Assembly (NCBI RefSeq): GCF_002929495.1
Contig: NZ_PJJJ01000034.1
Location: 62,001 to 126,000 of the forward strand
DNA: 64,000 nt
Reading direction: 5' to 3'
From: Cryobacterium sp. Y82
GTDB taxonomy: Bacteria > Actinomycetota > Actinomycetes > Actinomycetales > Microbacteriaceae
Shown piece after piece: positions 1 to 64,000 of the stretch. A program made the position numbers and the translations under genes. Numbering within the stretch: position 1 is the stretch's first letter; each line of letters opens with the position of its first letter. Under the pieces are notes generated by a model, which worked only from the letters and a program-made list of their open reading frames with translations, was not told the DNA's origin and made no database searches.

Positions 1-165
1 TACGAAATTGGCGAGACCATCACGATCAAGGAAGGTTCGTTCGCGGGCCTGCCCGGTTCGATCAGCGAGATCAAGCCGGAGAGCGGCAAGCTCATCGTGC
101 TCGTCTCCCTGTTCGAGCGCGAGACCCCGGTCGAGCTCAGCTTCGATCAGGTCACCAAGCTCTAA
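1..165 (+). CDS. nusG: Transcription termination/antitermination protein NusG, C-terminal part
   Basis: The reading frame is open from base 1 and stops at 163-165, giving the last 54 residues of NusG. The sequence contains a KOW domain: the GxxxTIxxGxFxGxxGxI pattern (residues 5-21 of the fragment) is followed by strands ending in VELSFDQVTKL. NusG binds RNA polymerase through its N-terminal domain, and the KOW domain contacts Rho or ribosomal protein S10. The N-terminal domain lies outside the window. The following rplK and rplA are the usual neighbours of nusG in bacteria, which supports the call. Confidence 0.93.
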   Translation, partial: YEIGETITIKEGSFAGLPGSISEIKPESGKLIVLVSLFERETPVELSFDQVTKL

Positions 166-284
166 CCAAGCGGATGCCCTGATAAGGGGTATCCACGCTG
201 GTTTCCCCAATCCACCGGGGCCCATCCGGGCCACCGGGAGAGCGGCCTCCGGGCTGCTCGCACATCAATACGAAGGACAACACA

Positions 285-716
285 ATGGCACCGAAGAAGA
301 AGGTTACAGGTCTGATCAAACTTCAGATCAAGGCCGGCGCAGCCAACCCCGCCCCGCCCATCGGGCCGGCACTGGGTCAGCACGGCGTTAACATCATGGA
401 GTTCTGCAAGGCCTACAACGCGGCGACCGAAGCCCAGCGCGGTAACGTCATCCCCGTTGAGATCACCGTCTACGACGACCGCTCGTTCACGTTCATCCTG
501 AAGACCCCGCCCGCAGCGGAGCTCATCAAGAAGGCCGCCGGCGTTGCCAAGGGCAGCGGAACCCCGCACACCGTCAAGGTCGCCAACCTCACGCAGGCCC
601 AGATCCGCGAGATCGCTGAAGCGAAGATGGTTGACCTCAACGCCAACGACATCGACGCTGCCGCGAAGATCATCGCCGGAACTGCCCGCTCCATGGGCAT
701 CACGGTCAGCGCCTAA
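285..716 (+). CDS. rplK: 50S ribosomal protein L11
   Basis: A 143-residue protein of normal L11 length. It begins [15 protein letters not shown] and carries the family pattern of a proline-rich segment ([20 protein letters not shown], residues 23-42) and a C-terminal RNA-binding domain ending in [11 protein letters not shown]11 binds the GTPase-associated region of 23S rRNA and is needed for elongation-factor function and the stringent response. A GAAGGA ribosome binding site lies just before the ATG at 285. It sits 119 bp after nusG and 104 bp before rplA, the conserved order. Confidence 0.98.
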
Positions 717-820
717 GCACACCCCCGCACTAGCGCCCCAGGCGCCTTGCACCCTTAGCAATTAGTGGAAGAGCCTGCCAGGCTCGCACCACACTCTGAA
801 GTACATACAGGAGATTTCAC

Positions 821-1510
821 ATGGCAACCAAGTCAAAGGCGTACCGCGCCTCCGCCGCGAAAATCGGCGAAGACAACGTCTTCACCCCTGCCGAGGCCGT
901 AGCCCTCGCCAAGGAGACCGGCTCCGCAAAGTTCAACTCCACGGTTGAGGTCGCCCTCCGCCTCGGAGTCGACCCCCGCAAGGCCGACCAGATGGTTCGT
1001 GGAACCGTCATCCTCCCGCACGGCACCGGCCGCACCGCCCGCGTCATCGTCTTCGCAACCGGCCCCGCAGCCGAAGCCGCTATCGCAGCCGGCGCCGACG
1101 AGGTCGGTGGCGACGAGCTCATCGAGAAGGTAGCCGCTGGCTACACCTCGTTCGACTCGGCCGTCTCGACCCCCGAGCTCATGGGTAAGGTCGGTCGTCT
1201 CGGAAAGGTGCTCGGCCCTCGTGGCCTCATGCCCAACCCGAAGACCGGAACCGTGACGCCCGACGTCGCCAAGGCCGTTTCCGATATCAAGGGCGGAAAG
1301 ATCGAATTCCGCGTCGACAAGCACTCCAACGTGCACTTCGTCGTCGGCAAGGCGTCGTTCTCCGTCGAGCAGCTGAACGAAAACATCTCCGCAGCGCTCG
1401 AAGAGGTTGTTCGTCTCAAGCCGAGCTCGTCCAAGGGCCGTTACATCACGAAGGGCGTCGTTTCGACCACCTTCGGTCCTGGCATCCAGCTCGACGTCAA
1501 CAGCATCTAA
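821..1510 (+). CDS. rplA: 50S ribosomal protein L1
   Basis: A 229-residue protein of the usual L1 length. It contains the L1 signature around [20 protein letters not shown] (residues 128-147) and the conserved C-terminal SSSKGRYI region. L1 forms the mobile stalk that helps release deacylated tRNA from the ribosome; in many bacteria it also represses its own operon through the mRNA. An AGGAG ribosome binding site precedes the ATG at 821. A terminator follows, so rplK-rplA form the end of a transcription unit, separate from rplJ-rplL about 27 kb further on. Confidence 0.98.
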
Positions 1511-1542
1511 GGCTCAAAGCATCTAAGCAGCAGTTTCACCGA

Positions 1543-1579
1543 GCAGGGCCCGTCTTCGCGAAGGGCCCTGCTTCGGTTT
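1543..1579 (+). terminator. Rho-independent-type terminator after rplA
   Basis: A perfect 9-bp stem (GCAGGGCCC at 1543-1551 with GGGCCCTGC at 1563-1571) is followed by a T-rich run TTCGGTTT. It lies 33 bases after the rplA stop and before a convergent gene. Confidence 0.85.
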
Positions 1580-1600
1580 AACGGGGCGGCAGCGGTCGGG

Positions 1601-2965
1601 TTAGCCGATGCGGATCATCTTTTTGTTGACGAATTCGTCGGCGCCGAAACGGCCGAGTTCGCGCCCCGAGCCGGACCTCTTGACGCCACCGAAGGGCAGC
1701 TCGGCACCGTCGGCACCGACCAAATTGATGAAGACCATGCCGGCCTCAATGCCGTCGGCCACGCGCAGTGCCTGCTCTGGGTCGATGGTGAAGACGTAGG
1801 AACCCAGGCCGAACGGGGTGTTGTTGGCCAACGCGACTGCGGCGGTCTCATCGGGAACGCTGAAGATCTGTGCGACCGGGCCGAAGAACTCTTCGTGGAA
1901 GGCATCGGAGCCGGGCGCTACGTCAGTGAGCACGGTTCCGGCATAGAAGTTGCCCTCAGCGGTTCCGCCTGTGACGAGGGTGGCACCCTGAGCCACAGCG
2001 CGCGCAACCTGCTCGGTAAGAGTTTCGGTGGCCTTTGCCGACGAGAGCGGCCCGAGTCCGGTGCCGTCCTTGGTTGGGTCGCCCAGCTCGACGGCTGCGA
2101 TTGCCGCGGTGAACTTATCGACAAAAGGCTGATAAAGCTCCTCTATGACGATAAAGCGCTTGGCCGCATTGCAAGCCTGGCCATTGTTGTCGAGACGAGC
2201 GGCCACGGCGGCGCCGACGGTCTCATCCAGGTCGTCGGTGGACAGCAGGATGAACGGGTCTGAGCCGCCGAGCTCGAGCACGACCTTCTTCAGGTTGCGC
2301 CCGGCGATCTCAGCAATCGCAGCTCCCGCGCGTTCCGAACCCGTGAGCGAGACACCCTGCACGCGTTTGTCGGCGATGACCGTGGCGATCTGATCATGGG
2401 AAGCGTAGAGGTTGGTGTACGCCCCCTCGGGGAAGCCTGCGTCGAGCATGATCTGCGCGATCGCGGCGGCCGATTCGGGGCACTGCTCGGCGTGCTTGAG
2501 CAGAATGGTGTTGCCGATAATCAGGTTTGGCCCGGCGAAACGGGCAACTTGGTAGTACGGGAAGTTCCACGGCATGATGCCGAGCAGCACGCCGAGCGAG
2601 CTGCGACGGATGAGGGCCGAACCCTCGCCGGCGAGCAGGTTGATGGCTTCGTCCTTCAGCAAATCCGTCGCATTGTCGGCGTAATAGGCGTAGATGTCGA
2701 CGCTGAAGTCGACCTCGCCGAGAGCCTGCTCCATAGGCTTACCCATTTCGCGCACGATGATTTCGGCGAGCTCCTGGCGGCGCTCGAGGTGGAGTTCGGC
2801 CACGCGGCGCACGAGCGCTGCGCGCTCGTCGACGCTGGTCGAGCGCGACCAGGTGTGGGCGTCGTTTGCGGTGCTGAGTGCGGCGGTGAGCTCGGCATCC
2901 GAGATTGTGTCGTAGGTCTTGACTGTCTCCCCGGTGGCCGGGTTGATGACTGCGTAGCTGGTCAT
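1601..2965 (-). CDS. NAD(P)-dependent aldehyde dehydrogenase, succinate-semialdehyde dehydrogenase type
   Basis: A 454-residue aldehyde dehydrogenase of the ALDH superfamily. The catalytic set is visible: N134 in MPWNF, K157 for cofactor binding, general base E231 in ELGGSDPF and nucleophile C265 in NGQACNAAKR. The opening YAVINPATGETVKTY and short length match the GabD/Sad-type succinate-semialdehyde dehydrogenases (NADP+-linked in mycobacteria), which send GABA-derived succinate semialdehyde into the TCA cycle. Substrate cannot be fixed from sequence. No GABA aminotransferase is adjacent. The start ATG at 2965 follows a GATAAAG sequence; the gene converges on rplA. Confidence 0.85.
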   Translation of the reverse strand: MTSYAVINPATGETVKTYDTISDAELTAALSTANDAHTWSRSTSVDERAALVRRVAELHLERRQELAEIIVREMGKPMEQALGEVDFSVDIYAYYADNATDLLKDEAINLLAGEGSALIRRSSLGVLLGIMPWNFPYYQVARFAGPNLIIGNTILLKHAEQCPESAAAIAQIMLDAGFPEGAYTNLYASHDQIATVIADKRVQGVSLTGSERAGAAIAEIAGRNLKKVVLELGGSDPFILLSTDDLDETVGAAVAARLDNNGQACNAAKRFIVIEELYQPFVDKFTAAIAAVELGDPTKDGTGLGPLSSAKATETLTEQVARAVAQGATLVTGGTAEGNFYAGTVLTDVAPGSDAFHEEFFGPVAQIFSVPDETAAVALANNTPFGLGSYVFTIDPEQALRVADGIEAGMVFINLVGADGAELPFGGVKRSGSGRELGRFGADEFVNKKMIRIG

Positions 2966-3132
2966 AGGCTTTATCCTTCACTGGTCGGGCACCCAAACCG
3001 GCGCCGATGCAAACTCTGGTTTGTCAAAGATATAGCAACGGATGATTCAAGTAGTCGGCGTACGCCGTCGACGAGCTGGGCAAAACGCGCCTCGCGTGCG
3101 CCCGGTGGGTTATGTGCCTCCATGCGCCCAAT

Positions 3133-4017
3133 CTACAAGGCTGGGCTTCCCAGCGACTCATTCTCGGACGCCTGGAGCATCTCGCGGGTGTACGGATGCT
3201 TGGGGGAGCCACACAGGTCGGTGACCGACGCGTATTCGACGATCGCACCGGTACGCACCACAGCAACACGATGGCAGATCCGCGCCGCAACGTGCACGGA
3301 GCGCGTCACGATGATCATCGTCAACTTATGCTTGCGCTGTAACTTGCCCAAGAGCTCAAGAATGTCGGAGCTGTCGGCCGCATCCAGGGTGTCGGTCGGG
3401 TCGTCGGCCACCAGCAGATTCGGGCTGCCGGCGAGGGCACGCGCAATGTGCACGCGCTGTGCCACGATCGCCGACACGTCGCGCGGATAGGCGGTAAAGG
3501 TGTGTTGCGGATTCTCGACGCCGGCCTGGCCCAGCAGATCCAGCGACCGTTCGTAGGCGGCCGGTTTCGACAGACCGCCGCTGGAACGCAGCGGTGCGGC
3601 CAACTGGCTTCCCACCGTCATATTCGGGTCGAGGGTGTCCAGTGGGCTGCGCGGCAGGTACGCGATCTTGGCGTCGTGCAGCCGAGAGAAAGATCGTGGC
3701 GGCAGTCCGACCAATTCGACGCCGTTGAACAGAATCGACCCGGATCGGATGGTCGCTGGGGCAGGAAGAACGCCGGCGATGCACTGCGCGACTTCGAGGG
3801 CTCCAGAAGACTTATCGCCAACCAAACCGATGACCTCGCCGCAGGTGATGGAGAGCGAGATGCCGTGCACCAAGCGAGGTGCGTTCACGTACGCCGCCGA
3901 CGCAACCTGTAGTCCGCGCACATCGAGCAGTGCCGCGGAGCGAAACCAGTGTGATGGCATGGGCGCGGTCGTTTCGGCCGGCGGGGGAGGGCCAACCTGA
4001 TCGAGCGGCACGTTCAT
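3133..4017 (-). CDS. Degenerate oligopeptide-type ABC ATPase-like protein
   Basis: The protein aligns by eye with DppD/OppD ATPases from residue 25 on, including the C-terminal HPYTREML segment, but every catalytic motif is altered. Walker A is GDKSSGALE where the family has GxSGSGKS, so the phosphate-binding lysine is alanine (residue 73). The Q-loop FQDP is PRSP. The LSGGM signature is VSAIV. The Walker B glutamate is aspartate (ADDPTDTLD). The switch histidine in THD is arginine (TRS). The frame is nevertheless intact, so it is probably a maintained non-hydrolysing protein rather than a decayed gene. An in-frame start at 4155 is possible; ATG 4017 is chosen because homology begins shortly after. 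No permease or binding protein is adjacent. Confidence 0.7.
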   Translation of the reverse strand: MNVPLDQVGPPPPAETTAPMPSHWFRSAALLDVRGLQVASAAYVNAPRLVHGISLSITCGEVIGLVGDKSSGALEVAQCIAGVLPAPATIRSGSILFNGVELVGLPPRSFSRLHDAKIAYLPRSPLDTLDPNMTVGSQLAAPLRSSGGLSKPAAYERSLDLLGQAGVENPQHTFTAYPRDVSAIVAQRVHIARALAGSPNLLVADDPTDTLDAADSSDILELLGKLQRKHKLTMIIVTRSVHVAARICHRVAVVRTGAIVEYASVTDLCGSPKHPYTREMLQASENESLGSPAL

Positions 4018-4261
4018 CAATAATTTCACCGAGGGGATGCCCGCGTGTACGACACGATTGAGCTGGCGTAATACACCGCGAGCGTCACACATTGTCGGCT
4101 CGCATTTCAGTAGGTCGAGACGAGCGGCGACGCGTGGGACGAGCCCAACCGACAATCTCTGGTGCGTGATACCGCAAAAAGGCCACTCGTTTGCAGCACT
4201 TATTTCACATCATGACAATGGTATCGAAAAGTTCTACCGACAACGTACCGGTTTGTTTAGC
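4018..4261. other. Intergenic stretch, no gene seen
   Basis: About 240 bases between the degenerate ABC gene and the ramB terminator. The frame of the downstream minus-strand gene stays open to 4155 but shows no family similarity in this part. The segment around 4190-4260 is relatively AT-rich and probably contains the promoter of the ABC-like gene. Confidence 0.4.
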
Positions 4262-4282
4262 TAAAAGCGGATGGGCATCCGC
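4262..4282 (-). terminator. Terminator of ramB
   Basis: GCGGATG at 4267-4273 pairs with CATCCGC at 4276-4282, and on the minus strand the hairpin is followed by TTTT. It lies 17 bases beyond the ramB stop. Confidence 0.6.
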
Positions 4283-4298
4283 GCGCCCCGCGGACAGG

Positions 4299-5780
4299 CT
4301 AGTGCGGTGAGTGGGCCTCGAGAAATTCGTACACCTCGGTCTGGTCCACGCCGGGAAAGGTGCCGGTGGGCAGCGCGGCGAGCAGGCTCGTCGGGGTGCG
4401 CGCGGCCGGCCAGGACTGGCCCGCCCAGCGACCAGCCAGATTGTCGGGCGCGCGACGGCAGCAGGATTCGTCGGGGCAGAGTGAGACGGCCCGGTTCGCG
4501 GTCTCCCGACCTCGAAACCACTTCACGTGAGCGAACGGCACGCCAACGCTGACCGAGTACTCACCCTCTTTAGCTTTCTCGATGCGGGAAGTACACCAGA
4601 AGCTTCCGGCCGGCATGTCCGTGTACTGGTACCAGGCGCTGAAGCGGTCTTCGACATCGAAGACGGTACGAGCAGTCCAACTGCGGCAGACCGTGGTGCC
4701 CTCGACAGCGCCGAGCGCGTCGCTCGGAAACCGCACGTTGTCGTTCTCATAGGCTTTGATGATCGTGCCGGACTCGTGCACCTTCATGAAGTGCACCGGA
4801 ATATCCAGCCGCGCCGTGGCGAGATTGGTGAAGCGGTGAGCGGCCGTCTCGTAGGAGACCGCGAAAGCGTCCCGCAAGTCCTCCATGGAAATACGCCGCA
4901 GGGTCTTGGCCTCGGTCAGCATGCGCACCGCGTCTCGCTCCGGCAGCAGGATCGCGGCGGTGAGGTAGTTGGTTTCCACCCGTTGGCGCAGAAATTCGGC
5001 GTAATTTTTTGGCTCTTCGTGCGCGCAGAGGTGGCTCGCGAAGGCCTGCACGATTGGCGAGCGGGAATCTCGCGATGCCGAATGCTGGGTGGGAAGGTAG
5101 ATGCGTCCGTTGCGCTTGTCGGTTACCGACCGGGTGGAGTGTGGCAAGTCGTTCACATAGTGCAGCGAAAAACCCAGGTGGGTAGCCATGTCGGCGACGA
5201 GCTGCTGGGACACCGGACCGCCGGAGTGCCCGACTGCGGTGAGCAGCTCGAGGGCCTGCGCCTCCAGCTCGGGAAAGTAGTTGTCTTGCTGACGCATGAT
5301 CTGGCGCAGCGCGGAGTTGGCTCGGCGTGCCTCCTCCGGAGTTGCGGCGCGTTCGCGGTTGAGCCGGTCGATTTCATTGTGCAGGCTCAAGATCGTTTGC
5401 AGTGTTTCGTCGCTCTGGCCCTTGCTCACTCGGATGCGCGGGAGGCCGAGGGCCTGGAACACCGGTCCGCGCTGGGCGCGTTCGACCGAGATTTCCAGGG
5501 CAGCACGTTCGGAGGGAGCATCCGTTCGCATCAGGTCTTCAACGGTGGTGCCGAGCGCAAGGGCGATCGTGCGCAGCATGGAGAGGCGCGGTTCGCGTTT
5601 GCCGTTCTCCATCATCGATACCTGCGAAGGAGCGCGGTCGATCGCGGCAGCGAGGGCGTCGAGCGTCATACGCCGCGCGGTACGCAGTTCCCGGATGCGA
5701 CGCCCCAGCGTAAGCGCGTCAAGTTCCGGTTCTTCACTGCTGAGAGAGGAGAGCGCGGCGAGGGCTTCTGCGGGGACCAT
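4299..5780 (-). CDS. ramB: RamB-type transcriptional regulator (XRE plus short-chain fatty acyl regulator domain)
   Basis: A 493-residue regulator. An N-terminal Xre helix-turn-helix (roughly residues 20-80, GRRIRELRTARRMTLDALA then PSQVSMMENGKREP) is followed by an ImmA/IrrE-like central region with a Zn-peptidase-like AHE (near SHLCAHEEPKNYAEFLRQR) and a C-terminal domain with several cysteines (CPDESCCRR). This matches RamB, the regulator of acetate and glyoxylate-cycle genes in Corynebacterium and Mycobacterium. It is transcribed divergently from malate synthase, its classic target. ATG 5780 gives the family N-terminus; an upstream in-frame start would add 39 unconserved residues that overlap the promoter. 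Confidence 0.88.
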   Translation of the reverse strand: MVPAEALAALSSLSSEEPELDALTLGRRIRELRTARRMTLDALAAAIDRAPSQVSMMENGKREPRLSMLRTIALALGTTVEDLMRTDAPSERAALEISVERAQRGPVFQALGLPRIRVSKGQSDETLQTILSLHNEIDRLNRERAATPEEARRANSALRQIMRQQDNYFPELEAQALELLTAVGHSGGPVSQQLVADMATHLGFSLHYVNDLPHSTRSVTDKRNGRIYLPTQHSASRDSRSPIVQAFASHLCAHEEPKNYAEFLRQRVETNYLTAAILLPERDAVRMLTEAKTLRRISMEDLRDAFAVSYETAAHRFTNLATARLDIPVHFMKVHESGTIIKAYENDNVRFPSDALGAVEGTTVCRSWTARTVFDVEDRFSAWYQYTDMPAGSFWCTSRIEKAKEGEYSVSVGVPFAHVKWFRGRETANRAVSLCPDESCCRRAPDNLAGRWAGQSWPAARTPTSLLAALPTGTFPGVDQTEVYEFLEAHSPH

Positions 5781-5927
5781 AGCCTCAGTGTCGCAGATCG
5801 TAAAAGTTTCCACAATCAGAAGAACAGGGTTTCTTCTGCGCAGTAATTGTGGTTCGGCAGGGTCCGCGCCGGGCAGAGTGGAGGCACAGGCAAGCACCTA
5901 CTTTCAACTTTCGCAAGGAGCCAGACC
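5781..5927. promoter_or_regulatory. Divergent ramB/aceB control region
   Basis: A 147-bp region between the two divergent starts. It must hold both promoters. A TGGAAACTTTTAC stretch (read on the minus strand near 5803-5815) loosely resembles the A/T-rich RamB sites known from Corynebacterium; I do not claim it as a defined operator. A strong AAGGAG ribosome binding site for aceB is at 5915-5920. Confidence 0.5.
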
Positions 5928-7601
5928 ATGAACACTCCGAACCCCACCCTCGATCAGGCGGTCAGCTCCGAAACCGTGAAGACGAGCACCGGCAGCTTCT
6001 CCACGATTCGGCCGCACCTCGAGGTCACCGGCCCGCTCGGCGACCGCTACGACGAGATCCTTACCCCGGACGCCCTCGAATTTCTCGCCGAGCTGCACGA
6101 GCGTTTCGCCGGCACCCGACACGACCTGCTCGCCGCCCGGCTGCAAACCCGAGTGGATACCGCAAACGGTCGCGACCCCCGGTTTCTCAGCGAAACCGAG
6201 AGCATCCGTCTGGACCCGACCTGGAGCGTTGCGGGAGCCGGACCTGGCCTGGAGGATCGCCGGGTGGAGATCACCGGCCCGACCGACCGCAAGATGGCTA
6301 TCAACGCGCTCAATTCGAGCGCCAAAGTTTGGCTCGCCGACCAGGAAGACGCCACCAGTCCCACCTGGACCAACGTGATCGAGGGCCAGCTGACACTGTT
6401 CGATCAGGTGCGCGGTCAGCTCAGCTTCACGAGCCCCGAGGGTAAGACTTACGAGATCACGAATGAGTCGACGCCAACCATCGTCATGCGTCCGCGAGGC
6501 TGGCACCTCGTTGAAAAGCACATCACCTTCATTGATCGCGCCAACCGTCGCATGAAGTCCTCCGGTAGCCTCATCGACTTCGGCCTGTATTTCTTTCACA
6601 ACGCCAAGAGGCTCATTGAAAACGGCACCGGCCCGTACTTCTATCTGGCCAAGCTGGAGAGCCACAAGGAAGCACGCTTGTGGAATGACATCTTCACCTA
6701 CGCCGAGGAGCGTCTTGGCATCGAGCACGGCACCATTCGCGCCACGGTGCTGATCGAAACGATTCAGGCCGGCTTCGAGATGGAAGAAATTCTCTACGAA
6801 CTGCGCGACCACTGCGCCGGTCTCAACGCCGGACGCTGGGACTACATCTTTAGCATTATCAAGACATTTCGTTCCCGCGGCAGTCGCTTTGTTTTTCCCG
6901 ACCGCAAGCAGATCACCATGACGGTGCCGTTCATGCGGGCCTACACCGAACTGCTCGTTGCCACCTGCCACCGTCGCGGCGCCTTCGCCATCGGCGGGAT
7001 GAGCGCCTTCATCCCGAACCGCCGCGACCCGGCGGTCACTGAGCAGGCTCTCGCCCAGGTTGCCGCGGACAAGAAGCGAGAAGCCACCGACGGTTTCGAC
7101 GGTTCCTGGGTTGCCCACCCCGACCTGATTTCGACTGCGCAAGCCGAGTTCGATACGGTGCTCGGCGACCGCCCGAACCAGCTCGAGCGCACACGCCCCG
7201 AGGTGAGTGTGACGCCTGCCCAGCTACTCGATATTGCGTCGGTCGGCGGTCAGATCACCGAGGCCGGCGTGCGGGGCAACGTACTCATCTCCCTGCGGTA
7301 TATCGAGTCCTGGCTGCGTGGGGTCGGCGCCGCGGCGATCGATAACCTGATGGAAGACGCTGCAACCGCGGAAATTTCCCGTTCGCAGCTCTGGCAGTGG
7401 ATCCACGAGAACTCGGTCACCGCCGAGGGGCGTCGGATCGACTCCGACTGGGTCGAAGAGGTGCTCGATGAGGTTGTGAACGGCCTCGAGCGCACGCCCA
7501 CCGACCGCTTTGACGATGCCCTCACGGTGCTGCGCACCTCGGCTCTCGAGCCGGAGTTTCCGACCTTCTTGACGGTCGGAGCGTACGCTCGGTTCTTCTA
7601 G
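5928..7601 (+). CDS. aceB: Malate synthase A
   Basis: A 557-residue malate synthase, the glyoxylate-cycle enzyme that condenses glyoxylate with acetyl-CoA to malate. Family landmarks are KMAINALNSSAKVWLADQEDATSP (near residue 125), a conserved RPRGWHL, an ATVLIETIQAGFEMEEIL block, and TMTVPFMRAYTELLV. Length is normal for the A isoform. ATG 5928 is chosen over an upstream start because AAGGAG sits 7 bases before it and the protein then begins as the family does. Isocitrate lyase is not in the window, so the two glyoxylate-shunt genes are separated here. Divergent ramB implies acetate- or fatty-acid-responsive control. Confidence 0.95.
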   Translation: MNTPNPTLDQAVSSETVKTSTGSFSTIRPHLEVTGPLGDRYDEILTPDALEFLAELHERFAGTRHDLLAARLQTRVDTANGRDPRFLSETESIRLDPTWSVAGAGPGLEDRRVEITGPTDRKMAINALNSSAKVWLADQEDATSPTWTNVIEGQLTLFDQVRGQLSFTSPEGKTYEITNESTPTIVMRPRGWHLVEKHITFIDRANRRMKSSGSLIDFGLYFFHNAKRLIENGTGPYFYLAKLESHKEARLWNDIFTYAEERLGIEHGTIRATVLIETIQAGFEMEEILYELRDHCAGLNAGRWDYIFSIIKTFRSRGSRFVFPDRKQITMTVPFMRAYTELLVATCHRRGAFAIGGMSAFIPNRRDPAVTEQALAQVAADKKREATDGFDGSWVAHPDLISTAQAEFDTVLGDRPNQLERTRPEVSVTPAQLLDIASVGGQITEAGVRGNVLISLRYIESWLRGVGAAAIDNLMEDAATAEISRSQLWQWIHENSVTAEGRRIDSDWVEEVLDEVVNGLERTPTDRFDDALTVLRTSALEPEFPTFLTVGAYARFF

Positions 7602-8033
7602 CACGAACCGCGTTCGCGAAAGCGGGCAAATGGTTGCTTCACCCCGGCAATATCACAGGGGTGACAGGAACTGTTTGTCCGCTTTTTCGTTGTCAAAATA
7701 TATCCTCGTTCCACCCCCTAGTTTGGGGGCATGCAGTAACCAACGGGGGGCATACATGAGCTTGAGTCATCTCTAATATTTTGAATATAGATAATGAATG
7801 AATTTCATTATCTTGCTTCTCAATGACCACTAGACACGATGGCGACCAAAAGTTGGCTGCACGCACCGTCTTCGTCTGCGTGTAATTCGAGTAATCCAAC
7901 GGCGCACACATCACCGGTTTGATATCCGTGAGATTGTGCGCTCGCCCTGGCAACCCCATCTCGCTACCTCGAGTGCTACCTCCCGCGAACGGTGTTCACG
8001 GTCCCTCGAGCGCGCCCAGTTCGAGGGATTCAC
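7602..8033. other. Gene-free region before the glycan cluster; weak terminator and GC-box inverted repeat
   Basis: No credible coding sequence in 432 bases. A hairpin TCACCCC (7639-7645) with GGGGTGA (7658-7664) may end aceB transcription. Bases 7680-7900 are markedly AT-richer than the surroundings, consistent with a promoter region. An inverted repeat CCCCC-TAGTTT-GGGGG lies at 7714-7729, and GGGGGCAT is repeated at 7725 and about 30 bases later. These are candidate operators for the following operon. Confidence 0.45.
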
Positions 8034-8849
8034 ATGTGGCTCAATGAAACCGTGTCCGTAGTGCTCATGACCTATGCAGAAAAGGACAGCATCCGCGATG
8101 TAATTCAGGAATTCTTCGACACCGGTGTTGTCGACGAAGTGATCGTGGTGAACAACAACGCCGAAGAGGGCACGTCGGAGCAGGTCGCGATGACCGAGGC
8201 GCGGGAAGTGTTGGAACCGCGGCAGGGCTACGGATATGCGACTAGACGAGGGCTTCAGGAAGCAGTGGGCGACTTGGTCGTCATTGCAGAGCCCGATGGA
8301 ACATTTTCCGGTCGGGATATTTTTAAGCTCCTCTCGTATAGCCGCGACTGCGATGCGGTCTTCGGTACGCGGACCTATCAAACACTGATCTGGGAGGGCG
8401 CCAACATGGGGCACTTTCTGCGCATTGGAAACTGGGCCGTTGCCAGCTATGTCAGATTGATCTTTGGTAGTGAATACCTCAGTGACGTTGGTTGCAGCTA
8501 CCGGCTGCTGCGACACCACGTCATTGACCAGATCCTCGACAAGCTTGAGATCGGCGGCAGCCAACTCGGCCCTGAGCTCATGCTGCGAACCCTCCTGACG
8601 GGCGCACGCGTCGTCGAGGTCCCAGTGAACTATCTGCCACGCGTTGGCGTCTCATCTGTTACCGGAGATTCTCGAAAGGCCGTGATTCTGGGTCTGCAGA
8701 TGATCGGCCTGATTACCATGATCCGCATGCGCACGCTCGGCAAAACCTGCCGTCCGGCGCGAATGTCGCACCGGGAGCTGCCCGCCCGGAGCCTCATCTC
8801 CCCGTACCCGATCCGAGAGATTGCCGATGTTTCCGAGATCGTGAATTGA
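8034..8849 (+). CDS. Glycosyltransferase family 2
   Basis: A 271-residue GT-A fold glycosyltransferase of the dolichol-phosphate-sugar synthase type. It shows SVVLMTYAEKDS at the start of the nucleotide-binding fold, EVIVVNNNAEEGT, and EPDGTFSGRDIFKLL, where the D in PDG takes the DxD position, followed by a GCSYRLLR segment. No membrane helix is obvious. Such enzymes move a sugar from a nucleotide donor to a lipid carrier or membrane acceptor. ATG 8034 is preferred to GTG 7992 because GAGGG lies 6 bases upstream. It begins a tightly packed operon that runs to 14568. Confidence 0.82.
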   Translation: MWLNETVSVVLMTYAEKDSIRDVIQEFFDTGVVDEVIVVNNNAEEGTSEQVAMTEAREVLEPRQGYGYATRRGLQEAVGDLVVIAEPDGTFSGRDIFKLLSYSRDCDAVFGTRTYQTLIWEGANMGHFLRIGNWAVASYVRLIFGSEYLSDVGCSYRLLRHHVIDQILDKLEIGGSQLGPELMLRTLLTGARVVEVPVNYLPRVGVSSVTGDSRKAVILGLQMIGLITMIRMRTLGKTCRPARMSHRELPARSLISPYPIREIADVSEIVN

Positions 8850-8853
8850 TCAC

Positions 8854-10089
8854 GTGGGTATCGTCGAATCCACGCAGCGAGCGGCGGGCACCGCCATTCG
8901 CTACGGAACATACCTGACGCTGAGCGGTGCAGCGAGTGTCGTGCTGCTGATCTACATGGTCGTGCCCGCGCATCTCTTGGGCCGGTCGGAGTTCGGCCTA
9001 TTCTCATCGCTTTTTAGCTTGGTCGTTTTTCTCGGCGCCGTTTTCACGGCCGCGCAAACGTACGTGGCGGGCATCATTGCCTCCCAGCAGCACAGTGCAG
9101 CCGCCGATCTTCGACCATTGGTTTCAAGGATTGTGCTGTGGTGTGCGGTTCTGGCTGTCGGCTGGACGTTTTCTGCTCCCCTGGTGGCGCACTGGTTGAG
9201 GGCATCGATCCTCAGCGTCGCAATCGTGGGGGTCATCGCGGTCGCAACGTTGGCGTGGGCTGCGCTGCTGGGGGTGCTTCAGGGCGGCGGGCGATTCGTC
9301 GCGTTGGGGGCGGTCAATCTCGCCCAGGCTGCCCTTCGAATGGCGGCACTGGTCCTGACCATCGGGACAGGCGACATCAATCTCGTGCTGGGGGCGACCG
9401 CCGTTTCCATGGTTCCGGCGATCGTGTTAGTCGCAGTCGTCGTGCGTTTGGGGTCCCCCCGGCAGTCCGGGCAGGGGGCGTCCCGTCCCTCGGTCGCGCT
9501 GGGGAGTATTCTGCCGATGTTGATCGTGGGCCTTGTTGTCGGGTTTCCGGGCGTCGGGGATCTCATCATCATCCGGGCCGTCCACGATGCTGAGACAGCT
9601 GGAGATTTCGCAGTCGTCGCTTTGGTCGGGCGCGTACTCATATTCTTGGCGATCGTCGTGAACACCGTCCTGTTTCCGCTCTTCGTCTCGGAGCGCGACT
9701 CACTGCGGGGCACACGAACGCTGCTCGTTGCCACGGGGGTCGTGTCAGTCATCCTCGCTGTGCCGCTCGGTCTGATCCTCCTCCAGCCGGCGACGATCGT
9801 GTCACTGGCAGCCTTGCCTTCGACTGCGGCGGCTAAGCTCCTTCCGGCTTACGCCGTGGCGTCGTACCTCTTTGCCGTTGGATCTCTCGGCTGCTATTTT
9901 CAACTCGCCAGGGGAAACCGAACTTACCTTTTCGGGGCGCTGCTTCCGTTTATCGGACTCTTGATGGGGTTCTGCGCCTTCGTCACGGAGCTTGCCCAAT
10001 TGATGTTGTGCCTAAGTGGAGCTGCACTGCTCTTAGTCGTGATCAACATCGTTGTACCCGTGCGAGCGGCTCACGAGAGGTGCCACTGA
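8854..10089 (+). CDS. Polysaccharide flippase-like polytopic membrane protein
   Basis: A 411-residue protein made almost entirely of hydrophobic helices, about 12 by eye. Its opening (GTYLTLSGAASVVLLIYMVVPAHLLGRSEFGLFSSL) resembles the Wzx/MATE-like polysaccharide exporters. It would flip lipid-linked glycan intermediates across the membrane. It starts with GTG at 8854, five bases after the GT2 gene, and its stop overlaps the next start by one base (TGATG at 10087-10091). Family assignment rests on hydropathy and context; no substrate can be named. Confidence 0.7.
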   Translation: MGIVESTQRAAGTAIRYGTYLTLSGAASVVLLIYMVVPAHLLGRSEFGLFSSLFSLVVFLGAVFTAAQTYVAGIIASQQHSAAADLRPLVSRIVLWCAVLAVGWTFSAPLVAHWLRASILSVAIVGVIAVATLAWAALLGVLQGGGRFVALGAVNLAQAALRMAALVLTIGTGDINLVLGATAVSMVPAIVLVAVVVRLGSPRQSGQGASRPSVALGSILPMLIVGLVVGFPGVGDLIIIRAVHDAETAGDFAVVALVGRVLIFLAIVVNTVLFPLFVSERDSLRGTRTLLVATGVVSVILAVPLGLILLQPATIVSLAALPSTAAAKLLPAYAVASYLFAVGSLGCYFQLARGNRTYLFGALLPFIGLLMGFCAFVTELAQLMLCLSGAALLLVVINIVVPVRAAHERCH

Positions 10090-12926
10090 TGTTCAGAAGC
10101 ACAGGCCGTCGCGCGCAGCGGAATATCCATTCCTGGGTGCTCGCTCTTGTCGCGTCGTCAATGCTGGCCCTTATCGTAATACCGGCCTCTACGTGGACAG
10201 CTCCGCGCAACGACCTGGAAGTGTCCGGCTTCGATGCTGTGACGATGTACGCAGATTCGGCCGCCGGCGACGGGGGTCCAGGTGCTGTTGAGATCACGCC
10301 TTCCAAGGCGACGCTCACTGCACTCCAAGGCTCGGACACCCTCCTTCATTTGACCACAACGCCGCTGTCCTATCAGGCATCCTTTACCGTCAAGGTGATC
10401 AGAGCAGATGCCGGTACGTCGCCCATTACCGTGGCCATCTCGTCACCATTCCTGGGAGATGCTGTGCGTTTGTCACTTGGTCCGGAACCGACACGGTCCG
10501 TGTCACTTGAGACGATCACGGACGGTCTCTTGACCCAGAGTTCCGTCCTCGGCACCTATCAGGTTGGACAGGTCTACGACGCGACCGTGCGCCTGAATCG
10601 CGACAAGAAGATTGTCGATCTCGCCCTCGCGTCACGGCCGGGAACGACACGAGTCGCCGCCGTACTGCTGTCGACATCCGCGGCCAACTATGAATCTCAT
10701 ATCATCACCACAGAGCCCGTCAGCGTGCAAGCCGGTCAGCAGTATGTGTACTCCGCCGACGTGCTTCCCGCTATTGAGGGGCTCGCGGGGCTGGGCTTGG
10801 AATGGCTTGACCAGAGTGGAAGCCGAATCGTCGTCAGCAGTGATTGGTCGGCGACGGGTGTCGCTTCTGATCAGTGGTCTGGACGTCAGTTGGAAGCAGT
10901 CGCGCCGCCCGGCGCCGTTTCGGTGCGCCCCGAGCTTGCTGTCGCGGGATCGGCCAGCGTCAGCATTGCCAATGTCTCGCTGCGCTCGGTCGAGCAGCCT
11001 GCTGATAATCTGCTCTCCCACTTCGATTTTGCCACCGGGTTGAGCGGATGGCGCCGCAGCGAGGGAAGCGCACCACTGGAGGTGCGGGCCTACCCGGTGA
11101 GCGCACTTCGGGGAACCGTGGATTCTGCAGAGTTCCCGGAGCTTTTCAAAGCGCTCAGGATGGCCTTGACCGTATCCGCGAGCGCCGGTGAGGGGGTCTC
11201 CCAGATCGCCCTGGGCGACTACGAATTCGTTGTCCCGCACCAACGGTGGATGGCCGTCAAGGTGCACGATGCGCGCCTGACCGCACTCCTGATCACCTTG
11301 GGGGCGGTTGGGGCAGCGCTGCTCGGTCTGCTGGCGGTAAGGTATCTGCGTTCCGACCGCGGCCGTGCTGGCTGGCGGCGAGTCACCCGTCCGCGCACCC
11401 TCCGACTGACACGTACCACAGGACTGGTCCTCGGTAGTGTTGCAATTTACACGATTCTGTCCCTCTGGCTTGCGCATGCCGGAAGCCTGAATGCCGACAT
11501 TATCGGGGCACGCGTCTGGGCCTACGTTGCCGGTACCTCGGGATTGGACTCGCTCTATTTTCTGCCCAATATTTCGAGCGCGGAAGCCGGCCAATGGCAG
11601 GGGCTTGCGTTGCAGGAAGCGGGATTCCCGTACGGCCCGGTGATGGCGTACATTTTTGGCGCTCTCGGTATGGTCTACTCCTTCGGCATTCATCAGCCAG
11701 CGTTAGGTCAGCCCGATGCGATCACGATCGATTTTCTGGTGCGAATGGCAAACGGTGTCTTTGGCCTCATCGATGCGCTGCTCATAGCTCGAATCGTCTC
11801 GGCAATTGGGTTGGGATGTCGACGGTCCCTCGTTATTGGCGGCATCTTTTTGATCGCTCCCGCTCTTGCTTTTGCTAACTCGGTGTGGGGCACAACGCAG
11901 AGTATGAGCCTGGTTTTTATCCTCGCCGCCATCCTCTTCGTTCAGCTCAAGTTACCGACTCTGGCCTGGTCGCTGCTGTTCTGCTCCATGATGACCCGCC
12001 CTCAAAATCTCATCGTTGCCGCCATCATCGCGCTCGTTTTGCTCCGGACGACCCCGTGGGCGGTGACGGTGCGGTCCCTGTCAGTGGGGATCATGGCGGT
12101 CTTCCTCGCCATCCTGCCGCTGTCGCTCCTCATTTCCCCGACCCTTCCCGTCGACGTGACGATGAATGCCCTATTTATGCATGTAGGGTCGGGTAACGAT
12201 TCGTGGACTTTGCCTGTGTCGTGGGGCGCTTTTGGCCCCTGGCCCCTGGTTACGGCGATCATCGCCGGGGTGGGGGGCACGGAAAGTATTCTCTTTCCAG
12301 CGACCACACCCCTGGTCGGAACATTCACCTATTACGAGGTCGGCACAGTCGTCTTTCTCGGCTTCGTGGTCGTGCTCGCCCTCGTCGTACTCCACCGCGG
12401 CGCGGACATGATGAAAGACGGGCGGTTCATCCTCGCCGGAACTCTTGCGGTGCTTGCCCTACTTCAACTGAAAACCGGCGCACCCACTTACCACATGCTG
12501 CTGCCTACCGCGCTGACATTCTTGCTCGTGCGGGCGCTCCCTCGTCGCACCTACTTGTTCGTCACCGTGACGCTCAGCGCGACAACGTTCGTTTCGATGT
12601 ATGGCATGGGCGCGTATTGGCTGGCGAGTCACCCCGGCTGGGGTGTTGGGGTCTATGATCCGACGTTCTGGGGAAGCACGCTTTTCAGTGCGGCAGTCCA
12701 AAGTGCACCCGTTGTGCTGATTGGATGCCTGGGGAACGTTGCAGTCTTCCTGATGCTTCTCGTCAATCTGTTACGGCGGGCCGTGCCAGACGCTGCGGGG
12801 AGCGCCCCTGGACGCCGAGCGGCAGGGCTTCGGCGCCACCCGCGATTTCGCACACCTCTGCCGAGCGAACCCGTTCAGCTGCCCCTGCCAGCCCGAGACA
12901 CTAAAGAGAATCTGGTGAAATTATGA
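10089..12926 (+). CDS. Large GT-C-like membrane protein with extracytoplasmic N-terminal domain
   Basis: A 945-residue protein. An N-terminal membrane anchor (about residues 17-35) is followed by roughly 370 residues predicted outside the cell, rich in beta-strand-like sequence (VSVQAGQQYVYSADVLP, then a second copy-like NLLSHFDFATGLSGW), resembling carbohydrate-binding jelly-roll modules. About a dozen membrane helices follow from residue 400. The multi-pass part, with GFPYGPVMAYIFG and SVWGTTQSMSLVF, looks like a GT-C glycosyltransferase that uses lipid-phosphate sugars, but no catalytic residue can be assigned confidently. ATG 10089 overlaps the previous stop. The call is inference from topology and operon context. 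Confidence 0.62.
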   Translation: MFRSTGRRAQRNIHSWVLALVASSMLALIVIPASTWTAPRNDLEVSGFDAVTMYADSAAGDGGPGAVEITPSKATLTALQGSDTLLHLTTTPLSYQASFTVKVIRADAGTSPITVAISSPFLGDAVRLSLGPEPTRSVSLETITDGLLTQSSVLGTYQVGQVYDATVRLNRDKKIVDLALASRPGTTRVAAVLLSTSAANYESHIITTEPVSVQAGQQYVYSADVLPAIEGLAGLGLEWLDQSGSRIVVSSDWSATGVASDQWSGRQLEAVAPPGAVSVRPELAVAGSASVSIANVSLRSVEQPADNLLSHFDFATGLSGWRRSEGSAPLEVRAYPVSALRGTVDSAEFPELFKALRMALTVSASAGEGVSQIALGDYEFVVPHQRWMAVKVHDARLTALLITLGAVGAALLGLLAVRYLRSDRGRAGWRRVTRPRTLRLTRTTGLVLGSVAIYTILSLWLAHAGSLNADIIGARVWAYVAGTSGLDSLYFLPNISSAEAGQWQGLALQEAGFPYGPVMAYIFGALGMVYSFGIHQPALGQPDAITIDFLVRMANGVFGLIDALLIARIVSAIGLGCRRSLVIGGIFLIAPALAFANSVWGTTQSMSLVFILAAILFVQLKLPTLAWSLLFCSMMTRPQNLIVAAIIALVLLRTTPWAVTVRSLSVGIMAVFLAILPLSLLISPTLPVDVTMNALFMHVGSGNDSWTLPVSWGAFGPWPLVTAIIAGVGGTESILFPATTPLVGTFTYYEVGTVVFLGFVVVLALVVLHRGADMMKDGRFILAGTLAVLALLQLKTGAPTYHMLLPTALTFLLVRALPRRTYLFVTVTLSATTFVSMYGMGAYWLASHPGWGVGVYDPTFWGSTLFSAAVQSAPVVLIGCLGNVAVFLMLLVNLLRRAVPDAAGSAPGRRAAGLRRHPRFRTPLPSEPVQLPLPARDTKENLVKL

Positions 12927-14092
12927 CTCCCCCCTCCCGTGCACTCTTTCTAGCCGGACGCGATGCACTTCACCCGGGCGCTGCGGGCGGTGACCTTCAG
13001 GCCTGGCAGTGGGCGACCCACTTGGCCGCTGCGGGTTGGCACGTGGAATTCGTCTGCCAATCCGGTGACGGTCTCAGTGAACGTCAGACAGCGTCAGGCG
13101 TCAGTATTCTCCGACTGGGATCTGGGCCGTTGCTAGCGATTCGTGCAGCGCGTCACTATCGGCGTCACAAGAGCGAGATCGACATCATCTACGAAGATCC
13201 CATTGGAGCTGGCCGCACACCGTTTCTGTCACCGCTGTACGCGCGAGTGGGAGTGATCGCTGTTTGGCACCAAGTTTCGGCTGATCTGCTCGCGACCCTG
13301 CACGGCTCTGGCGTAGCGGCTGTCCTCAGCTTCCTAGAACGGCTCGTCGCGAGATTTTACCGTCGAGCGTTCTTGTGGGCTCCATCGTGGGAACGCGCCG
13401 ACGAAATCTCGCGGGACCTCAGGATTCCCAGAGATCGAATCACGGTAATACCGCCCACCCTCGCGACCGGCATTCAAATCAGGGCGACGACCGTCGAGGC
13501 CGGCCCGCAGATTCTCTGCCTGGGGGTCATGCGCTCCTACAAACACTTCGACCACGTCATCCGGACGATGCCGGCAATTCTGGCCGTCATTCCGTCCGCT
13601 CGACTCGTGATCGCAGGGCGGCGCGGTTCCGACGCTTTCGAAAGCACTCTGCTCGGAGTCAGCACGGCCCTAGGGCTTGACGAGGTCGTGGACTTTCGCT
13701 TCGATCTCACGGATGATGACCGACAGGCTTTGATTCGCCAATCGGCCCTGCTGGTGATTCCATCCCTCCTGGAAGGCTTCGGCATCGTCTCTATTGAGGC
13801 CAACGCCGAGGGAGTGCCCGTGGTCGCCAGCAGCGGGGTGCCCGTCGCCGCAGTGGAGCATGACCTGAATGGGTTGCGTTATCCGTTCGGCGATCTGGCA
13901 GCGTTGACCCATCATATTCAGCGCATCCTGCAGGAGCCCGCTCTGCGCCGCCGACTCGGGCAAACCGGACTGGCGCACGCACGTGCACTCACCACGGCCG
14001 GGATTGCTCCGCGATTCGATCGGCTTGTGGCACGGGCTCAGGCGCAGTCACGGCCGACGGGCAGTCGGCGTGGCTTGGTGGCAAAGTCATGA
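12923..14092 (+). CDS. Glycosyltransferase family 4 (GT-B fold)
   Basis: A 389-residue GT-B glycosyltransferase. The N-terminal half has the acceptor-domain motif GGDLQAWQWATHLAAAGWHVEFV. The C-terminal half has ILCLGVMRSYKHFDHVIRTMP, LVIAGRRGSDAF and the GT4 signature PSLLEGFGIVSIEANAEGVPV, with the conserved ExFGxxxxE glutamates that bind the nucleotide-sugar. ATG 12923 overlaps the stop of the previous gene (ATGA), so the two are probably translationally coupled. It likely adds one sugar to the cytoplasmic face of the growing glycan or glycolipid. Confidence 0.85.
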   Translation: MTPPSRALFLAGRDALHPGAAGGDLQAWQWATHLAAAGWHVEFVCQSGDGLSERQTASGVSILRLGSGPLLAIRAARHYRRHKSEIDIIYEDPIGAGRTPFLSPLYARVGVIAVWHQVSADLLATLHGSGVAAVLSFLERLVARFYRRAFLWAPSWERADEISRDLRIPRDRITVIPPTLATGIQIRATTVEAGPQILCLGVMRSYKHFDHVIRTMPAILAVIPSARLVIAGRRGSDAFESTLLGVSTALGLDEVVDFRFDLTDDDRQALIRQSALLVIPSLLEGFGIVSIEANAEGVPVVASSGVPVAAVEHDLNGLRYPFGDLAALTHHIQRILQEPALRRRLGQTGLAHARALTTAGIAPRFDRLVARAQAQSRPTGSRRGLVAKS

Positions 14093-14568
14093 CGCCCAGC
14101 AGTAGCCGAGGGCGACGTCTCCGCTACGCCGCGGCGGCATTCCTGGGGTGCGGCATCGTGGTCCTCATTCTCATTGTCGTCATGGCTGCGCCGCCACGGT
14201 CGCCCGACCAGACTGTCGCGGCAAGCCCCGTGGTTGCACTCACCAGTCAACCGCGCGACGTCGTGTTCGAAGGAGTCCCGGTAGTGGCCTATATCGGTGC
14301 GTACTCGGGCCAGCGTGCGGTCGTTCACCTGCAAGGCGCGGGCGCGGACGCCGAGGCGGCGTGGGCGTCTGTCGTTTCCGCCCAGCTCTCCGTCAGCGAG
14401 GGCGATATCCCCGCAGAGATTTCCGTTACACGATCCGCCGATGGCTTGTCCGCTCTGACCCTGGAATTCACAAGTAGCCAGCCGATCGGAAAGGCTGCGT
14501 TGCTGGTGACGACGTCGAACCGTGAGTATCGCTTCGACTGCCGATGGAGTACAATCCCGGGTGGCTGA
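14089..14568 (+). CDS. Membrane-anchored exported protein, function unknown
   Basis: A 159-residue protein. A basic start (SSRGRRLRY) precedes one membrane helix (about residues 14-34, AAAAFLGCGIVVLILIVVMAA); the rest is soluble and predicted outside. I do not recognise the family. It ends with FDCRWSTIPGG and has no lipobox or sorting signal. It overlaps the GT4 gene by four bases (ATGA) and is the last gene of the glycan operon, so it may help assemble or anchor the product. Confidence 0.65.
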   Translation: MTPSSSRGRRLRYAAAAFLGCGIVVLILIVVMAAPPRSPDQTVAASPVVALTSQPRDVVFEGVPVVAYIGAYSGQRAVVHLQGAGADAEAAWASVVSAQLSVSEGDIPAEISVTRSADGLSALTLEFTSSQPIGKAALLVTTSNREYRFDCRWSTIPGG

Positions 14569-14586
14569 GCCGGACTCGGCCTCATT

Positions 14587-14602
14587 GCCGCATCAGTGCG
14601 GC
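14587..14602. terminator. Short hairpin between convergent operon end and photolyase
   Basis: GCCGCA at 14587-14592, loop TCAG, and TGCGGC at 14597-14602. It overlaps the photolyase stop codon and could stop transcription from both directions. There is no clear T-run. Confidence 0.4.
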
Positions 14603-16029
14603 GTGCCGTTCTTTACCCGGTCGTAGGCCGCGAGGGCCGCTCGGCGCGTTTCGCCGAGGTCCACGAGAGGTTCTGGATAGGCATCCGTGCCGTACTCGGG
14701 CACGTATTCCCGGATGTATTGCTGGTGCGGGTCGAACTTGGCCGCTTGCAGTTCGGGATTGAAAATGCGAAAGTACGGCGCGGCATCTGCTCCGGAACCG
14801 GCGACCCACTGCCAACCGAAGGGGTTGCTCGCAGCGTCGGCATCGACCAGGGTGTCCCAGAACCAGCGCTCTCCCTCGCGCCAGTCGACCAACATATTCT
14901 TGATCAGGAATGATGCGGCGACCATGCGTACCCGATTATGCATACTCCCAGTGCGCCACAGTTCACGCATGCCCGCATCGACGAGCGCGAAGCCGGTGCG
15001 CCCCTGTTTCCAAGCGGCGAAGGCACGTTGGTCGACCGGCGGCCACGGGAAAGCATCGAAAGCGGGGCGCAGGTTTGTCGTCGCGAGCTCGGGGGCGTGA
15101 AAGAGTACGTGGTAGGCGAATTCGCGCCAGCCGAGCTCTGTGAGAAACCGGGTCGCGCTCGTCAGCGCCGGGCCGGAGAGCCCGCGCTGGGCCTGCTGCG
15201 TGGCGGCCCAAACCTGATGCGGGCTGATTTCGCCCCAGCGCAGGTAGGGCGACAGGCGCGACGTGGCGTTCTGGGCCGGTTCGTCACGTTCGGCGGCGTA
15301 GCGGGGAAGCGCCTCGGCGAGAAAGTGCTCGAGCATTTGTTGAGCGGATTCTTCGCCCGGCGTCCACGCGGCGCGCAGCCCAGCCGCCCAGTCCGGCGCA
15401 CTCGGCTCGAGGCTCCAGTCGTTCAGGTTGTCGGAGGCGAGGTTGTCTGTCGCGTTTTCGCCCGTCGAGCCGGCAACGCTGGTGGGCGTCGGGTACGGCG
15501 CGCGCGGCGGCGGGCCTGCGGTGCAGGAACGCCAGAACGGCGTGAATACCGAGTAAGAGCCGCCCTGACCGGTCTGAACCGTCCACGGTTCGAACAGGAG
15601 CGAACCGGCGAAACTGTGGGTGTCTACGCCGCGCCCGCGCAGCTCGGCCTTGATTGCGGTGTCGATTGTGCGTTCGGCCTCGCCATAGCGGCGATTCCAG
15701 AAGACCGCCGCAGCATCTGTCTCGTCCACGATCTGGGCCATGATTGCGGCCGCAGCGCCCCGGCGCAGGATGAGTCGCCCACCGAGCTTTTCGAGCGTCG
15801 CAGCCAGAGACCGCAGGCTTTGGTGCAGCCACCAGCGTGCCGCACCGCCGAGCGGACGCACGCCGGGAGATTCGTCGTCGAACACGTACACGGCCACGAT
15901 TGGTCGTTGACGGGCCAGGGCGGCATGCAGTGCCGGGTGGTCAGCGACCCGCAAATCGTCGCGGAACCAGACGATGACGGGGCCGGCGTGCTCGTTGGAG
16001 TGGGGGGTGTTGGCGGGGGGTGCAGTCAT
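14593..16029 (-). CDS. phr: Deoxyribodipyrimidine photolyase (class I CPD type)
   Basis: A 478-residue photolyase that uses light and FADH to split UV-induced pyrimidine dimers. The N-terminal antenna domain begins VIVWFRDDLRVADHPALH. The FAD-binding C-terminal half contains TRFLTELGWREFAYHVLFH, GRTGFALVDAGMRELWRTGSMHNRVRMVAASF and the hallmark WFWDTLVDADAASNPFGWQW. Length fits class I enzymes. ATG 16029 is chosen because GAGGAG lies 5 bases upstream and the antenna fold starts directly afterwards; the open frame upstream to 16284 is not conserved-looking and enters an AT-rich promoter region. Transcribed away from the SipW locus. Confidence 0.94.
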   Translation of the reverse strand: MTAPPANTPHSNEHAGPVIVWFRDDLRVADHPALHAALARQRPIVAVYVFDDESPGVRPLGGAARWWLHQSLRSLAATLEKLGGRLILRRGAAAAIMAQIVDETDAAAVFWNRRYGEAERTIDTAIKAELRGRGVDTHSFAGSLLFEPWTVQTGQGGSYSVFTPFWRSCTAGPPPRAPYPTPTSVAGSTGENATDNLASDNLNDWSLEPSAPDWAAGLRAAWTPGEESAQQMLEHFLAEALPRYAAERDEPAQNATSRLSPYLRWGEISPHQVWAATQQAQRGLSGPALTSATRFLTELGWREFAYHVLFHAPELATTNLRPAFDAFPWPPVDQRAFAAWKQGRTGFALVDAGMRELWRTGSMHNRVRMVAASFLIKNMLVDWREGERWFWDTLVDADAASNPFGWQWVAGSGADAAPYFRIFNPELQAAKFDPHQQYIREYVPEYGTDAYPEPLVDLGETRRAALAAYDRVKNGTPH

Positions 16030-16504
16030 GGCGTCTCCTCGTGAGAACTCCAGTGTGGACCCTCCCGGCGAGTAGACCAATTCGGAGGTAGAACGCTCTG
16101 TTGCGGCTGATCTCGTACGGCTCACCGAGGATGGTACACGGTCAAAACATCGGTTTTTCCAGGCAAAAACAATGTAAAGCACTACAAAACCTTCTGAATA
16201 CTTCGCAAAAACTCTGGATTTGCCCAAAACACTGATTTCCCATTCTGGGGGTTTAGATGGGACAGACTTATCTGTCTGTCCCATCTAGTGTGTGAATCGC
16301 GGATGGAACTACAGCCGAGAAAATCACTGTCGAGCTGGAGCAATTCATGGCTCGATACCCAGAGTCGTGGCGGCCAGCCGCGATACCGGCGTGCTTACCC
16401 CATGCCTGCCACGTGGCGGGTTCTTTCACCGTTGCTCCACGCCTGCCAAATTCTGGCCTGCGATCACCCGAAGTTTTCAGACCAGTATTCGGAAGGTTTC
16501 ACTT
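16030..16504. promoter_or_regulatory. Divergent control region of photolyase and SipW locus
   Basis: A 475-base gene-free region. Bases 16130-16290 are AT-rich for this genome. A perfect inverted repeat, TAGATGGGACAGAC at 16254-16267 and GTCTGTCCCATCTA at 16274-16287 with a 6-base centre, is the main landmark. It lies about 225 bp from one start and 218 bp from the other and may be an operator. A GGAAGG ribosome binding site at 16490-16495 precedes the next gene. No riboswitch that I know was recognised. Confidence 0.55.
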
Positions 16505-17101
16505 ATGAACAAGCTCACTAAAGGGGCGATTGCCGGCGCTGCCGGTCTTACCCTCCTGCTCGGCGGCGGCACCACTTTCGCGTTGTGGAACTCCTCGGCA
16601 GGGGTTTCCGGCGGTACGATTTCGGCCGGTACCCTCGAGATCGCGTCTGCAGGGAAGGGAAGCTGGCACGCAAACGGTGCCGTTGAGAGTATCGACCTTA
16701 AGGCCTTCAGGGCCGTTCCCAGCGACGTGCTCGTCTACACGGAGACGATGAACATCGCGGCAGCTGGCAACAACCTCACGGCTACCTTGGCGATGTCAGC
16801 GGCGTCGATCTTACCGGCTGACGACACCGATTCGGCCGACCAGGCACTCGCGCGCTACCTGAAAGCAAACGCCGTTCTGACCGCTGCTGGTAATGGAATC
16901 TCGCCCGGCGGTGCACCGTACACGATCACCGGCGCCGCCGGAACTCAGACCGTCGATGTCACGGTCACGATTGCGTTCCCAAGCTTCGTGCCTGACAGCG
17001 CGAACAGAAGCTCTGCGGATGAGCAGGCCTCCATGGGCGGAGCGGTTGACCTCGCTGGACTGAGCATCACCCTCGATCAGAAAGCCCGGCCCGCGAGCTA
17101 G
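16505..17101 (+). CDS. Exported protein with alternate-type (SipW-dependent) signal peptide
   Basis: A 198-residue secreted protein. Its N-terminus (MNKLTKGAIAGAAGLTLLLG then GGTTFALWNSS) matches the actinobacterial alternate-type signal peptide recognised by SipW-like signal peptidases, the class that includes TasA and camelysin of bacilli. The mature part is small, low in charge and beta-rich, as expected of a fibre or surface-coat subunit. The ATG at 16505 has a ribosome binding site 9 bases upstream and gives a signal peptide of proper length; an in-frame upstream start would bury it. It is the first gene of a locus ending in its probable signal peptidase at 19822. Confidence 0.8.
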   Translation: MNKLTKGAIAGAAGLTLLLGGGTTFALWNSSAGVSGGTISAGTLEIASAGKGSWHANGAVESIDLKAFRAVPSDVLVYTETMNIAAAGNNLTATLAMSAASILPADDTDSADQALARYLKANAVLTAAGNGISPGGAPYTITGAAGTQTVDVTVTIAFPSFVPDSANRSSADEQASMGGAVDLAGLSITLDQKARPAS

Positions 17102-17117
17102 CCGTCCCGGTACGGAG

Positions 17118-17142
17118 GTGCCCGCCACCCGACGGCGGGCAC
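17118..17142 (+). terminator. Perfect 9-bp hairpin after the first SipW substrate gene
   Basis: GTGCCCGCC (17118-17126), loop ACCCGAC, GGCGGGCAC (17134-17142). It starts 16 bases after the stop of the TasA-like gene. With no T-run it more likely reduces downstream transcription or protects the upstream mRNA, which would make the first gene the most abundant product of the operon. Confidence 0.6.
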
Positions 17143-17729
17143 CCCGAAACAGCCAGCAGGCAGTATCCTCTCGATTCGCGAAAGCCGGTGTTCTTTTGAA
17201 AGCGTTTCTACTTGCGAGCGCGGCGATTCTGGGTGCTACCCTGCTGGCTACGGCCGCTGTTGGCGAAACCTATACCCTTCTTAACTCGAGCGTCTCGGCC
17301 AACCAAGCGGTCACCATCCAGGCCGGAACGGCAGCCCTCAGCATCACGTCGCCCCTCGTGCTGTCGGACGCCCCGCTGTATCCGGGAGCGAAAAACGTCG
17401 GCACGGTCGAAGTGCGCAATGACGGCACGGTGTCGCTCGCGCTTCGGCTCTTTGGCCTGACACCACCCACCGCTCAGACCGCATTGTCCGATGGCCTGGT
17501 TGTTGGGGTTCGAACAGTTTCGGCGGCGAGCGAGTGCACGTCGAGCCTGACACCGACTATTACCGGCACATTCCTTTCCGCGCCGGTGGCCGAGCTTGAT
17601 ACGACCCTCGCCCCGGGAGCTACAGCGATGCTCTGCGTCTCGGTGCTGCTTTCAGCGGATGCCCCGAGCGTCAGCCAATCCCAGACTGCGACGAGTTTTG
17701 GGCTCCTGATTGATGGACGACAGGTCTAG
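17118..17729 (+). CDS. Second exported protein with SipW-type signal peptide
   Basis: Up to 203 residues. The hydrophobic stretch KAFLLASAAILGATLLATAAV is followed by GETYTLLNSS, which parallels FALWNSS of the preceding protein, so both are probably cut by the same peptidase. The mature part is beta-rich with only two cysteines. The GTG at 17118 lies inside a 9-bp hairpin and has no spaced ribosome binding site, so translation may really begin at the TTG at 17196, giving a shorter signal peptide starting LKAFLLAS. Function unknown; context suggests a minor surface-structure component. Confidence 0.65.
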   Translation: MPATRRRAPRNSQQAVSSRFAKAGVLLKAFLLASAAILGATLLATAAVGETYTLLNSSVSANQAVTIQAGTAALSITSPLVLSDAPLYPGAKNVGTVEVRNDGTVSLALRLFGLTPPTAQTALSDGLVVGVRTVSAASECTSSLTPTITGTFLSAPVAELDTTLAPGATAMLCVSVLLSADAPSVSQSQTATSFGLLIDGRQV

Positions 17730-17732
17730 CCC

Positions 17733-19091
17733 GTGAAATGGCACCGTCACTTCCCTCGTGCCCTGCGGCTGAGAACCCCGCGCCCGCCTGTTCGCCGGCC
17801 TGAATTCCTGCCTCGCTGGCCTGCTGCCCGGTCTGCGGTAACGATCGCGAGCGCTGTCTTGTTGACCCTCGGGGGCTCCGGGGTTGCCCAAGCTGTCTGG
17901 ACCGCCTCGGCGGTCAACCCCACCGCATCCGCGAGGTCTGGCGCCGTGACTATCAGCCAGACGGGCTTTGCGGACCTCGCGACGACTTACACGTCCACAG
18001 TGCTCACCGCCACGAAGTTGGTTACGGTGACCAATGGGACCGTTCCCGCCCGTTACGACCTGGTGCTCGGCGCGGCTTCCTCGGCGCCCGCCGCGTTTGC
18101 TGGTGACATCACCGTGCGCACCTGGCTGATCGCCGCCCCCGGGGTCTGCGCGACGACGCCCCCGACCGGCACGCCGAGCAGGAGCTGGGCGACTGGAGTC
18201 ACCCTCAGCGGTGACCTGGCAGCAGCGGCCACGGTGCGTTACTGCGTGCAGACCTCGATCACTAGTGCCGCCGCCGGGAACACGCCGGGTACCACGATGA
18301 CGGCGCGAATGGATCTGCGGGCGCATGCCGGCAACTGGACCTCACCGGTGACGACCGTAACAACCGTGCAAAAAGTGGCTAACACCGCGCCACGGGCGTT
18401 GGTGGCCGTCAAGAAGACGCACAGCGCCATCTCGATGAGCTGGAGTGCTCCCGACGACAAAACCGTGACGCGCTATCAGGTGTATCGCGGCACCGACAAG
18501 ATCTCTGAGGTACAGAGCGCCACCACCTTTACCGACACCGACCGGGTGGCTAGCACTCAATATGAATACACGGTCCGTGCCGTCGACGGCAGCAACAACG
18601 TTCTGGCAGCATCAAACGTGCTCGCCGTGACGACGAATAAGCAGTCGCCAGCCCCTGGTGTGTGGTTCCACGTCGTCACCGCCGACGGATCCTGTGTCGA
18701 AGCAGCGGCTCCGCAAGTGGAAGGCAGAGTGCTGGCGACGACGCAGTGCTCGACGGCACCTTCATCGAGCTTCCAATTCGTTGCGGAGCCGGACGGCACC
18801 TACAAAATCGCCGCGAACACGACCGCGAGGGTGTGGGATTCCCGGGCCAAGAAGCAGGGCTCTTCCGACGTAACACTGAGCGTGGAGGATGACGGCCCAA
18901 AGAAATTGGAGCAACGATTCTCTCTCACCAGCGGTGACGACTCGATCGGGGGGTTCCAGATTCGCAGCGTGCAGGAAAATAGACAGTGCATGCAATCGGG
19001 CGCCACGGGTGCCGCGCTCACTATGCAGGCCTGCGGCACGGCACCCGTCCCGAAAAACCAGCAATTCACCCTGGTCGAGGTGGCACCGTGA
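17733..19091 (+). CDS. Exported protein with SipW-type signal, FN3 and ricin-type lectin domains
   Basis: A 452-residue protein starting with GTG three bases after the previous stop. A long basic N-terminal region leads to a membrane segment (about residues 34-55, ending GVAQAVWTAS). Residues 60-220 resemble the beta-rich mature parts of the two upstream proteins. A fibronectin type III domain follows (about 225-300, with ISMSWSAPDDKTVTRYQVYRG), then a ricin-B-like or carbohydrate-binding beta-trefoil region (about 305-452) with paired cysteines. It probably sits on the cell surface and binds glycan or another protein. Confidence 0.72.
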   Translation: MKWHRHFPRALRLRTPRPPVRRPEFLPRWPAARSAVTIASAVLLTLGGSGVAQAVWTASAVNPTASARSGAVTISQTGFADLATTYTSTVLTATKLVTVTNGTVPARYDLVLGAASSAPAAFAGDITVRTWLIAAPGVCATTPPTGTPSRSWATGVTLSGDLAAAATVRYCVQTSITSAAAGNTPGTTMTARMDLRAHAGNWTSPVTTVTTVQKVANTAPRALVAVKKTHSAISMSWSAPDDKTVTRYQVYRGTDKISEVQSATTFTDTDRVASTQYEYTVRAVDGSNNVLAASNVLAVTTNKQSPAPGVWFHVVTADGSCVEAAAPQVEGRVLATTQCSTAPSSSFQFVAEPDGTYKIAANTTARVWDSRAKKQGSSDVTLSVEDDGPKKLEQRFSLTSGDDSIGGFQIRSVQENRQCMQSGATGAALTMQACGTAPVPKNQQFTLVEVAP

Positions 19092-19825
19092 GCGCGTTCC
19101 CGATCAGCGCCCGCCTGGCAGCGATCTGCGGGGCAGTGCTGCTCCTGCTCGGGAGTGCCGGGGCCGAATCGCCGGCGCTGGCAGCGCCGAATGACGAGGT
19201 CAGCCGTGAGGTAGTAACCGATGTTCGGGTCAGTAGCGACGGCATCTATTTTGCCAGCAAACTGCCCGCCGGGCTGTTCGACTCCTTGGGCACGTTGATT
19301 CCGAATGGTTCGATGCGGTCGACCCTGTGGATTCAAAACCCGAGCGATGGGCCTGCGAACGTGCGGCTGAGCCTGCGCGAGCCGGGCGGGGGATCCGCTG
19401 ATCTGACGGAGTACCTTACCCTGGGTGTCCAAGTGGGCACGTCCCAAATTGTGACGACCGTTCCGCTAGCGGGCGGTGCGGACTGCGCGGTACTCGCGCC
19501 AGCCCAGCCACTCGCCGCGGGAGCGACCCTGCGCGTTGTGCTCACGATCGAAATGATGAACGTGACCGGGCTGACCGCCCAAAATGCACGCACCGACCTG
19601 GGAATTCTGGTCGCCCTGCGCGATGGAGAGGCCGGACCGTTTGGGCCTTCGGCGTGCGACGACGAAGGCGTATTGATCCCGGCAGTGGCAGGGGTGGCTG
19701 CTCCGCTTCGGCCGGCTGCCCTGTCGCGCACCGGTGTCGACCTGCCCATCGCCGCGCTCGTCGGCGCAGGGCTGATGCTCGGCATCGGCGGGCTTCTTGT
19801 CACGCGGCGTCGGCGAGAGCAATGA
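19088..19825 (+). CDS. Exported surface protein with C-terminal sorting-signal-like tail
   Basis: A 245-residue protein, GTG start overlapping the preceding stop (GTGA). A Sec signal peptide (ARLAAICGAVLLLLGSAGA, cut near ALAAP) opens it. The C-terminus has LSRTGVDLP, a hydrophobic helix of about 20 residues and RRRREQ. That layout is a sortase-type wall-sorting signal in which LSRTG takes the place of LPxTG. The body is beta-rich. No sortase gene is in the window, so anchoring by a distant sortase, or simple membrane retention, is inferred. It could be the base or anchor of the surface structure built by the upstream proteins. Confidence 0.68.
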   Translation: MSAFPISARLAAICGAVLLLLGSAGAESPALAAPNDEVSREVVTDVRVSSDGIYFASKLPAGLFDSLGTLIPNGSMRSTLWIQNPSDGPANVRLSLREPGGGSADLTEYLTLGVQVGTSQIVTTVPLAGGADCAVLAPAQPLAAGATLRVVLTIEMMNVTGLTAQNARTDLGILVALRDGEAGPFGPSACDDEGVLIPAVAGVAAPLRPAALSRTGVDLPIAALVGAGLMLGIGGLLVTRRRREQ

Positions 19826-20478
19826 CCGGGCAGCAGACACTCGCGTCTGTCAATCGACCTCAGGAATCTGCGGTCGCTTCGCGTGCTCCCCTCGAGAGCA
19901 GCATCTGGAGTTACCTCGGGTTCGCACTCAGCGCGGTCTTGCTCCTGCTCGTTGTCGGGCTCGGGGTGGTGCTTGTGGTGATCCCCAGGGCGACCGGTGC
20001 GACCCCGCTTACCGTGCTGACCAGCTCCATGGAGCCGGGGCTTCCGCCGGGCACTCTCGTCATCGTGCGCCCGGTCGCCGCCGAGGCACTGCGCCTCGGC
20101 GACGTCGTCACCTATCAAATGGAATCGGGCGACGCCAGGGTCGTCACGCACCGCATCATCTCGATTGTGTCGAGCTCAGACGGATCGCGTTCGTTTATCG
20201 TGCAGGGTGACAACAACAGCGCGCCCGACGATGATCCGGTGCTGGCCGAGCAGATTCAAGGCCGGCTCTGGTATGCGGTGCCCTATGTCGGCTATGTGAA
20301 CAACGTGGTCAACGGGGCAAGCCGGGCGTGGATCATCCCGGTGGTTACCACCGCGGTTTTCGGGTATGCCGGATTCATGGTCGCCGGAGGCGTGCTTGAC
20401 CACAGGCGAACCCGCACGCGGGCAGCGGATGCCGGCGAGCCGGGTGCCGCGGATGCGACGCGGGTAGGGCGCGGCTGA
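19822..20478 (+). CDS. Signal peptidase I, SipW/archaeal-like type
   Basis: A 218-residue S26-family peptidase. A membrane helix (about residues 32-55) is followed by LTSSMEPGLPPGTLVIV, with the nucleophile serine in SSMEPG, then GDVVTYQ and VVTHRI. The second catalytic position is histidine (THR) instead of the lysine of ordinary bacterial signal peptidases, which is diagnostic for the SipW/ER class. A second helix lies near the C-terminus. ATGA overlap with the preceding gene shows co-expression with its likely substrates. In bacilli SipW processes TasA and TapA; here three substrate-like proteins precede it. Confidence 0.88.
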   Translation: MTGQQTLASVNRPQESAVASRAPLESSIWSYLGFALSAVLLLLVVGLGVVLVVIPRATGATPLTVLTSSMEPGLPPGTLVIVRPVAAEALRLGDVVTYQMESGDARVVTHRIISIVSSSDGSRSFIVQGDNNSAPDDDPVLAEQIQGRLWYAVPYVGYVNNVVNGASRAWIIPVVTTAVFGYAGFMVAGGVLDHRRTRTRAADAGEPGAADATRVGRG

Positions 20479-20510
20479 GCGCTCGTGATGGCCGGCCAAC
20501 CGCTGGACTA

Positions 20511-21497
20511 TTAGGACACGCGCAGCACGATCTTGCCGCGGGTGTGACCCTCCTCGAGCAGCCGATGGGCCGCGGCGCCGTCGGCGAGTTCGAACACCGA
20601 GTCGACGTGCACCCGCACGGTTCCCGCGTCGAGCAGCGCCGAGATTTCGTCGAGCGCTCGCGCGTCGGGGGACACCTTGAAACCGGTCGCGCGTCGGCCC
20701 GCTGCTGCGGCATCCGCTGCCACGGTCGGCCAACTGCCGGTTGGGGCGTTCACGAGCAGGCCGCCGGGGCGGAGCACGGCGAGGGAACGGGTGCCGGTGT
20801 TGTCGTGCACGTTGCCGATGAGGTCGATGACCGAGTCGAGGTCGTGGACCATATCTTCGAAGCGCGTGGTGGTGTAGTCGATGACCTCGTCGGCGCCGAG
20901 TTCGCGCAGGAAGTCGAGGTTGCGGGTTGACCCGGTTGCGGTCACGTGCGCGCCCAGGACGCGGGCGAACTGCACCGCGAAGTGACCGACGCCGCCACTG
21001 CCGGCGTGCACGAGCATGCGCTGCCCGGGGCCAGCCTCGGCCAACTTGATCATTCCCCACGCGGTCAATGCTGCGAGGGGAACTGCAGCCGCCTCGGCGT
21101 GGCTGAGCCGGGCGGGCTTTCGGGTGACGCTCATGCTCGACACCGAGACGTACTCGGCGAAGCTGCCGCCGACGCGCGGCACCCGGCCCATGCCGTAGAC
21201 GGCATCGCCCGGTTGGAGTGGCGCAGCCTCGAAGGCAGCGCGCACGACCACGCCGCTGAAGTCATTGCCGAGAATAGCCGGGAAACTCTCGATCGCGGCC
21301 GCGACGCCCTTGCCCGACCGGGTCTTGGCGTCGATCGGATTGAGGCCGGCCGCGATGACCTTGACCAGAACCTCGTCGACAATCTGGCGTGGCAGCATCC
21401 GATCGGTCAGGTGCAACACCTCTGGGGCGCCGGTCTCGTCGATGACCAGGGCGCGCATGGTCTGCGGCAGTTCGAATTCAGGAGCCATGCTCCTCAT
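20511..21497 (-). CDS. Zinc-type alcohol dehydrogenase / quinone oxidoreductase family protein
   Basis: A medium-chain dehydrogenase/reductase of about 328 residues. It has the GroES-like N-terminal domain (IDAKTRSGKG, ILGNDFSGVV) and the NADPH-binding Rossmann motif AGSGGVGHFAVQFARVLGAHV. The catalytic zinc ligands of true alcohol dehydrogenases are missing, which places it with NADPH:quinone oxidoreductases. Substrate unknown. Start: ATG 21497 has a GGGGGA stretch 7 bases upstream. ATG 21488 has a GAGGAG that is too close to use, and ATG 21458 would also preserve the fold. Converges with the signal peptidase gene. Confidence 0.85.
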   Translation of the reverse strand: MRSMAPEFELPQTMRALVIDETGAPEVLHLTDRMLPRQIVDEVLVKVIAAGLNPIDAKTRSGKGVAAAIESFPAILGNDFSGVVVRAAFEAAPLQPGDAVYGMGRVPRVGGSFAEYVSVSSMSVTRKPARLSHAEAAAVPLAALTAWGMIKLAEAGPGQRMLVHAGSGGVGHFAVQFARVLGAHVTATGSTRNLDFLRELGADEVIDYTTTRFEDMVHDLDSVIDLIGNVHDNTGTRSLAVLRPGGLLVNAPTGSWPTVAADAAAAGRRATGFKVSPDARALDEISALLDAGTVRVHVDSVFELADGAAAHRLLEEGHTRGKIVLRVS

Positions 21498-21529
21498 TCT
21501 GCTGCATCCCCCGCCCACTTGCTGCGGAT

Positions 21530-21594
21530 GGGGCCCGGGCCCGGAACGCGGGCCCAGTTTATAACCTGTGCCCAGGGACGGGGCCCGGGCCCGG
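21530..21594. repeat. GGGCCC-rich intergenic repeat, copy A
   Basis: The 15-mer GGGGCCCGGGCCCGG occurs at 21530-21544 and again at 21580-21594, enclosing a GGGCCCA segment. The GGGCCCGGGCCCGG core recurs at 43541 and 47917, so this is one member of a dispersed intergenic family. Confidence 0.75.
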
Positions 21595-21614
21595 TCCGCA
21601 GAAAGAGAGGAAGG

Positions 21615-22274
21615 CTAGCGGCGGGCCTGCTCGTCGAGGTTGTCGATCAGGGCATTGGCGAGGCCGACCAAAATGGCGATCTGGTCTTCGTCGCGCTCGA
21701 TCCAGCGACATTCGGGTATAGCCGCCACCGGAACGAAGTCGAGGTGTTCTTCCCAGACCAGCAGTGTGCGATCGGCTCCGAGCACATACTGCTGCCACCA
21801 CACCTGGCGCAGATAGCTGCGCGGAATGCTGCGCCACGGCTTGCTTGTAGTCTTGATCTCGGCCAGGTGCAGGTCACCTCCGACCACGACGCCGACGCCG
21901 TCGGGTGTGGCCAGATGTCGTGGATGCGAGAGCGAGCGAAACAGGTTGGTGCTCGGCTCGATGCCATAGTTCTCCAGAACCCAGGCGGCGATGACGGGTT
22001 CTCGGGCGCGACCATGGTCGGTGTAGCTGTTGCCGGAAAAGCTCGTACCGTGCATTTTATCGTGCGCGGCGTTCACGATGGATTTCGGGGTCGACAGTTT
22101 GGCGACATCCGTTGCGGTGATGCCCTGGTTGCGCGCGCGCAGCCAGGCCACTCGGTCGGTGGAGTCGGCGACGATGCGCAGAGTGTGCGGCGCCGGTGCC
22201 GGCAGCACAGTGGATACAGCGGGGTGCGCCGCAGGCTGGTCCAGGTCGAAGAGAGACAGCGTGGAATTTGGCAC
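21615..22274 (-). CDS. YqaJ-type viral recombinase/exonuclease family protein
   Basis: About 219 residues of the lambda-exonuclease-like PD-(D/E)XK superfamily. Motifs in order: GITATDVAKL, HGRAREPVIAAWV, a TPDG segment supplying the metal-binding aspartate, LAEIKTTSKP with the ExK pair, and RQVWWQQYVLGADRTLLVW with the conserved glutamines. Such proteins resect double-stranded DNA in phages; many actinobacteria carry a stand-alone chromosomal copy. No other phage gene is nearby. The GTG at 22274 is the best start although its AGAGGA abuts it; other GTGs up to 22346 are in frame. Its true role here is unknown. Confidence 0.8.
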   Translation of the reverse strand: MPNSTLSLFDLDQPAAHPAVSTVLPAPAPHTLRIVADSTDRVAWLRARNQGITATDVAKLSTPKSIVNAAHDKMHGTSFSGNSYTDHGRAREPVIAAWVLENYGIEPSTNLFRSLSHPRHLATPDGVGVVVGGDLHLAEIKTTSKPWRSIPRSYLRQVWWQQYVLGADRTLLVWEEHLDFVPVAAIPECRWIERDEDQIAILVGLANALIDNLDEQARR

Positions 22275-22469
22275 TCCTCTATTGTGTGCCCGCGGGACCG
22301 GTTGGCGCGCCACCGCCACGGGGCGCGGTCCGATTGCCGACCGCACGCGCGGTCGAAGTCACGCCCGTCTGCCGAGCCGAAGTCACGCATCTGCATGCCA
22401 TGAGAATCGTTATCGCGACGAGATCTGGGGTCGCTAGCCTGAGACGACGGCAACCAATCGGGGGAACAG

Positions 22470-22521
22470 ATGGCGCACCAGCAGTACCCAGTTCGATTCG
22501 CGCTCGCCGCAGCCGCCACGG
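22470..22521 (+). other. Out-of-frame signal peptide start of the lipoprotein gene
   Basis: ATG 22470, preceded by GGGGGAAC, encodes MAHQQYPVRFALAAAAT, a good start of a lipoprotein signal peptide. Its frame leaves that of the downstream lipobox by one base. Skipping one G at 22521 would join it to LALLLSAC and make a normal 24-residue signal peptide. See the next feature. Confidence 0.65.
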
Positions 22522-23604
22522 TTGGCCCTGCTGCTCAGCGCATGCGCCGGCCTGCCCGGCTACCCCGCCGCCACCAGCACGCCGGTAGCGCAGCTCGTCG
22601 CCGGCATCGACTGCCAGGCGCCCAACCTCAACAGCAACTGGATGGTTTTTCCGGAAGGCGTTCCCACCCAGACCGATCTGACGGCTACGCACCCAGACGC
22701 ACCGGAGCCGGGCACTGTTCCGGCCGATTTTGAACCGGTCGCCGCGCACGTCTGTACTTTCAAGGGCAGCGTCGTCGATGACCAGGGCCGCTGGGCAGCC
22801 GTGACGGTCGAGACCCGCGGCGGCGACTTCGGCCCGCTGTTGTCGGCCCTCGCGCTACCCAGCGACCAGGCTGGGTTTAATCAGGCCTGCACCGCCGACA
22901 TGGAGTTCGTACCCGAGCTGTGGCTTGAAAACGCCACGGGCGAGGCGATGCGGGCAGCCTGGCCCCGGACCGCCTGCGGCAAGACGAAGCGGGCCACGTG
23001 GACAGCGCTTGATCAACTCGAACTGACCGATACGGTGAAACTGCCACTCGTGCTGGAGGTCACCCGACCGGCCCTCGACGCCGGCTGCGTCATGAGCGCT
23101 GGCACGCCGGAGCAGTCGCTGCAGTTCGGCGCCACCGGCTTGCAGACCTACACCACCACCGGCGAGGTCGGCGAAGACCTTCTGCCGGTTCCCGTGCCCC
23201 CGGCAGAGATTTTGTCCTACGACGGCGTCGACGGCGCGAGCGCCTGCTTCTACACGGTGGACCCAGTCACCGAGCCCGAGCCCGGGGAGCTGAGAGACAG
23301 TGAGGGCATGGAATTCAGCGACAACCTGCTGGAGTCCATGCTTACCCTGCAGTTCGGCACATTCGAAAGCGCGACCACCCTTAGAGCGGATGCCGCGGCG
23401 CTGCTTGCGGCCGCAGCATCCGCTTTGCCCGCCCCCGCGTGCACGGCCGACCTTACCCGATTCGCGGTGCTCTGGCTCGAGCGGGCCGGCACCCGGCTGG
23501 ACAGTCCGATCCAGGTTGAGCTCGACGGCTGCCAGCGACTCTTCGTTCCGGCCAGCGAGGCGCTCGTGCCCGCGCCGGCGTTGCTGGCGGTCTTGATCGG
23601 CTAA
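22522..23604 (+). CDS. Putative lipoprotein, signal peptide interrupted by a one-base shift
   Basis: The open frame gives 360 residues from a TTG at 22522 and begins MALLLSACAGLPG. LSAC is a lipobox, but only seven residues precede the cysteine, too few for a signal peptide, and no other start codon lies upstream in frame. The missing part is in the neighbouring frame from ATG 22470. The body contains two similar halves, each with CTADxxFVPELWLE-like or CTADLTRFAVLWLE segments (near residues 127 and 312), suggesting an internal duplication, and several cysteines. Function unknown. A sequencing error, a recent mutation or programmed frameshifting are all possible. Confidence 0.65.
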   Translation: MALLLSACAGLPGYPAATSTPVAQLVAGIDCQAPNLNSNWMVFPEGVPTQTDLTATHPDAPEPGTVPADFEPVAAHVCTFKGSVVDDQGRWAAVTVETRGGDFGPLLSALALPSDQAGFNQACTADMEFVPELWLENATGEAMRAAWPRTACGKTKRATWTALDQLELTDTVKLPLVLEVTRPALDAGCVMSAGTPEQSLQFGATGLQTYTTTGEVGEDLLPVPVPPAEILSYDGVDGASACFYTVDPVTEPEPGELRDSEGMEFSDNLLESMLTLQFGTFESATTLRADAAALLAAAASALPAPACTADLTRFAVLWLERAGTRLDSPIQVELDGCQRLFVPASEALVPAPALLAVLIG

Positions 23605-23672
23605 GGAAGACCACAGGCATTCGACGGCGCACTCATTGCGCGTTCATAGGCAACTGCCGGATACTCATCGGA

Positions 23673-24419
23673 ATGAGCACACGTGAGAGCACCCACACCG
23701 GCCACGGCCCGCGCCTGACCAAGGCCGACGGCAGTGCCATCCGGGTGCTGGTCGTTGACGACGAACCCACCCTCACCGATCTGCTCTCGATGGCCTTGCG
23801 CTACGAAGGCTGGGCGGTGCGCACCGCCGGTGAGGGCAGGCAGGCGCTCACCATCGCCCGCGAATTTCGGCCGGACGCCATCGTGCTCGACATCATGCTG
23901 CCCGACATCGATGGGCTGCAGGTGCTGCAACGGGTGCGCGCCGACGGCTATGAGACTCCCGTGCTCTTTCTCACCGCCAAGGACTCGCTCGACGACCGCA
24001 TCGCCGGGCTCACCGCCGGCGGCGACGACTACGTCACCAAACCGTTCAGTCTCGAGGAGGTCGTTGCCCGGCTGCGCGGTCTCATTCGCCGCTCTGCCCT
24101 CGCTGTGGCTGACTCGACCGACCCGCGCATCACCGTCGGGGACCTCACCCTCGACGAAGACAGCTACGAGGTCTTCCGCAAAGGCGAAGCCATCGAGCTG
24201 GCCGCGACCGAATTCGAACTGCTGCGCTTTCTCATGCGCAACCCGCGCCGGGTGCTGAGCAAGGCACAGATTCTCGACCGGGTCTGGAGCTACGACTTTG
24301 GCGGCAAGTCGAGCGTCGTCGAGATCTACATTTCCTACCTGCGCAAGAAGATCGATGCCGGCCGGGAGCCGATGATCCACACGGTGCGCGGCGCCGGCTA
24401 CATGCTGAAAACGGCCTGA
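23673..24419 (+). CDS. OmpR/PhoB-family response regulator
   Basis: A 248-residue response regulator. The receiver domain (about residues 22-140) has the acidic pair DDE, phosphorylated aspartate in VLDIMLPDIDG, the switch threonine in FLTAKD and lysine in TKPFSLEE. The C-terminal winged helix (about 152-248) shows LAATEFELLRFLMRNPRRVLSKAQIL and ends HTVRGAGYMLKTA. It resembles mycobacterial TcrX/TrcR-type regulators. Its stop overlaps the kinase start by one base. The 22-residue N-terminal extension is unusual but unremarkable. Signal and targets are unknown. Confidence 0.93.
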   Translation: MSTRESTHTGHGPRLTKADGSAIRVLVVDDEPTLTDLLSMALRYEGWAVRTAGEGRQALTIAREFRPDAIVLDIMLPDIDGLQVLQRVRADGYETPVLFLTAKDSLDDRIAGLTAGGDDYVTKPFSLEEVVARLRGLIRRSALAVADSTDPRITVGDLTLDEDSYEVFRKGEAIELAATEFELLRFLMRNPRRVLSKAQILDRVWSYDFGGKSSVVEIYISYLRKKIDAGREPMIHTVRGAGYMLKTA

Positions 24420-25948
24420 TGACCAAACGGAGGCCGCGCCGCCGACCCCGCTTGCCCTGGACTCTGCAGCGGCGCCTCGTGCTCACCGTCGTCGGGCTGC
24501 TCGCCCTCGTGAGCATCACAATCGGCGTGGTGAGCGTGGTCATTCTGCGCGCCTCCCTGCTCGATCGCCTCGACGTGCAGCTCGCGTCGGCCGCTGACCG
24601 CTCGGTTGCTGCGCTTAGCGGCGGTGGTGACAACGACGGTGATCGTCTCGGTGACCTGCCGGGGAGCCCCTATTTCGGCACGCCAACGGCCGACAGCATT
24701 CTCAGCGGACCCGCCCAGCCGCCGGGGCTGCTCGCCCTCGTCTACGATGGCTCCACCATCACCACCGGCTATACCGACGATCGCAGCGGCGCGATCGAAG
24801 CGCTTACCGCCCAGCAGGTGCAGCTTCTCGCCGACCACGTCAACCAGACAGCGCCCGTAACCCTCAATCTCGGCGGCGAGCTCGGTGATTATCGGGTGCA
24901 GGCCGAAACGTCCCGTTCCGGCACGCTCTACCTGGTCGGTTTGCCGCTCACCGGAGTGGCGGCGACTGCAGCCCAGCTCGCTGTGATCATCGGTCTGGTC
25001 TCGCTGGCCGGGCTCGTTGTGGTCGCCGTTATCGCGGCGTGGGTGGTGCGGCTGGCCCTCCGCCCGCTGCAACGCATGACAGCGACGGCCGCCCGGGTGG
25101 CGCAGCTGCCGCTCGACCGCGGCGAGGTGTCCCTCTCCGAGAGGGTTCCGGCCGACGACACCGACCCGCGCACCGAGGTGGGCCGGGTTGGCGCGGCGCT
25201 CAACCGCATGCTCGACCATGTGGACCGCGCCCTCGAAGCGCGGCAGGCCAGCGAACGCAAGGTGCGCCAGTTCGTCGCCGACGCGAGCCACGAATTGCGC
25301 ACGCCATTGGCCTCCATACGTGGCTATTCCGAGCTCACCCGGCGCAGCGGCCAGGAATTACCGCCCGACGCGATCCACGCGCTCGGTCGCATCGAGTCGG
25401 AGTCGGTGCGCATGACTGGGCTGGTCGAAGACCTGCTGTTGCTCGCCCGCCTCGACGAGGGCCGCGAACTCGACATGCAGCCGGTGGATCTCACCAGAGT
25501 GCTCGTCGACGCCGTCAGCGATGCCCACGCCGCCGGCCGCGATCACGTCTGGAACCTCGAACTGCCCGAAGAACCGATCGAGGCGATCGGCGACGAACCG
25601 CGCCTGCGTCAGGTGATCGCCAATCTGCTCGCCAACGCCCGGGTGCACACCCCGGCTGGCACGACCGTTGTGATCGCGCTCGCCGCCGAGGGCAACGGCG
25701 TGGTGATAACGGTGACGGATGACGGCCCCGGCATCCCCGAGGGGCTGACGGCCACCCTGTTCGAGCGTTTTGCCCGCGGCGACAGCTCACGTTTTCGCGC
25801 AGCCAACGCCGCGGGTGCGCCGAGTACCGGAAGCACCGGCCTCGGTTTGGCCATCGTGGCCGCGGTCCTCGCCGCGCACCACGGCGAGGTCACGGTCGAC
25901 AGCCGCCCCGGCCAGACAGCCTTCCGCGTCTCGTTGCCCAGGGCCTGA
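24419..25948 (+). CDS. Sensor histidine kinase
   Basis: A 509-residue membrane sensor kinase, partner of the preceding regulator. Membrane helices at about residues 20-43 and 182-206 enclose an extracellular sensor region of about 135 residues. A HAMP linker follows. The dimerisation domain has the phosphorylated histidine in FVADASHELRTPLASIRGYSEL, and the ATPase domain has the N box (NLLANARVHTP), G1 (TDDGPGIP) and G2 (STGLGLAIV). The sensor domain has no recognisable ligand fold, so the stimulus cannot be inferred. Confidence 0.93.
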   Translation: MTKRRPRRRPRLPWTLQRRLVLTVVGLLALVSITIGVVSVVILRASLLDRLDVQLASAADRSVAALSGGGDNDGDRLGDLPGSPYFGTPTADSILSGPAQPPGLLALVYDGSTITTGYTDDRSGAIEALTAQQVQLLADHVNQTAPVTLNLGGELGDYRVQAETSRSGTLYLVGLPLTGVAATAAQLAVIIGLVSLAGLVVVAVIAAWVVRLALRPLQRMTATAARVAQLPLDRGEVSLSERVPADDTDPRTEVGRVGAALNRMLDHVDRALEARQASERKVRQFVADASHELRTPLASIRGYSELTRRSGQELPPDAIHALGRIESESVRMTGLVEDLLLLARLDEGRELDMQPVDLTRVLVDAVSDAHAAGRDHVWNLELPEEPIEAIGDEPRLRQVIANLLANARVHTPAGTTVVIALAAEGNGVVITVTDDGPGIPEGLTATLFERFARGDSSRFRAANAAGAPSTGSTGLGLAIVAAVLAAHHGEVTVDSRPGQTAFRVSLPRA

Positions 25949-25956
25949 CGAGCGGG

Positions 25957-25976
25957 CCCGACTCGGGTCAGTCGGG
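25957..25976. terminator. Hairpin between convergent kinase and MarR genes
   Basis: CCCGACT at 25957-25963 pairs with AGTCGGG at 25970-25976. It overlaps the MarR stop codon and may act on transcripts from both sides. Confidence 0.45.
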
Positions 25977-26408
25977 AGTGTTCAGCCGGGCGAGCAGCTC
26001 GGCAAACCGGGTGAGATCGTCGCCAGACCAGTTCTGCAGGCGGCCGAGCAGGCGTGTCGACTTGCTGGCGCGCACCTCGGCGAGTTTTTTCACGGCCAGG
26101 GGGGTGAGCGCGAAGTACTTCACCCGTCCATCGTCGTCGTCGGTCTGCGTCTTGATCAGTCCCAGATCGTGCAGCGCTCTGGCCTGGCGGCTGATGATGC
26201 TCTTGTCGACCACCAGATTCTCGGCCAGGGCGCCAGCGTGGGTCGGACCGCAACGCTCGAGCGTGCGCAGGAGCTTGAGCCCGAACGGTTGCAGGGCCGG
26301 GTCGATGAACAGGGCAGTGTCGCGCATACTGGCGCGGATGTTCCCCGCCAGCGCCGTCATCTGCTCCTCGACGGCCGCCACGGCAGCATCCGTGGTGATT
26401 ATGGTCAT
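25968..26408 (-). CDS. MarR-family transcriptional regulator
   Basis: A 146-residue winged-helix regulator with the MarR order of helices: TLERCGPTHAGALAENLVVDKSIISRQARALHDLGLIKTQ is the DNA-binding part, followed by the DDGRVKYFALTPLAVKKL wing. It is translated after the drug exporter, overlapping it by four bases (ATGA), so the pump and its likely repressor share one transcript. MarR proteins usually release DNA on binding small aromatic compounds; the effector is unknown. Confidence 0.9.
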   Translation of the reverse strand: MTIITTDAAVAAVEEQMTALAGNIRASMRDTALFIDPALQPFGLKLLRTLERCGPTHAGALAENLVVDKSIISRQARALHDLGLIKTQTDDDDGRVKYFALTPLAVKKLAEVRASKSTRLLGRLQNWSGDDLTRFAELLARLNTPD

Positions 26409-28105
26409 GATCGAATTTTACCTTCACCCAATTCGGGCGCTGACGCCGGCAGGGCAACAGATGCTGTACTCACGTCGACCAGGATCCGGCCGGTCGAAGG
26501 TGAAGCGGTCTGATCGGCAGCAATGCTCCGCTCCCTGTCAATGCCGGTCATGGTGCCCAGCGGAATGTTGGGCAGCAGGGCGATCGCCACGAGAGTGATC
26601 ACGGCCAACGGCACCATGAGCAGGAACACGTTACCGACTCCGATTCCGTAGGCCGACTCGACGACAACGCGCAGTGCCGCCGGCAGCAGGGACACCTGCG
26701 GAATGGTGCCATCGCCGAGGGTCTCGGCGGCGACAGCCTGATTGGCCGGGCTGAGAGCGCCGGTACCGTTGCGGATGTACTGCGCCACCACGGTGCCGAG
26801 CACGGAGCCCATCACCGCAACGCCCACCGTGCCGCCGAGGCTGCGGAAAAAGGTGACGGTGCTGGTGGCCACACCCAGGTGGGTGATTTCTACGGTGTTC
26901 TGCACGACGAGCACGAGGTTTTGCATGATCATGCCAACGCCGGCGCCGAGGATGAACATGAACACGCCCACGAAGACCAGGCTCGTGTCGTAGCGCAGTG
27001 ACCCGAGCAGCAGTGAACCGGCCAGCACGAGCGCGCTGCCGGAGACCATGATCGATTTCCACTTGCCGGTGCGGCTGATCAGGTTGCCGAAGAACGTGGA
27101 GGAGATCAGCAGCCCGCCCATCATCGGGATGGTCAGCAGGCCGGACTCGGTGGGCGTTGCCCCGCGGGCAAGTTGCATGTACTGGCTGAGAAAAACCGAG
27201 GTGCCGAACATGGCGACACCCACCGAGAGGCTCGCGATAACGCCCAGGGTGACGGTGCGATTCTTGAACAGATCGAGCGGAATGATGGGTTCCTTCGCCT
27301 TGAACTCCACGAGCACGGCTATGAGCAGCACAATGACCGAGCCGAGCACCATGGCAAATGACGGCAGCGATGCCCACTCGAACGAGTTGCCGGCCAGGGT
27401 GACCCAAATCAAGAGGAGCGATACGCCGACGCTGATCAGCACGATGCCCAGGTAGTCGATGCTCACCATGCGCTTGACGCGTTCGGGAAGGTGCAGGGTG
27501 ACCTGCAACAGGACGATGGCCACGATGGCGACCGGCAGCGCAATGAAGAAGTTCCAGCGCCAGCCGAAGGTATCTGTCACGACGCCGCCGAGCAGGGGCC
27601 CGCCGATGGTGCCGAGGGCCATGACTGCGCCGAACAGCCCGGCGTATCGGCCGCGCTCGCGAGGACTGATGATGTCGGCCATGATGATCTGGCTGAGGGC
27701 GGCAAGACCGCCGCCGCCGAGCCCCTGCATAATGCGGAACACGATGAGCGTGTCGGTGTTCTGAGCGAATCCGGCCAGGGCTGAGCCGAGCACGAAGACC
27801 ACCAGTGCAAGCTGAATGAGCAGCTTGCGGTTGAACAGGTCGGCAAACTTGCCCCAGATGGGCGTCGAGACGGCCGTCGCCAGCAGTGTGCTGGTGACGA
27901 CCCAGGTGTAGGCGGACTGATCGCCTTTGAGGTCGGAAATGATCAGGGGTAACGAAGTGGCGACGACCGTACCGGCCAGAATCGCCACGAACATGCCCAG
28001 CAGGAGGCCAGAGAGGGACTCCAAAACCTGGCGATGACTCATTGACCCGTCGGCGTTGGGGGCGTGGCGAACGGATGCTGTGCTGCGGCGAGATGCGCGA
28101 CTCAT
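26405..28105 (-). CDS. MFS multidrug exporter, DHA2 (EmrB/QacA, 14-helix) family
   Basis: A 566-residue transporter with about 14 membrane helices. Family motifs are VATSLPLIISDLKGD, the motif A region WGKFADLFNRKLLIQ and motif C-like GGPLLGGVVTDTFGWRWNFFIALPVAI. It would export hydrophobic or cationic drugs by proton antiport. ATG 28105 has GCAGGAG upstream and gives a short N-terminal tail; the open frame before it adds only eight residues. The C-terminal tail of about 50 residues is polar and not conserved. First gene of a two-gene operon with its MarR regulator. Confidence 0.92.
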   Translation of the reverse strand: MSRASRRSTASVRHAPNADGSMSHRQVLESLSGLLLGMFVAILAGTVVATSLPLIISDLKGDQSAYTWVVTSTLLATAVSTPIWGKFADLFNRKLLIQLALVVFVLGSALAGFAQNTDTLIVFRIMQGLGGGGLAALSQIIMADIISPRERGRYAGLFGAVMALGTIGGPLLGGVVTDTFGWRWNFFIALPVAIVAIVLLQVTLHLPERVKRMVSIDYLGIVLISVGVSLLLIWVTLAGNSFEWASLPSFAMVLGSVIVLLIAVLVEFKAKEPIIPLDLFKNRTVTLGVIASLSVGVAMFGTSVFLSQYMQLARGATPTESGLLTIPMMGGLLISSTFFGNLISRTGKWKSIMVSGSALVLAGSLLLGSLRYDTSLVFVGVFMFILGAGVGMIMQNLVLVVQNTVEITHLGVATSTVTFFRSLGGTVGVAVMGSVLGTVVAQYIRNGTGALSPANQAVAAETLGDGTIPQVSLLPAALRVVVESAYGIGVGNVFLLMVPLAVITLVAIALLPNIPLGTMTGIDRERSIAADQTASPSTGRILVDVSTASVALPASAPELGEGKIRS

Positions 28106-28224
28106 GAAACTCCTGCAATTCGTTAACAACGGCCATCCTTACGTAACTAGTAGACCGATGTCAACCATTTGTCATCCGCTTGCGATTTGCACGGTGCTGA
28201 ACGTTCACCTATGCTGATCTCTAG
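28106..28224. other. Short divergent promoter region, no gene
   Basis: About 120 bases between the exporter start and the L10 leader. AT-richer stretches near 28140-28200 are consistent with divergent promoters. Nothing else was recognised. Confidence 0.35.
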
Positions 28225-28390
28225 CCACAGACCGCCGGTTGCTGCGCCATGTTGAAAGACAGAAGTGCAGACGAAGGTTCATTCACGTGAACGGCCCGCG
28301 CAGGTGTTCGAAGTTCAGTTACAGTCTTCCTGATTGTTCCCCAAGCTCCGGCGCCCTGCGCTGGAGCTTTTTTCATGTCTGCGCCCCGGG
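28225..28390 (+). ncRNA. L10 leader (autoregulatory 5' region of rplJ) with attenuator hairpin
   Basis: The region preceding rplJ has the layout of the ribosomal L10 leader: a structured segment, then AAGCTCC (28343-28349) pairing with GGAGCTT (28363-28369) followed by TTTTTT, a full intrinsic terminator placed about 50 bases before the rplJ start. In other bacteria, L10 with L12 binds this leader and lowers expression. The 5' boundary is approximate. Confidence 0.72.
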
Positions 28391-28423
28391 CTACCCGGCA
28401 CATGATTATTAATGAGGAGCACC

Positions 28424-28939
28424 ATGGCGAACAAGGAAGCAACGGTCGCCGAGCTTACGGAGAAATTCCAGAGCTCGACCGCCGTTCTGCTCACCGAGTA
28501 CCGCGGTCTCACTGTTGCGCAGCTCAAGAGCCTGCGTACGTCCATCAGTGAGGACGCCACGTACGCCGTGGTAAAGAACACGCTCACCAAGATTGCGGCC
28601 AACAAGGCCGGCATCACCTCGTTCGACGAGGAACTTGTCGGTCCGTCCGCTATCGCCTTCGTACACGGAGACCCCGTCGCCGTCGCGAAGACCCTGCGTG
28701 CCTTTACCAAGGCAAACCCTCTCCTGGTGGTAAAGGGCGGTTACTTTGACGGTAACCCGCTCACCGCAGCGGAGGTTGGCAAGCTTGCCGACCTCGAGTC
28801 CCGCGAGGTGCTGCTGGCCAAGCTGGCCGGCGCCTTCAAGGCATCGCTGTTCGGAGCCGCTTATCTCTTCCAGGCACCGCTGTCGAAGGCTGTTCGCACC
28901 ATCGACGCGCTGCGTGAGAAGCAGGAGTCCGCGAACTAG
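28424..28939 (+). CDS. rplJ: 50S ribosomal protein L10
   Basis: A 171-residue protein of normal size. The N-terminal rRNA-binding part has [19 protein letters not shown] and [13 protein letters not shown]; the C-terminal helix binds L7/L12 dimers. L10 is the base of the ribosomal stalk. GAGGAG at 28414-28419 fixes the ATG at 28424 rather than an upstream in-frame start. Followed after 53 bases by rplL. Confidence 0.97.
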
Positions 28940-28992
28940 GCACCTGCCGCGTTCACGGTTCACGAATTTTTAGAAACTATTAGGAGTACATC

Positions 28993-29376
28993 ATGGCAAA
29001 GCTTTCTACTGAAGACCTGCTTGAGCAGTTCAAGGGCCTGACCCTCATCGAGCTCTCCGAGTTCGTCAAGGCGTTCGAGGAGACCTTCGAGGTCACCGCA
29101 GCCGCTCCCGTCGCCGCTGCCGGAGCCGCTGGCCCCGCCGCTGCTGCTGAAGAGGTCGAAGAGCAGACCGCGTTCGACGTCATCCTTGACGCCGTCGGCG
29201 ACAAGAAGATCCAGGTCATCAAGGTTGTGCGCGAGCTCACCAGCCTGGGCCTCGGCGAGGCCAAGGCCGTTGTCGATGGCGCGCCGAAGGCCGTCCTCGA
29301 GGGCGTTGCCAAGGACGCTGCCGACAAGGCCAAGGCTTCCCTCGAAGAGGCCGGCGCCACCGTTACCCTCAAGTAA
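28993..29376 (+). CDS. rplL: 50S ribosomal protein L7/L12
   Basis: A 127-residue protein with the three L7/L12 parts: N-terminal dimerisation helix ([27 protein letters not shown], split here only for description), an alanine-rich hinge (about residues 37-55) and a C-terminal domain with [20 protein letters not shown] and [14 protein letters not shown]. It recruits elongation factors to the ribosome. Ribosome binding site TTAGGAG precedes the ATG. A strong terminator follows. Confidence 0.98.
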
Positions 29377-29440
29377 TCTGGGCCCCGCGAGGGGTTCTGC
29401 TTGAGGCGTAGTCGACCGGCTTCGTGTCGATCATTGCGCA

Positions 29441-29477
29441 GGGGGCGTCGTTTCCGTAAGGGAACGGCGCCCCCTTT
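29441..29477 (+). terminator. Strong terminator after rplL
   Basis: A 15-bp stem with one mismatch: GGGGGCGTCGTTTCC at 29441-29455 opposite GGGAACGGCGCCCCC at 29460-29474, loop GTAA, then TTTG. It closes the rplJ-rplL unit. Confidence 0.9.
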
Positions 29478-29548
29478 GTCGTACCCGACGATATTCATTC
29501 GTAACAGTTGGTTCCCGGTCGGTTACGTGCCCGAGCGTGAATCGGCAG

Positions 29549-30577
29549 TCACTCGGCCCGTAGGGCGCGAAGGGCGCGCGGCGCACTGGTGCTTGACCGG
29601 ATGACCAGGCTGGTGGGCAGCACCGCCGACGCGCCAATGCTGCTCCCACTGGCGAGGCCGTCTAGCAGCGTGCGCACGGCAAGTTGGCCCTGGGTGCGCG
29701 GATGCTGCGCCAGGGTGGTGAGGCGAAACATCTCGGAGTGCGGGTGTCCGTCGATGCCGATGACGCTGAGCTCGATGGGTACCTCGATGCCCAGCTCGCG
29801 GGCCGCCAGGATGAGCCCGAAGGCAATCTCGTCACTCGCCGCGAAGATCGCGGTCGGACGACGGCGAGGATCTCCCAGTATGGCCAGGCCTCTGGCGTAC
29901 CCACCGGGCGTGGTGAAATCAGAGGAGTAGAAGCATCCGCTGACCGACAGACCGGCTTCCGTCATCGCAGCTTCAAAGCCGCGCAGGCGATTGCTGTGCA
30001 CTTGAAAGTCCATCTCGTCGGCCTGGCTGCCACCCACGTGCACGATGTCGCGATGCCCGAGACTGAGCAGGTGTTCAGTGGCGAGTCGGGCGGCCGCGAC
30101 GTCGTCGATCTCTATTGTGGGCACGCCGCGGATGGGCCCGCCGATGCCGACGAGGGGGCGGCGCAGGCGATGCAACTGGTCGACCTCCTGCTCGCTCAGC
30201 GCCACGCAGACCGAGATGATGCCGTCGAATCGCTTGCGGGCCAGGAAGAACTCAAAGACCCGGTCGCGCTCAGGGGAAGCGGGCGGCAGGTTGTACAACG
30301 TCATGTCGTAGCCGTGCTCGAGCAGGGCTAATTCCAGGCTCTCGAGGACCTCCCCGAAAAACCAGCGGCTGATGTACGGAATGATCACGCCGACACTCTG
30401 GGTGCGGCCGGTCACGAGGCTTGCGGCGTTCGGTGATGCCACGTACCCAATTTGCCGGGCAGCAGCGATGACCTTCGCTCGGGTCTCCGTGGAGACATAG
30501 CCTCGACCGCTCAGCGCACGGCTGGCCGTGGCTTTGGCCACTCCGGCGAGGCGCGCGACATCGGCGATCGCGCTCAT
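29549..30577 (-). CDS. LacI-family transcriptional regulator
   Basis: A 342-residue regulator. The N-terminal helix-turn-helix and hinge (AIADVARLAGVAKATASRALSG) is followed by a periplasmic-binding-protein-like ligand domain starting near TQSVGVIIPYISRWFFGEV. GGAGG upstream of ATG 30577 supports the start. It is divergent from an alpha-glucoside-type ABC importer, and two LacI-type palindromes lie between them, so it most likely represses both until the sugar or a derivative binds. Confidence 0.92.
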   Translation of the reverse strand: MSAIADVARLAGVAKATASRALSGRGYVSTETRAKVIAAARQIGYVASPNAASLVTGRTQSVGVIIPYISRWFFGEVLESLELALLEHGYDMTLYNLPPASPERDRVFEFFLARKRFDGIISVCVALSEQEVDQLHRLRRPLVGIGGPIRGVPTIEIDDVAAARLATEHLLSLGHRDIVHVGGSQADEMDFQVHSNRLRGFEAAMTEAGLSVSGCFYSSDFTTPGGYARGLAILGDPRRRPTAIFAASDEIAFGLILAARELGIEVPIELSVIGIDGHPHSEMFRLTTLAQHPRTQGQLAVRTLLDGLASGSSIGASAVLPTSLVIRSSTSAPRALRALRAE

Positions 30578-30633
30578 CTCTGCCTCCGTCTATGGTGACT
30601 GCTTCTCATACCCTAGCGTGCGTTCGCCAGGCA

Positions 30634-30647
30634 TGGAATCGGTTCCA
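30634..30647. promoter_or_regulatory. LacI-type operator O1
   Basis: TGGAATCGGTTCCA, a full match to the LacI/GalR-family pattern TGGAAnCGnTTCCA, flanked by further symmetric bases to give an 18-bp palindrome at 30632-30649. It lies 57 bp from the regulator start and probably mediates autoregulation. Confidence 0.8.
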
Positions 30648-30777
30648 TGATATTCCTTGATTCTCCTGTGACGCAGCGGCTAAACTCTGGTATCGCTTGA
30701 AAATTTGGCTCTGACCTTTGCCATTCTGTTACATTTCCGGCCTTGCTATCCCTCTACGGGTAACGTACTTTATGGTC

Positions 30778-30791
30778 TGGAACCGGTTCCC
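30778..30791. promoter_or_regulatory. LacI-type operator O2
   Basis: TGGAACCGGTTCCC, with a perfect GGAACCGGTTCC core, 144 bp from O1 and 117 bp before the binding-protein start. Two spaced operators would permit DNA looping. Confidence 0.78.
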
Positions 30792-30907
30792 GAGATTTGA
30801 TCAAAAGACCTGTTGCAGCGGTTGGTTTCCACCTCGGCAGCGCCAGCTCCATCTACAGCTCAAACGTGTACAACCTGATCCGGCACTACTCAAAGAGGAG
30901 AAATAAG

Positions 30908-32227
30908 ATGCGGCCTTCCCTGCACTGTCGAATTACAGCACCGATTGCCATGGCGGCGATTGCTGGTCTGGCCTTAACCGGTTGTTCCGGCGGCCCGGGC
31001 GCCACCACCGCCGAGTCCGGCGCCGCGGGAGACGGAGTCGTCACCGTCTACAGCACCATCGCCGACGCCGAAGCCAAGCTCCTCGAAGAGTCCTGGGCTG
31101 GCTGGGAGAAAGACAACAAGATCGACATTCAGTACGAATCGTCGAAGGAGTTCGAATCGCAGATCTCCATTCGGGCGCAGGGCGGGAACGCTCCCGATAT
31201 CGCGATCTTCCCACAGCCTGGCCTCATGAAAGACCTCGCGTCGCGCAAGCTCCTTAAGCCGGCCCCGGCGGCCGTCGAGGCTAATGTTGACAAGAACTGG
31301 TCGGCCGACTGGAAGGCCTACGGCACCGTCGACAACACACTGTATGGCGCACCGTTGATGGCCAGCGTCAAGGGTTTCGTCTGGTATTCACCGGCGAAAT
31401 TCACGGAGTGGGGTGTTGAAGTTCCCACCACGTGGGACGAGCTGCTGGCCGTCACCAAGACCATCCAGGAAAAAACCGGCGCGGATCCCTGGTGCGCAGG
31501 CTTCGGCTCCGGCGACGCCACCGGTTGGCCGGGCACCGACTGGGTCGAAGACCTGGTACTACGAGAGGCGGGCGCTGAAACCTACGACAAGTGGGTCGCC
31601 AACGAGATTCCCTTCACCGACCCGGCCATCAAGAGTGCCTTTGACTCTGTTGGTGAAATTCTGCTCAACCCGGACTACGTCAACGCCACCTATGGCGATG
31701 TCAACTCGATCATCAGCACCCCGTTCGGAGATGTCGCGACCCCCATTTCCAACGGCACCTGCGCAATGACCCACCAGGCGTCCTTCTTCGATGGCTTTAT
31801 TACGAATGCCGGCGGAACGGTCGGACCGGATGCTGACGTCTGGGCGTTCATCACGCCCTCGGTCAAAGCCGGTGGCCAATCGGTCACCGGTGGTGGCGAA
31901 ATCGTCGGTGCTTTCTCCGATGACGCCGACACCCAGAAGGTGCTGGAATACCTCTCGAGCGCTGATTGGGCCAACAGCCGGGTCGCTCTCGGTGGTGTGA
32001 TCAGCGCGAACAAGGGTCTCGATGCGTCGAACGCAAAAAGCCCCATTCTGCAGGAGGCCATCACGATCCTGCAGGACCCGGAAACCACGTTCCGCTTCGA
32101 CGCTTCCGACCTGATGCCGGGTGCCGTGGGAGCGGGAACGTTCTTCAAGGGCATCGTCAGTTGGGTCAACGGCACACCGACCGACGAGGTGCTCACGAGC
32201 ATCGAAGCGGGCTGGCCGTCCAGCTAG
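30908..32227 (+). CDS. ABC transporter sugar-binding lipoprotein, alpha-glucoside (AglE-like) type
   Basis: A 439-residue binding protein. The signal peptide ends in a lipobox (GLALTGCSGG, cysteine near residue 26). The mature part has the family-1 solute-binding layout: VTVYSTIADAEAKLLEESW, GNAPDIAIFPQPGL, an FTEWGVEVPTTWDELLAVTKTIQ segment and GDATGWPGTDWVEDL. AGAGGAG precedes ATG 30908; an in-frame start upstream would spoil the signal peptide. It captures an oligosaccharide, probably an alpha-glucoside, for the two permeases downstream. A 14-bp hairpin after it may raise its level above theirs. Confidence 0.88.
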   Translation: MRPSLHCRITAPIAMAAIAGLALTGCSGGPGATTAESGAAGDGVVTVYSTIADAEAKLLEESWAGWEKDNKIDIQYESSKEFESQISIRAQGGNAPDIAIFPQPGLMKDLASRKLLKPAPAAVEANVDKNWSADWKAYGTVDNTLYGAPLMASVKGFVWYSPAKFTEWGVEVPTTWDELLAVTKTIQEKTGADPWCAGFGSGDATGWPGTDWVEDLVLREAGAETYDKWVANEIPFTDPAIKSAFDSVGEILLNPDYVNATYGDVNSIISTPFGDVATPISNGTCAMTHQASFFDGFITNAGGTVGPDADVWAFITPSVKAGGQSVTGGGEIVGAFSDDADTQKVLEYLSSADWANSRVALGGVISANKGLDASNAKSPILQEAITILQDPETTFRFDASDLMPGAVGAGTFFKGIVSWVNGTPTDEVLTSIEAGWPSS

Positions 32228-32256
32228 CTGGAACAGCCATCACTCAGGCATGAAAA

Positions 32257-32294
32257 CGGTGTGCCGTCCGCTTCGAATACCGGGCGGCGCACCG
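32257..32294 (+). terminator. Intercistronic hairpin after the binding-protein gene
   Basis: A 14-bp stem (32257-32270 with 32281-32294) fully paired if two G-U pairs are allowed, with a 10-base loop and no T-run. Such hairpins in ABC operons often stabilise the upstream mRNA and partly stop transcription. Confidence 0.65.
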
Positions 32295-32379
32295 TGCGTG
32301 GCAGTTGTGCGTTATCGATACGTTTTCGACGGTTGTCGGGCGAATACCAGGGTTCACTGTCGTACTCGAAAGGTTTCAG

Positions 32380-33513
32380 ATGTCCGCTTTCTTCTCCTGG
32401 CTGGCTCAACTACCAGCACTGGCACAAATCCCCATAGTCATCCTGGCGTTCGGTGTCGTTGTTGGTGCCATCTTGTTTTTCGTCGAGATCGCCCCACGCT
32501 CCGGCCGGGTCTACACGATCATTCGTCTTGCCGTCTGCATCCTGGCACCGCTGCTCATTCTGTTGGTCGGCAACTCGTACACCTGGGCCATCATCGGTGC
32601 CGGAGCACTAGGCCTCGGCTTCTTTTACATCGACTACCGCTCGCGCAAGGGTGCTGGCTACCTGTTCCAGCTGGTCGGTTTTCTCGCCCCGGCCGTGATC
32701 CTGCTCGGCATCGGTCTGGTTATTCCGACCATCCAGACCACGGTGCAGGCTTTCATGAGCGCTCGCGCTGACCGGTTCGTGGGCCTTGACAACTTCGTCT
32801 GGATCTTCACCCAGCCCGAGAACCTGCGCATCGTCCTCAACACCGTTGTCTGGGTGCTGATCGTTCCGACCATCTCGACCATCGCCGGCCTCGCTTACGC
32901 GGTGTTCATCGACAAGAGTCGCGGCGAGAAATATTTCAAGATCCTGGTCTTCATGCCCATGGCCATTTCGCTGGTGGGCGCATCCATCATCTGGCGCTTC
33001 GTCTACACGGCCCGGCCGGCCGACCAGGAGCAGATCGGCCTGCTGAACCAGCTCGTGGTCATGTTCGGCGGGCAGCCGGTGGACTTTCTGTCGGTGTCGC
33101 CGTTCAACACTCTGTTTCTTATCGTGATTCTGATCTGGGTACAGACCGGGTTCGCCATGGTGGTGCTGTCTGCCGCCATCAAGGGCGTGCCGACCGAGCA
33201 AATGGAGGCGGCCGAACTCGACGGCACCAACGCCTGGGAGCAGTTCGTGAACGTGACCGTCCCCGGCATCCGCAGCGCCCTCGTGGTCGTTCTGACGACA
33301 ATCTCCATCGTGTCGCTCAAGGTCTTCGACATTGTGCGCACCACCACGGCCGGGTCGAATGAGACCAGCGTCGTGGCCAACGAGATGTACACCCAGTTCA
33401 AGAACTTCGAGCAGGGCCGGTCAGCCGCCTTTGCCCTGGTGCTGTTCCTGCTGGTACTGCCGATCGTCGTCTACAACGCCCGCCAGATCAAGAAGCAGAG
33501 GGAAATTCGATGA
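32380..33513 (+). CDS. ABC transporter permease, alpha-glucoside (AglF-like) type
   Basis: A 377-residue membrane protein. The C-terminal 280 residues form the binding-protein-dependent permease domain with the EAA loop QMEAAELDGTNAWEQFVNVTVPGI, which contacts the ATPase. The first 100 residues add about three helices (QIPIVILAFGVVVGAILFFV and others) absent from most CUT1 permeases but known in AglF-like ones. ATG 32380 has AAAGG upstream. It overlaps the next permease by four bases (ATGA). Confidence 0.87.
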   Translation: MSAFFSWLAQLPALAQIPIVILAFGVVVGAILFFVEIAPRSGRVYTIIRLAVCILAPLLILLVGNSYTWAIIGAGALGLGFFYIDYRSRKGAGYLFQLVGFLAPAVILLGIGLVIPTIQTTVQAFMSARADRFVGLDNFVWIFTQPENLRIVLNTVVWVLIVPTISTIAGLAYAVFIDKSRGEKYFKILVFMPMAISLVGASIIWRFVYTARPADQEQIGLLNQLVVMFGGQPVDFLSVSPFNTLFLIVILIWVQTGFAMVVLSAAIKGVPTEQMEAAELDGTNAWEQFVNVTVPGIRSALVVVLTTISIVSLKVFDIVRTTTAGSNETSVVANEMYTQFKNFEQGRSAAFALVLFLLVLPIVVYNARQIKKQREIR

Positions 33514-34484
33514 GCTCGGTCATGCCCGTAAGACTTCCCGTGGATGCCCAGACCACACGGCGCCTGCGTCGCGGCGTTCGCCGGATGGAGTCGCCCATCG
33601 CCCGCAATACCAAGAAGCGGCTCACCAGCCGCGGGGCGACCATCGGGGCGCTCATCATCGCGGTGCTGTGGTCTATTCCCACCCTCGGCCTGTTGGTATC
33701 GTCATTCCGGCCGGCGCAGCAGGTGCGCACCACCGGTTGGTGGACTATTTTCACCAACACCGGGGTCACCTTCGACAACTACACCGCGGCGCTTGCTGCC
33801 GGCAACAGCCAGCTCAATCTGGCCGGGTCATTCATCAACTCGGTGGCAATCACCCTGCCGGCCACGCTCATTCCGTTGATGATTGCGAGCCTCGCAGCCT
33901 ATGCCTTCGCCTGGATTGACTTTCGGGGCAAGGACGCCATGTTCATCGGCGTCTTTGCCTTGCAGATCGTGCCGATCCAGATGGCCCTCGTGCCGCTCCT
34001 GCAGTTCTTCTCCGGCGGCACTGTCTTTGGCTTCCCGGTCGTCGCGGCGCTCAACCCCGGCAGCGGCTATTCGCAGGTGTGGATCGCGCACACGATGTTC
34101 GCTCTTCCACTGGCCATCTACCTGCTGCACAACTTCGTCTCGGAGATACCGAGCGAAGTTATTGAAGCGGCCAGGGTCGACGGCGCTGGCCATGGGCAGA
34201 TCTTCTTTCGCATCGTGTTGCCGCTGACCATGCCGGCCATAGCGTCGATCGCCATCTTCCAGTTTCTCTGGGTCTGGAACGACCTGCTGGTGGCGCTGAT
34301 CTTCGCGGACGGCGCGGTCGCTCCGATGACCAAACTGCTCGCCGAACTCTCCGGTGCCCGCGGGCAGGACTGGCATCTGCTGACGGCCGGTGCTTTCCTG
34401 TCGATTCTGGTTCCGTTGATCGTATTCTTCTCGCTGCAACGCTTCTTTGTGCGCGGCCTGCTTGCCGGGTCTACGAAGGGGTAG
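33510..34484 (+). CDS. ABC transporter permease, alpha-glucoside (AglG-like) type
   Basis: A 324-residue second permease of the importer. The EAA motif is VIEAARVDGAGHGQIFFRIVLPL, and helices such as GATIGALIIAVLWSIPTLGLLV open the protein. It pairs with the preceding permease. No ATPase gene is present; actinobacterial sugar importers of this class commonly share one MsiK-type ATPase encoded elsewhere. No glycosidase lies in the operon either. Confidence 0.9.
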   Translation: MSSVMPVRLPVDAQTTRRLRRGVRRMESPIARNTKKRLTSRGATIGALIIAVLWSIPTLGLLVSSFRPAQQVRTTGWWTIFTNTGVTFDNYTAALAAGNSQLNLAGSFINSVAITLPATLIPLMIASLAAYAFAWIDFRGKDAMFIGVFALQIVPIQMALVPLLQFFSGGTVFGFPVVAALNPGSGYSQVWIAHTMFALPLAIYLLHNFVSEIPSEVIEAARVDGAGHGQIFFRIVLPLTMPAIASIAIFQFLWVWNDLLVALIFADGAVAPMTKLLAELSGARGQDWHLLTAGAFLSILVPLIVFFSLQRFFVRGLLAGSTKG

Positions 34485-34513
34485 GTGGGACTGCAGTTTT
34501 CCGGTGAGTGGTT

Positions 34514-34532
34514 GCCGGGGGCCGACCCCGGC
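34514..34532. terminator. Hairpin between convergent permease and GntR genes
   Basis: GCCGGGG at 34514-34520, loop GCCGA, CCCCGGC at 34526-34532. Convergent position suggests a bidirectional terminator. Confidence 0.55.
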
Positions 34533-34549
34533 GGGGTGGCCCTCGGCCG

Positions 34550-35281
34550 TCATTCCCAGCGCAACGCATTGGCGTTGAGGGAGTTATCGACGACGAGGCG
34601 GATGGTGCCGGCGACGTAACGGTCGACTGACCACTCCAGCGGTAGGCCGTCGCGGCTGAAGCTAACGCGCTTGTGCATGAGCAGCGGGGACCCGCGGCGC
34701 ACATCGAGCAGCCGCGCGTCTTCCGCCCCTGCTGGGCAGGCGGAAAACTGATGCTCCGCGCGGGAGAAAGTGATGTTGGCAGTCGCTGCGAGCCAAGCAG
34801 TCACCGACGGGCAGTCGGACGGAATCCGCTCCACCTCGGCGCCGACCGAATCTCGGTAGCGGGTGCGCTCCACCATGATGGCGCTGCCATCGAGCAGACG
34901 TACCCGCACAACGCAGAACACGCGAGCGGCCGTCGGTAGCCGAAGTTCCTCGAGGTCGAGCGGCGAAGCGTCCTGCCACCTCGCCGAGATGACGTGGCCG
35001 GCTGGAACGCGCCCGCGCGACGACGCCCATTGGGCAAAACTTCGAAATTCTTCGAACGTGGCGGCTACCCGCGGCTCACCGACGACGGTGCGCCGACTGC
35101 CACGACGGGAGGCCAGGACCCCCTCGGTTTCGAGTTCGCCCAGTGCCTGCCGGATGGTACCGGGAGCAACGTCGAACTCCTCGGAGAGTTCACGTTCGCT
35201 GGGCAACTGACTTCCGCGCTCATAGAAACCCCGGGAAATTGCGCCTCGAAGGGCTTCTGCGATGTCGTGATACCTCGCCAC
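34550..35281 (-). CDS. GntR-family regulator, HutC subfamily (UTRA domain)
   Basis: A 243-residue regulator. The winged-helix domain (ARYHDIAEALRGAIS, then LPSERELSEEFDVAPGTIRQAL) covers the first 75 residues; a UTRA effector domain follows with VRVRLLDGSAIMVERTRYR and PLLMHKRVSFSRDGLPLEWS. GTG 35281 is chosen since GAGG lies 6 bases before it and the helix-turn-helix starts right there; in-frame starts extend to 35338. It is divergent from the following importer operon and likely controls it through the inverted repeat at 35447-35484. Effector probably a sugar phosphate or the imported compound. Confidence 0.88.
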   Translation of the reverse strand: MARYHDIAEALRGAISRGFYERGSQLPSERELSEEFDVAPGTIRQALGELETEGVLASRRGSRRTVVGEPRVAATFEEFRSFAQWASSRGRVPAGHVISARWQDASPLDLEELRLPTAARVFCVVRVRLLDGSAIMVERTRYRDSVGAEVERIPSDCPSVTAWLAATANITFSRAEHQFSACPAGAEDARLLDVRRGSPLLMHKRVSFSRDGLPLEWSVDRYVAGTIRLVVDNSLNANALRWE

Positions 35282-35446
35282 GCCCAACCTCACTCTGTAC
35301 GGCCGCGCTCTGAGCGCCCGGCCTGGATCACTGTCCAAAGTATTGCGTCACCGCTACGTGCGCAGACCGCACCGGACTCACGCACTGGGGGTTCACCGAG
35401 CGTTTACCTACTCGTCACTCAATTTACCCATCCCGGCCCAACTTAT

Positions 35447-35484
35447 CTAGTGAACTTCGATCGTCAAAGGTTAAAGTTCACTAG
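35447..35484. promoter_or_regulatory. Inverted repeat, probable GntR operator
   Basis: CTAGTGAACTT (35447-35457) and AAGTTCACTAG (35474-35484) are exact inverted copies, 27 bp centre to centre, in the 290-bp region between the GntR gene and the importer operon. The rest of this region holds no gene. Confidence 0.72.
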
Positions 35485-35572
35485 AGAAGTTCGGTGAGCA
35501 ATGATCTTTCGTCTCGGGAGTCTCCGTCGGTGACCCACCGGTACACGATCATTCTGGCTGAAGAGGATTTCA

Positions 35573-36712
35573 ATGAACACGTCGCACCGCCGTTACCTGC
35601 CCGCAATCCTGCTCGTCGGCGCGATTGGCTTGTCTGGTTGTGCCAGCACCTCCACTGACGCTGCCGGAGACGTCGGCTGGGCCGCCGCGACCTCGGTCGA
35701 AGCCGGCGGGGGGCTGGACAGCCTTGTCCGTGCTGCGCAGGATGAAGGCACCCTGAACGTCATGGGACTGTATCCGGACTGGGCCAACTACGGAGTATTA
35801 GTCGAGGAATTCACGGCGACCTACGGCATCGAAGTAGACAACGACACCTCGGCCGGTTCCAGCCAGGACCAGATCAATGCCATCAAGAATCGCATCGGCC
35901 AGAGCAGGTCCCTCGACTACCTCGACACCGGAGTTTCCTTCGCCAACAGCGCCAGTGCTGAGGGGCTCCTGGCTGAATATCGTCCTGCCACGGTTGCTGA
36001 CATTGACTCGGCGCTGACGGACACCGACGGTCGGTGGACGAATCAGTACGGCGGTTATGTCACCATCGGGTGTGACGCGGCGGCAGTGGCGGTGTGTCCC
36101 ACATCTTTCGCCGAACTCGACGACCCGCAGTACGCCGGCAAGGTAGCCTTGACCGGAAACCCTGCCCAGGGCGAATCCGGCTTCAACGCGGTTTGGGCCG
36201 CAGCGATGGCGATGGGCGGCAGTCTCGACGACATCCAGCCAGGTATCGACTTTATGGCGAATTTGTCGGCGAGCGGCATCCTCATTCCGGTCGAGGCCAA
36301 CGCTGGCACGCTGGAAACCGGTGAAACCCCCATCATTATCAACTGGGACTACCTGAATTTGGCCGTCGCCGATGACACTGCCGCGGCTGGTGTCGACTTT
36401 CGGGTTGCCATCCCGACGGACGGCACTATGGCGTCTTACTATGCCGCGTCGATCAACGCAGACGCCCCGCACCCCGCTGCGGCGCGCCTCTGGATCGAGT
36501 TCATGTACTCCGACGAGGGCCAGAACATCCTGCTCAATGGCTACACCCGACCCGTGCGTTTTGACGCACTGGTCGAATCCGGTGCTGTCGACATGGCTGC
36601 CGCCGATAGGCTCCCGACCGTCACGAACGGCTTCGAGTTTCCGTCCGAAGCCCAGCGCAGCGCCGCCAACCTGCTCCTGGCTGAGAAGTGGGACGCAGCG
36701 GTCGCCTCGTGA
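35573..36712 (+). CDS. ABC transporter substrate-binding lipoprotein, iron/AEP/polyamine-like class
   Basis: A 379-residue binding protein with a lipobox (GAIGLSGCAST, cysteine near residue 23). The mature part has GTLNVMGLYPDWANYGVLVEEF, a QDQINAIKNRIGQSRSLDYLD segment and ALTGNPAQGESGFNAVWAA, the layout of the superfamily that binds ferric ions, thiamine, 2-aminoethylphosphonate or spermidine/putrescine. GAAGAGGA precedes ATG 35573. First gene of a five-gene operon whose last gene encodes phosphodiesterase and phosphatase domains, so a phosphorylated organic compound is the favoured substrate (inference). Confidence 0.82.
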   Translation: MNTSHRRYLPAILLVGAIGLSGCASTSTDAAGDVGWAAATSVEAGGGLDSLVRAAQDEGTLNVMGLYPDWANYGVLVEEFTATYGIEVDNDTSAGSSQDQINAIKNRIGQSRSLDYLDTGVSFANSASAEGLLAEYRPATVADIDSALTDTDGRWTNQYGGYVTIGCDAAAVAVCPTSFAELDDPQYAGKVALTGNPAQGESGFNAVWAAAMAMGGSLDDIQPGIDFMANLSASGILIPVEANAGTLETGETPIIINWDYLNLAVADDTAAAGVDFRVAIPTDGTMASYYAASINADAPHPAAARLWIEFMYSDEGQNILLNGYTRPVRFDALVESGAVDMAAADRLPTVTNGFEFPSEAQRSAANLLLAEKWDAAVAS

Positions 36713-37653
36713 CGCTCACAGTGACGAGGAGCGATGCACCATCCGGCACTGATCCGGTCGACCGGGCAGCGGATCTCGTTCATTCGTTGCACGCCCGGCC
36801 CGAGCGCCGAGTCAACGCCTCGTTCATGGGGCTCATCCCTTTTCTCGTCTTCATCGCGCTTTTTCTGGGCGTGCCGGTCTTCGGTATCGTGCTGGCGGCA
36901 TTCCGAGTGGCCGACGTCAACGACCCGGGAAACTATGTGCCCAGCCTCGCCAACTTTGTGGCCAGTTTTCGGGGGGCGTCCTGGGATGCAATGCAGAACA
37001 GCCTGCAAATTAGCGTGATCGCAGCCCTGACCGGTGGCATCATCGGTCTCGCCCTCGCGCAAGCCATTCTCACCACGCGCTCCAAGAAACTCACCGCCGT
37101 GGTCACCGTGCTCACCAGCGTGCTTGCCAATTCCGGGGGCGTTCCCCTCGCATTCTCCTTCATCGCGGCGGTCGGCAACGCGGGCATCATGACGGGGCTC
37201 CTGTCACTGACTGAACTGGGTTTTACCCTTTACAGCAGCGGCGGACTCATTCTGATGTACCAGTATTTTCTGATACCAACCATGGTCATGGTCGTTCTGC
37301 CCACCCTGGCCGGCCTGCGCCTGGAATGGAAGGAAGCGGCGGCATCCGTGGGGGCAACCAGCTGGCATTTCTGGAAGAAGGTTGGCTTGCCGATCGCCAC
37401 TCCGGCGATTCTGGGCGGATTCGTCCTGCTCTTCGGCGCGTCATTTGCGACCCACGCCTCGGCTGCGGCCCTGATCGGAGGCGGCGGAGTACCCCTCATT
37501 ACCCTGCGCATCGACAGCGGACTGGCCGGTGGCAACCTGGCCGGACAGGAGAATGTGGCCATGGCGCTGGGCGTCAACATGATCATCGTGGCCCTGCTGG
37601 TCTTACTCGTCTACATGCCGCTGCAGAAACGGAGCCTGAAATGGTTCAAATGA
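36709..37653 (+). CDS. ABC transporter permease 1 of the phosphodiester-type importer
   Basis: A 314-residue permease with about six helices (FMGLIPFLVFIALFLGVPVF is the first) and the EAA loop WKEAAASVGATSWHFWKKVGLP. GTG 36709 overlaps the binding-protein stop (GTGA), which is preferred to an upstream in-frame start inside that gene. It belongs to the same class as permeases for AEP, polyamines and iron. Confidence 0.87.
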   Translation: MTLTVTRSDAPSGTDPVDRAADLVHSLHARPERRVNASFMGLIPFLVFIALFLGVPVFGIVLAAFRVADVNDPGNYVPSLANFVASFRGASWDAMQNSLQISVIAALTGGIIGLALAQAILTTRSKKLTAVVTVLTSVLANSGGVPLAFSFIAAVGNAGIMTGLLSLTELGFTLYSSGGLILMYQYFLIPTMVMVVLPTLAGLRLEWKEAAASVGATSWHFWKKVGLPIATPAILGGFVLLFGASFATHASAAALIGGGGVPLITLRIDSGLAGGNLAGQENVAMALGVNMIIVALLVLLVYMPLQKRSLKWFK

Positions 37654-38516
37654 GGCAGTCAACGCGTGCGGCTCGCGGCATCCGTGTCGTGGCGCCGGGG
37701 CTCAGCTGGGCCTTGATCATCTTGGTGGCGCTCTACATTGCGGTGCCGATGATCTGCGCATTGGCTTTCAGTATCTACGTGCCCACCACCGGATTTACCT
37801 TTGAGCCGTATGTAGAATCGGTGCGCGACCCGGGATTTTTCGGTGCGCTCTCGCTGACGCTGCTCATAACTGTTCTGACCGTTGTCGGGCTGCTGGCCAT
37901 CATGGTTCCGACCATGGTTTATCTCCACCTGAAGGCGCCCCGGTGGCGCCCGGTTATGGAGATCCTCTGCACGATCCCCCTTGTCGTGCCGTCAATCGCT
38001 CTAGCGGCCGGATTAGTCACCGTGCTGCGCAGCATGGCCAGTTTCGGTCGCGGTTCTGCGCCAGCTCAGATCAGCCAGCTGCTACAAAACCCCGACCTGC
38101 CCATCGTCCTGGTCGGCAGCTACATCGTCTTGACCCTGCCATTTGTATTTCGATCGCTCGATGCTGGTCTGCGCACCATTGACCTGCGCACCCTCGTCGA
38201 GAGCGCACATTCACTCGGGGCCAGCGGCGCCACAGTGCTCCGGCGTGTCGTTCTGCCCAACATTAAAGGCCCGGTCATCTTCTGTACTTTCTTCTGTATT
38301 GCTCTGTGTCTGGGTGAATTCACAATGGCGGTGACGCTGGGCTATCGAACCCTGCCGGTTTGGCTCACTCAAATTGCCGGATCCAATTTTCGCGCGTCAA
38401 TCTCCATGTCCCTCCTCATCAACGCCCTCACCTGGGCACTGTTGATCGCCATGACCGTACTCGCCGGACGGGCAGCTCCTGCGCGCGCCCTGGCCTTGAA
38501 AGGACACGAATCGTGA
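37641..38516 (+). CDS. ABC transporter permease 2 of the phosphodiester-type importer
   Basis: A 291-residue permease with six helices and the EAA loop LVESAHSLGASGATVLRRVVLP. Two starts are close: ATG 37641, 6 bases after GGAG, and ATG 37650, which overlaps the previous stop as ATGA. The longer frame upstream to 37326 lies in the preceding gene and is rejected. It overlaps the ATPase gene by four bases. Confidence 0.87.
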   Translation: MVQMRQSTRAARGIRVVAPGLSWALIILVALYIAVPMICALAFSIYVPTTGFTFEPYVESVRDPGFFGALSLTLLITVLTVVGLLAIMVPTMVYLHLKAPRWRPVMEILCTIPLVVPSIALAAGLVTVLRSMASFGRGSAPAQISQLLQNPDLPIVLVGSYIVLTLPFVFRSLDAGLRTIDLRTLVESAHSLGASGATVLRRVVLPNIKGPVIFCTFFCIALCLGEFTMAVTLGYRTLPVWLTQIAGSNFRASISMSLLINALTWALLIAMTVLAGRAAPARALALKGHES

Positions 38517-39580
38517 CGCTTGCAGCAGCAACAGTTCACCCCCGAAGTGCAACGGGGGCCCGCATCGAGTACACCTCGGTGAGCAAAAAGTTTGGTGACA
38601 CCACCGTGCTCACCGGCCTTGACCTCACAGTCGCACCCGGGGAGTTCGTCGCGCTGCTCGGGCCTTCTGGTTGCGGAAAAACAACAGCGTTGCGTATTCT
38701 CGCCGGGTTCGAGACCGCGTCGAGCGGTACTCTTACGGTTGACGGGCGCGATGTATTGCAGGTCCCGGCCCACCGTCGCGGCATTGGCATGGTGTTTCAG
38801 TCGTACAGCCTGTTTCCCAACCTCAGTGTGGCCGACAACGTAGCGTTCGGACTCGTCGTGCGACGCGAAGGCAAGGCCAAGCGGGTAGCGAAACTGACCT
38901 CTCTGCTCGATCTGGTCGGGCTGCCCGGTTTCGCAGATCGGTTTCCGGCCCAACTTTCCGGCGGGCAGCAGCAGCGCGTCGCGCTCGCACGGGCCCTCGC
39001 AGTTGAGCCTCGGGTGCTGCTCTTGGACGAACCGCTATCGGCTCTGGATGCCAGGGTGCGCGCCTCGCTTCGGGAGGAGATTCGCAACCTGCAGCTCCGG
39101 CTCGGGATCACGATGCTCTTCGTCACCCATGATCAGGATGAAGCGCTAGCGATGGCCGATCGGGTAGCGGTCATGCGGGGCGGTGGAATCGAACAGATTG
39201 ATCAGCCGGGGATTCTCTACGACCAACCGAGTACTGATTTTGTTGCTCGTTTCGTTGGTACGACCAACCAACTCGTTATCGCCCGCGGCGCGGCCGTCCC
39301 CGAAGTATGGGCACCTCACCGTGATGGCGATCGCGATTTGCTCTATGTGCGGCCCGAATTGCTCATGCTGGAGGCGTCCGAGCGCGGATCTGCCCACATT
39401 GTTTCCCACGTTTACCGCGGTGCGACCACTCGTATCACGGCCAAGATCGAGGGTGACATTAGCCATGGAAGTTCCGAGATCAAGGTCGACGTTCCTTCCG
39501 CTAGCGTCACCGAGTTACCTATCGGCCTGAGAGTTCGGGTTCGACTTACGGGGCGCCCGGCGCTTCGGATGGAGGCATAA
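38513..39580 (+). CDS. ABC transporter ATP-binding protein
   Basis: A 355-residue ATPase with intact motifs: Walker A LLGPSGCGKTTALR, Q-loop VFQSYSLFPN, signature LSGGQQQRVALARAL, Walker B VLLLDEPLSALDARVR and switch histidine FVTHDQDEAL. A TOBE-type domain occupies the last 100 residues (DLLYVRPELLMLEA). It resembles PotA/PhnT/FbpC ATPases. GTG 38513 overlaps the preceding stop (GTGA). It completes the importer, in contrast to the alpha-glucoside system just upstream, which has no ATPase. Confidence 0.93.
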   Translation: MTLAAATVHPRSATGARIEYTSVSKKFGDTTVLTGLDLTVAPGEFVALLGPSGCGKTTALRILAGFETASSGTLTVDGRDVLQVPAHRRGIGMVFQSYSLFPNLSVADNVAFGLVVRREGKAKRVAKLTSLLDLVGLPGFADRFPAQLSGGQQQRVALARALAVEPRVLLLDEPLSALDARVRASLREEIRNLQLRLGITMLFVTHDQDEALAMADRVAVMRGGGIEQIDQPGILYDQPSTDFVARFVGTTNQLVIARGAAVPEVWAPHRDGDRDLLYVRPELLMLEASERGSAHIVSHVYRGATTRITAKIEGDISHGSSEIKVDVPSASVTELPIGLRVRVRLTGRPALRMEA

Positions 39581-41560
39581 ATGCAAGTCCAATTTCTCAA
39601 CACCAGCATTGACGTGAGCGCGAGCTTGCTGCCGGGTGCGGCATCCGCAATCATCTTTGACTGCGACGGACTGCTCGCGGACACCGAGGACCTCTGGTTG
39701 CGGGTCGTGGCGGCGTGCGCGAACGCGCGCGGCGCGACCCTGACCGACTTGGCCACGTTTCGTGGTGGCTCCATCGATGACGTAGCGGCACAGCTCGTGA
39801 TGGTCCTAACGGATGCCGGGCTTCCGACCCCTCTGGTGGGTGAATTAGAGGTATCGCTCTCCGAAGAGTTTCAATCCCTCATCGCCCGGGAGGCGACCTC
39901 GATGCCGGGAGCTGTGGCCCTGGTGAGCGAACTCGCGTCACGATTCCCCGTCGCGGTCGCGTCAAACAGTCCGCGTGCGCTGCTCGATCAGATCCTGGAT
40001 CGTATCGGTGTGCGGGACTTGATTACGTGTTCCGTCGCCCGGGATGAGGTGTCGGCGGGCAAACCCGCGCCGGAGCTGTACGTAGCTGCCCTCCGCAAAC
40101 TGCACGAACTCGATTCGTCGGTAACCGCCGAGACCGCCGTCGCCTTTGAAGACTCGGCGGTGGGGGCGGTGGCAGCGATGAGCGCCGGACTGCTCGTCGT
40201 CGGCGTCAACGCTGACCCGGCAGTGGACCTCGACTGCCACGTGCGGCACACCACTCTGCTCGACGAAGAACTCATCGATTGGGCCCGCATCGTTGACCGG
40301 GAGAAGCCCGTGCAATTCGGCCCGCATACCCTCGCACACGGCGCTTTCGACACGGTGACGTCGACTCTGACCGTGCAGTGCCAGTATCCGGCCGAACAGT
40401 CGGCGCGAGTGCAGGTTTATGCGCAGGGTGACTGTCTGTGGAACGAGTTGCCGGCAGGTCGCCCCGTGGCATCGGCATCCGTGCTGACCGAAAGCAAATC
40501 TGTATCAATGGATCTGGCCCATCTTTCTGAAGGGACCTATCGTTTTCTGCTGGTGACGGATGGTGTAGTACCGGAATGGAACGGGCGGACCGGTGAGTTC
40601 ACGGTGCGCTCCATGCGGCCAGAGGGGCAGGCCGCAGCTCCTCAGGCAGCGGCGCCCGCCGCGCTCACTCCGGAATTGCCGGAGCAGGGTGTGACCGCCA
40701 TGTCCTGGAATCTCTGGTTTGGCGGATGCCACTCCAACGACGGTCAGGCCAAGCAGGTCGCGTACCTTCGGGAATCTCCCCACTCGATCGTGGCCCTGCA
40801 GGAGTGTTTCGGGGATCATGGCCGTCGTTTGGCGGCAGCGATGGGGTGGAATATCGCGCAACAGGGACAGGACACCGCGGTGATAAGTCCGTATCCCCTG
40901 GCGCTTCATCGTACCGAGACCGATTCGTTTGCTACCTGTGCCACCGTTTTCACGCCGACGGGCGCCGTCACGGTGTGGTCCGTACACCTGTGGCACGCTG
41001 ACTACGGCCCCTATACCGCTGGTGATGCTCGTATTCCTGCGCGCCATACCCTCGCCAGCCGGGGCGAACGCCGGCGCACAGCCGAACTCGCGGAAATTTT
41101 GTCTGAACAGGGTCGGCTCGAGAGTGAGGGCGTCGTGTCTGCACAGGATCCAATTCTCGTCATGGGCGATTTCAACGTTCCCTCGCATCTGGACTGGAAG
41201 CCGGAGCACCGCGCTAATAGCGTCAAGTGGCCCGCCTCACGCATGCTCGAGGTCGCGGGGTACGCCGATGCATTTCGAGTCGTTCATCCCGATGTTGATG
41301 CCGTGCCCGGACACACCTGGTCCCCTATAATCCTGGCTGGTGAGGAGCCTCGAGATCGGATTGACTTCATCTTTAGCCGTGGCGCGCGTGCTTTAGAGGC
41401 GTTTACCGTCGCCGCTGAGACAGAGAGCGCGGCACCCCCGATGCTTAGCGCCACCGGAAAGCGCCGTGTTGGCCTGGGCGGAGATATTCTGGGCCACCAC
41501 CTGGAGAATGTATGGCCGACCGACCACGCAGCTGTCGTGGCTCGGTTAGCGTGGAATTGA
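39581..41560 (+). CDS. Fused HAD phosphatase, Ig-like and EEP phosphodiesterase protein
   Basis: A 659-residue three-part protein starting directly after the ATPase stop, with GGAGG upstream. Residues 22-225 are a beta-phosphoglucomutase-like HAD phosphatase: DCDGLLADTE (D27, D29), motif II ASNS, motif III lysine in KPAPELY and motif IV FEDSAVG. Residues 245-350 look like an Ig-like beta-sandwich. From residue 374 comes an endonuclease/exonuclease/phosphatase domain with all metal and catalytic motifs: MSWNLW, ALQEC, WSVHLWH, GDFN (529-532), DRIDFIF and PTDH. No signal peptide, so it is cytoplasmic. It could cut an imported phosphodiester and then dephosphorylate the product. The fusion is the striking point; substrate is unknown. 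Confidence 0.85.
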   Translation: MQVQFLNTSIDVSASLLPGAASAIIFDCDGLLADTEDLWLRVVAACANARGATLTDLATFRGGSIDDVAAQLVMVLTDAGLPTPLVGELEVSLSEEFQSLIAREATSMPGAVALVSELASRFPVAVASNSPRALLDQILDRIGVRDLITCSVARDEVSAGKPAPELYVAALRKLHELDSSVTAETAVAFEDSAVGAVAAMSAGLLVVGVNADPAVDLDCHVRHTTLLDEELIDWARIVDREKPVQFGPHTLAHGAFDTVTSTLTVQCQYPAEQSARVQVYAQGDCLWNELPAGRPVASASVLTESKSVSMDLAHLSEGTYRFLLVTDGVVPEWNGRTGEFTVRSMRPEGQAAAPQAAAPAALTPELPEQGVTAMSWNLWFGGCHSNDGQAKQVAYLRESPHSIVALQECFGDHGRRLAAAMGWNIAQQGQDTAVISPYPLALHRTETDSFATCATVFTPTGAVTVWSVHLWHADYGPYTAGDARIPARHTLASRGERRRTAELAEILSEQGRLESEGVVSAQDPILVMGDFNVPSHLDWKPEHRANSVKWPASRMLEVAGYADAFRVVHPDVDAVPGHTWSPIILAGEEPRDRIDFIFSRGARALEAFTVAAETESAAPPMLSATGKRRVGLGGDILGHHLENVWPTDHAAVVARLAWN

Positions 41561-41632
41561 CGGAGGGTCCCGGGCCGAATGGGAACATGCGCCTCACCGC
41601 GCTGCCTCTGCCGCTGCACCTAAAATGAGAAT

Positions 41633-43534
41633 ATGAGTTCAGCGCACGGTTCGGGAAGCTTCGGGTCGCGGCCAGCCGTCGGTATGAAACGCGGCCGGGT
41701 GAGCGGGGCGGACGCTGCGGCGCAGCGGGCCGAGAACGCCGAGGCACCGCGGATTCCGCACCTGTTGCAGCGTATTTTCGTGCTGTTTTCGCCGCACCGC
41801 AACACCCTCATCGTTACCGTCGTACTCGTTCTGATCAGTGCCGCTCTCTCGGTCGTGCCGCCGCTTCTCACCCAGCGAGCCTTCGACGACGGACTGTTTC
41901 CGGCCGGGGACACCCCCAACCTCTCGGTTCTCGGCGTTCTCGTTGCGCTCATGCTCGGTGTATTCCTGGTCAATGCGCTGCTCGGTGTCTGGCAGACCTG
42001 GCTTACGGCGACGGTGGGCAACAAGGTTATGGGCGCTCTGCGCGTAAGGCTGTTCACCCACCTGCAGGCGATGGAACTGAGCTTCTTCACCAAGACCAAG
42101 ACCGGCGTCATTCAGTCGAGGCTGCAAAACGACGTCGGTGGCGTCGCGACGGTTCTGACCAACACCATTTCGAGCATCCTCGGCAACACCGTCACGGTGA
42201 TCGCCGCGTTCGTGGCCATGTTGTTGTTGAACTGGCAGCTGACGATCGTGGCCGTGGTGCTGATGCCGATTCTCGTTTTCGCGCAGCGCCGCGTCGGTCA
42301 GGTGCGGGCGCGCATCGCCGGCAAGACCCAGGAGTCGCTGTCGGACATGACTGCAATCACCCAGGAGACCCTGAGTGTCTCGGGTATTTTGCTGTCCAAA
42401 AGCTTCACCCGGCAGCAGAACGAGATCGACCGGTACGCCGAGGAGAACCGCAACCAGGTGCGCCTGCAGGTGAGCCAGCAGATGAGCGGCCAGTGGTTCT
42501 TTGCCACGGTGAGCGTGTTCCTGTCGGCGATCCCGGCGATCGTGTATCTCGTGGCCGGGGCGCTCGTATTCAACGGCACGACCGACCTCACACCCGGTAC
42601 GATCGTGGCTTTCACGACCGTGCAGGCGCGCCTGATCTTTCCGCTGCTCGGCCTCATGCGGGTCGCGCTCGATCTGCAAACGTCGTCTGCGCTGTTCGCG
42701 CGCATCTTCGAGTACCTCGACCTGAAGCCGGCGATCAGCGACAAGCCCGGCGCTGCTCGAGTGCCGTCGGCCGGAGCGGGTCGAGGGCGGGTGGAGTTCG
42801 ACCGAGTGCGGTTTGCCTACCCGGACGCTCACGGTGACGCGCGCCCGACCCTCGACGACGTGTCCCTGACGATCGAGCCGGGCCAGTTCGCCGCGTTTGT
42901 CGGGCCGTCGGGCGCCGGCAAGACCACCGTCTCGTACCTGATTCCGCGTTTCTACGAAGCCTCAGCCGGCCGCGTGCTGTTCTCCGGCCACGATGTGCGC
43001 GACCTGCAACAGGAATCGCTTGTGTCCCACATCGGCATCGTGAGCCAGGAGACCTACCTGTTCCACGCGACCATCGCCGAGAACCTGCGCTACGCCAAGC
43101 CGGAGGCAACGGATGCCGAACTGGTCGCTGCCGCCCGCGCCGCCAACATTCACGACACCATCGACTCCTTTCCGGAGAAGTACGACACCATGGTGGGGGA
43201 GCGCGGCTACCGGCTGTCCGGCGGTGAGAAGCAGCGCATCGCCATCGCGCGCGTCTTACTCAAAGACCCGCCGGTGCTCATCCTCGATGAGGCCACGAGC
43301 GCGCTCGACTCCATCTCGGAGAGTGTGGTGCAGGCCGCGCTCGACACCGCGAGTCATGGTCGCACCACGATTGCGATCGCGCACCGCCTCTCGACGATCG
43401 TCGACGCCGACGTGATCTTCGTTGTCGAAGCCGGCCGTATCGTGGAGCGCGGCACCCACGCAGAATTGCTCGCCCGCGGCGCCGTCTATGCGAGCCTCTA
43501 CGCCCGCCAAATCACCACGAGCCCCGCCGTCTAA
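41633..43534 (+). CDS. ABC exporter, fused membrane and ATPase domains
   Basis: A 633-residue half-transporter of the MsbA/LmrA/MDR type. Six helices span about residues 55-350, and the intracellular loop LRVRLFTHLQAMELSFFTKTKTG is typical. The ATPase has Walker A VGPSGAGKTTVSYLIPRF, Q-loop IVSQETYLF, signature YRLSGGEKQRIAIARVLL, Walker B VLILDEATSALDSISE and the switch histidine IAIAHRLSTI. It would form homodimers that export lipids or drugs. The N-terminal 50 residues are polar and not conserved. ATG 41633 has only a weak GAGA before it. Transcribed alone. Confidence 0.92.
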   Translation: MSSAHGSGSFGSRPAVGMKRGRVSGADAAAQRAENAEAPRIPHLLQRIFVLFSPHRNTLIVTVVLVLISAALSVVPPLLTQRAFDDGLFPAGDTPNLSVLGVLVALMLGVFLVNALLGVWQTWLTATVGNKVMGALRVRLFTHLQAMELSFFTKTKTGVIQSRLQNDVGGVATVLTNTISSILGNTVTVIAAFVAMLLLNWQLTIVAVVLMPILVFAQRRVGQVRARIAGKTQESLSDMTAITQETLSVSGILLSKSFTRQQNEIDRYAEENRNQVRLQVSQQMSGQWFFATVSVFLSAIPAIVYLVAGALVFNGTTDLTPGTIVAFTTVQARLIFPLLGLMRVALDLQTSSALFARIFEYLDLKPAISDKPGAARVPSAGAGRGRVEFDRVRFAYPDAHGDARPTLDDVSLTIEPGQFAAFVGPSGAGKTTVSYLIPRFYEASAGRVLFSGHDVRDLQQESLVSHIGIVSQETYLFHATIAENLRYAKPEATDAELVAAARAANIHDTIDSFPEKYDTMVGERGYRLSGGEKQRIAIARVLLKDPPVLILDEATSALDSISESVVQAALDTASHGRTTIAIAHRLSTIVDADVIFVVEAGRIVERGTHAELLARGAVYASLYARQITTSPAV

Positions 43535-43536
43535 CT

Positions 43537-43605
43537 TCCCGGGCCCGGGCCCGGAAACCGGGCCCATGATAGATCGTGGGCCTGGTTCCGCAAGGTGGGC
43601 CAGAC
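43537..43605. repeat. GGGCCC-rich intergenic repeat, copy B
   Basis: CCCGGGCCCGGGCCCGG is followed by GGGCCCATGATAGATC and a reverse GGGCC, so the segment can fold on itself. The GGGCCCATGAT part is shared with copy C at 47884, and the GGGCCCGGGCCCGG core with copies A and C. It lies just after the exporter stop and before convergent DUF305. Confidence 0.8.
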
Positions 43606-43637
43606 GCGCGGAACCCAATGCACCGAGATGGTGGGGG

Positions 43638-44342
43638 CTACGAACGCTCGGCGAGCATGCCCGTCATGAGGTCGATCTCGGATTCCTGGCTCAGCACCAC
43701 TGAGGTAGCCAAGGCCTGCACGGTCGCGTTCGTGCTGCGCTTTAGAACGGCCTCGGCCATTTCGATCGCGCCCAAGTGGTGAGCGATCATGATGACGAGA
43801 AACTGCCGCTCCGCTTCCACACCGGACGCCGCGGTGAGCACGGTAATCTGCGCCGGGGTCGCCAGCCCGGGCATCGGTTCTCCGGCGACGTGTCCGGCGT
43901 CAGCGTTGGCCGAGTGAGACGAATCGTGCGTGTCACCGGATAGGCCCGACCGGGTCATCCAGGTCATCGACGGTTCGGGAGCGAATTGCGGCAGCCCCCA
44001 GACGGCGAGCCAGCCCGACATCTGCCCGCTTTGCTTGGCCTGCGTCGTGGCAATGTCGTAGGCAAGCAACCGCACGGGGGCGTCGTCGGTGCGATCGCGC
44101 ACGATCAGGGCAAGTTCGACGCCTTGATTATGGTGCTCTTGCATGTCCCGGGAAAAGCCAGCCTCGGCACTTGTCGTGTCAGGGGTGGCGTCGACGATCG
44201 TGCTCAGACGCCCCGCCGAGAAGGCCGCAGCGCCAACGACGATCGCCGTGATCACGACAGTGACGGTGATGGCACGCAAAACCGAGCGGCGTTGGCGCGG
44301 TGGGTGAGCATCCGCCGTGGGCTGGGGGTGGTCAGAAGTCAC
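43638..44342 (-). CDS. DUF305 domain membrane-anchored protein
   Basis: A 234-residue protein. One helix (about residues 23-46, AITVTVVITAIVVGAAAFSAG) anchors it. The outer part is a DUF305 ferritin-like domain with FSRDMQEHHNQGVELALIVRD and IMIAHHLGAIEMAEAVL, where the histidines and acidic residues can bind metal. DUF305 proteins are often linked to copper or other metal stress; a role here is inference. GTG 44342 starts it 14 bases after the DUF3105 gene, so the two form an operon. Confidence 0.87.
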   Translation of the reverse strand: MTSDHPQPTADAHPPRQRRSVLRAITVTVVITAIVVGAAAFSAGRLSTIVDATPDTTSAEAGFSRDMQEHHNQGVELALIVRDRTDDAPVRLLAYDIATTQAKQSGQMSGWLAVWGLPQFAPEPSMTWMTRSGLSGDTHDSSHSANADAGHVAGEPMPGLATPAQITVLTAASGVEAERQFLVIMIAHHLGAIEMAEAVLKRSTNATVQALATSVVLSQESEIDLMTGMLAERS

Positions 44343-44356
44343 GGGTTGAGCGCGGC

Positions 44357-45037
44357 TTAAGAAGCTTTGCCGGGTGCGTCGATCCCACCGGAGCAGGGGG
44401 CGCCGTCTTCTGGCACGTTGGTGCTCTTCCAGAATTCGGTGAGGTACTCGGCGATGCGCGGGTCGTCAGCGCTGTCGACCTGCAGCTGGGAATTCCAGCC
44501 GCTCAGCACGATCGGTGCGGGAATCCCTTCGAAGGGTGACAGCACAACGTAGCTGGAGGGCAGTTCCGTCTTGAGCCGGTCGAGCTCAGCGTCGGAGATC
44601 GATGGATCGTAGGTGACCCAGATGGCACCGTGTTCGAGTGCGTGCACGGCGTTTTCGTTCGGAACCGCCTGTTCGTACACGCCGCAATTGAGCCAAGCCG
44701 AAGCGTGTTCGCCGCCAGCTGGCGGCGTCTGCTCGTAGGTGACGGCGGTCTTGACGTGGCCGGCTGCGTTTGTGAAGGTCTCGACACCCTCGATGGTCGA
44801 CGCGTCGCCCGCGCCGCCGCCGGCATAGTTGGCGGCCTTCGGCGTGAGCACGAACGCGGTCACGATCAGGGCGATGATCGCGACGATCGCCACAGCGCCG
44901 CCGATGATTCCGATCAACCGGTTACGCTTGCCGCGCTTTTGCTGGCGGTGGTATTCCTCCAACTTTTTCGCGCGCTTTGCGGTGCGTTCTTCCTTGATCG
45001 ACGCTTTGTTCACGGGGGAGCCGGGCTGGGGGGTCAC
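44357..45037 (-). CDS. DUF3105 domain membrane protein
   Basis: A 226-residue protein. A basic coiled segment (KEERTAKRAKKLEEYHRQQKR) precedes one membrane helix (about residues 41-66). The outer DUF3105 domain shows YEQTPPAGGEHASAWLNCGVYEQAV, HALEHGAIWVTYDP and ending CSGGIDAPG; the GGxH and HALEHG histidines are conserved features of the family. Function unknown. Actinobacteria often pair DUF3105 with DUF305 as here. GTG 45037 is the likely start, with AGAGAGG upstream. Confidence 0.87.
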   Translation of the reverse strand: MTPQPGSPVNKASIKEERTAKRAKKLEEYHRQQKRGKRNRLIGIIGGAVAIVAIIALIVTAFVLTPKAANYAGGGAGDASTIEGVETFTNAAGHVKTAVTYEQTPPAGGEHASAWLNCGVYEQAVPNENAVHALEHGAIWVTYDPSISDAELDRLKTELPSSYVVLSPFEGIPAPIVLSGWNSQLQVDSADDPRIAEYLTEFWKSTNVPEDGAPCSGGIDAPGKAS

Positions 45038-45164
45038 GAGGGCCTCTCTGTTGGATCTGCTTCTATTCGAACGTATCAGCCGTCCCTGTAGCTTCCCCCG
45101 ATGACGCTCTCACGGTAATTTCTCAGCCTAATGGCCGGATCTCGGCGCCCGTTAGAGTAGAAAG

Positions 45165-45196
45165 GCGACCGCTCATCGTCGTCTTGTTGCGGTCGC
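45165..45196 (+). promoter_or_regulatory. Hairpin in the leader of cystathionine beta-synthase
   Basis: GCGACCGC at 45165-45172 pairs with GCGGTCGC at 45189-45196, about 100 bases before the start codon. It has no T-run. It may be a leader structure or an operator; it does not match a SAM riboswitch that I can recognise. Confidence 0.35.
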
Positions 45197-45294
45197 TAGT
45201 CGATTTCGTACGAACGCGCCGGCCAGCGCTGAATCGGTGAGCAAATCCGAGGCCGCGCCCGCCCGAGGGCGTTGGGCCCGACAAAAGGAATTTT

Positions 45295-46659
45295 ATGAAG
45301 ATCGCAAACACCGTTCTTGACCTCATCGGTGACACCCCGTTGGTCAAACTCCACAAGATCACCGAAGGCTTGACCGCAACGGTGCTCGTGAAGCTCGAAT
45401 ACCTCAACCCGGGCGGGTCGGCGAAGGACCGCATTGCGGTGCGCATTATCGATGCCGCCGAGCGCGACGGCCTGTTGAAGCCTGGCGGCACAATCGTCGA
45501 ACCCACGTCGGGCAACACCGGCGTCGGCCTGGCCCTGGTGGCCCAGCAGCGCGGCTACAAGTGCGTGTTCGTGCTGCCCGACAAGGTCGGCGAAGATAAG
45601 CGCAATGTGCTCACGGCCTACGGCGCCGAGATCGTCGTGACCCCGACATCCGTTGCGCCGGACGACCCCGAGTCGTACTACAGCGTCTCCGACCGGCTGG
45701 CCCGGGACATCCCGGGAGCGTTCAAGCCCAACCAGTACTTCAACCCGAACGGCCCGCTGAGCCATTACGAGACCACCGGCCCCGAAATCTGGCGTGACAC
45801 CGACGGCACCGTCACCCATTTCGTCGCCGGGGTCGGCACCGGGGGCACCATCACCGGTACCGGCCGCTACCTGCGCGAGGTCTCGAACGATGCCGTGCGC
45901 ATCATCGGAGCGGACCCGGAAGGCTCGGTCTACTCCGGCGGTACCGGCCGTCCCTACCTGGTCGAGGGTGTCGGCGAGGATTTCTGGCCCGGCGCCTACG
46001 ATCCAACGGTCGTGCACGAAGTCATCGCCGTGTCCGACGCCGACTCCTTCGCCATGACCCGCCGGCTCGCCCTCGAGGAGGGAATCCTCGTCGGCGGCTC
46101 CAGCGGCATGGCCGTTGTTGCAGCCCTGCGCGCGGCCGAGAAGCTCGGCCCCGATGACACGATCGTCGTGCTGCTGCCCGACGGTGGTCGCGGCTACCTC
46201 GGTAAAATCTTCAACGACGGCTGGATGCGCAGCTACGGTTTCAGCAACGCCCCGGTCGGTCACACGGTCGCGAATTTGCTGGAATCGAAGACCGGGCGCC
46301 TGCCAGCCCTGGTGTACGTGCATCCGAGCGACACCGTGCACGACGCGATCGAGACCATGACGAGCCAGGGAGTGTCGCAGCTGCTCGTGCTGAGCGCTAA
46401 ACCGCCGGTCGTCATGGGCGAGGTACTCGGCGCGGTTGATGAGCGTGCCCTGATGGGCCTCGTCTTCTCCGGCGACGCGAAGCTCACCGATCGGGTTGGC
46501 TCAATCGTCGGTGATGCGTTGCCGCTGATCGGGGTCAACGAGCCGGTGGCGGCTGCCCGCGCAGCCTTCGCCGACCACGACGCGCTGCTGGTGACCGACG
46601 GTGGCAAGCCGCTCGGCGTCATCACCCGGCATGACCTGCTCAGCTACCTGAGTGCCTGA
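45295..46659 (+). CDS. cbs: Cystathionine beta-synthase
   Basis: A 454-residue PLP enzyme that joins serine and homocysteine to cystathionine. The PLP lysine is in PGGSAKDRIAV (near residue 44); the substrate loop is EPTSGNTGVGLAL and the phosphate-binding loop GVGTGGTITGTGRYL. The C-terminal 120 residues carry two CBS motifs (LVYVHPSDTVHDAIETM, then a second ending PLGVITRHDLLSYL), which separates it from cysteine synthase. AAAGGA lies before ATG 45295. Together with the next gene it allows conversion of homocysteine to cysteine. Confidence 0.93.
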   Translation: MKIANTVLDLIGDTPLVKLHKITEGLTATVLVKLEYLNPGGSAKDRIAVRIIDAAERDGLLKPGGTIVEPTSGNTGVGLALVAQQRGYKCVFVLPDKVGEDKRNVLTAYGAEIVVTPTSVAPDDPESYYSVSDRLARDIPGAFKPNQYFNPNGPLSHYETTGPEIWRDTDGTVTHFVAGVGTGGTITGTGRYLREVSNDAVRIIGADPEGSVYSGGTGRPYLVEGVGEDFWPGAYDPTVVHEVIAVSDADSFAMTRRLALEEGILVGGSSGMAVVAALRAAEKLGPDDTIVVLLPDGGRGYLGKIFNDGWMRSYGFSNAPVGHTVANLLESKTGRLPALVYVHPSDTVHDAIETMTSQGVSQLLVLSAKPPVVMGEVLGAVDERALMGLVFSGDAKLTDRVGSIVGDALPLIGVNEPVAAARAAFADHDALLVTDGGKPLGVITRHDLLSYLSA

Positions 46660-46682
46660 TCTTTTTCACAGAGGAGCCCACA

Positions 46683-47834
46683 ATGACCGATAATCAGAAA
46701 TTCGACACGATCGCCATCCATGCCGGTCAGGCCTTCGACCCGACCACCGGCGCAGTCATTCCGCCGATCTACCAGACCTCCACCTACGTTCAGGACGGCA
46801 TCGGCAACCTGCGTGGCGGCTATGAGTACAGTCGTGGCGGCAATCCCACCCGCACCGTGCTCGAAACGCTGCTTGCCGCCCTTGAAGGTGGCAAGCACGG
46901 CCTGGCGTTCGCGAGCGGACTCGCCGCTGAGGACACCATCCTGCGTGCCATTCTCAAGCCCGGCGACCACGTCGTGCTCGGCAACGACGTCTACGGCGGA
47001 ACCCACCGCCTCATCAACCGGGTGCACGCCGCCTGGGGTGTGCTCAACACGACGGTCGAGATGAGCGACCTCACAGCGGTCGAAGCGGCCATCCGCCCCG
47101 AAACGAAAATCCTCTGGGTGGAGACACCGAGCAACCCGCTCATGAAGATCAGCGACATCGCGGCGCTCGCCGAGATCGCGCACCGGCACGGCGTAGTCGC
47201 GATCGTCGACAACACTTTTGCGTCGCCGGCGCTGCAGCATCCGCTGGAATTTGGCGCTGACGTGGTTGTGCATTCGACCACGAAGTATCTCGGCGGCCAC
47301 TCCGACGTGCTCGGTGGTGCGCTCATCATCAATGACGACGAGCTTTACGAGAAGGCCCGGTTTCTGCAGTTCGCGGCCGGCCCGGTGTCGGCTCCGCTCG
47401 ACTCCTGGCTCACCGTGCGCGGCATCAAAACGCTCTCGGTGCGCATGGAACGGCACTGCAGCAATGCCCAGGCCATCGCGGAATTTCTCGACGGCCACCC
47501 GGCCATCGAACGGGTGTATTACCCGGGACTGCCCGGCCACCCCGGGCACGACCTGGCGAAAAAGCAGATGTCCGGCTTCGGTGGCATGCTCTCTCTCGCA
47601 TTCGTCGGCGGAGCCGCTGCTGCGCGCTTGTTCGCCGAATCGATGCACCTGTTCCAGCTCGCCGAATCGCTCGGCGGGGTCGAATCTCTCGTGAACTACC
47701 CCTCGGAGATGACGCATGCCTCGGTGCGCGGCACCGAACTTGAGGTGCCCGACAATATCGTGCGCCTCTCCGTCGGCATTGAAGATATTGCCGACCTCAT
47801 TGCCGACCTCGAGAGCGCGCTACCCCGCGCCTGA
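46683..47834 (+). CDS. metB: Cystathionine gamma-synthase / gamma-lyase
   Basis: A 383-residue PLP enzyme of the Cys/Met metabolism family. Motifs: YEYSRGGNPTRTVLETLLAALEGG, the aspartate in VAIVDNTFASP, and the PLP lysine in VVHSTTKYLGGHSD. It lies 23 bases after cystathionine beta-synthase, with GAGGAG before ATG 46683. The neighbour favours the lyase direction (cystathionine to cysteine), but gamma-synthase activity toward methionine cannot be excluded from sequence; many actinobacterial enzymes do both. Confidence 0.92.
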   Translation: MTDNQKFDTIAIHAGQAFDPTTGAVIPPIYQTSTYVQDGIGNLRGGYEYSRGGNPTRTVLETLLAALEGGKHGLAFASGLAAEDTILRAILKPGDHVVLGNDVYGGTHRLINRVHAAWGVLNTTVEMSDLTAVEAAIRPETKILWVETPSNPLMKISDIAALAEIAHRHGVVAIVDNTFASPALQHPLEFGADVVVHSTTKYLGGHSDVLGGALIINDDELYEKARFLQFAAGPVSAPLDSWLTVRGIKTLSVRMERHCSNAQAIAEFLDGHPAIERVYYPGLPGHPGHDLAKKQMSGFGGMLSLAFVGGAAAARLFAESMHLFQLAESLGGVESLVNYPSEMTHASVRGTELEVPDNIVRLSVGIEDIADLIADLESALPRA

Positions 47835-47864
47835 TTGACGGTCGCACGGTTCATATTTCGCGGG

Positions 47865-47934
47865 CTGGGCCCATGTTAAGGAAGTGGGCCCATGATCTAT
47901 CATGGGCCCACTTTCCGGGCCCGGGCCCGGAAAG
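47865..47934. repeat. GGGCCC-rich intergenic repeat, copy C
   Basis: Two palindromes side by side. GTGGGCCCATGAT (47884-47896) and ATCATGGGCCCAC (47899-47911) are exact inverted copies around a CT centre. A perfect 24-bp palindrome with half-site CTTTCCGGGCCC follows at 47911-47934. Another GGGCCCATG lies just before. The element ends exactly where similarity to a sugar-binding protein begins, so it marks a deletion or insertion boundary. Confidence 0.85.
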
Positions 47935-48293
47935 TCGACGGCGTGCTCTCGCCCAATGACACCCTGGTCCGCGCCATCATCACCTCGGTGAAGTCTGCCG
48001 GCAAGTCGGTCCCCGTCGTCACCGGTCAGGACTCCGAAGTGGAGTCGGTTAAGTCGATCATGGCCGGCGAGCAGTATTCCACCATCAACAAGGACACCCG
48101 CGTTCTCGTGAAGCAGGCCATTGACATGGTCAAGACCCTGCAGACCGGCGGCACTGCCGAGACCAACGATGACACCTACGACAACGGCAACAAGATCGTT
48201 CCGGCGTTCTTGCTCCCGCCGGTCATCGTGACCAAGGACAACGCGGCCGAGGCATACGCCAACGACCCGAAGCTGTCCCCGCTGACCAAGTAG
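47934..48293 (+). pseudogene. 3' fragment of a ChvE/XylF-type sugar-binding protein gene
   Basis: About 119 codons with good family similarity: VDGVLSPNDTLVRAIITSVKS, VPVVTGQDSEVESVKSIMAGEQYSTINKD and TLVKQ-like region through IVPAFLLPPVIVTKDNAAE. This is the C-terminal third of multiple-sugar/xylose binding proteins of the ChvE/XylF kind. The signal peptide and first two-thirds are absent; the frame runs back into the palindromic repeat, whose translation is not protein-like. A strong terminator still follows. The associated ATPase and permease are not nearby. The fragment is probably not translated. Confidence 0.82.
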
Positions 48294-48325
48294 CGCGCAG
48301 CACCTACTGCTAAATCGAACGGCCT

Positions 48326-48364
48326 AACGGGCCGGTCGCCACTTCGGTGGAGACCGGCCCGTTT
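48326..48364 (+). terminator. Strong terminator after the binding-protein remnant
   Basis: AACGGGCCGGTC at 48326-48337 is mirrored by GACCGGCCCGTT at 48352-48363 and followed by TTC. The stem extends by further pairs around an ACTTCGGT loop. Confidence 0.85.
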
Positions 48365-48472
48365 CTGCGTGCCTGGCGGATCGCTTAGTTGACCTGTCGG
48401 ATGCCCCCGAGTGCCCACGCCGCGACACGCCGTCGGTGATTCCACAGGCAAAATAATGTCGCCTGGGAAGCC

Positions 48473-48481
48473 TGTGGATAA
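48473..48481. promoter_or_regulatory. DnaA box upstream of nrdH
   Basis: TGTGGATAA, the exact complement of the DnaA box TTATCCACA. A near match GGTGGATAA is at 48549-48557. DnaA regulates nrd operons in some bacteria. No origin features (clustered boxes, AT-rich unwinding element, dnaA/dnaN) are present. Confidence 0.6.
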
Positions 48482-48570
48482 CTGGTTGCGATTCCGCGGA
48501 ATTCAGGCACTTTTGCGTCGTCAAGCTGTGGGCAAAATGTGGAATGTCGGTGGATAACTACACAATTGTA

Positions 48571-48586
48571 ATTACTGCATGTAGTG
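48571..48586. promoter_or_regulatory. NrdR-like box 1
   Basis: ATTACTGCATGTAGTG, an imperfect palindrome matching box 2 at most positions when both are read on the same strand. NrdR is the ATP-cone repressor of ribonucleotide reductase operons and binds such paired sites. Confidence 0.7.
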
Positions 48587-48602
48587 GCTCTTGAGTCCGG
48601 CG

Positions 48603-48618
48603 ATCACTAGATGTAGTA
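48603..48618. promoter_or_regulatory. NrdR-like box 2
   Basis: ATCACTAGATGTAGTA, exactly 32 bp (three helical turns) from box 1, as expected for cooperative NrdR binding. It lies 163 bp before nrdH. The rest of the 48365-48780 gap has no gene. Confidence 0.72.
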
Positions 48619-48780
48619 TTGGAAGTCCAGTCAGGCACTACAGCCGGACGGTACACTTGCTCACTTTGCACGACGATCCCTGACGGTTTCTCATCGGAGA
48701 TCAAAGAGTTTTATCGAACATACTTGCGAAGTATATCGAACAGATTTAGACTTTACCAGCCAAGAAGAAAGGCCATAACC

Positions 48781-49014
48781 ATGGCAATCACCGTTTACAC
48801 GAAGCCCTCCTGCGTACAGTGCGCGGCCACCTACCGTGCCCTCGACAACAAGGGCATCGAGTACGAGGTGCTCGACCTCTCGGTCGACGAAAACGCACTG
48901 GAGGCCGTCAAGGCTTTGGGCTACCTACAGGCGCCCGTCGTTATCACCGACGAAGAGCACTGGTCGGGCTTTCGCCCCGACAAGATCAACGCACTCGCTG
49001 CTCGCCTCGCGTAG
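48781..49014 (+). CDS. nrdH: Glutaredoxin-like protein NrdH
   Basis: A 77-residue redoxin. The active site CVQC (residues 11-14, YTKPSCVQCAAT) and the C-terminal HWSGFRPDKINAL are typical of NrdH, which passes electrons from thioredoxin reductase to class Ib ribonucleotide reductase. AGAAAGG precedes ATG 48781. The in-frame start further upstream overlaps the NrdR boxes and is rejected. First gene of nrdHIEF. Confidence 0.96.
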   Translation: MAITVYTKPSCVQCAATYRALDNKGIEYEVLDLSVDENALEAVKALGYLQAPVVITDEEHWSGFRPDKINALAARLA

Positions 49015-49077
49015 CTCACGTCAACCAGCACGCCACCACTCACCCGGATGTCTTGCCGATCAGAATCGCCGCAACAG

Positions 49078-49482
49078 ATGACTGACATCGTGTATTTCTC
49101 GAGCACATCGGGCAACACTCGCCGCTTCGTCGAGAAGCTCGGTCGGAAAGCAGCGCGCATACCTCTCCATACGCGCGAAGAGCCGCTCGTGGCCACGGAA
49201 CCGTACGTGCTGTGCGTGCCCACCTATGGTGGCGGCAGCGAGGGCGGGGCTGTGCCCAAGCAGGTCATCAAGTTTTTGAACAACGAGACCAATCGGTCGT
49301 TGATCCGCGGCGTCATCGGCGCCGGCAACATGAATTTCGGTACCGCCTATTGCCTGGCCGGCGACATCATCGCCGCCAAGTGTAAGGTGCCGCACCTCTA
49401 TCGCTTTGAAGTATTTGGAACACCGGATGATGTGCGCATCGTTCACGACGGATTGGAAGAATTTTGGAAACAACAGCCGTGA
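49078..49482 (+). CDS. nrdI: Flavodoxin-like protein NrdI
   Basis: A 134-residue flavoprotein. It has the FMN phosphate loop [17 protein letters not shown] and [17 protein letters not shown], both characteristic of NrdI. It supplies oxidant to load the Mn2-tyrosyl radical cofactor of NrdF. ATG 49078 gives the family start; ATG 49048 is in frame and would add ten residues. Its stop overlaps the nrdE GTG start. Confidence 0.93.
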
Positions 49483-51617
49483 AAATCACGCCCATCGACG
49501 CCCCGCTGGGTATGGATTACCACTCGCTCAACGCGATGCTCAACCTGTACGGCCCGAACGGAGAAATCCAGTTCGACAAAGACCGCGAGGCAGCCCGCGA
49601 GTTCTTCCTGCAGCACGTCAACCAGAACACGGTGTTTTTCCACTCGCTGCGTGAGCGCCTCGACTACCTGGTCGAGAAGGAATACTACGAGCAGGCCGTG
49701 CTCGACCAGTATTCGTTCGAGTTCATCACGAGCCTGAACGATCTGGCCTACTCCAAAAAGTTCCGTTTTCAGTCGTTCCTCGGTGCATTCAAGTACTACA
49801 CCTCCTACACGCTCAAGACCTTCGACGGCAAGCGGTACCTGGAGCGTTTCGAAGACCGTGTGGTCATGACCGCGCTGGGTCTCGCATCCGGTGATGAGAA
49901 GCTCGCCGTTGCCTTGGTTGAAGAGATCATCGCCGGTCGCTTTCAGCCGGCGACCCCCACCTTTTTGAACTCCGGCAAGGCCCAGCGCGGTGAGCTCGTC
50001 TCGTGCTTCCTGCTGCGCATCGAAGACAACATGGAGTCGATCTCACGCGGCATCAACTCCTCGCTGCAGCTCTCCAAGCGTGGCGGCGGCGTGGCCCTGC
50101 TGCTCAGCAACATTCGTGAAGCCGGCGCACCGATCAAGCAGATCGAGAACCAGTCCAGCGGCATCATCCCCGTCATGAAGCTGCTCGAAGACTCCTTCAG
50201 CTACGCCAACCAGCTCGGTGCCCGCCAGGGAGCTGGCGCTGTCTACCTGCACGCGCACCACCCCGACATCATGCGTTTTCTCGACACCAAGCGCGAGAAT
50301 GCCGACGAGAAGATTCGCATCAAGACCCTCTCGCTCGGTGTCGTCATTCCCGACATCACCTTCGAGCTGGCCAAGAACGACGACTGGATGTATCTCTTCT
50401 CGCCCTATGACGTGGAGCGCGTCTACGGCGTGCCCTTCGCCGACATCTCGGTGAGCGAAAAGTACCACGAGATGGTCGACAACCCGCGCATCAAGAAGTC
50501 CAAGATGAAGGCACGCGAGTTCTTCCAGACCCTCGCCGAGATTCAGTTCGAGTCGGGCTACCCGTACATCATGTTTGAAGACACGGTGAACGCGGCGAAC
50601 CCGATCGAGGGTCGCATTAACATGTCGAACCTGTGCTCGGAGATTCTGCAGGTGAACACCCCGACGACCTACAACGAAGACCTCTCGTACAACGAGATCG
50701 GCAAGGACATCTCCTGCAACCTCGGGTCGATGAACATTGCCCTGGCCATGGATTCCGGCGACCTCGGACGCACCGTCAATGCCGCCATTCGCGGCCTCAA
50801 TGCGGTATCGGAGCAGAGCCACATCAGCTCGGTTCGGTCGATCGAAGACGGCAACGACCGCTCGCACGCCATCGGTCTCGGCCAGATGAACCTGCACGGC
50901 TACCTTGCCCGTGAGCGCGTCTATTACGGCAGCGAAGAGAGCATTGACTTCACCAACATCTACTTCTACACGGTGTTGTTCCACGCGCTGCGCGCCTCCA
51001 ACGCCATCGCCATGGAGCGCGGCCGCTCCTTTGAGGGCTTCGAAAACTCCACCTACGCGTCCGGGGTGTTCTTTGACAAGTACACCGACCAGGTCTGGGA
51101 GCCATCGACCGTGCGCGGCGCCGAGCTGTTCGCCCAGGCCGGAGTGTCGATTCCGACGCAGGCTGACTGGGCCGAGCTGAAGGCATCCGTTGTCAAGCAC
51201 GGAATCTACAACCAGAACCTGCAGGCCGTGCCGCCGACCGGGTCGATTTCGTACATCAACAACTCGACCGCGTCGATCCACCCGATCGCGGCGAAGATTG
51301 AAATTCGCAAGGAAGGCAAGCTGGGTCGCGTGTATTACCCGGCGCCGTTCATGACGAACGACAACACCGAGTACTACCAGGATGCTTACGAAATCGGCTA
51401 CGAGAAAATCATCGACGTGTATGCGGCGGCGACCCAGCATGTAGACCAGGGCCTCTCGCTGACCCTGTTCTTCAAGGACACCGCGACCACCCGTGACATC
51501 AACCGCGCCCAGATCTACGCTTGGAAAAAGGGCATCAAGACCATTTACTACATCCGCCTGCGTCAGATGGCGCTCGAGGGCACGGAAATTGAAGGTTGCG
51601 TGTCCTGCGCACTGTGA
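49479..51617 (+). CDS. nrdE: Class Ib ribonucleotide reductase alpha subunit NrdE
   Basis: A 712-residue large subunit that reduces ribonucleoside diphosphates to deoxy forms. Landmarks: [23 protein letters not shown] with the first redox cysteine, [13 protein letters not shown] with the radical cysteine, NLGSMNIA, and the C-terminal EGCVSCAL redox pair. No N-terminal ATP cone, as expected for class Ib. The GTG at 49479 overlaps the nrdI stop (GTGA) and is preferred to TTG 49464. Confidence 0.96.
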
Positions 51618-51655
51618 GCAAAACGCGCTCAAGTGAGTTTGCTGTAAATTTCTGA

Positions 51656-52663
<1,008 letters not shown>

Positions 52664-52674
52664 GGACACGCACA

Positions 52675-52726
52675 AGGACCCCGTTGCCACCTATCCAGTG
52701 AACCTGGCTGCTGGCAACGGGGTCCT
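52675..52726 (+). terminator. Long hairpin ending the nrdHIEF operon
   Basis: Perfect 15-bp arms, AGGACCCCGTTGCCA (52675-52689) and TGGCAACGGGGTCCT (52712-52726), with a 22-base loop. There is no T-run. It starts 12 bases after the nrdF stop. Confidence 0.75.
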
Positions 52727-52837
52727 CGGCATCTCTCGCCCGATGCAAATGATGCTCCAGTTTTGTCACAGACAGCGAACAGCTCGGGACGTCGGCACGA
52801 ACCTCCGGCCGCAGCGGCTGACGGAGTAAAGGAAGGC

Positions 52838-55800
52838 CTACTTGCTTGACAGCTTGAGGAGGCCGCAGAACCGTGCATAGCCTTGGTTCGTTAAGTCACA
52901 GGGTGAGTCAACCATTTCATGCGAGAGCGCTTCGCTCAGGCTGGAGCGACTGAACGATGACAGAGCCCAACCCAACGGGGGGACGATTGTGGGACGGGTG
53001 GATGGTGCGACGACAACGACACCATCGGGAATTACATCGTGGAGGTCTTTCTGAGTTTCAGCGCACTTCGTTTCGCCGTCCACAGCGGTCTGCTGCTCCG
53101 CCGGCGTTCCCGCGTGCGAGCCTCCTGGTGTCGGGCAGGATGCCGCCAGGCTCGCGGTGATGCGCTGAACCCACGCGTTCTGGTCAGATTGCTTCCCTTT
53201 GGCGCTGAATCCGACGATGGGCACCAACGGTTCTGCGGTAATTTCTGACACCTTGTCCGCTAGGTCGAAGCCAGCTCCATTTCGAAGGAAGAGCAGGATC
53301 GGCATCGCATAGGCACCGACTTCGGGGTCTACCGTGGCGTTGTAGCCGCGAATCGCGTTGGCGATATCGGGTGCAATGTCGGAAATTGTGCCGAGCCCGG
53401 AACCTTCCGCATATCCGCCGTCGATGAGCTGACTGTCGGTGCCCGCTGTGCACTCAGCAGTACCGCTCGGCAGTCGACCAGCAGGCGTGATAATGGGAAA
53501 CCGCCCGGAGAGCATCGCCGCAGCCGCCCAATCGAGGGAGAGTGAGCATTGGTCACCGTGCATGAGGTCCAGAGATCCGCTGGCAGCTGGTTGGCTGGCG
53601 GACGACGAGCAGTCCAGGGGAGGATCGACCTCCAATCCAGTGGAGTCACCTGCTTTCGGAGTGCCCGTGGCCGCAGACTCGTCTGGCGCTGTCAATTGGC
53701 TGACCAGAACGCGGCACTTCGACCTGGCGTCCGTCGAGTTGAGAATGATGAAGCCTGTCCCATCCCGAGGGTCCCGGTCGAACCGGTCGCCGAGTTCAGG
53801 GACTGAACCAATCCAATTCGCTTCGATGAGCGAAGCGCGGTCCCGCCACATACCACTGCCAATGCCTCCCGCAGACGGAATGTGGATTCCGAGAGTGGAG
53901 GCAATGAGATCGCTCGAGAGAAGACCGGACACCGCTGTCGCTACGGTAGCTGGGCCGCCGAGCTTCTGGAGCTTGGTATCCCATTCTTTCGAATCGCGCA
54001 CGACGTGAGTGAGAGCGAGTCCGACGGAACCACCGCTCACGCCGCTGGAGACGAGCACCGCCTCAGAGAGGCATCCGCCGTGAGCGTCCAACTGAGCGAG
54101 CACTTCGGTCGTCCAGAACGCGGCGCGGATGCCCCCGCCCTCGGCCGCAACGACGACGACTGGTTTGACTACTCTGCCATCAGGCGTGGTTGCCAGACAT
54201 TTGGTCTTTATGAGCCGTTTCAGCAAAGGGGACGGTTCATTGGTGGCGGTCGCGACCGCAGCTGCTGCACCTGCGGCAGGAGGGCTCTCGGCCATGGTGC
54301 GGACGGCATGTACCGTCGGGTCTGCTCCCCCAGTCGTGTACAGGGCCGAAAGCGCGAGCGGGATCGTAATGGCAAGGGTGAGCACCGGAGCAGCCCGCAG
54401 CCGCAGCAATTTAAACAGTGGGTGAAGTTGATAGTCCTGCAGCACCACGGTGAATGCTCCCAGGATCGCAACCCACGCACTCAGGAGCAGCACGGTGACA
54501 CCGACGCCTCCGAGGATGCGAGGAATGTCGAGGGGAAGTACGGTGACCGCCAGGATAATTAACGCCCCGACGCAGAGAATGCCGAATAACCACCAGCGCG
54601 CGGTTTGGAGGTGCTGCTGTGACCGCACGGGCACTGGGTTGTTGTGAGCGGCAAGGCTCTGTAACCACTGTCGCGGGTTGAGGTTGGACCTGACCCACAG
54701 TGCCTGACGAGCCGTGAAATATTCTGGATTGAGACTATTGAGTAACCGCGGTGAGTAAACCGCGACCAGGATTCCGACCACAAACAGCAAAACGGAGAAG
54801 GGCCACTTGTCAGGCTCCAGCCCCAGGAAGACCGGACCAGTGAACGAACGAACGAGTCCGAGGCCGCCGACAGACAGCACGACGACAGCGAGAACGTCGC
54901 CGACCAGCCAGGTGTAAATTGCCCGTTCAGGATCGGAAACCGCATTCGCTTTGCCCCGGGAATTTGGGAAACGCTTCATCAGCAACACGACTACGAGCAC
55001 GAGAGGTATCGACAGGAAAGTGATCGTCATGTGCGGGTTGAATTGGGCCAGCCCTGCCGACCATGCGAGGCCCTCGACGAAGGCGACTGTCCCCGTTATC
55101 ATCGCCGCGACGGCCCAGGCGCCGACAGGGATAAGCCACCACAGCCATTGCCGGCCTGGGGCCTTGTTGCTGTCGAGAATCATCCGCACCCTCGTGTCGA
55201 TGCTGGCACGGGTGCGTTGCCGACCGAGCACGAAGCTCACCAGTGATGCCAGCATCAGGGCGGCTGCGGCAACGATCAGGTGGACCAAACCGGTGCGCCA
55301 ATCGTCAAGCCACTGGCGCTGCAGGTCAGGAAGCTGGTCGAGGACACCATCCGAAGGGACGCAGGACAGGCCGATGAGTACGACGACCACTACTGCCGTC
55401 AAACGATGCACCCAGATTGCCTGTAGGACGCGGGAACCAATACGCGAAAGCGTTGAGCGCGTTCCAGAATTGCGAAGAATTGCAACTGCGAGCAGGATGG
55501 CAAGCGCCCACTTTATCGTCGCGACAAGGGCCACGGTAAAGGGTATAACTGTGAACGAAAGGGCGGGAAAATAGATAAGTATCAGCGCGCCACAGAGGAC
55601 CAGGATTAGCTCCACAAGCTCGGCCACAACGAGCCAGCCGAGGAGGAGCCCGGATATTCGAACGCCGTCCCCGACTGCGCGGTGCAGTAGTCGCTTCAGC
55701 AATTGCACGTAGGAGAGCACGAAGACGGCGTCAATCACCAGTGAAGCGATGATCCAGCTGCCCGTCCCAGCGGGAAGTTCACTTGATGCCCAGCCCGCCC

Positions 55801-56041
55801 AGGCCGACTGCTCGGTAAACGCAAGGGGACCGATCACCACGTTCAGCTGATGGCTTCGGCCGTCAGAGCCCATCACGCCCGCAATGAGACGATCAATCTC
55901 CCCGAGAGCGATCAGGGTAGCCAACGCCACCATCGCCCATTTTAAGAAGACCACCCCACGTCGAATCCGGCCCCTCACGGGAGTCGCCATTGGGGCCATG
56001 ACTTGCGGCCCATAAACTCGTGGCCCGTTGACTTGCGACAC
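52838..56041 (-). CDS. Polytopic membrane protein with C-terminal patatin-like lipase domain
   Basis: A 1067-residue protein. Residues 30-580 contain about 12-14 membrane helices with no recognised transporter motif. Residues 620 on form a patatin-like acyl hydrolase: oxyanion loop EGGGIRAAF (near 632), nucleophile serine in SSGVSGGSVG (near 667, GxSxG) and catalytic aspartate in LIDGGYAEGSG (near 872, DGG). Six or more cysteines lie in the C-terminal part. Patatins hydrolyse phospholipid or other acyl esters. The lipase domain follows an even or odd number of helices, so its side of the membrane is uncertain. The GTG/ATG start at 56041 follows no neighbour operon; base use is like the rest. 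Confidence 0.75.
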   Translation of the reverse strand: MSQVNGPRVYGPQVMAPMATPVRGRIRRGVVFLKWAMVALATLIALGEIDRLIAGVMGSDGRSHQLNVVIGPLAFTEQSAWAGWASSELPAGTGSWIIASLVIDAVFVLSYVQLLKRLLHRAVGDGVRISGLLLGWLVVAELVELILVLCGALILIYFPALSFTVIPFTVALVATIKWALAILLAVAILRNSGTRSTLSRIGSRVLQAIWVHRLTAVVVVVLIGLSCVPSDGVLDQLPDLQRQWLDDWRTGLVHLIVAAAALMLASLVSFVLGRQRTRASIDTRVRMILDSNKAPGRQWLWWLIPVGAWAVAAMITGTVAFVEGLAWSAGLAQFNPHMTITFLSIPLVLVVVLLMKRFPNSRGKANAVSDPERAIYTWLVGDVLAVVVLSVGGLGLVRSFTGPVFLGLEPDKWPFSVLLFVVGILVAVYSPRLLNSLNPEYFTARQALWVRSNLNPRQWLQSLAAHNNPVPVRSQQHLQTARWWLFGILCVGALIILAVTVLPLDIPRILGGVGVTVLLLSAWVAILGAFTVVLQDYQLHPLFKLLRLRAAPVLTLAITIPLALSALYTTGGADPTVHAVRTMAESPPAAGAAAAVATATNEPSPLLKRLIKTKCLATTPDGRVVKPVVVVAAEGGGIRAAFWTTEVLAQLDAHGGCLSEAVLVSSGVSGGSVGLALTHVVRDSKEWDTKLQKLGGPATVATAVSGLLSSDLIASTLGIHIPSAGGIGSGMWRDRASLIEANWIGSVPELGDRFDRDPRDGTGFIILNSTDARSKCRVLVSQLTAPDESAATGTPKAGDSTGLEVDPPLDCSSSASQPAASGSLDLMHGDQCSLSLDWAAAAMLSGRFPIITPAGRLPSGTAECTAGTDSQLIDGGYAEGSGLGTISDIAPDIANAIRGYNATVDPEVGAYAMPILLFLRNGAGFDLADKVSEITAEPLVPIVGFSAKGKQSDQNAWVQRITASLAASCPTPGGSHAGTPAEQQTAVDGETKCAETQKDLHDVIPDGVVVVAPSTRPTIVPPLGWALSSFSRSSLSEALSHEMVDSPCDLTNQGYARFCGLLKLSSK

Positions 56042-56366
56042 CTGCGGCTCCTTTGCTCACGCGCCGATGTCGGGCACCAACCGGGTGCGACAGACCCGCG
56101 TATTATCGTGTCTGGTTGAGTCAGAGTCCAGCTGGTAAAGCAGCTCATTGGACATCCGCTTGATTTTTCGTGACCACGCCCTGCATAGCTACAGCCGGGC
56201 CTATTCCCCGCATGCCGGGGCGTACGAACGAGATCCCAAGAACTCCGCCCAGTCCTGCTGGGTGAGTACTCGTCCGGCGATCTGACACGTACGTTCCTCC
56301 CGCACCGCCGGTTCGGCGACGACCTTCTGCCAACGCCCGTCGGACTGTTCGAGGGCTACGGTGCGC
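56042..56366. other. Region with an unrecognised minus-strand ORF tail
   Basis: About 325 bases. On the minus strand a frame from about 56370 to the stop at 56201 encodes a plausible protein end (TVALEQSDGRWQKVVAEP, later LTQQDWAEFLGSRSY) that lies one frame away from the YdeI-like gene. It does not resemble the missing YdeI C-terminus. It may be the tail of another broken gene. No start codon with a ribosome binding site was found. Confidence 0.35.
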
Positions 56367-56756
56367 TCATTGCACACCCGTTCTGTCTTCACGCCGGCGC
56401 GCGAACGCGGCGATGCCGGCCTCGCGCATCCGCCCCTCTGCGGTGAGCTTCTCGACCAACGCAATGTTGACGCTCGACCAGGTGCTCGCGGACTTACGCG
56501 GAGTCCAGCGCTGGCGCCGCGCATCTTCGTCGATGTGCTGGGCTACGGAATCGATCCAGCCGAAGCACGACGCTTCGAGAACGGCCTGCTCCCAGGTGAG
56601 CCCGCCGTCGGGCACGTGCTTCTTGTGAAGGCCCCTCCAGAGTTTCGCCGCGGTGGCATGGTTCGCCTCAAGCCAGTTGCGAAACTCCTCGGGCGTGGCG
56701 AAGAAGATCGCCGGCCGCTCTGGCGTGCCGCCCGGGGTGGCGATCGTCGTGGTCAT
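56367..56756 (-). CDS. YdeI/OmpD-associated family protein, C-terminally truncated
   Basis: A 129-residue product with the family start AIFFATPEEFRNWLEANH, the WRGLHKKH segment, EASCFGWIDSVAQHIDEDARRQRWTPRKS and RMREAGIAAFARRREDRTG. Family members are about 190-200 residues and continue with a C-terminal helical domain; here the frame meets TGA right after RTGVQ. Without that domain it is probably non-functional, so pseudogene status is likely. ATG 56756 starts it. Family function is poorly known (bacteriocin protection has been proposed). Confidence 0.7.
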   Translation of the reverse strand: MTTTIATPGGTPERPAIFFATPEEFRNWLEANHATAAKLWRGLHKKHVPDGGLTWEQAVLEASCFGWIDSVAQHIDEDARRQRWTPRKSASTWSSVNIALVEKLTAEGRMREAGIAAFARRREDRTGVQ

Positions 56757-56863
56757 GGCCTGAGTCTGCCAGAACGCACCAGATTGTGGCTCACACCATT
56801 GTCCAGCGATGAAGTGAAAATGGGCACTGGTGCGATCGCGCCGACCGAGACTAACGTGAGGGC

Positions 56864-58243
56864 GTGCCCGCTGCTGTGGTTGACGCCAAGAGCGCTCACG
56901 CCGCCGGCGTGCAGCGCCTTCTGCAAAGCTATCGCGCCGTTCCCGCGACGGCACCGATTCGACTGGCCAAGTCCACCTCCAATCTGTTCCGCACACGCAC
57001 TAAGAACAGCGCGCGGGGCCTCGACACGTCTGGTTTGACCGGCGTCATCGCCGTTGATGTGGCGGCGCGAACGGCGGATGTGGCCGGCATGTGCACCTAT
57101 GATGACCTCGTGGCTGCGACGCTGCGCCACGGGTTGGCGCCTCTGGTCGTGCCGCAGCTGAAGACCATCACCCTCGGCGGCGCGGTGACCGGTCTCGGCA
57201 TCGAGTCGACGTCGTTTCGCAACGGTCTGCCGCACGAGTCGGTGCTGGAGATGGATATTCTCACCGGCGCCGGGGAGATGATCACCGCGTCGCCCGGCCA
57301 GAACGCCGACCTGTTCCGCGCCTTCCCCAACTCCTACGGGACGCTGGGTTATGCGGTGCGCCTGCGCATCGAACTCGAGCCCGTCAAGCCGTTCGTCGCG
57401 CTCACGCAGGTGCGGTTCCACTCGCTCATAGACCTGGTCGCGGCGATGGACGGCATCATGGCGACCGGCCGCCTCGACGGCGCTGCCGTCGACTACCTCG
57501 ACGGCGTGGTGTTCAGTGCCGATGAAAGCTACCTCTGCGTGGGTCGTCAGACCAGCGCGGCCGGCCCAGTCAGCGACTACACCGACCAACAGATCTACTA
57601 TCGCTCCATTCAGCATGAGCGCGGGGCGACGGATGACCGCCTCACCATCCACGACTACCTGTGGCGCTGGGACACAGACTGGTTCTGGTGCTCCGAGGCG
57701 TTCGGCGCACAGCATCCGCTGATTCGCAGGATCTGGCCCGGGCGCTACCGGCGCAGCAGCACCTATGCAAAGCTGATGAAGCTCGAACAACGGTTCCACA
57801 TCGGCGAGCGCATCGAGAAACTGAGCGGCAGGCCGCCCCGCGAGCGAGTCGTACAAGACGTGGAGATCCCGATCAACCGGTGCGCGGAGTTTTTGGACTG
57901 GTTTCTGAACACCGTACCGATCGCGCCGGTCTGGCTGTGCCCGCTGCGCTTGAAAGACGATGACCGTTGGCCGCTCTACCCGATCCGGCCCCAGCAGAGC
58001 TACGTCAACGTCGGCTTCTGGTCGACGGTACCGGTTGGATCCAGCGACGGGGCGACGAACCGGCTGATTGAACGCAAAGTCGGCGAACTTGACGGGCACA
58101 AGTCGCTGTACTCCGACTCCTACTATTCCCGGCCGGAGTTCGACGAACTCTACGGCGGGGACAGCTACCGAGCCCTAAAAAATCGATACGACCCCGAATC
58201 ACGTCTCCTCGACCTCTACGCGAAGGCGGTGCAACGACGATGA
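56864..58243 (+). CDS. FAD-binding oxidoreductase, BfaA/TmsA-like (10-methyl fatty acid synthesis)
   Basis: A 459-residue FAD-linked oxidase. The FAD-binding half has GVIAVDVAARTADVAGMCTYDDLVA and LKTITLGGAVTGLGIESTSFRNG, followed by a GTLGYAVRLRIEL block; the C-terminal half is of the DHCR24-like type. Its position, overlapping a cyclopropane-fatty-acid-synthase-like methyltransferase, matches the gene pair that makes tuberculostearic-type 10-methyl acids: the methyltransferase adds a methylene to an oleoyl chain and this enzyme reduces it. GTG 56864, after GTGAGGG, is the likely start. Confidence 0.82.
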   Translation: MPAAVVDAKSAHAAGVQRLLQSYRAVPATAPIRLAKSTSNLFRTRTKNSARGLDTSGLTGVIAVDVAARTADVAGMCTYDDLVAATLRHGLAPLVVPQLKTITLGGAVTGLGIESTSFRNGLPHESVLEMDILTGAGEMITASPGQNADLFRAFPNSYGTLGYAVRLRIELEPVKPFVALTQVRFHSLIDLVAAMDGIMATGRLDGAAVDYLDGVVFSADESYLCVGRQTSAAGPVSDYTDQQIYYRSIQHERGATDDRLTIHDYLWRWDTDWFWCSEAFGAQHPLIRRIWPGRYRRSSTYAKLMKLEQRFHIGERIEKLSGRPPRERVVQDVEIPINRCAEFLDWFLNTVPIAPVWLCPLRLKDDDRWPLYPIRPQQSYVNVGFWSTVPVGSSDGATNRLIERKVGELDGHKSLYSDSYYSRPEFDELYGGDSYRALKNRYDPESRLLDLYAKAVQRR

Positions 58244-59571
58244 CCACGTTTAAGGATCGGGCAACGGATGCAGCGGATGCAACGGATGCGGCGGCGGGAA
58301 GGCTCAGTCTCGCCCAGGTGCTGGAGATTTTGGCCGGGGGCCGCCTGCCGGTGCGATTCACCGCCTACGACGGGAGCGCAGCCGGACCGCAAGGCGCGCC
58401 GTTCGGGCTGGATCTGCTGACGCCGCGCGGCACGACCTACCTCGCCACGGGTCGCGGCGACCTCGGACTGGCCCGCGCCTATATCGCCGGCGACCTCGAG
58501 ATGCACGGGGTACACCCCGGTGATCCCTATGAACTGCTCAAGGCGCTTGCCGACAGCCTGGTCTTCACTCGGCCACCGGCGCGGCTGATGGTGGACATCA
58601 TCCGTTCTATCGGTGTGGGGCAGCTGCGCCCGATCGCGCCGCCGTCGGAAGAAGCACTACCGCGCTGGCGTCGCGCCATCGGGGGGATCCGGCACAGCAA
58701 GGGCCGCGATGCCGAGGCGATCCACCACCACTACGACGTCTCGAACCGGTTCTACGAGTGGGTGCTCGGGCCATCGATGACGTACACCTGCGCCTGCTAC
58801 CCAGGCGACGAGGCCTCCCTCGATGAGGCACAGGAGAACAAGTATCGGCTCGTGTTTGAGAAGCTTCGGTTAAAGCCGGGCGACCGGTTGCTCGACGTTG
58901 GGTGCGGCTGGGGCGGCATGGTGCGTTACGCCGCACGCCGCGGTGTGCGGGCCGCCGGAGTGACGCTGTCGAGCGAGCAAACCGTGTGGGCGCAGCGCGC
59001 CATCGCCGAGGAGGGCCTGAGCGATGTCGCGGAGGTTCGCCACGGCGACTACCGCGACATCGCAGAAACCGGCTTTGACGCGGTGTCGTCCATTGGGCTG
59101 CTCGAGCACATCGGAGTGCGCAACTATTCGTCGTACTTCGGTTTTCTGCGTTCCAGGCTCCGCCCCGGCGGTCTGCTGCTCAACCACTGCATCACGCGGC
59201 CAGAGAATCGAAGCGAAGCGGCGACCCGCGGGTTCATCGATCGCTACGTCTTCCCCGACGGGGAGCTCACCGGCTCGGGCCGGATCATCAGTGAAGCGCA
59301 GGATGCGGGGCTCGAGGTGCTGCACGAGGAGAACCTGCGTCAGCACTATGCGCTGACGCTGCGCGACTGGTGCACCAACCTCGTCGCGCATTGGGACGAG
59401 GCGGTCGCCGAGGTCGGCCTCCCCACCGCGAAGGTGTGGGGGCTGTACATGGCGGGCTCACGGCTCGCGTTCGAGAGCAATGGGATCCAGCTGCATCAGG
59501 TGCTGATGGCCAAGCCCGACGGGGGTGCCGGTCTCGGCGAGCTGCCGTTGCGGCCGTGGTGGACGCCGTAG
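58240..59571 (+). CDS. SAM-dependent fatty acyl methyltransferase, BfaB/TmsB-like
   Basis: A 443-residue enzyme of the cyclopropane fatty acid synthase family. The SAM motif is LLDVGCGWGGMVRYAARRGV, preceded by AIHHHYDVSNRFYEWVLGPSMTYTCAC and followed by SIGLLEHIGVRNYSSYF. The N-terminal 140 residues form the lipid-binding part. ATG 58240 overlaps the oxidoreductase stop (ATGA). Together they probably convert oleoyl phospholipid into 10-methylstearoyl lipid. A 9-bp tandem repeat (CGGATGC every 9 bp) lies in codons 8-17. The third gene of the known cluster, tmsC, was not recognised. Confidence 0.83.
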   Translation: MTTFKDRATDAADATDAAAGRLSLAQVLEILAGGRLPVRFTAYDGSAAGPQGAPFGLDLLTPRGTTYLATGRGDLGLARAYIAGDLEMHGVHPGDPYELLKALADSLVFTRPPARLMVDIIRSIGVGQLRPIAPPSEEALPRWRRAIGGIRHSKGRDAEAIHHHYDVSNRFYEWVLGPSMTYTCACYPGDEASLDEAQENKYRLVFEKLRLKPGDRLLDVGCGWGGMVRYAARRGVRAAGVTLSSEQTVWAQRAIAEEGLSDVAEVRHGDYRDIAETGFDAVSSIGLLEHIGVRNYSSYFGFLRSRLRPGGLLLNHCITRPENRSEAATRGFIDRYVFPDGELTGSGRIISEAQDAGLEVLHEENLRQHYALTLRDWCTNLVAHWDEAVAEVGLPTAKVWGLYMAGSRLAFESNGIQLHQVLMAKPDGGAGLGELPLRPWWTP

Positions 59572-59707
59572 CCCCCGATCCGTGAAGCAGTGGGGATGCG
59601 CCGGCCGCGGCCTGATCGTTTCACCGATCCGACCGTCGTGATGACCGTTTGGCGCAGCACGAAGACGCTCGTCGACCAGTCCGTGAACCCGCAGGATACT
59701 TGGTCAG

Positions 59708-59993
59708 ATGATGTTTTACGAAATGGGTACTCAATATCAAAACGGGACCCAAGAGCGAAATGTCGCCGGTCTGCTCATCGAGCGGGACCAGCCGCGTGTC
59801 GTCCAGGCCTGGTTTCAGGGGATGAACCCTCAGCTTGAAGACACGACGCCGGCGCGGCGCGATGGGCGTCCCGCTCGATCAGTATTGGGCCATGGTGGTC
59901 GCCGACTGGGATCAGACCGGAACCATGCGCGCCAGATGGCTATCGAAAACGTGGCGCGATGACCGCGTTCTTTATCGCCCGAGCCGGCACTGA
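59708..59993 (+). pseudogene. Small unrecognised gene with a one-base frameshift
   Basis: ATG 59708 (or 59711) opens MMFYEMGTQYQNGTQERNVAGLL and continues sensibly to LEDTTPAR. Near 59850-59862 the sense moves to the +1 frame, where MGVPLDQYWAMVVADWDQTG and TMRARWLSKTWRDDRVLYRP follow to TGA 59991-59993. Joined, the two give about 95 residues. I do not recognise the family. The rest of the 59572-60010 gap shows no gene. Confidence 0.45.
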
Positions 59994-60010
59994 GTGGCAA
60001 GTCTCTACTG

Positions 60011-61006
60011 TCAGAAAACGCGGATCGCGATCTCGGCCGGTGCTGCGAGCAGCGATTCGATTTCCTCGTCGAGCTTGACGAGGGTGATCGACGCGCCTGC
60101 CATGTCAAGCGACGTGCAGTACTCGCCAACGTAATTACGCCCGATGGTGATGCCCGCGCTGACTAGTTTCTCGTGTGCCAGGCCGTACAGCAGGTAGAGC
60201 TCACTGATCGGCGTGCCGCCCAGGCCGTTGACCATGACTGCAACACGATCGCCGGACGTGAACGGCAAATCCGTGATGACGGCTCCGAGAATGTCATCCA
60301 CGATTTCGTCTGCCGAGACGAGATTGCCGCGCCTGCGCCCGGGCTCACCGTGAATGCCGACGCCGATCTCGATCTCGTCCGGGCCGAGATCGAAAAGGGG
60401 TGACCCTTTCGAGGGCGGTGTACAGGCCGTCAGCGCGACGCCCATCGTACGCGTAACCGAGTTGACCTTCTCGCCTATCCGGATAATTTCATCAAGGTCG
60501 GCACCGGCTTCCGCGGCCGCGCCGACTGCCTTCATCACGAAAAAGTTGCCGGCAACACCGCGACGACCGATCGTGTAGAGCGAGTCCTTGACCGCGACGT
60601 CGTCGTCAATGAAGAGCGTCTCGACCCTGATGCCGTCGGCGCGTGCCATTTCCTGCGCCATCTCAAACGCCATTCGGTCTCCGGTGTAATTGTTGACAAG
60701 CAGCAGCACTCCCTTCGGTGAGGCGAGCAGTTTCGTCGTCTCGTACACGTAGTCGACGGGAGGCGCAGCGAAGACATCTCCGGGGCAGGCAGCGTCGAGC
60801 ATTCCTCTGCCAACAGTCATGACGTGGGCGGGTTCGTGGCCTGACCCGGAACCCTGGATGATGGTCACCTTATCTGCGTTGGGTGCATCGGCACGGTGGA
60901 TGAGGTTGTACTCCGGGACGTACCTCAACGTGTCAGGATTTGCGAGTGCAAGGCCCTTGAGCATGTCCGGGACGAAATTCTTCGGATCGTTGATGAACTT
61001 CTTCAT
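60011..61006 (-). CDS. dhaK: Dihydroxyacetone kinase substrate-binding subunit DhaK (or related ketose kinase)
   Basis: A 331-residue DhaK-like protein. Opening MKKFINDPKNFVPDMLKGLALAN, the GSGSGHEPAH loop, LLVNNYTGDRMAFEMAQE and GVGIHGEPG, whose histidine forms the covalent bond with dihydroxyacetone. Length is normal. With DhaL it phosphorylates dihydroxyacetone or a related ketose such as erythrulose. GGAG precedes ATG 61006, 66 bases after dhaL. The PTS donor subunit DhaM is not present. Last gene of the operon aldolase, HAD, dhaL, dhaK. Confidence 0.9.
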   Translation of the reverse strand: MKKFINDPKNFVPDMLKGLALANPDTLRYVPEYNLIHRADAPNADKVTIIQGSGSGHEPAHVMTVGRGMLDAACPGDVFAAPPVDYVYETTKLLASPKGVLLLVNNYTGDRMAFEMAQEMARADGIRVETLFIDDDVAVKDSLYTIGRRGVAGNFFVMKAVGAAAEAGADLDEIIRIGEKVNSVTRTMGVALTACTPPSKGSPLFDLGPDEIEIGVGIHGEPGRRRGNLVSADEIVDDILGAVITDLPFTSGDRVAVMVNGLGGTPISELYLLYGLAHEKLVSAGITIGRNYVGEYCTSLDMAGASITLVKLDEEIESLLAAPAEIAIRVF

Positions 61007-61072
61007 GGTTTCTCCACGTCTTTGTGATGTTGGATGGGGTTTGGGTTCTAGTGGGGCAGAAAAGCCTATGGG

Positions 61073-61711
61073 TTAGCGGGCTCGCGGTAGTGTGGAGAGC
61101 CGCTCGAGGATGACGGCCACGGCGATCGCACCGGCATCGGGCGAGCCGATACTGCGCTCACCGGTGTAACTGGCGCGTCCACGTCTTGCCTGTAAAGAAC
61201 TGGTCGCCTCTGCTGCTTCGCGTGCGGCTTTCGCGGCTTCCTCGACTGTCTTTTCGAAAGACGAGCCCTTTGCGACGGCTGCCTCGACAGCGTCAGTCGC
61301 CGGGACGAGCGCGTCGAGCAGCGTCTTGTCGCCGACATCAGACTTGCCGCGTTCCTTGATGCCCTCGATCGCCGCTCGCAGCATTGCGACGACATCGGCT
61401 CCGCCGACCGTATCGAGACCGCGCACTGCGCTGGAGGCGCGAAGGAAGGCGGTACCCCAGAGGGGGCCGGAGGTCCCACCAAGACGGCTCGTGATTGTGC
61501 GCGCGATTTTCTGGAGAAAGACGCTCGAGTCGGTGCGGTCGTAGACGTCCCATTCTTCGAGTACTTTCTCGAAACCGCGCGCAAGCGAATATCCGAAATC
61601 GCCGTCTCCCACGACGGAGTCGAGTTCGCAGAACGCGGCTTCGTTTTCGATCGCGGTTTCGGCGATTGATCGGACAACGAATTCGGTGTCGATGATGCTG
61701 CGCGTCTTCAT
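61073..61711 (-). CDS. dhaL: Dihydroxyacetone kinase nucleotide-binding subunit DhaL
   Basis: A 212-residue DhaL. The magnesium-binding aspartates are in SVVGDGDFGYSLARG; nucleotide contacts are in RLGGTSGPLWGTAFLRA, SDVGDKTLLDALVPA and the C-terminal RGRASYTGERSIGSPDAGA. It carries ADP/ATP for DhaK. ATG 61711 overlaps the HAD stop (ATGA). Without DhaM nearby, phosphate could come from ATP directly or from a distant PTS component. Confidence 0.92.
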   Translation of the reverse strand: MKTRSIIDTEFVVRSIAETAIENEAAFCELDSVVGDGDFGYSLARGFEKVLEEWDVYDRTDSSVFLQKIARTITSRLGGTSGPLWGTAFLRASSAVRGLDTVGGADVVAMLRAAIEGIKERGKSDVGDKTLLDALVPATDAVEAAVAKGSSFEKTVEEAAKAAREAAEATSSLQARRGRASYTGERSIGSPDAGAIAVAVILERLSTLPRAR

Positions 61712-62508
61712 TGGGTCTCCTGAGGTTTGGGGCGAGAGAGCGCCGCCACATGGGCGAGATCGCGCAGCGTAATGAACGGCCCTGGATCGATGTTGTACGG
61801 GTCCGCGATCACCCGGGTCATCTCGCCGGGATTCGGGTCGCCCAGTGAAGAGACCACGAGGGAAGCGGCGGAGAAGTCCTCGCGAAAGGTGTAGCTGCTT
61901 ACCGTCACGACGGTTCGCAGACCGGCCGTCGTCGCGGAGCGCAAGCCGTTTTCGCTGTCCTCTATAACGATTGCTTCTTCTGGCGAGATTCCAAGCTCAG
62001 CGAGAGCGTGCAGATAGATGTCGGGCTCCGGCTTCTTCTTCGCCACGATGTCGCCCGCAAAAACCGCGAACTGTGACGCGTGCTCGGGACCGACGGCGTG
62101 TGTGAGGACTGCGCGAACGGATGGCTCCGCCGATGTGGACGCGACCGCGAGGGTCCATCCTGCCGCACTCGCCTCCCGCACGATTCGATCGATACCGGGT
62201 CGTGCCGGAACGACACCGCCCTCAATGAGATCCGTGTAGATCTCGGTCTTCCGGCGATGCCATGCCGCTACGAGAGCGGTGCGTGCCGTCGGGTCGTCGG
62301 GGATTTCTATCAGTTCAGCAAACTCGGGCGTGACCAAGCTCATCAACCGTTCCTTGCCTCCACTAATTTTTACCTTGTCGGCGTAGTCCTGGACACTCCA
62401 CTGCACGGGCAGCCCGAATTCGCGAAAAGTTTGGTTGAACGCGGGTAGGTGACCGTACTGCTCCGTGTCGGCGAGTACGCCATCGCAGTCGAAAATCAGA
62501 GCCGGCAT
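61708..62508 (-). CDS. HAD-family sugar-phosphate phosphatase, CbbY-like
   Basis: A 266-residue HAD hydrolase. Motif I DCDGVLADTE, motif II ASTSAEPS, motif III KKKPEPDIY and motif IV IEDSENGL are all present. The cap domain is of the beta-phosphoglucomutase/CbbY kind (VKISGGKERLMSLV). It would dephosphorylate or isomerise a sugar phosphate within the operon. ATG 62508 is chosen because motif I follows at once; an open frame upstream lies inside the aldolase gene. It starts 4 bases after the aldolase stop. Confidence 0.87.
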   Translation of the reverse strand: MPALIFDCDGVLADTEQYGHLPAFNQTFREFGLPVQWSVQDYADKVKISGGKERLMSLVTPEFAELIEIPDDPTARTALVAAWHRRKTEIYTDLIEGGVVPARPGIDRIVREASAAGWTLAVASTSAEPSVRAVLTHAVGPEHASQFAVFAGDIVAKKKPEPDIYLHALAELGISPEEAIVIEDSENGLRSATTAGLRTVVTVSSYTFREDFSAASLVVSSLGDPNPGEMTRVIADPYNIDPGPFITLRDLAHVAALSRPKPQETQ

Positions 62509-62512
62509 CGCT

Positions 62513-63373
62513 TCACCACGCCTTATTAGCGCTGCCGAATTGACCTGCCAGATCGACGACGAGGTGCATGATGTCGGCCCGAGTGCTTGCAAAGAGCGAC
62601 GGCGGATCCCATTTGTCGCGCTTCTGCGCCTCAGTGAGGAAGGCGAAGCTTGACTTCATGAAAGTTTCCTTGAGGGAGGTCGATATGTTGACCTTCGCGC
62701 AACCTCGCGCGATCAGATCACTGAACTGTGCTGAGGTGAGACCGCTTCCGCCATGTAAGGCGATTGGGATTGGATGGCTCCTCACAATGTCACTTACCCG
62801 ACCGAAATCGAGGACGGGTGTGGCCTTGTACGTGCCGTGCGCATTACCAATCGACGGGGCAAAGACGTCAACACCAGTCGCCTCGATAAAACGCAGCGAG
62901 ACTTCGAGCGACTGTCGCGCCGTTTCCTGGTCGGATCCGTGGTCGTCTTCGACACCCGTGATGGCCTCGATCTCGCCCTCGACGTGAGCGCCGTAGAGCC
63001 GGGCCTCTTTCACGACTTCGATCGTCTGCCGCTGATTCTCTTCGACGGGTAGTGCAGAGGCATCAAAGAGCACTGAGTTCCAGCCCTGCTTGAGGCACTC
63101 TGTCACCACTGCGCGATCCGGGCAGTGGTCTAAGTGTAATGAGACCGGAACCTCTATTCCCTCGGTCAGCGACCGCCAGAGACTGGCGAACACGCCAGAC
63201 CCGATACTCCGAACGGTCTTCACTGAGGTCTGAACAATCACTGGCGACCTGGCCTCCACGGCCCCAGCGAGCACTGCTTCCAACGTTAAATCGTTGAAGA
63301 CATTTATGGCAGGGACACCGTAGCGCGCACTGAATGCGCGATCGACGATGTCTTTCATTGGCACGACACTCAC
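62513..63373 (-). CDS. Class II (zinc) ketose-bisphosphate aldolase, GatY/Fba family
   Basis: A 286-residue aldolase. The catalytic aspartate and first zinc histidine are in VSLHLDHCPD, further zinc ligands in GNAHGTYK and ALHGGSGLT, and phosphate binding in VNISTSLK. It resembles tagatose- or fructose-bisphosphate aldolases but is diverged. It would split a ketose phosphate to a C3 ketone and an aldehyde. GGAGG at 63379-63383 supports GTG 63373. First gene of the DhaKL operon, so the C3 product may be linked to the kinase. Confidence 0.87.
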   Translation of the reverse strand: MSVVPMKDIVDRAFSARYGVPAINVFNDLTLEAVLAGAVEARSPVIVQTSVKTVRSIGSGVFASLWRSLTEGIEVPVSLHLDHCPDRAVVTECLKQGWNSVLFDASALPVEENQRQTIEVVKEARLYGAHVEGEIEAITGVEDDHGSDQETARQSLEVSLRFIEATGVDVFAPSIGNAHGTYKATPVLDFGRVSDIVRSHPIPIALHGGSGLTSAQFSDLIARGCAKVNISTSLKETFMKSSFAFLTEAQKRDKWDPPSLFASTRADIMHLVVDLAGQFGSANKAW

Positions 63374-63434
63374 AGCAACCTCCGTGTTTTGGGTATCTTT
63401 ACGATAGGGCAGGTCGGACGTGATAAGCCATACA

Positions 63435-63466
63435 GGATTCCCCCTCCTTTTCGAGGTGGGGAATCC
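63435..63466 (-). terminator. Terminator between LuxR-type regulator and aldolase operon
   Basis: GGATTCCCC (63435-63443) pairs with GGGGAATCC (63458-63466), with further pairing CTC/GAG inside. It lies just after the regulator stop on the minus strand. Confidence 0.7.
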
Positions 63467-63467
63467 T

Positions 63468-64000
63468 CTAATGCTCGGCGATCGCGGCTTCCGAAGCGTG
63501 CGCCCTGTTCATGTGCACGAGCATCGTGCGATTGTGGGCGCCGGTTTTTCGGAGCAATGATCCGACGTGCTTTTCGACCGTCTTGACCGAAATGAACAAC
63601 ATGCTGGCGATCTGCTTATCTGCCATGCCCTGCTCGACAAGTGGGCGCACCTGACGCTCCCGTGGAGTGAGAGTGTCATCGTCGGATCCGTGTGAGGAGA
63701 GTACTGTGAGGTGGTCGAGAATGTCGTTTTGAAGCAGCGCTTCGCCACGACATGCGGCAATGATTACGCGTGAGATCGTTGCCGCGTCGGATTTGAGGCT
63801 GAGGAATCCGCGCACGTTTGCTTGCGTTGCTGAACGGATTTGGTCAACGGTCGGGTTTTCTGTGAGGACAACGATTGTGGCGTTTGGGTCGAATTCACGG
63901 ATCTTCGCGAGCGTGCCGAATAGTTCTCCGTTGAGCGCCCGGAGGTCGACGATGAGCACGTCCGGGCGGAGCATCTCGTAGGCATCGACCAGCTGACGGC
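63468..64000 (-). CDS. LuxR/NarL-family response regulator, 5' part outside the window
   Basis: The frame is open to the window edge, so the start is missing. The visible receiver part has VLIVDLRAL with the phosphorylatable aspartate, VVLTEN and a FLSLKSDAA lysine. The C-terminal LuxR helix-turn-helix is LTPRERQVRPLVEQGMADKQIASMLFISVKTVEKHV. The usual LTPREREVL is RQVRPL here. It is transcribed in the same direction as the aldolase operon but separated by a terminator; it may regulate it or a distant target. No kinase is in view. Confidence 0.87.
   Translation of the reverse strand, partial: RQLVDAYEMLRPDVLIVDLRALNGELFGTLAKIREFDPNATIVVLTENPTVDQIRSATQANVRGFLSLKSDAATISRVIIAACRGEALLQNDILDHLTVLSSHGSDDDTLTPRERQVRPLVEQGMADKQIASMLFISVKTVEKHVGSLLRKTGAHNRTMLVHMNRAHASEAAIAEH

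Follow-up and report, generated by a model that had tools for sequence, protein, structure and literature searches.

A five-gene operon of Cryobacterium sp. Y82 may build a wall-anchored, TasA-like surface fiber processed by its own SipW-type signal peptidase

What is assembled when a bacterium keeps a signal peptidase beside a few exported proteins? The question is raised by Cryobacterium sp. Y82, in a window of 64,000 nucleotides (the whole stretch of DNA analyzed), for which a preliminary description had reported a five-gene locus of exported proteins together with their peptidase. All five open reading frames proved real and correctly placed, and they form a tight operon at 16505-20478 (Table 1), with neighboring frames overlapping by 4 bases at the last two junctions, P0003/P0004 and P0004/P0005. 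We consider it moderately probable that this operon makes a TasA-type surface fiber that is cut by P0005, anchored to the wall by P0004 and equipped with the lectin of P0003.

Table 1. Features of the operon, in window coordinates
Feature	Position	Strand	Description or basis
P0001	16505..17101	+	198 aa, SipW-type substrate, TIGR04089 family
Proposed donor strand, mature P0001 residues 1-11 (LWNSSAGVSGG)	16583..16615	+	Motif conservation, low monomer-model confidence, TasA parallel
GC-rich hairpin, 10-bp perfect stem, between genes 1 and 2	17117..17143	+	Stem survey and aligned copies
P0002	17196..17729	+	177 aa from TTG 17196; ORF open from GTG 17118; conserved Cys pair
P0003	17733..19091	+	452 aa; SipW-type signal, FN3 module, ricin-B-like lectin region
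FN3 module of P0003	18387..18599	+	Pfam PF00041, residues 219-289, 31.3 bits (cut-off 25)
Ricin-B-like beta-trefoil region of P0003	18672..19088	+	Pfam PF14200, two stretches, best 314-372
P0004	19088..19825	+	245 aa; AxA signal of ordinary appearance, domain related to P0002, sorting tail at the C-terminus
LSRTG, hydrophobic helix and RRRREQ tail of P0004	19721..19822	+	TIGR01167, 17.6 bits (cut-off 15.9)
P0005	19822..20478	+	218 aa; signal peptidase of SipW/ER type (Ser69, His110)

The locus is common, judged by relatives of P0005, which occur in 161 of 249 sampled genomes of the family (E ≤ 0.001, distant peptidases counted); at the stricter E ≤ 1e-20 they were found in 29 of the genus's 57 genomes. 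Among 80 peptidase loci, the P0001 family is present at 77, P0004-family matches at only 48, weak ones counted, and all five families at 36. The Ser/His arrangement of SipW ascribed earlier to the peptidase is borne out by the alignment, in which S69, H110 and D130 are invariant (17/17 sequences). P0005 is also the genome's only match over cut-off to TIGR02228, the archaeal/SipW type of signal peptidase I (88.7 versus 51.85 bits), and stays below the cut-off of the Bacillus SipW equivalog NF046067 (84.9 versus 190 bits).

P0001, P0002 and P0003 share a pattern at the end of the signal helix. Cleavage sites were read from motifs throughout, and homologs for the motif counts were chosen by profile score. 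The sequences first pointed out (FALWNSS, TYTLLNSS and QAVWTAS) are present as described and recur in homologs. P0001 is expected to be cut after A26 (FA↓LWNSS), and its family (n = 84) has Ala at P1 and Trp at P2' in 84/84 and Asn at P3' in 79/84; Trp occupies P2' in 65 of 68 members of the P0003 family. This T-[F/Y]-A↓x-W-N motif matches T-W-A↓A-F-N of TasA, which counts for a fiber. Counted against it is P0002 of this genome, expected to be cut after T53 (long-form numbering): its Thr at P1 is the one exception in a family with Ala in 55/56. The start of P0002 is most likely TTG 17196 and not 17118, since the frame at locus L039 does not stay open farther upstream, and there that TTG is the sole ATG, GTG or TTG before the signal helix.

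The claim of three SipW-type signals stands for the motifs of P0001, P0002 and P0003, whereas the SipW-dependent signal model TIGR04088 matches P0001 alone (24.5 bits, curated cut-off 19). For P0002 and P0003 no match to this model is listed at E ≤ 10, and 6 of 56 P0002-family members match it at E ≤ 0.01. P0001 is also a member of TIGR04089 (exp_by_SipW_III; 136.7 bits, cut-off 60, residues 1-192). Between the cleavage site and the conserved first-strand Gly lie 15 residues in 74 of 84 P0001 relatives and 14-15 residues in 68/68 P0003 relatives; the corresponding length in TasA is similar.

Conservation of the W/N residues could, by itself, reflect peptidase preference alone. P0001-P0003 would then be non-polymerizing Ig-like adhesins, secreted or wall-associated, with P0004 anchored separately and W-N serving only as the recognition site of P0005. 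This is plausible but rather unlikely. In its favor, adhesins often carry sortase-anchored and lectin modules. Against it, the N-terminal spacing is fixed in P0001 and P0003 relatives, related domains are kept together with a dedicated peptidase, and the SipW substrates TasA and BsaA are described as forming fibers or polymers.

Profile comparison relates P0002 and P0004 to one another and to the P0003 N-domain. The P0003 N-domain aligns with P0002 (163 columns including the signals, Prob 99, E 1.3e-18) and P0004 with the P0002 family at Prob 96 and E 2.7e-9, whereas a control pair of unrelated families gave Prob 6.7; the relation between P0001 and P0002 is poor once signals are removed (Prob 65). 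The kinship of P0004 with the other two makes the locus look like several fiber subunits accompanied by an anchor.

Structural comparison with TasA and camelysin, proposed as a check in the preliminary description, gave weak and mixed evidence on the fold. The monomer models of mature P0001 (pLDDT 86.4; residues 1-8 below 50) and mature P0002 (pLDDT 85.8; N-terminal 10 residues of low confidence) are beta-sandwiches. For P0001 the top Foldseek match is the TasA fiber 8aur, a weak one (E 0.012, TM 0.37), with no match reaching E 0.001. For P0002 it is the Pyrobaculum bundling pilus 7ueg (E 7.5e-4, TM-score 0.50, identity 12%), alone among 1429 matches at E ≤ 0.001, with 8aur at rank 4. That the top fold matches are fiber proteins argues against non-polymerizing adhesins. 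In VIA-align, however, Z is below 8 in all rows, and entries for CanA, sialidase and FimA score level with TasA and 7ueg: P0002 gives Z 7.3 with 7ueg and 7.1 with 8aur, and P0001 gives 4.9 with 8aur (rmsd 6.8, rank 17), level with other folds. These ties favor the adhesin alternative. The mature-only profile of P0002 reaches TasA and AbpX chains in the PDB at E 0.024-0.056, its best match there being a sialidase domain; the profiles of the P0003 N-domain and P0004 matched neither TasA nor AbpX.

The nearest Pfam family, PF12389, is named camelysin metallo-endopeptidase, which would suit a system of secreted metalloproteases and not of structural proteins. We regard this as extremely improbable: P0001 (12.5 bits) and P0002 (15.1 bits) both lie under its gathering cut-off of 22.5, and TasA, a structural fiber protein, is itself counted among camelysins in one account (PMC10151520). 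The family matches 12/84 full-length and 0/65 mature P0001 relatives. At E ≤ 0.01 it matches 39/56 full-length P0002 relatives and only 5/56 mature ones, so the camelysin matches arise mostly from the signal peptide. Other Ig-like families match 4-6 of the mature P0002 relatives, about as well as camelysin, which again speaks for generic Ig-like adhesins. The supposed likeness to TasA-TapA-SipW holds for the cleavage motif and less firmly for the fold.

P0004 was said to end in LSRTG, a helix and a basic tail, and this tail passes the TIGR01167 cut-off as the genome's best LPXTG_anchor match. The same model is passed in 9 of 14 control genomes, and the tail lies below the cut-offs of NF058582 (22.8 versus 27) and PF00746 Gram_pos_anchor (13.7 versus 20). 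LxxTG occurs within the last 70 residues of 25 of 50 P0004-family ORFs, the other half being without it; the family alignment comprises 37 sequences. The suggested search for a sortase yielded a single PF04203 match (E ≤ 0.001) in the 37-contig genome, on another contig, and NF033747 assigns it to class E (226.5 bits, cut-off 160).

A sorting tail on P0004 and a sortase in the genome would also fit a covalent pilus in which a pilus sortase joins the subunits and P0004 is the base pilin. This appears highly improbable. The sole sortase is of class E and on another contig, scoring 44.2 against the class C cut-off of 160, so that a class C enzyme was not found in the genome; a sorting-signal model matches P0004 and none of the other four proteins; and LxxTG near the end of P0002 relatives looks like strand ends (for example, LTVTGTQ).

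The FN3 and lectin modules attributed to the locus were both found, but confined to P0003. RicinB_lectin_2 PF14200 scores 27.1 bits (cut-off 25.6), and of 10 P0003 relatives scanned (out of 67 family ORFs), 6 are matched by a ricin-B model at E ≤ 0.01, with no lectin module detected in the other 4. P0003 would probably be a tip adhesin and may bind sugar. The earlier idea that the locus forms a coat binding the polysaccharide of the neighboring glycan operon (8034-14568) draws on the closeness of the two operons in the window and on this lectin module. It is improbable and fares poorly in comparison across genomes: genes of the glycan operon occur in 0/16 relatives that keep both flanking genes, its five proteins are without a tblastn match (E ≤ 1e-10) at any of the 80 loci, and the module is undetected in those 4 relatives.

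A hairpin specific to gene 1 recurs in the family. Stems of at least 12 bp lie within 120 nt 3' of 39 of 83 P0001-family genes, versus 2.2% of 11,903 control windows. In families 2-5 such stems follow 3/72, 1/67, 1/37 and 2/83 genes. The window's own stem has only 10 bp, below this 12-bp criterion; four close copies were aligned, and the L036 copy is imperfect. Such a hairpin may keep P0001, the proposed major subunit, in excess. A predicted terminator with readthrough has been described 3' of bsaA in Clostridium perfringens (PMC7395162).

In the TasA-type fiber that we favor, P0001, P0002 (minor) and P0003 would be exported via Sec and cut by P0005 just before the W/L-N motif (W-T in P0003). 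Each cut would free about 11 N-terminal residues as a strand, which would complete the beta-sandwich of the next subunit by donor-strand exchange. In TasA, as reported, the donor strand comprises residues 28-38 (PMC9674648), with Phe29 at P2' and Asn30 bonding to following subunits (PMC9674648, PMC10269814, PMC10151520). P0004 is without the W-N strand motif, and 16 residues separate its last AxA from SxDG, which leaves room for a strand with a different sequence. It would receive the strand of the first subunit, thereby acting as the base, and the genome's class E sortase would fix it to the wall by the LSRTG tail.

A further proposal, tentative and possible rather than probable, is an actinobacterial fimbria that needs neither chaperone nor usher, each subunit taking its place according to the signal peptidase that cuts it. 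P0001, P0002 and P0003, cut by the SipW-type enzyme, would gain a donor strand, with which P0001 and P0002 could polymerize while P0003 would end in the lectin; and the related P0004, cut by the ordinary peptidase and lacking that strand, would only accept one as the sortase-fixed base. The aromatic residue of the SipW site would then be conserved as the donor strand's first plug.

If the TasA-type fiber is real, such fibers reach Actinobacteria as a modular wall-anchored organelle, parallel to chaperone-usher fimbriae, with a lectin part that varies among lineages. This would give a concrete answer to how a TasA-type fiber is tied to the Gram-positive wall, and would explain the existence of a separate signal peptidase for the fiber.

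Among known systems, TIGR04089, TIGR04088 and TIGR02228 of NCBIfam include P0001 or P0005 above their cut-offs, and these models name the signal and peptidase, not a fold or a set of partners. The Pyrobaculum bundling pili and AbpX, found by Foldseek and PDB profile search with P0002, are archaeal; to our knowledge, they have no lectin or wall anchor. The sipW-bsaA operon of C. perfringens (TIGR04090) likewise exports a polymer-forming protein in dependence on SipW, has its predicted readthrough terminator behind the gene of the main subunit and encodes more exported proteins, whereas BsaA is described without an LPXTG-like motif and with no role found for the neighboring sortase (PMC7395162). 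The BsaA model matches 13/56 full-length P0002 relatives (best E 1.4e-5). TasA-CalY-CapP of Bacillus cereus similarly joins several SipW-linked fiber proteins to a wall-associated partner that helps assembly; its authors call it sortase-independent, and their description mentions no lectin module in the parts concerned (PMC13082335). In contrast to TasA-TapA-SipW of Bacillus subtilis, where TapA, also a SipW substrate, is described as not thought to polymerize past initiation, the operon studied here has a different gene order, P0001 and P0002 under the Pfam camelysin/TasA cut-off, P0005 outside the SipW equivalog, an extra lectin-bearing subunit, and the sortase-type tail protein P0004 with no TapA match. 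The two systems share a dedicated Ser/His signal peptidase with more than one substrate and the cleavage motif T-aromatic-A↓x-aromatic-N, and the models of P0001 and P0002 suggest a beta-sandwich subunit in common as well.

The SipW-type operon of the window, noted in the preliminary description, is real and conserved, and judging from its sequences, predicted models and analogy it would most simply encode a TasA-like fibre with a lectin tip and a wall-anchored base. Its genes, in a 3.69 Mb genome of 37 contigs, specify three proteins with SipW-type signals (P0001, 198 aa; P0002; and P0003, 452 aa, with FN3 and ricin-B-like modules), a protein with an ordinary-looking signal and an LSRTG sorting tail (P0004, 245 aa), and a SipW/ER-type Ser/His signal peptidase (P0005, 218 aa). 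P0002 most likely begins at a TTG codon, giving 177 aa, since the reading frame does not extend further upstream in the related locus L039, where this is the sole ATG, GTG or TTG before the signal helix; GGTGATC lies directly 5′ of this start in all three relatives read. With this start, 94 bases separate genes 1 and 2, while genes 2 and 3 are spaced by 3 bases and genes 3-4 and 4-5 overlap by 4 bases.

Coordinates of the operon, its surroundings and related features (positions in the window, or within a numbered peptidase-bearing locus of a relative)
Feature	Position	Strand
SipW-type operon, five co-directional genes	16505-20478	+
GC-rich hairpin between genes 1 and 2	17117-17143	
Most likely P0002 start (TTG)	17196	
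Thr at P1 of P0002	17274-17276	
Neighbouring glycan operon, apparent insertion	7601-14593	
Second SipW-type cluster, Cryobacterium Y57, Y29	L035:1059-3253, L036:2566-4733	
End of such a second cluster, Cryobacterium Y50 (partly visible)	L039:1-986	
S26-like ORFs, other Cryobacterium loci	L038:5006-5680, L059:5063-5662, L076:5081-5629, L079:4791-5660	
P0004 relative in two overlapping ORFs	L059:10568-11376	

A scan with the peptidase alignment yielded 201 loci, of which the best 80, all named, were analysed, with family presence called by top model and score thresholds. Relatives of P0001 occur in 77 of these 80 loci, of P0002 in 72, of P0003 in 67 and of P0004 in 48, and all five families occur together in 36; some loci are interrupted by contig ends, and the Rhodococcus matches to P0004 are weak. 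The closest named relatives of P0005 in this set belong to Cryobacterium strains. Where P0004 is present, its gene usually precedes that of the peptidase but follows it in some Cryobacterium loci; in one locus its relative is split as if by a frameshift or sequencing error. Neighbours are often retained, with genes read as photolyase in 17 and as quinone oxidoreductase in 25 of the 80 loci (E ≤ 1e-10). The locus is accessory, since only 29 of 57 genomes of the genus contain a P0005 relative (E ≤ 1e-20). Across 100 genomes sampled from the phylum, TIGR02228 was matched in 30 (E ≤ 1e-12) and TIGR04089 in one (E ≤ 1e-8), which is the genome studied here; no other genome of its family is among the 100, and the latter result therefore speaks only against a phylum-wide distribution of the P0001 family. 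In eight Rhodococcus loci (L101, L103, L106-L108, L110, L111 and L113), the SipW gene is followed by a further, larger ORF that carries a P0005-like domain (124-144 bits), and additional P0002-like ORFs lie between the two.

The signal, the P0001 family and the peptidase are already named by NCBIfam. P0001 exceeds the cut-offs of TIGR04089 (136.7 versus 60 bits) and TIGR04088 (24.5 versus 19 bits), being the only TIGR04088 match in the genome at E ≤ 1, and P0005 is the sole protein of the genome over the TIGR02228 cut-off (88.7 versus 51.85 bits). P0005 lies below the cut-off of the Bacillus SipW model (84.9 versus 190 bits), and no model exceeded its cut-off for P0002. Full-length relatives of P0002 matched camelysin (PF12389) in 39 of 56 cases (best 2.7e-8), the NCBIfam TasA model in 15 and the BsaA model in 13. 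Camelysin membership on the basis of such scans was rejected: without signal peptides, just 5 of the 56 matched PF12389, and 4 to 6 matched other Ig-like families, so the matches are mainly driven by the signal. P0001 relatives behaved similarly, with 12 of 84 full-length sequences and none of the 65 mature ones (a subset of the 84) matching PF12389. Given this drop, the mature domains appear to be β-sandwiches lying near TasA and AbpX, rather than proven members.

In profile comparisons, P0002 matched both the P0003 N-domain, with the signals included (Prob 99, E 1.3e-18), and P0004, in a region outside the signals (Prob 96, E 2.7e-9); the match between the P0003 N-domain and P0004 is weaker (Prob 73). 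Between P0001 and P0002, Prob falls from 94 to 65 once the signals are removed, the match of P0001 to the P0003 N-domain is confined to the signal region, and an unrelated control pair, P0001 and the peptidase, gave Prob 6.7. Models of mature P0001 and P0002 are confident and mostly β (pLDDT 86.4 and 85.8), with pLDDT below 50 in the first 8 and 10 residues, respectively. For P0002, Foldseek ranked the Pyrobaculum bundling pilus 7ueg first (E 7.5e-4, the sole match of 1429 at E ≤ 0.001), followed by two PapG pilin-domain entries and the TasA fibre 8aur (2.7e-3); for P0001, the TasA fibre ranked first (E 0.012, TM 0.37). VIA-align, however, kept all scores below 8, a range that may reflect only a common arrangement: P0002 gave Z 7.3 with 7ueg (rmsd 4.3, 124 aligned) and 7.1 with 8aur (3.3, 121), tied with CanA (7.5), sialidase (7.3) and FimA (6.5), several tied rows being pilus subunits, and P0001 gave 4.9 with 8aur (6.8, 147). 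Against the PDB, the mature-only P0002 profile found sialidase entries first (0.005-0.018), then TasA (0.024, 0.028) and AbpX (0.036, 0.056), and sequence searches with P0001, P0004 and the P0003 N-domain returned chance-like matches only. Among the matches listed, no description of an actinobacterial TasA-like or SipW operon was recognised in the open-access literature, which does not prove absence, and neither the relation of P0004 to the substrates, nor the hairpin, nor a fibre model for this locus was found in print.

P0003 exceeds the cut-offs for FN3, RGI_lyase and RicinB_lectin_2. Ten of the 67 relatives at hand were scanned for the ricin-B model, which was detected in six (E ≤ 0.01, not always over cut-off) and undetected in four; this constant N-domain with a variable tail would fit a tip adhesin. 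A plasmid search with P0003 returned 6 records, whose matches lie around the FN3 module and span roughly one fifth to one third of the protein. P0004 narrowly exceeds the TIGR01167 cut-off, a test dropped as unspecific because 9 of 14 control genomes also exceed it; the sorting signal is therefore judged by the arrangement of motif, helix and basic residues, and by the recurrence of this arrangement. LxxTG occurs within the last 70 residues of 25 of 50 P0004-family ORFs. Salinibacterium and Frigoribacterium relatives lack the motif and retain the helix and basic residues, and may thus be anchored by the membrane. Within the last 60 residues, LxxTG also occurs in 20 of 72 P0002, 2 of 85 P0001 and 1 of 67 P0003 relatives; those of P0002, inspected in some of the aligned rows, resemble strand ends and were not taken as sorting signals. 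The suggested search for a sortase did find one, a class E enzyme (PF04203) on a separate contig and the only match in the genome, but this class is present in 229 of 249 sampled family genomes and lends no separate support.

A functional tie to the neighbouring glycan operon, proposed in the preliminary description, is unsupported, because the SipW locus is kept without that operon. Both flanking genes, malate synthase and photolyase, are visible in 16 relatives, where they are 60 to 3899 bases apart; in the window this gap measures about 7 kb and contains the glycan operon. None of the five glycan-operon proteins had a tblastn match (E ≤ 1e-10) in these 16 or the other loci of the best 80 of 201, so the operon appears to be an insertion confined to this strain or to a small number of strains. 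The same gap holds, directly upstream of the photolyase, the second SipW-type cluster of Cryobacterium Y57 and Y29 (two P0001-like genes and a peptidase), and in other Cryobacterium loci the S26-like ORFs, which score 115-120 bits against the P0005 model.

A hairpin after gene 1 is frequent, not universal. Counting perfect stems of at least 12 bp (G-U allowed) within 120 bases 3′ of the gene, we found one after 39 of 83 P0001-family genes, against a control rate of 2.2% in 11,903 windows taken within the same loci; two of the longest (L084, L088) may lie within coding sequence, since stop-to-stop ORFs were used. The corresponding counts for the P0002 to P0005 families, many of whose genes abut the next gene, were 3/72, 1/67, 1/37 and 2/83. 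Stem sequences vary between genera. Folding energies of the 60 bases 3′ of 74 P0001-family genes gave a mean z of -1.3, with 29 below -2; several loci of Curtobacterium and Frigoribacterium were clearly positive, and those of Rhodococcus close to zero. The window's own stem has only 10 bp, a length that 8.9% of controls reach, so the claim here rests on the family; this copy has no T run, and Rfam gave no gathering-level match in 16000-20700. The simplest reading is that the hairpin would boost the first gene's product, by analogy with C. perfringens sipW-bsaA, for which a predicted terminator with readthrough is described 3′ of bsaA (PMC7395162).

All 84 P0001-family sequences have Thr or Ser at P3, Ala at P1 and Trp at P2′ of the cleavage site, and 79 have Asn at P3′. 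The P0002 family (n = 56) has Ala at P1 in 55, Leu (28), Trp (27) or Phe (1) at P2′ and Asn at P3′ in 48; the sole exception at P1 is P0002 of this genome, with Thr, which may be poorly cut or uncut. In the P0003 family (n = 68), P1 is Ala in 66, P2′ Trp in 65 and P3′ chiefly Thr (37) or Ser (18). Relatives of P0004 carry AxA patterns, and in the stretches displayed the final AxA has no aromatic residue at P2′; these sites were set by pattern alone, and in a few rows the final AxA is clearly not the site. An aromatic P2′ is described as poorly cleaved by E. coli LepB, and TasA carries Phe there (PMC10269814). The motif residues may act as a donor strand, the freed N-terminus that completes the next fibre subunit, though peptidase preference alone could also account for their conservation. 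In TasA this strand comprises residues 28-38, directly after the cut; F29, I32 and F39 make hydrophobic contacts to the next subunits (PMC9674648), and Asn30 is hydrogen-bonded to following subunits (PMC10151520). The P0001 motif matches these post-cleavage positions of TasA one for one.
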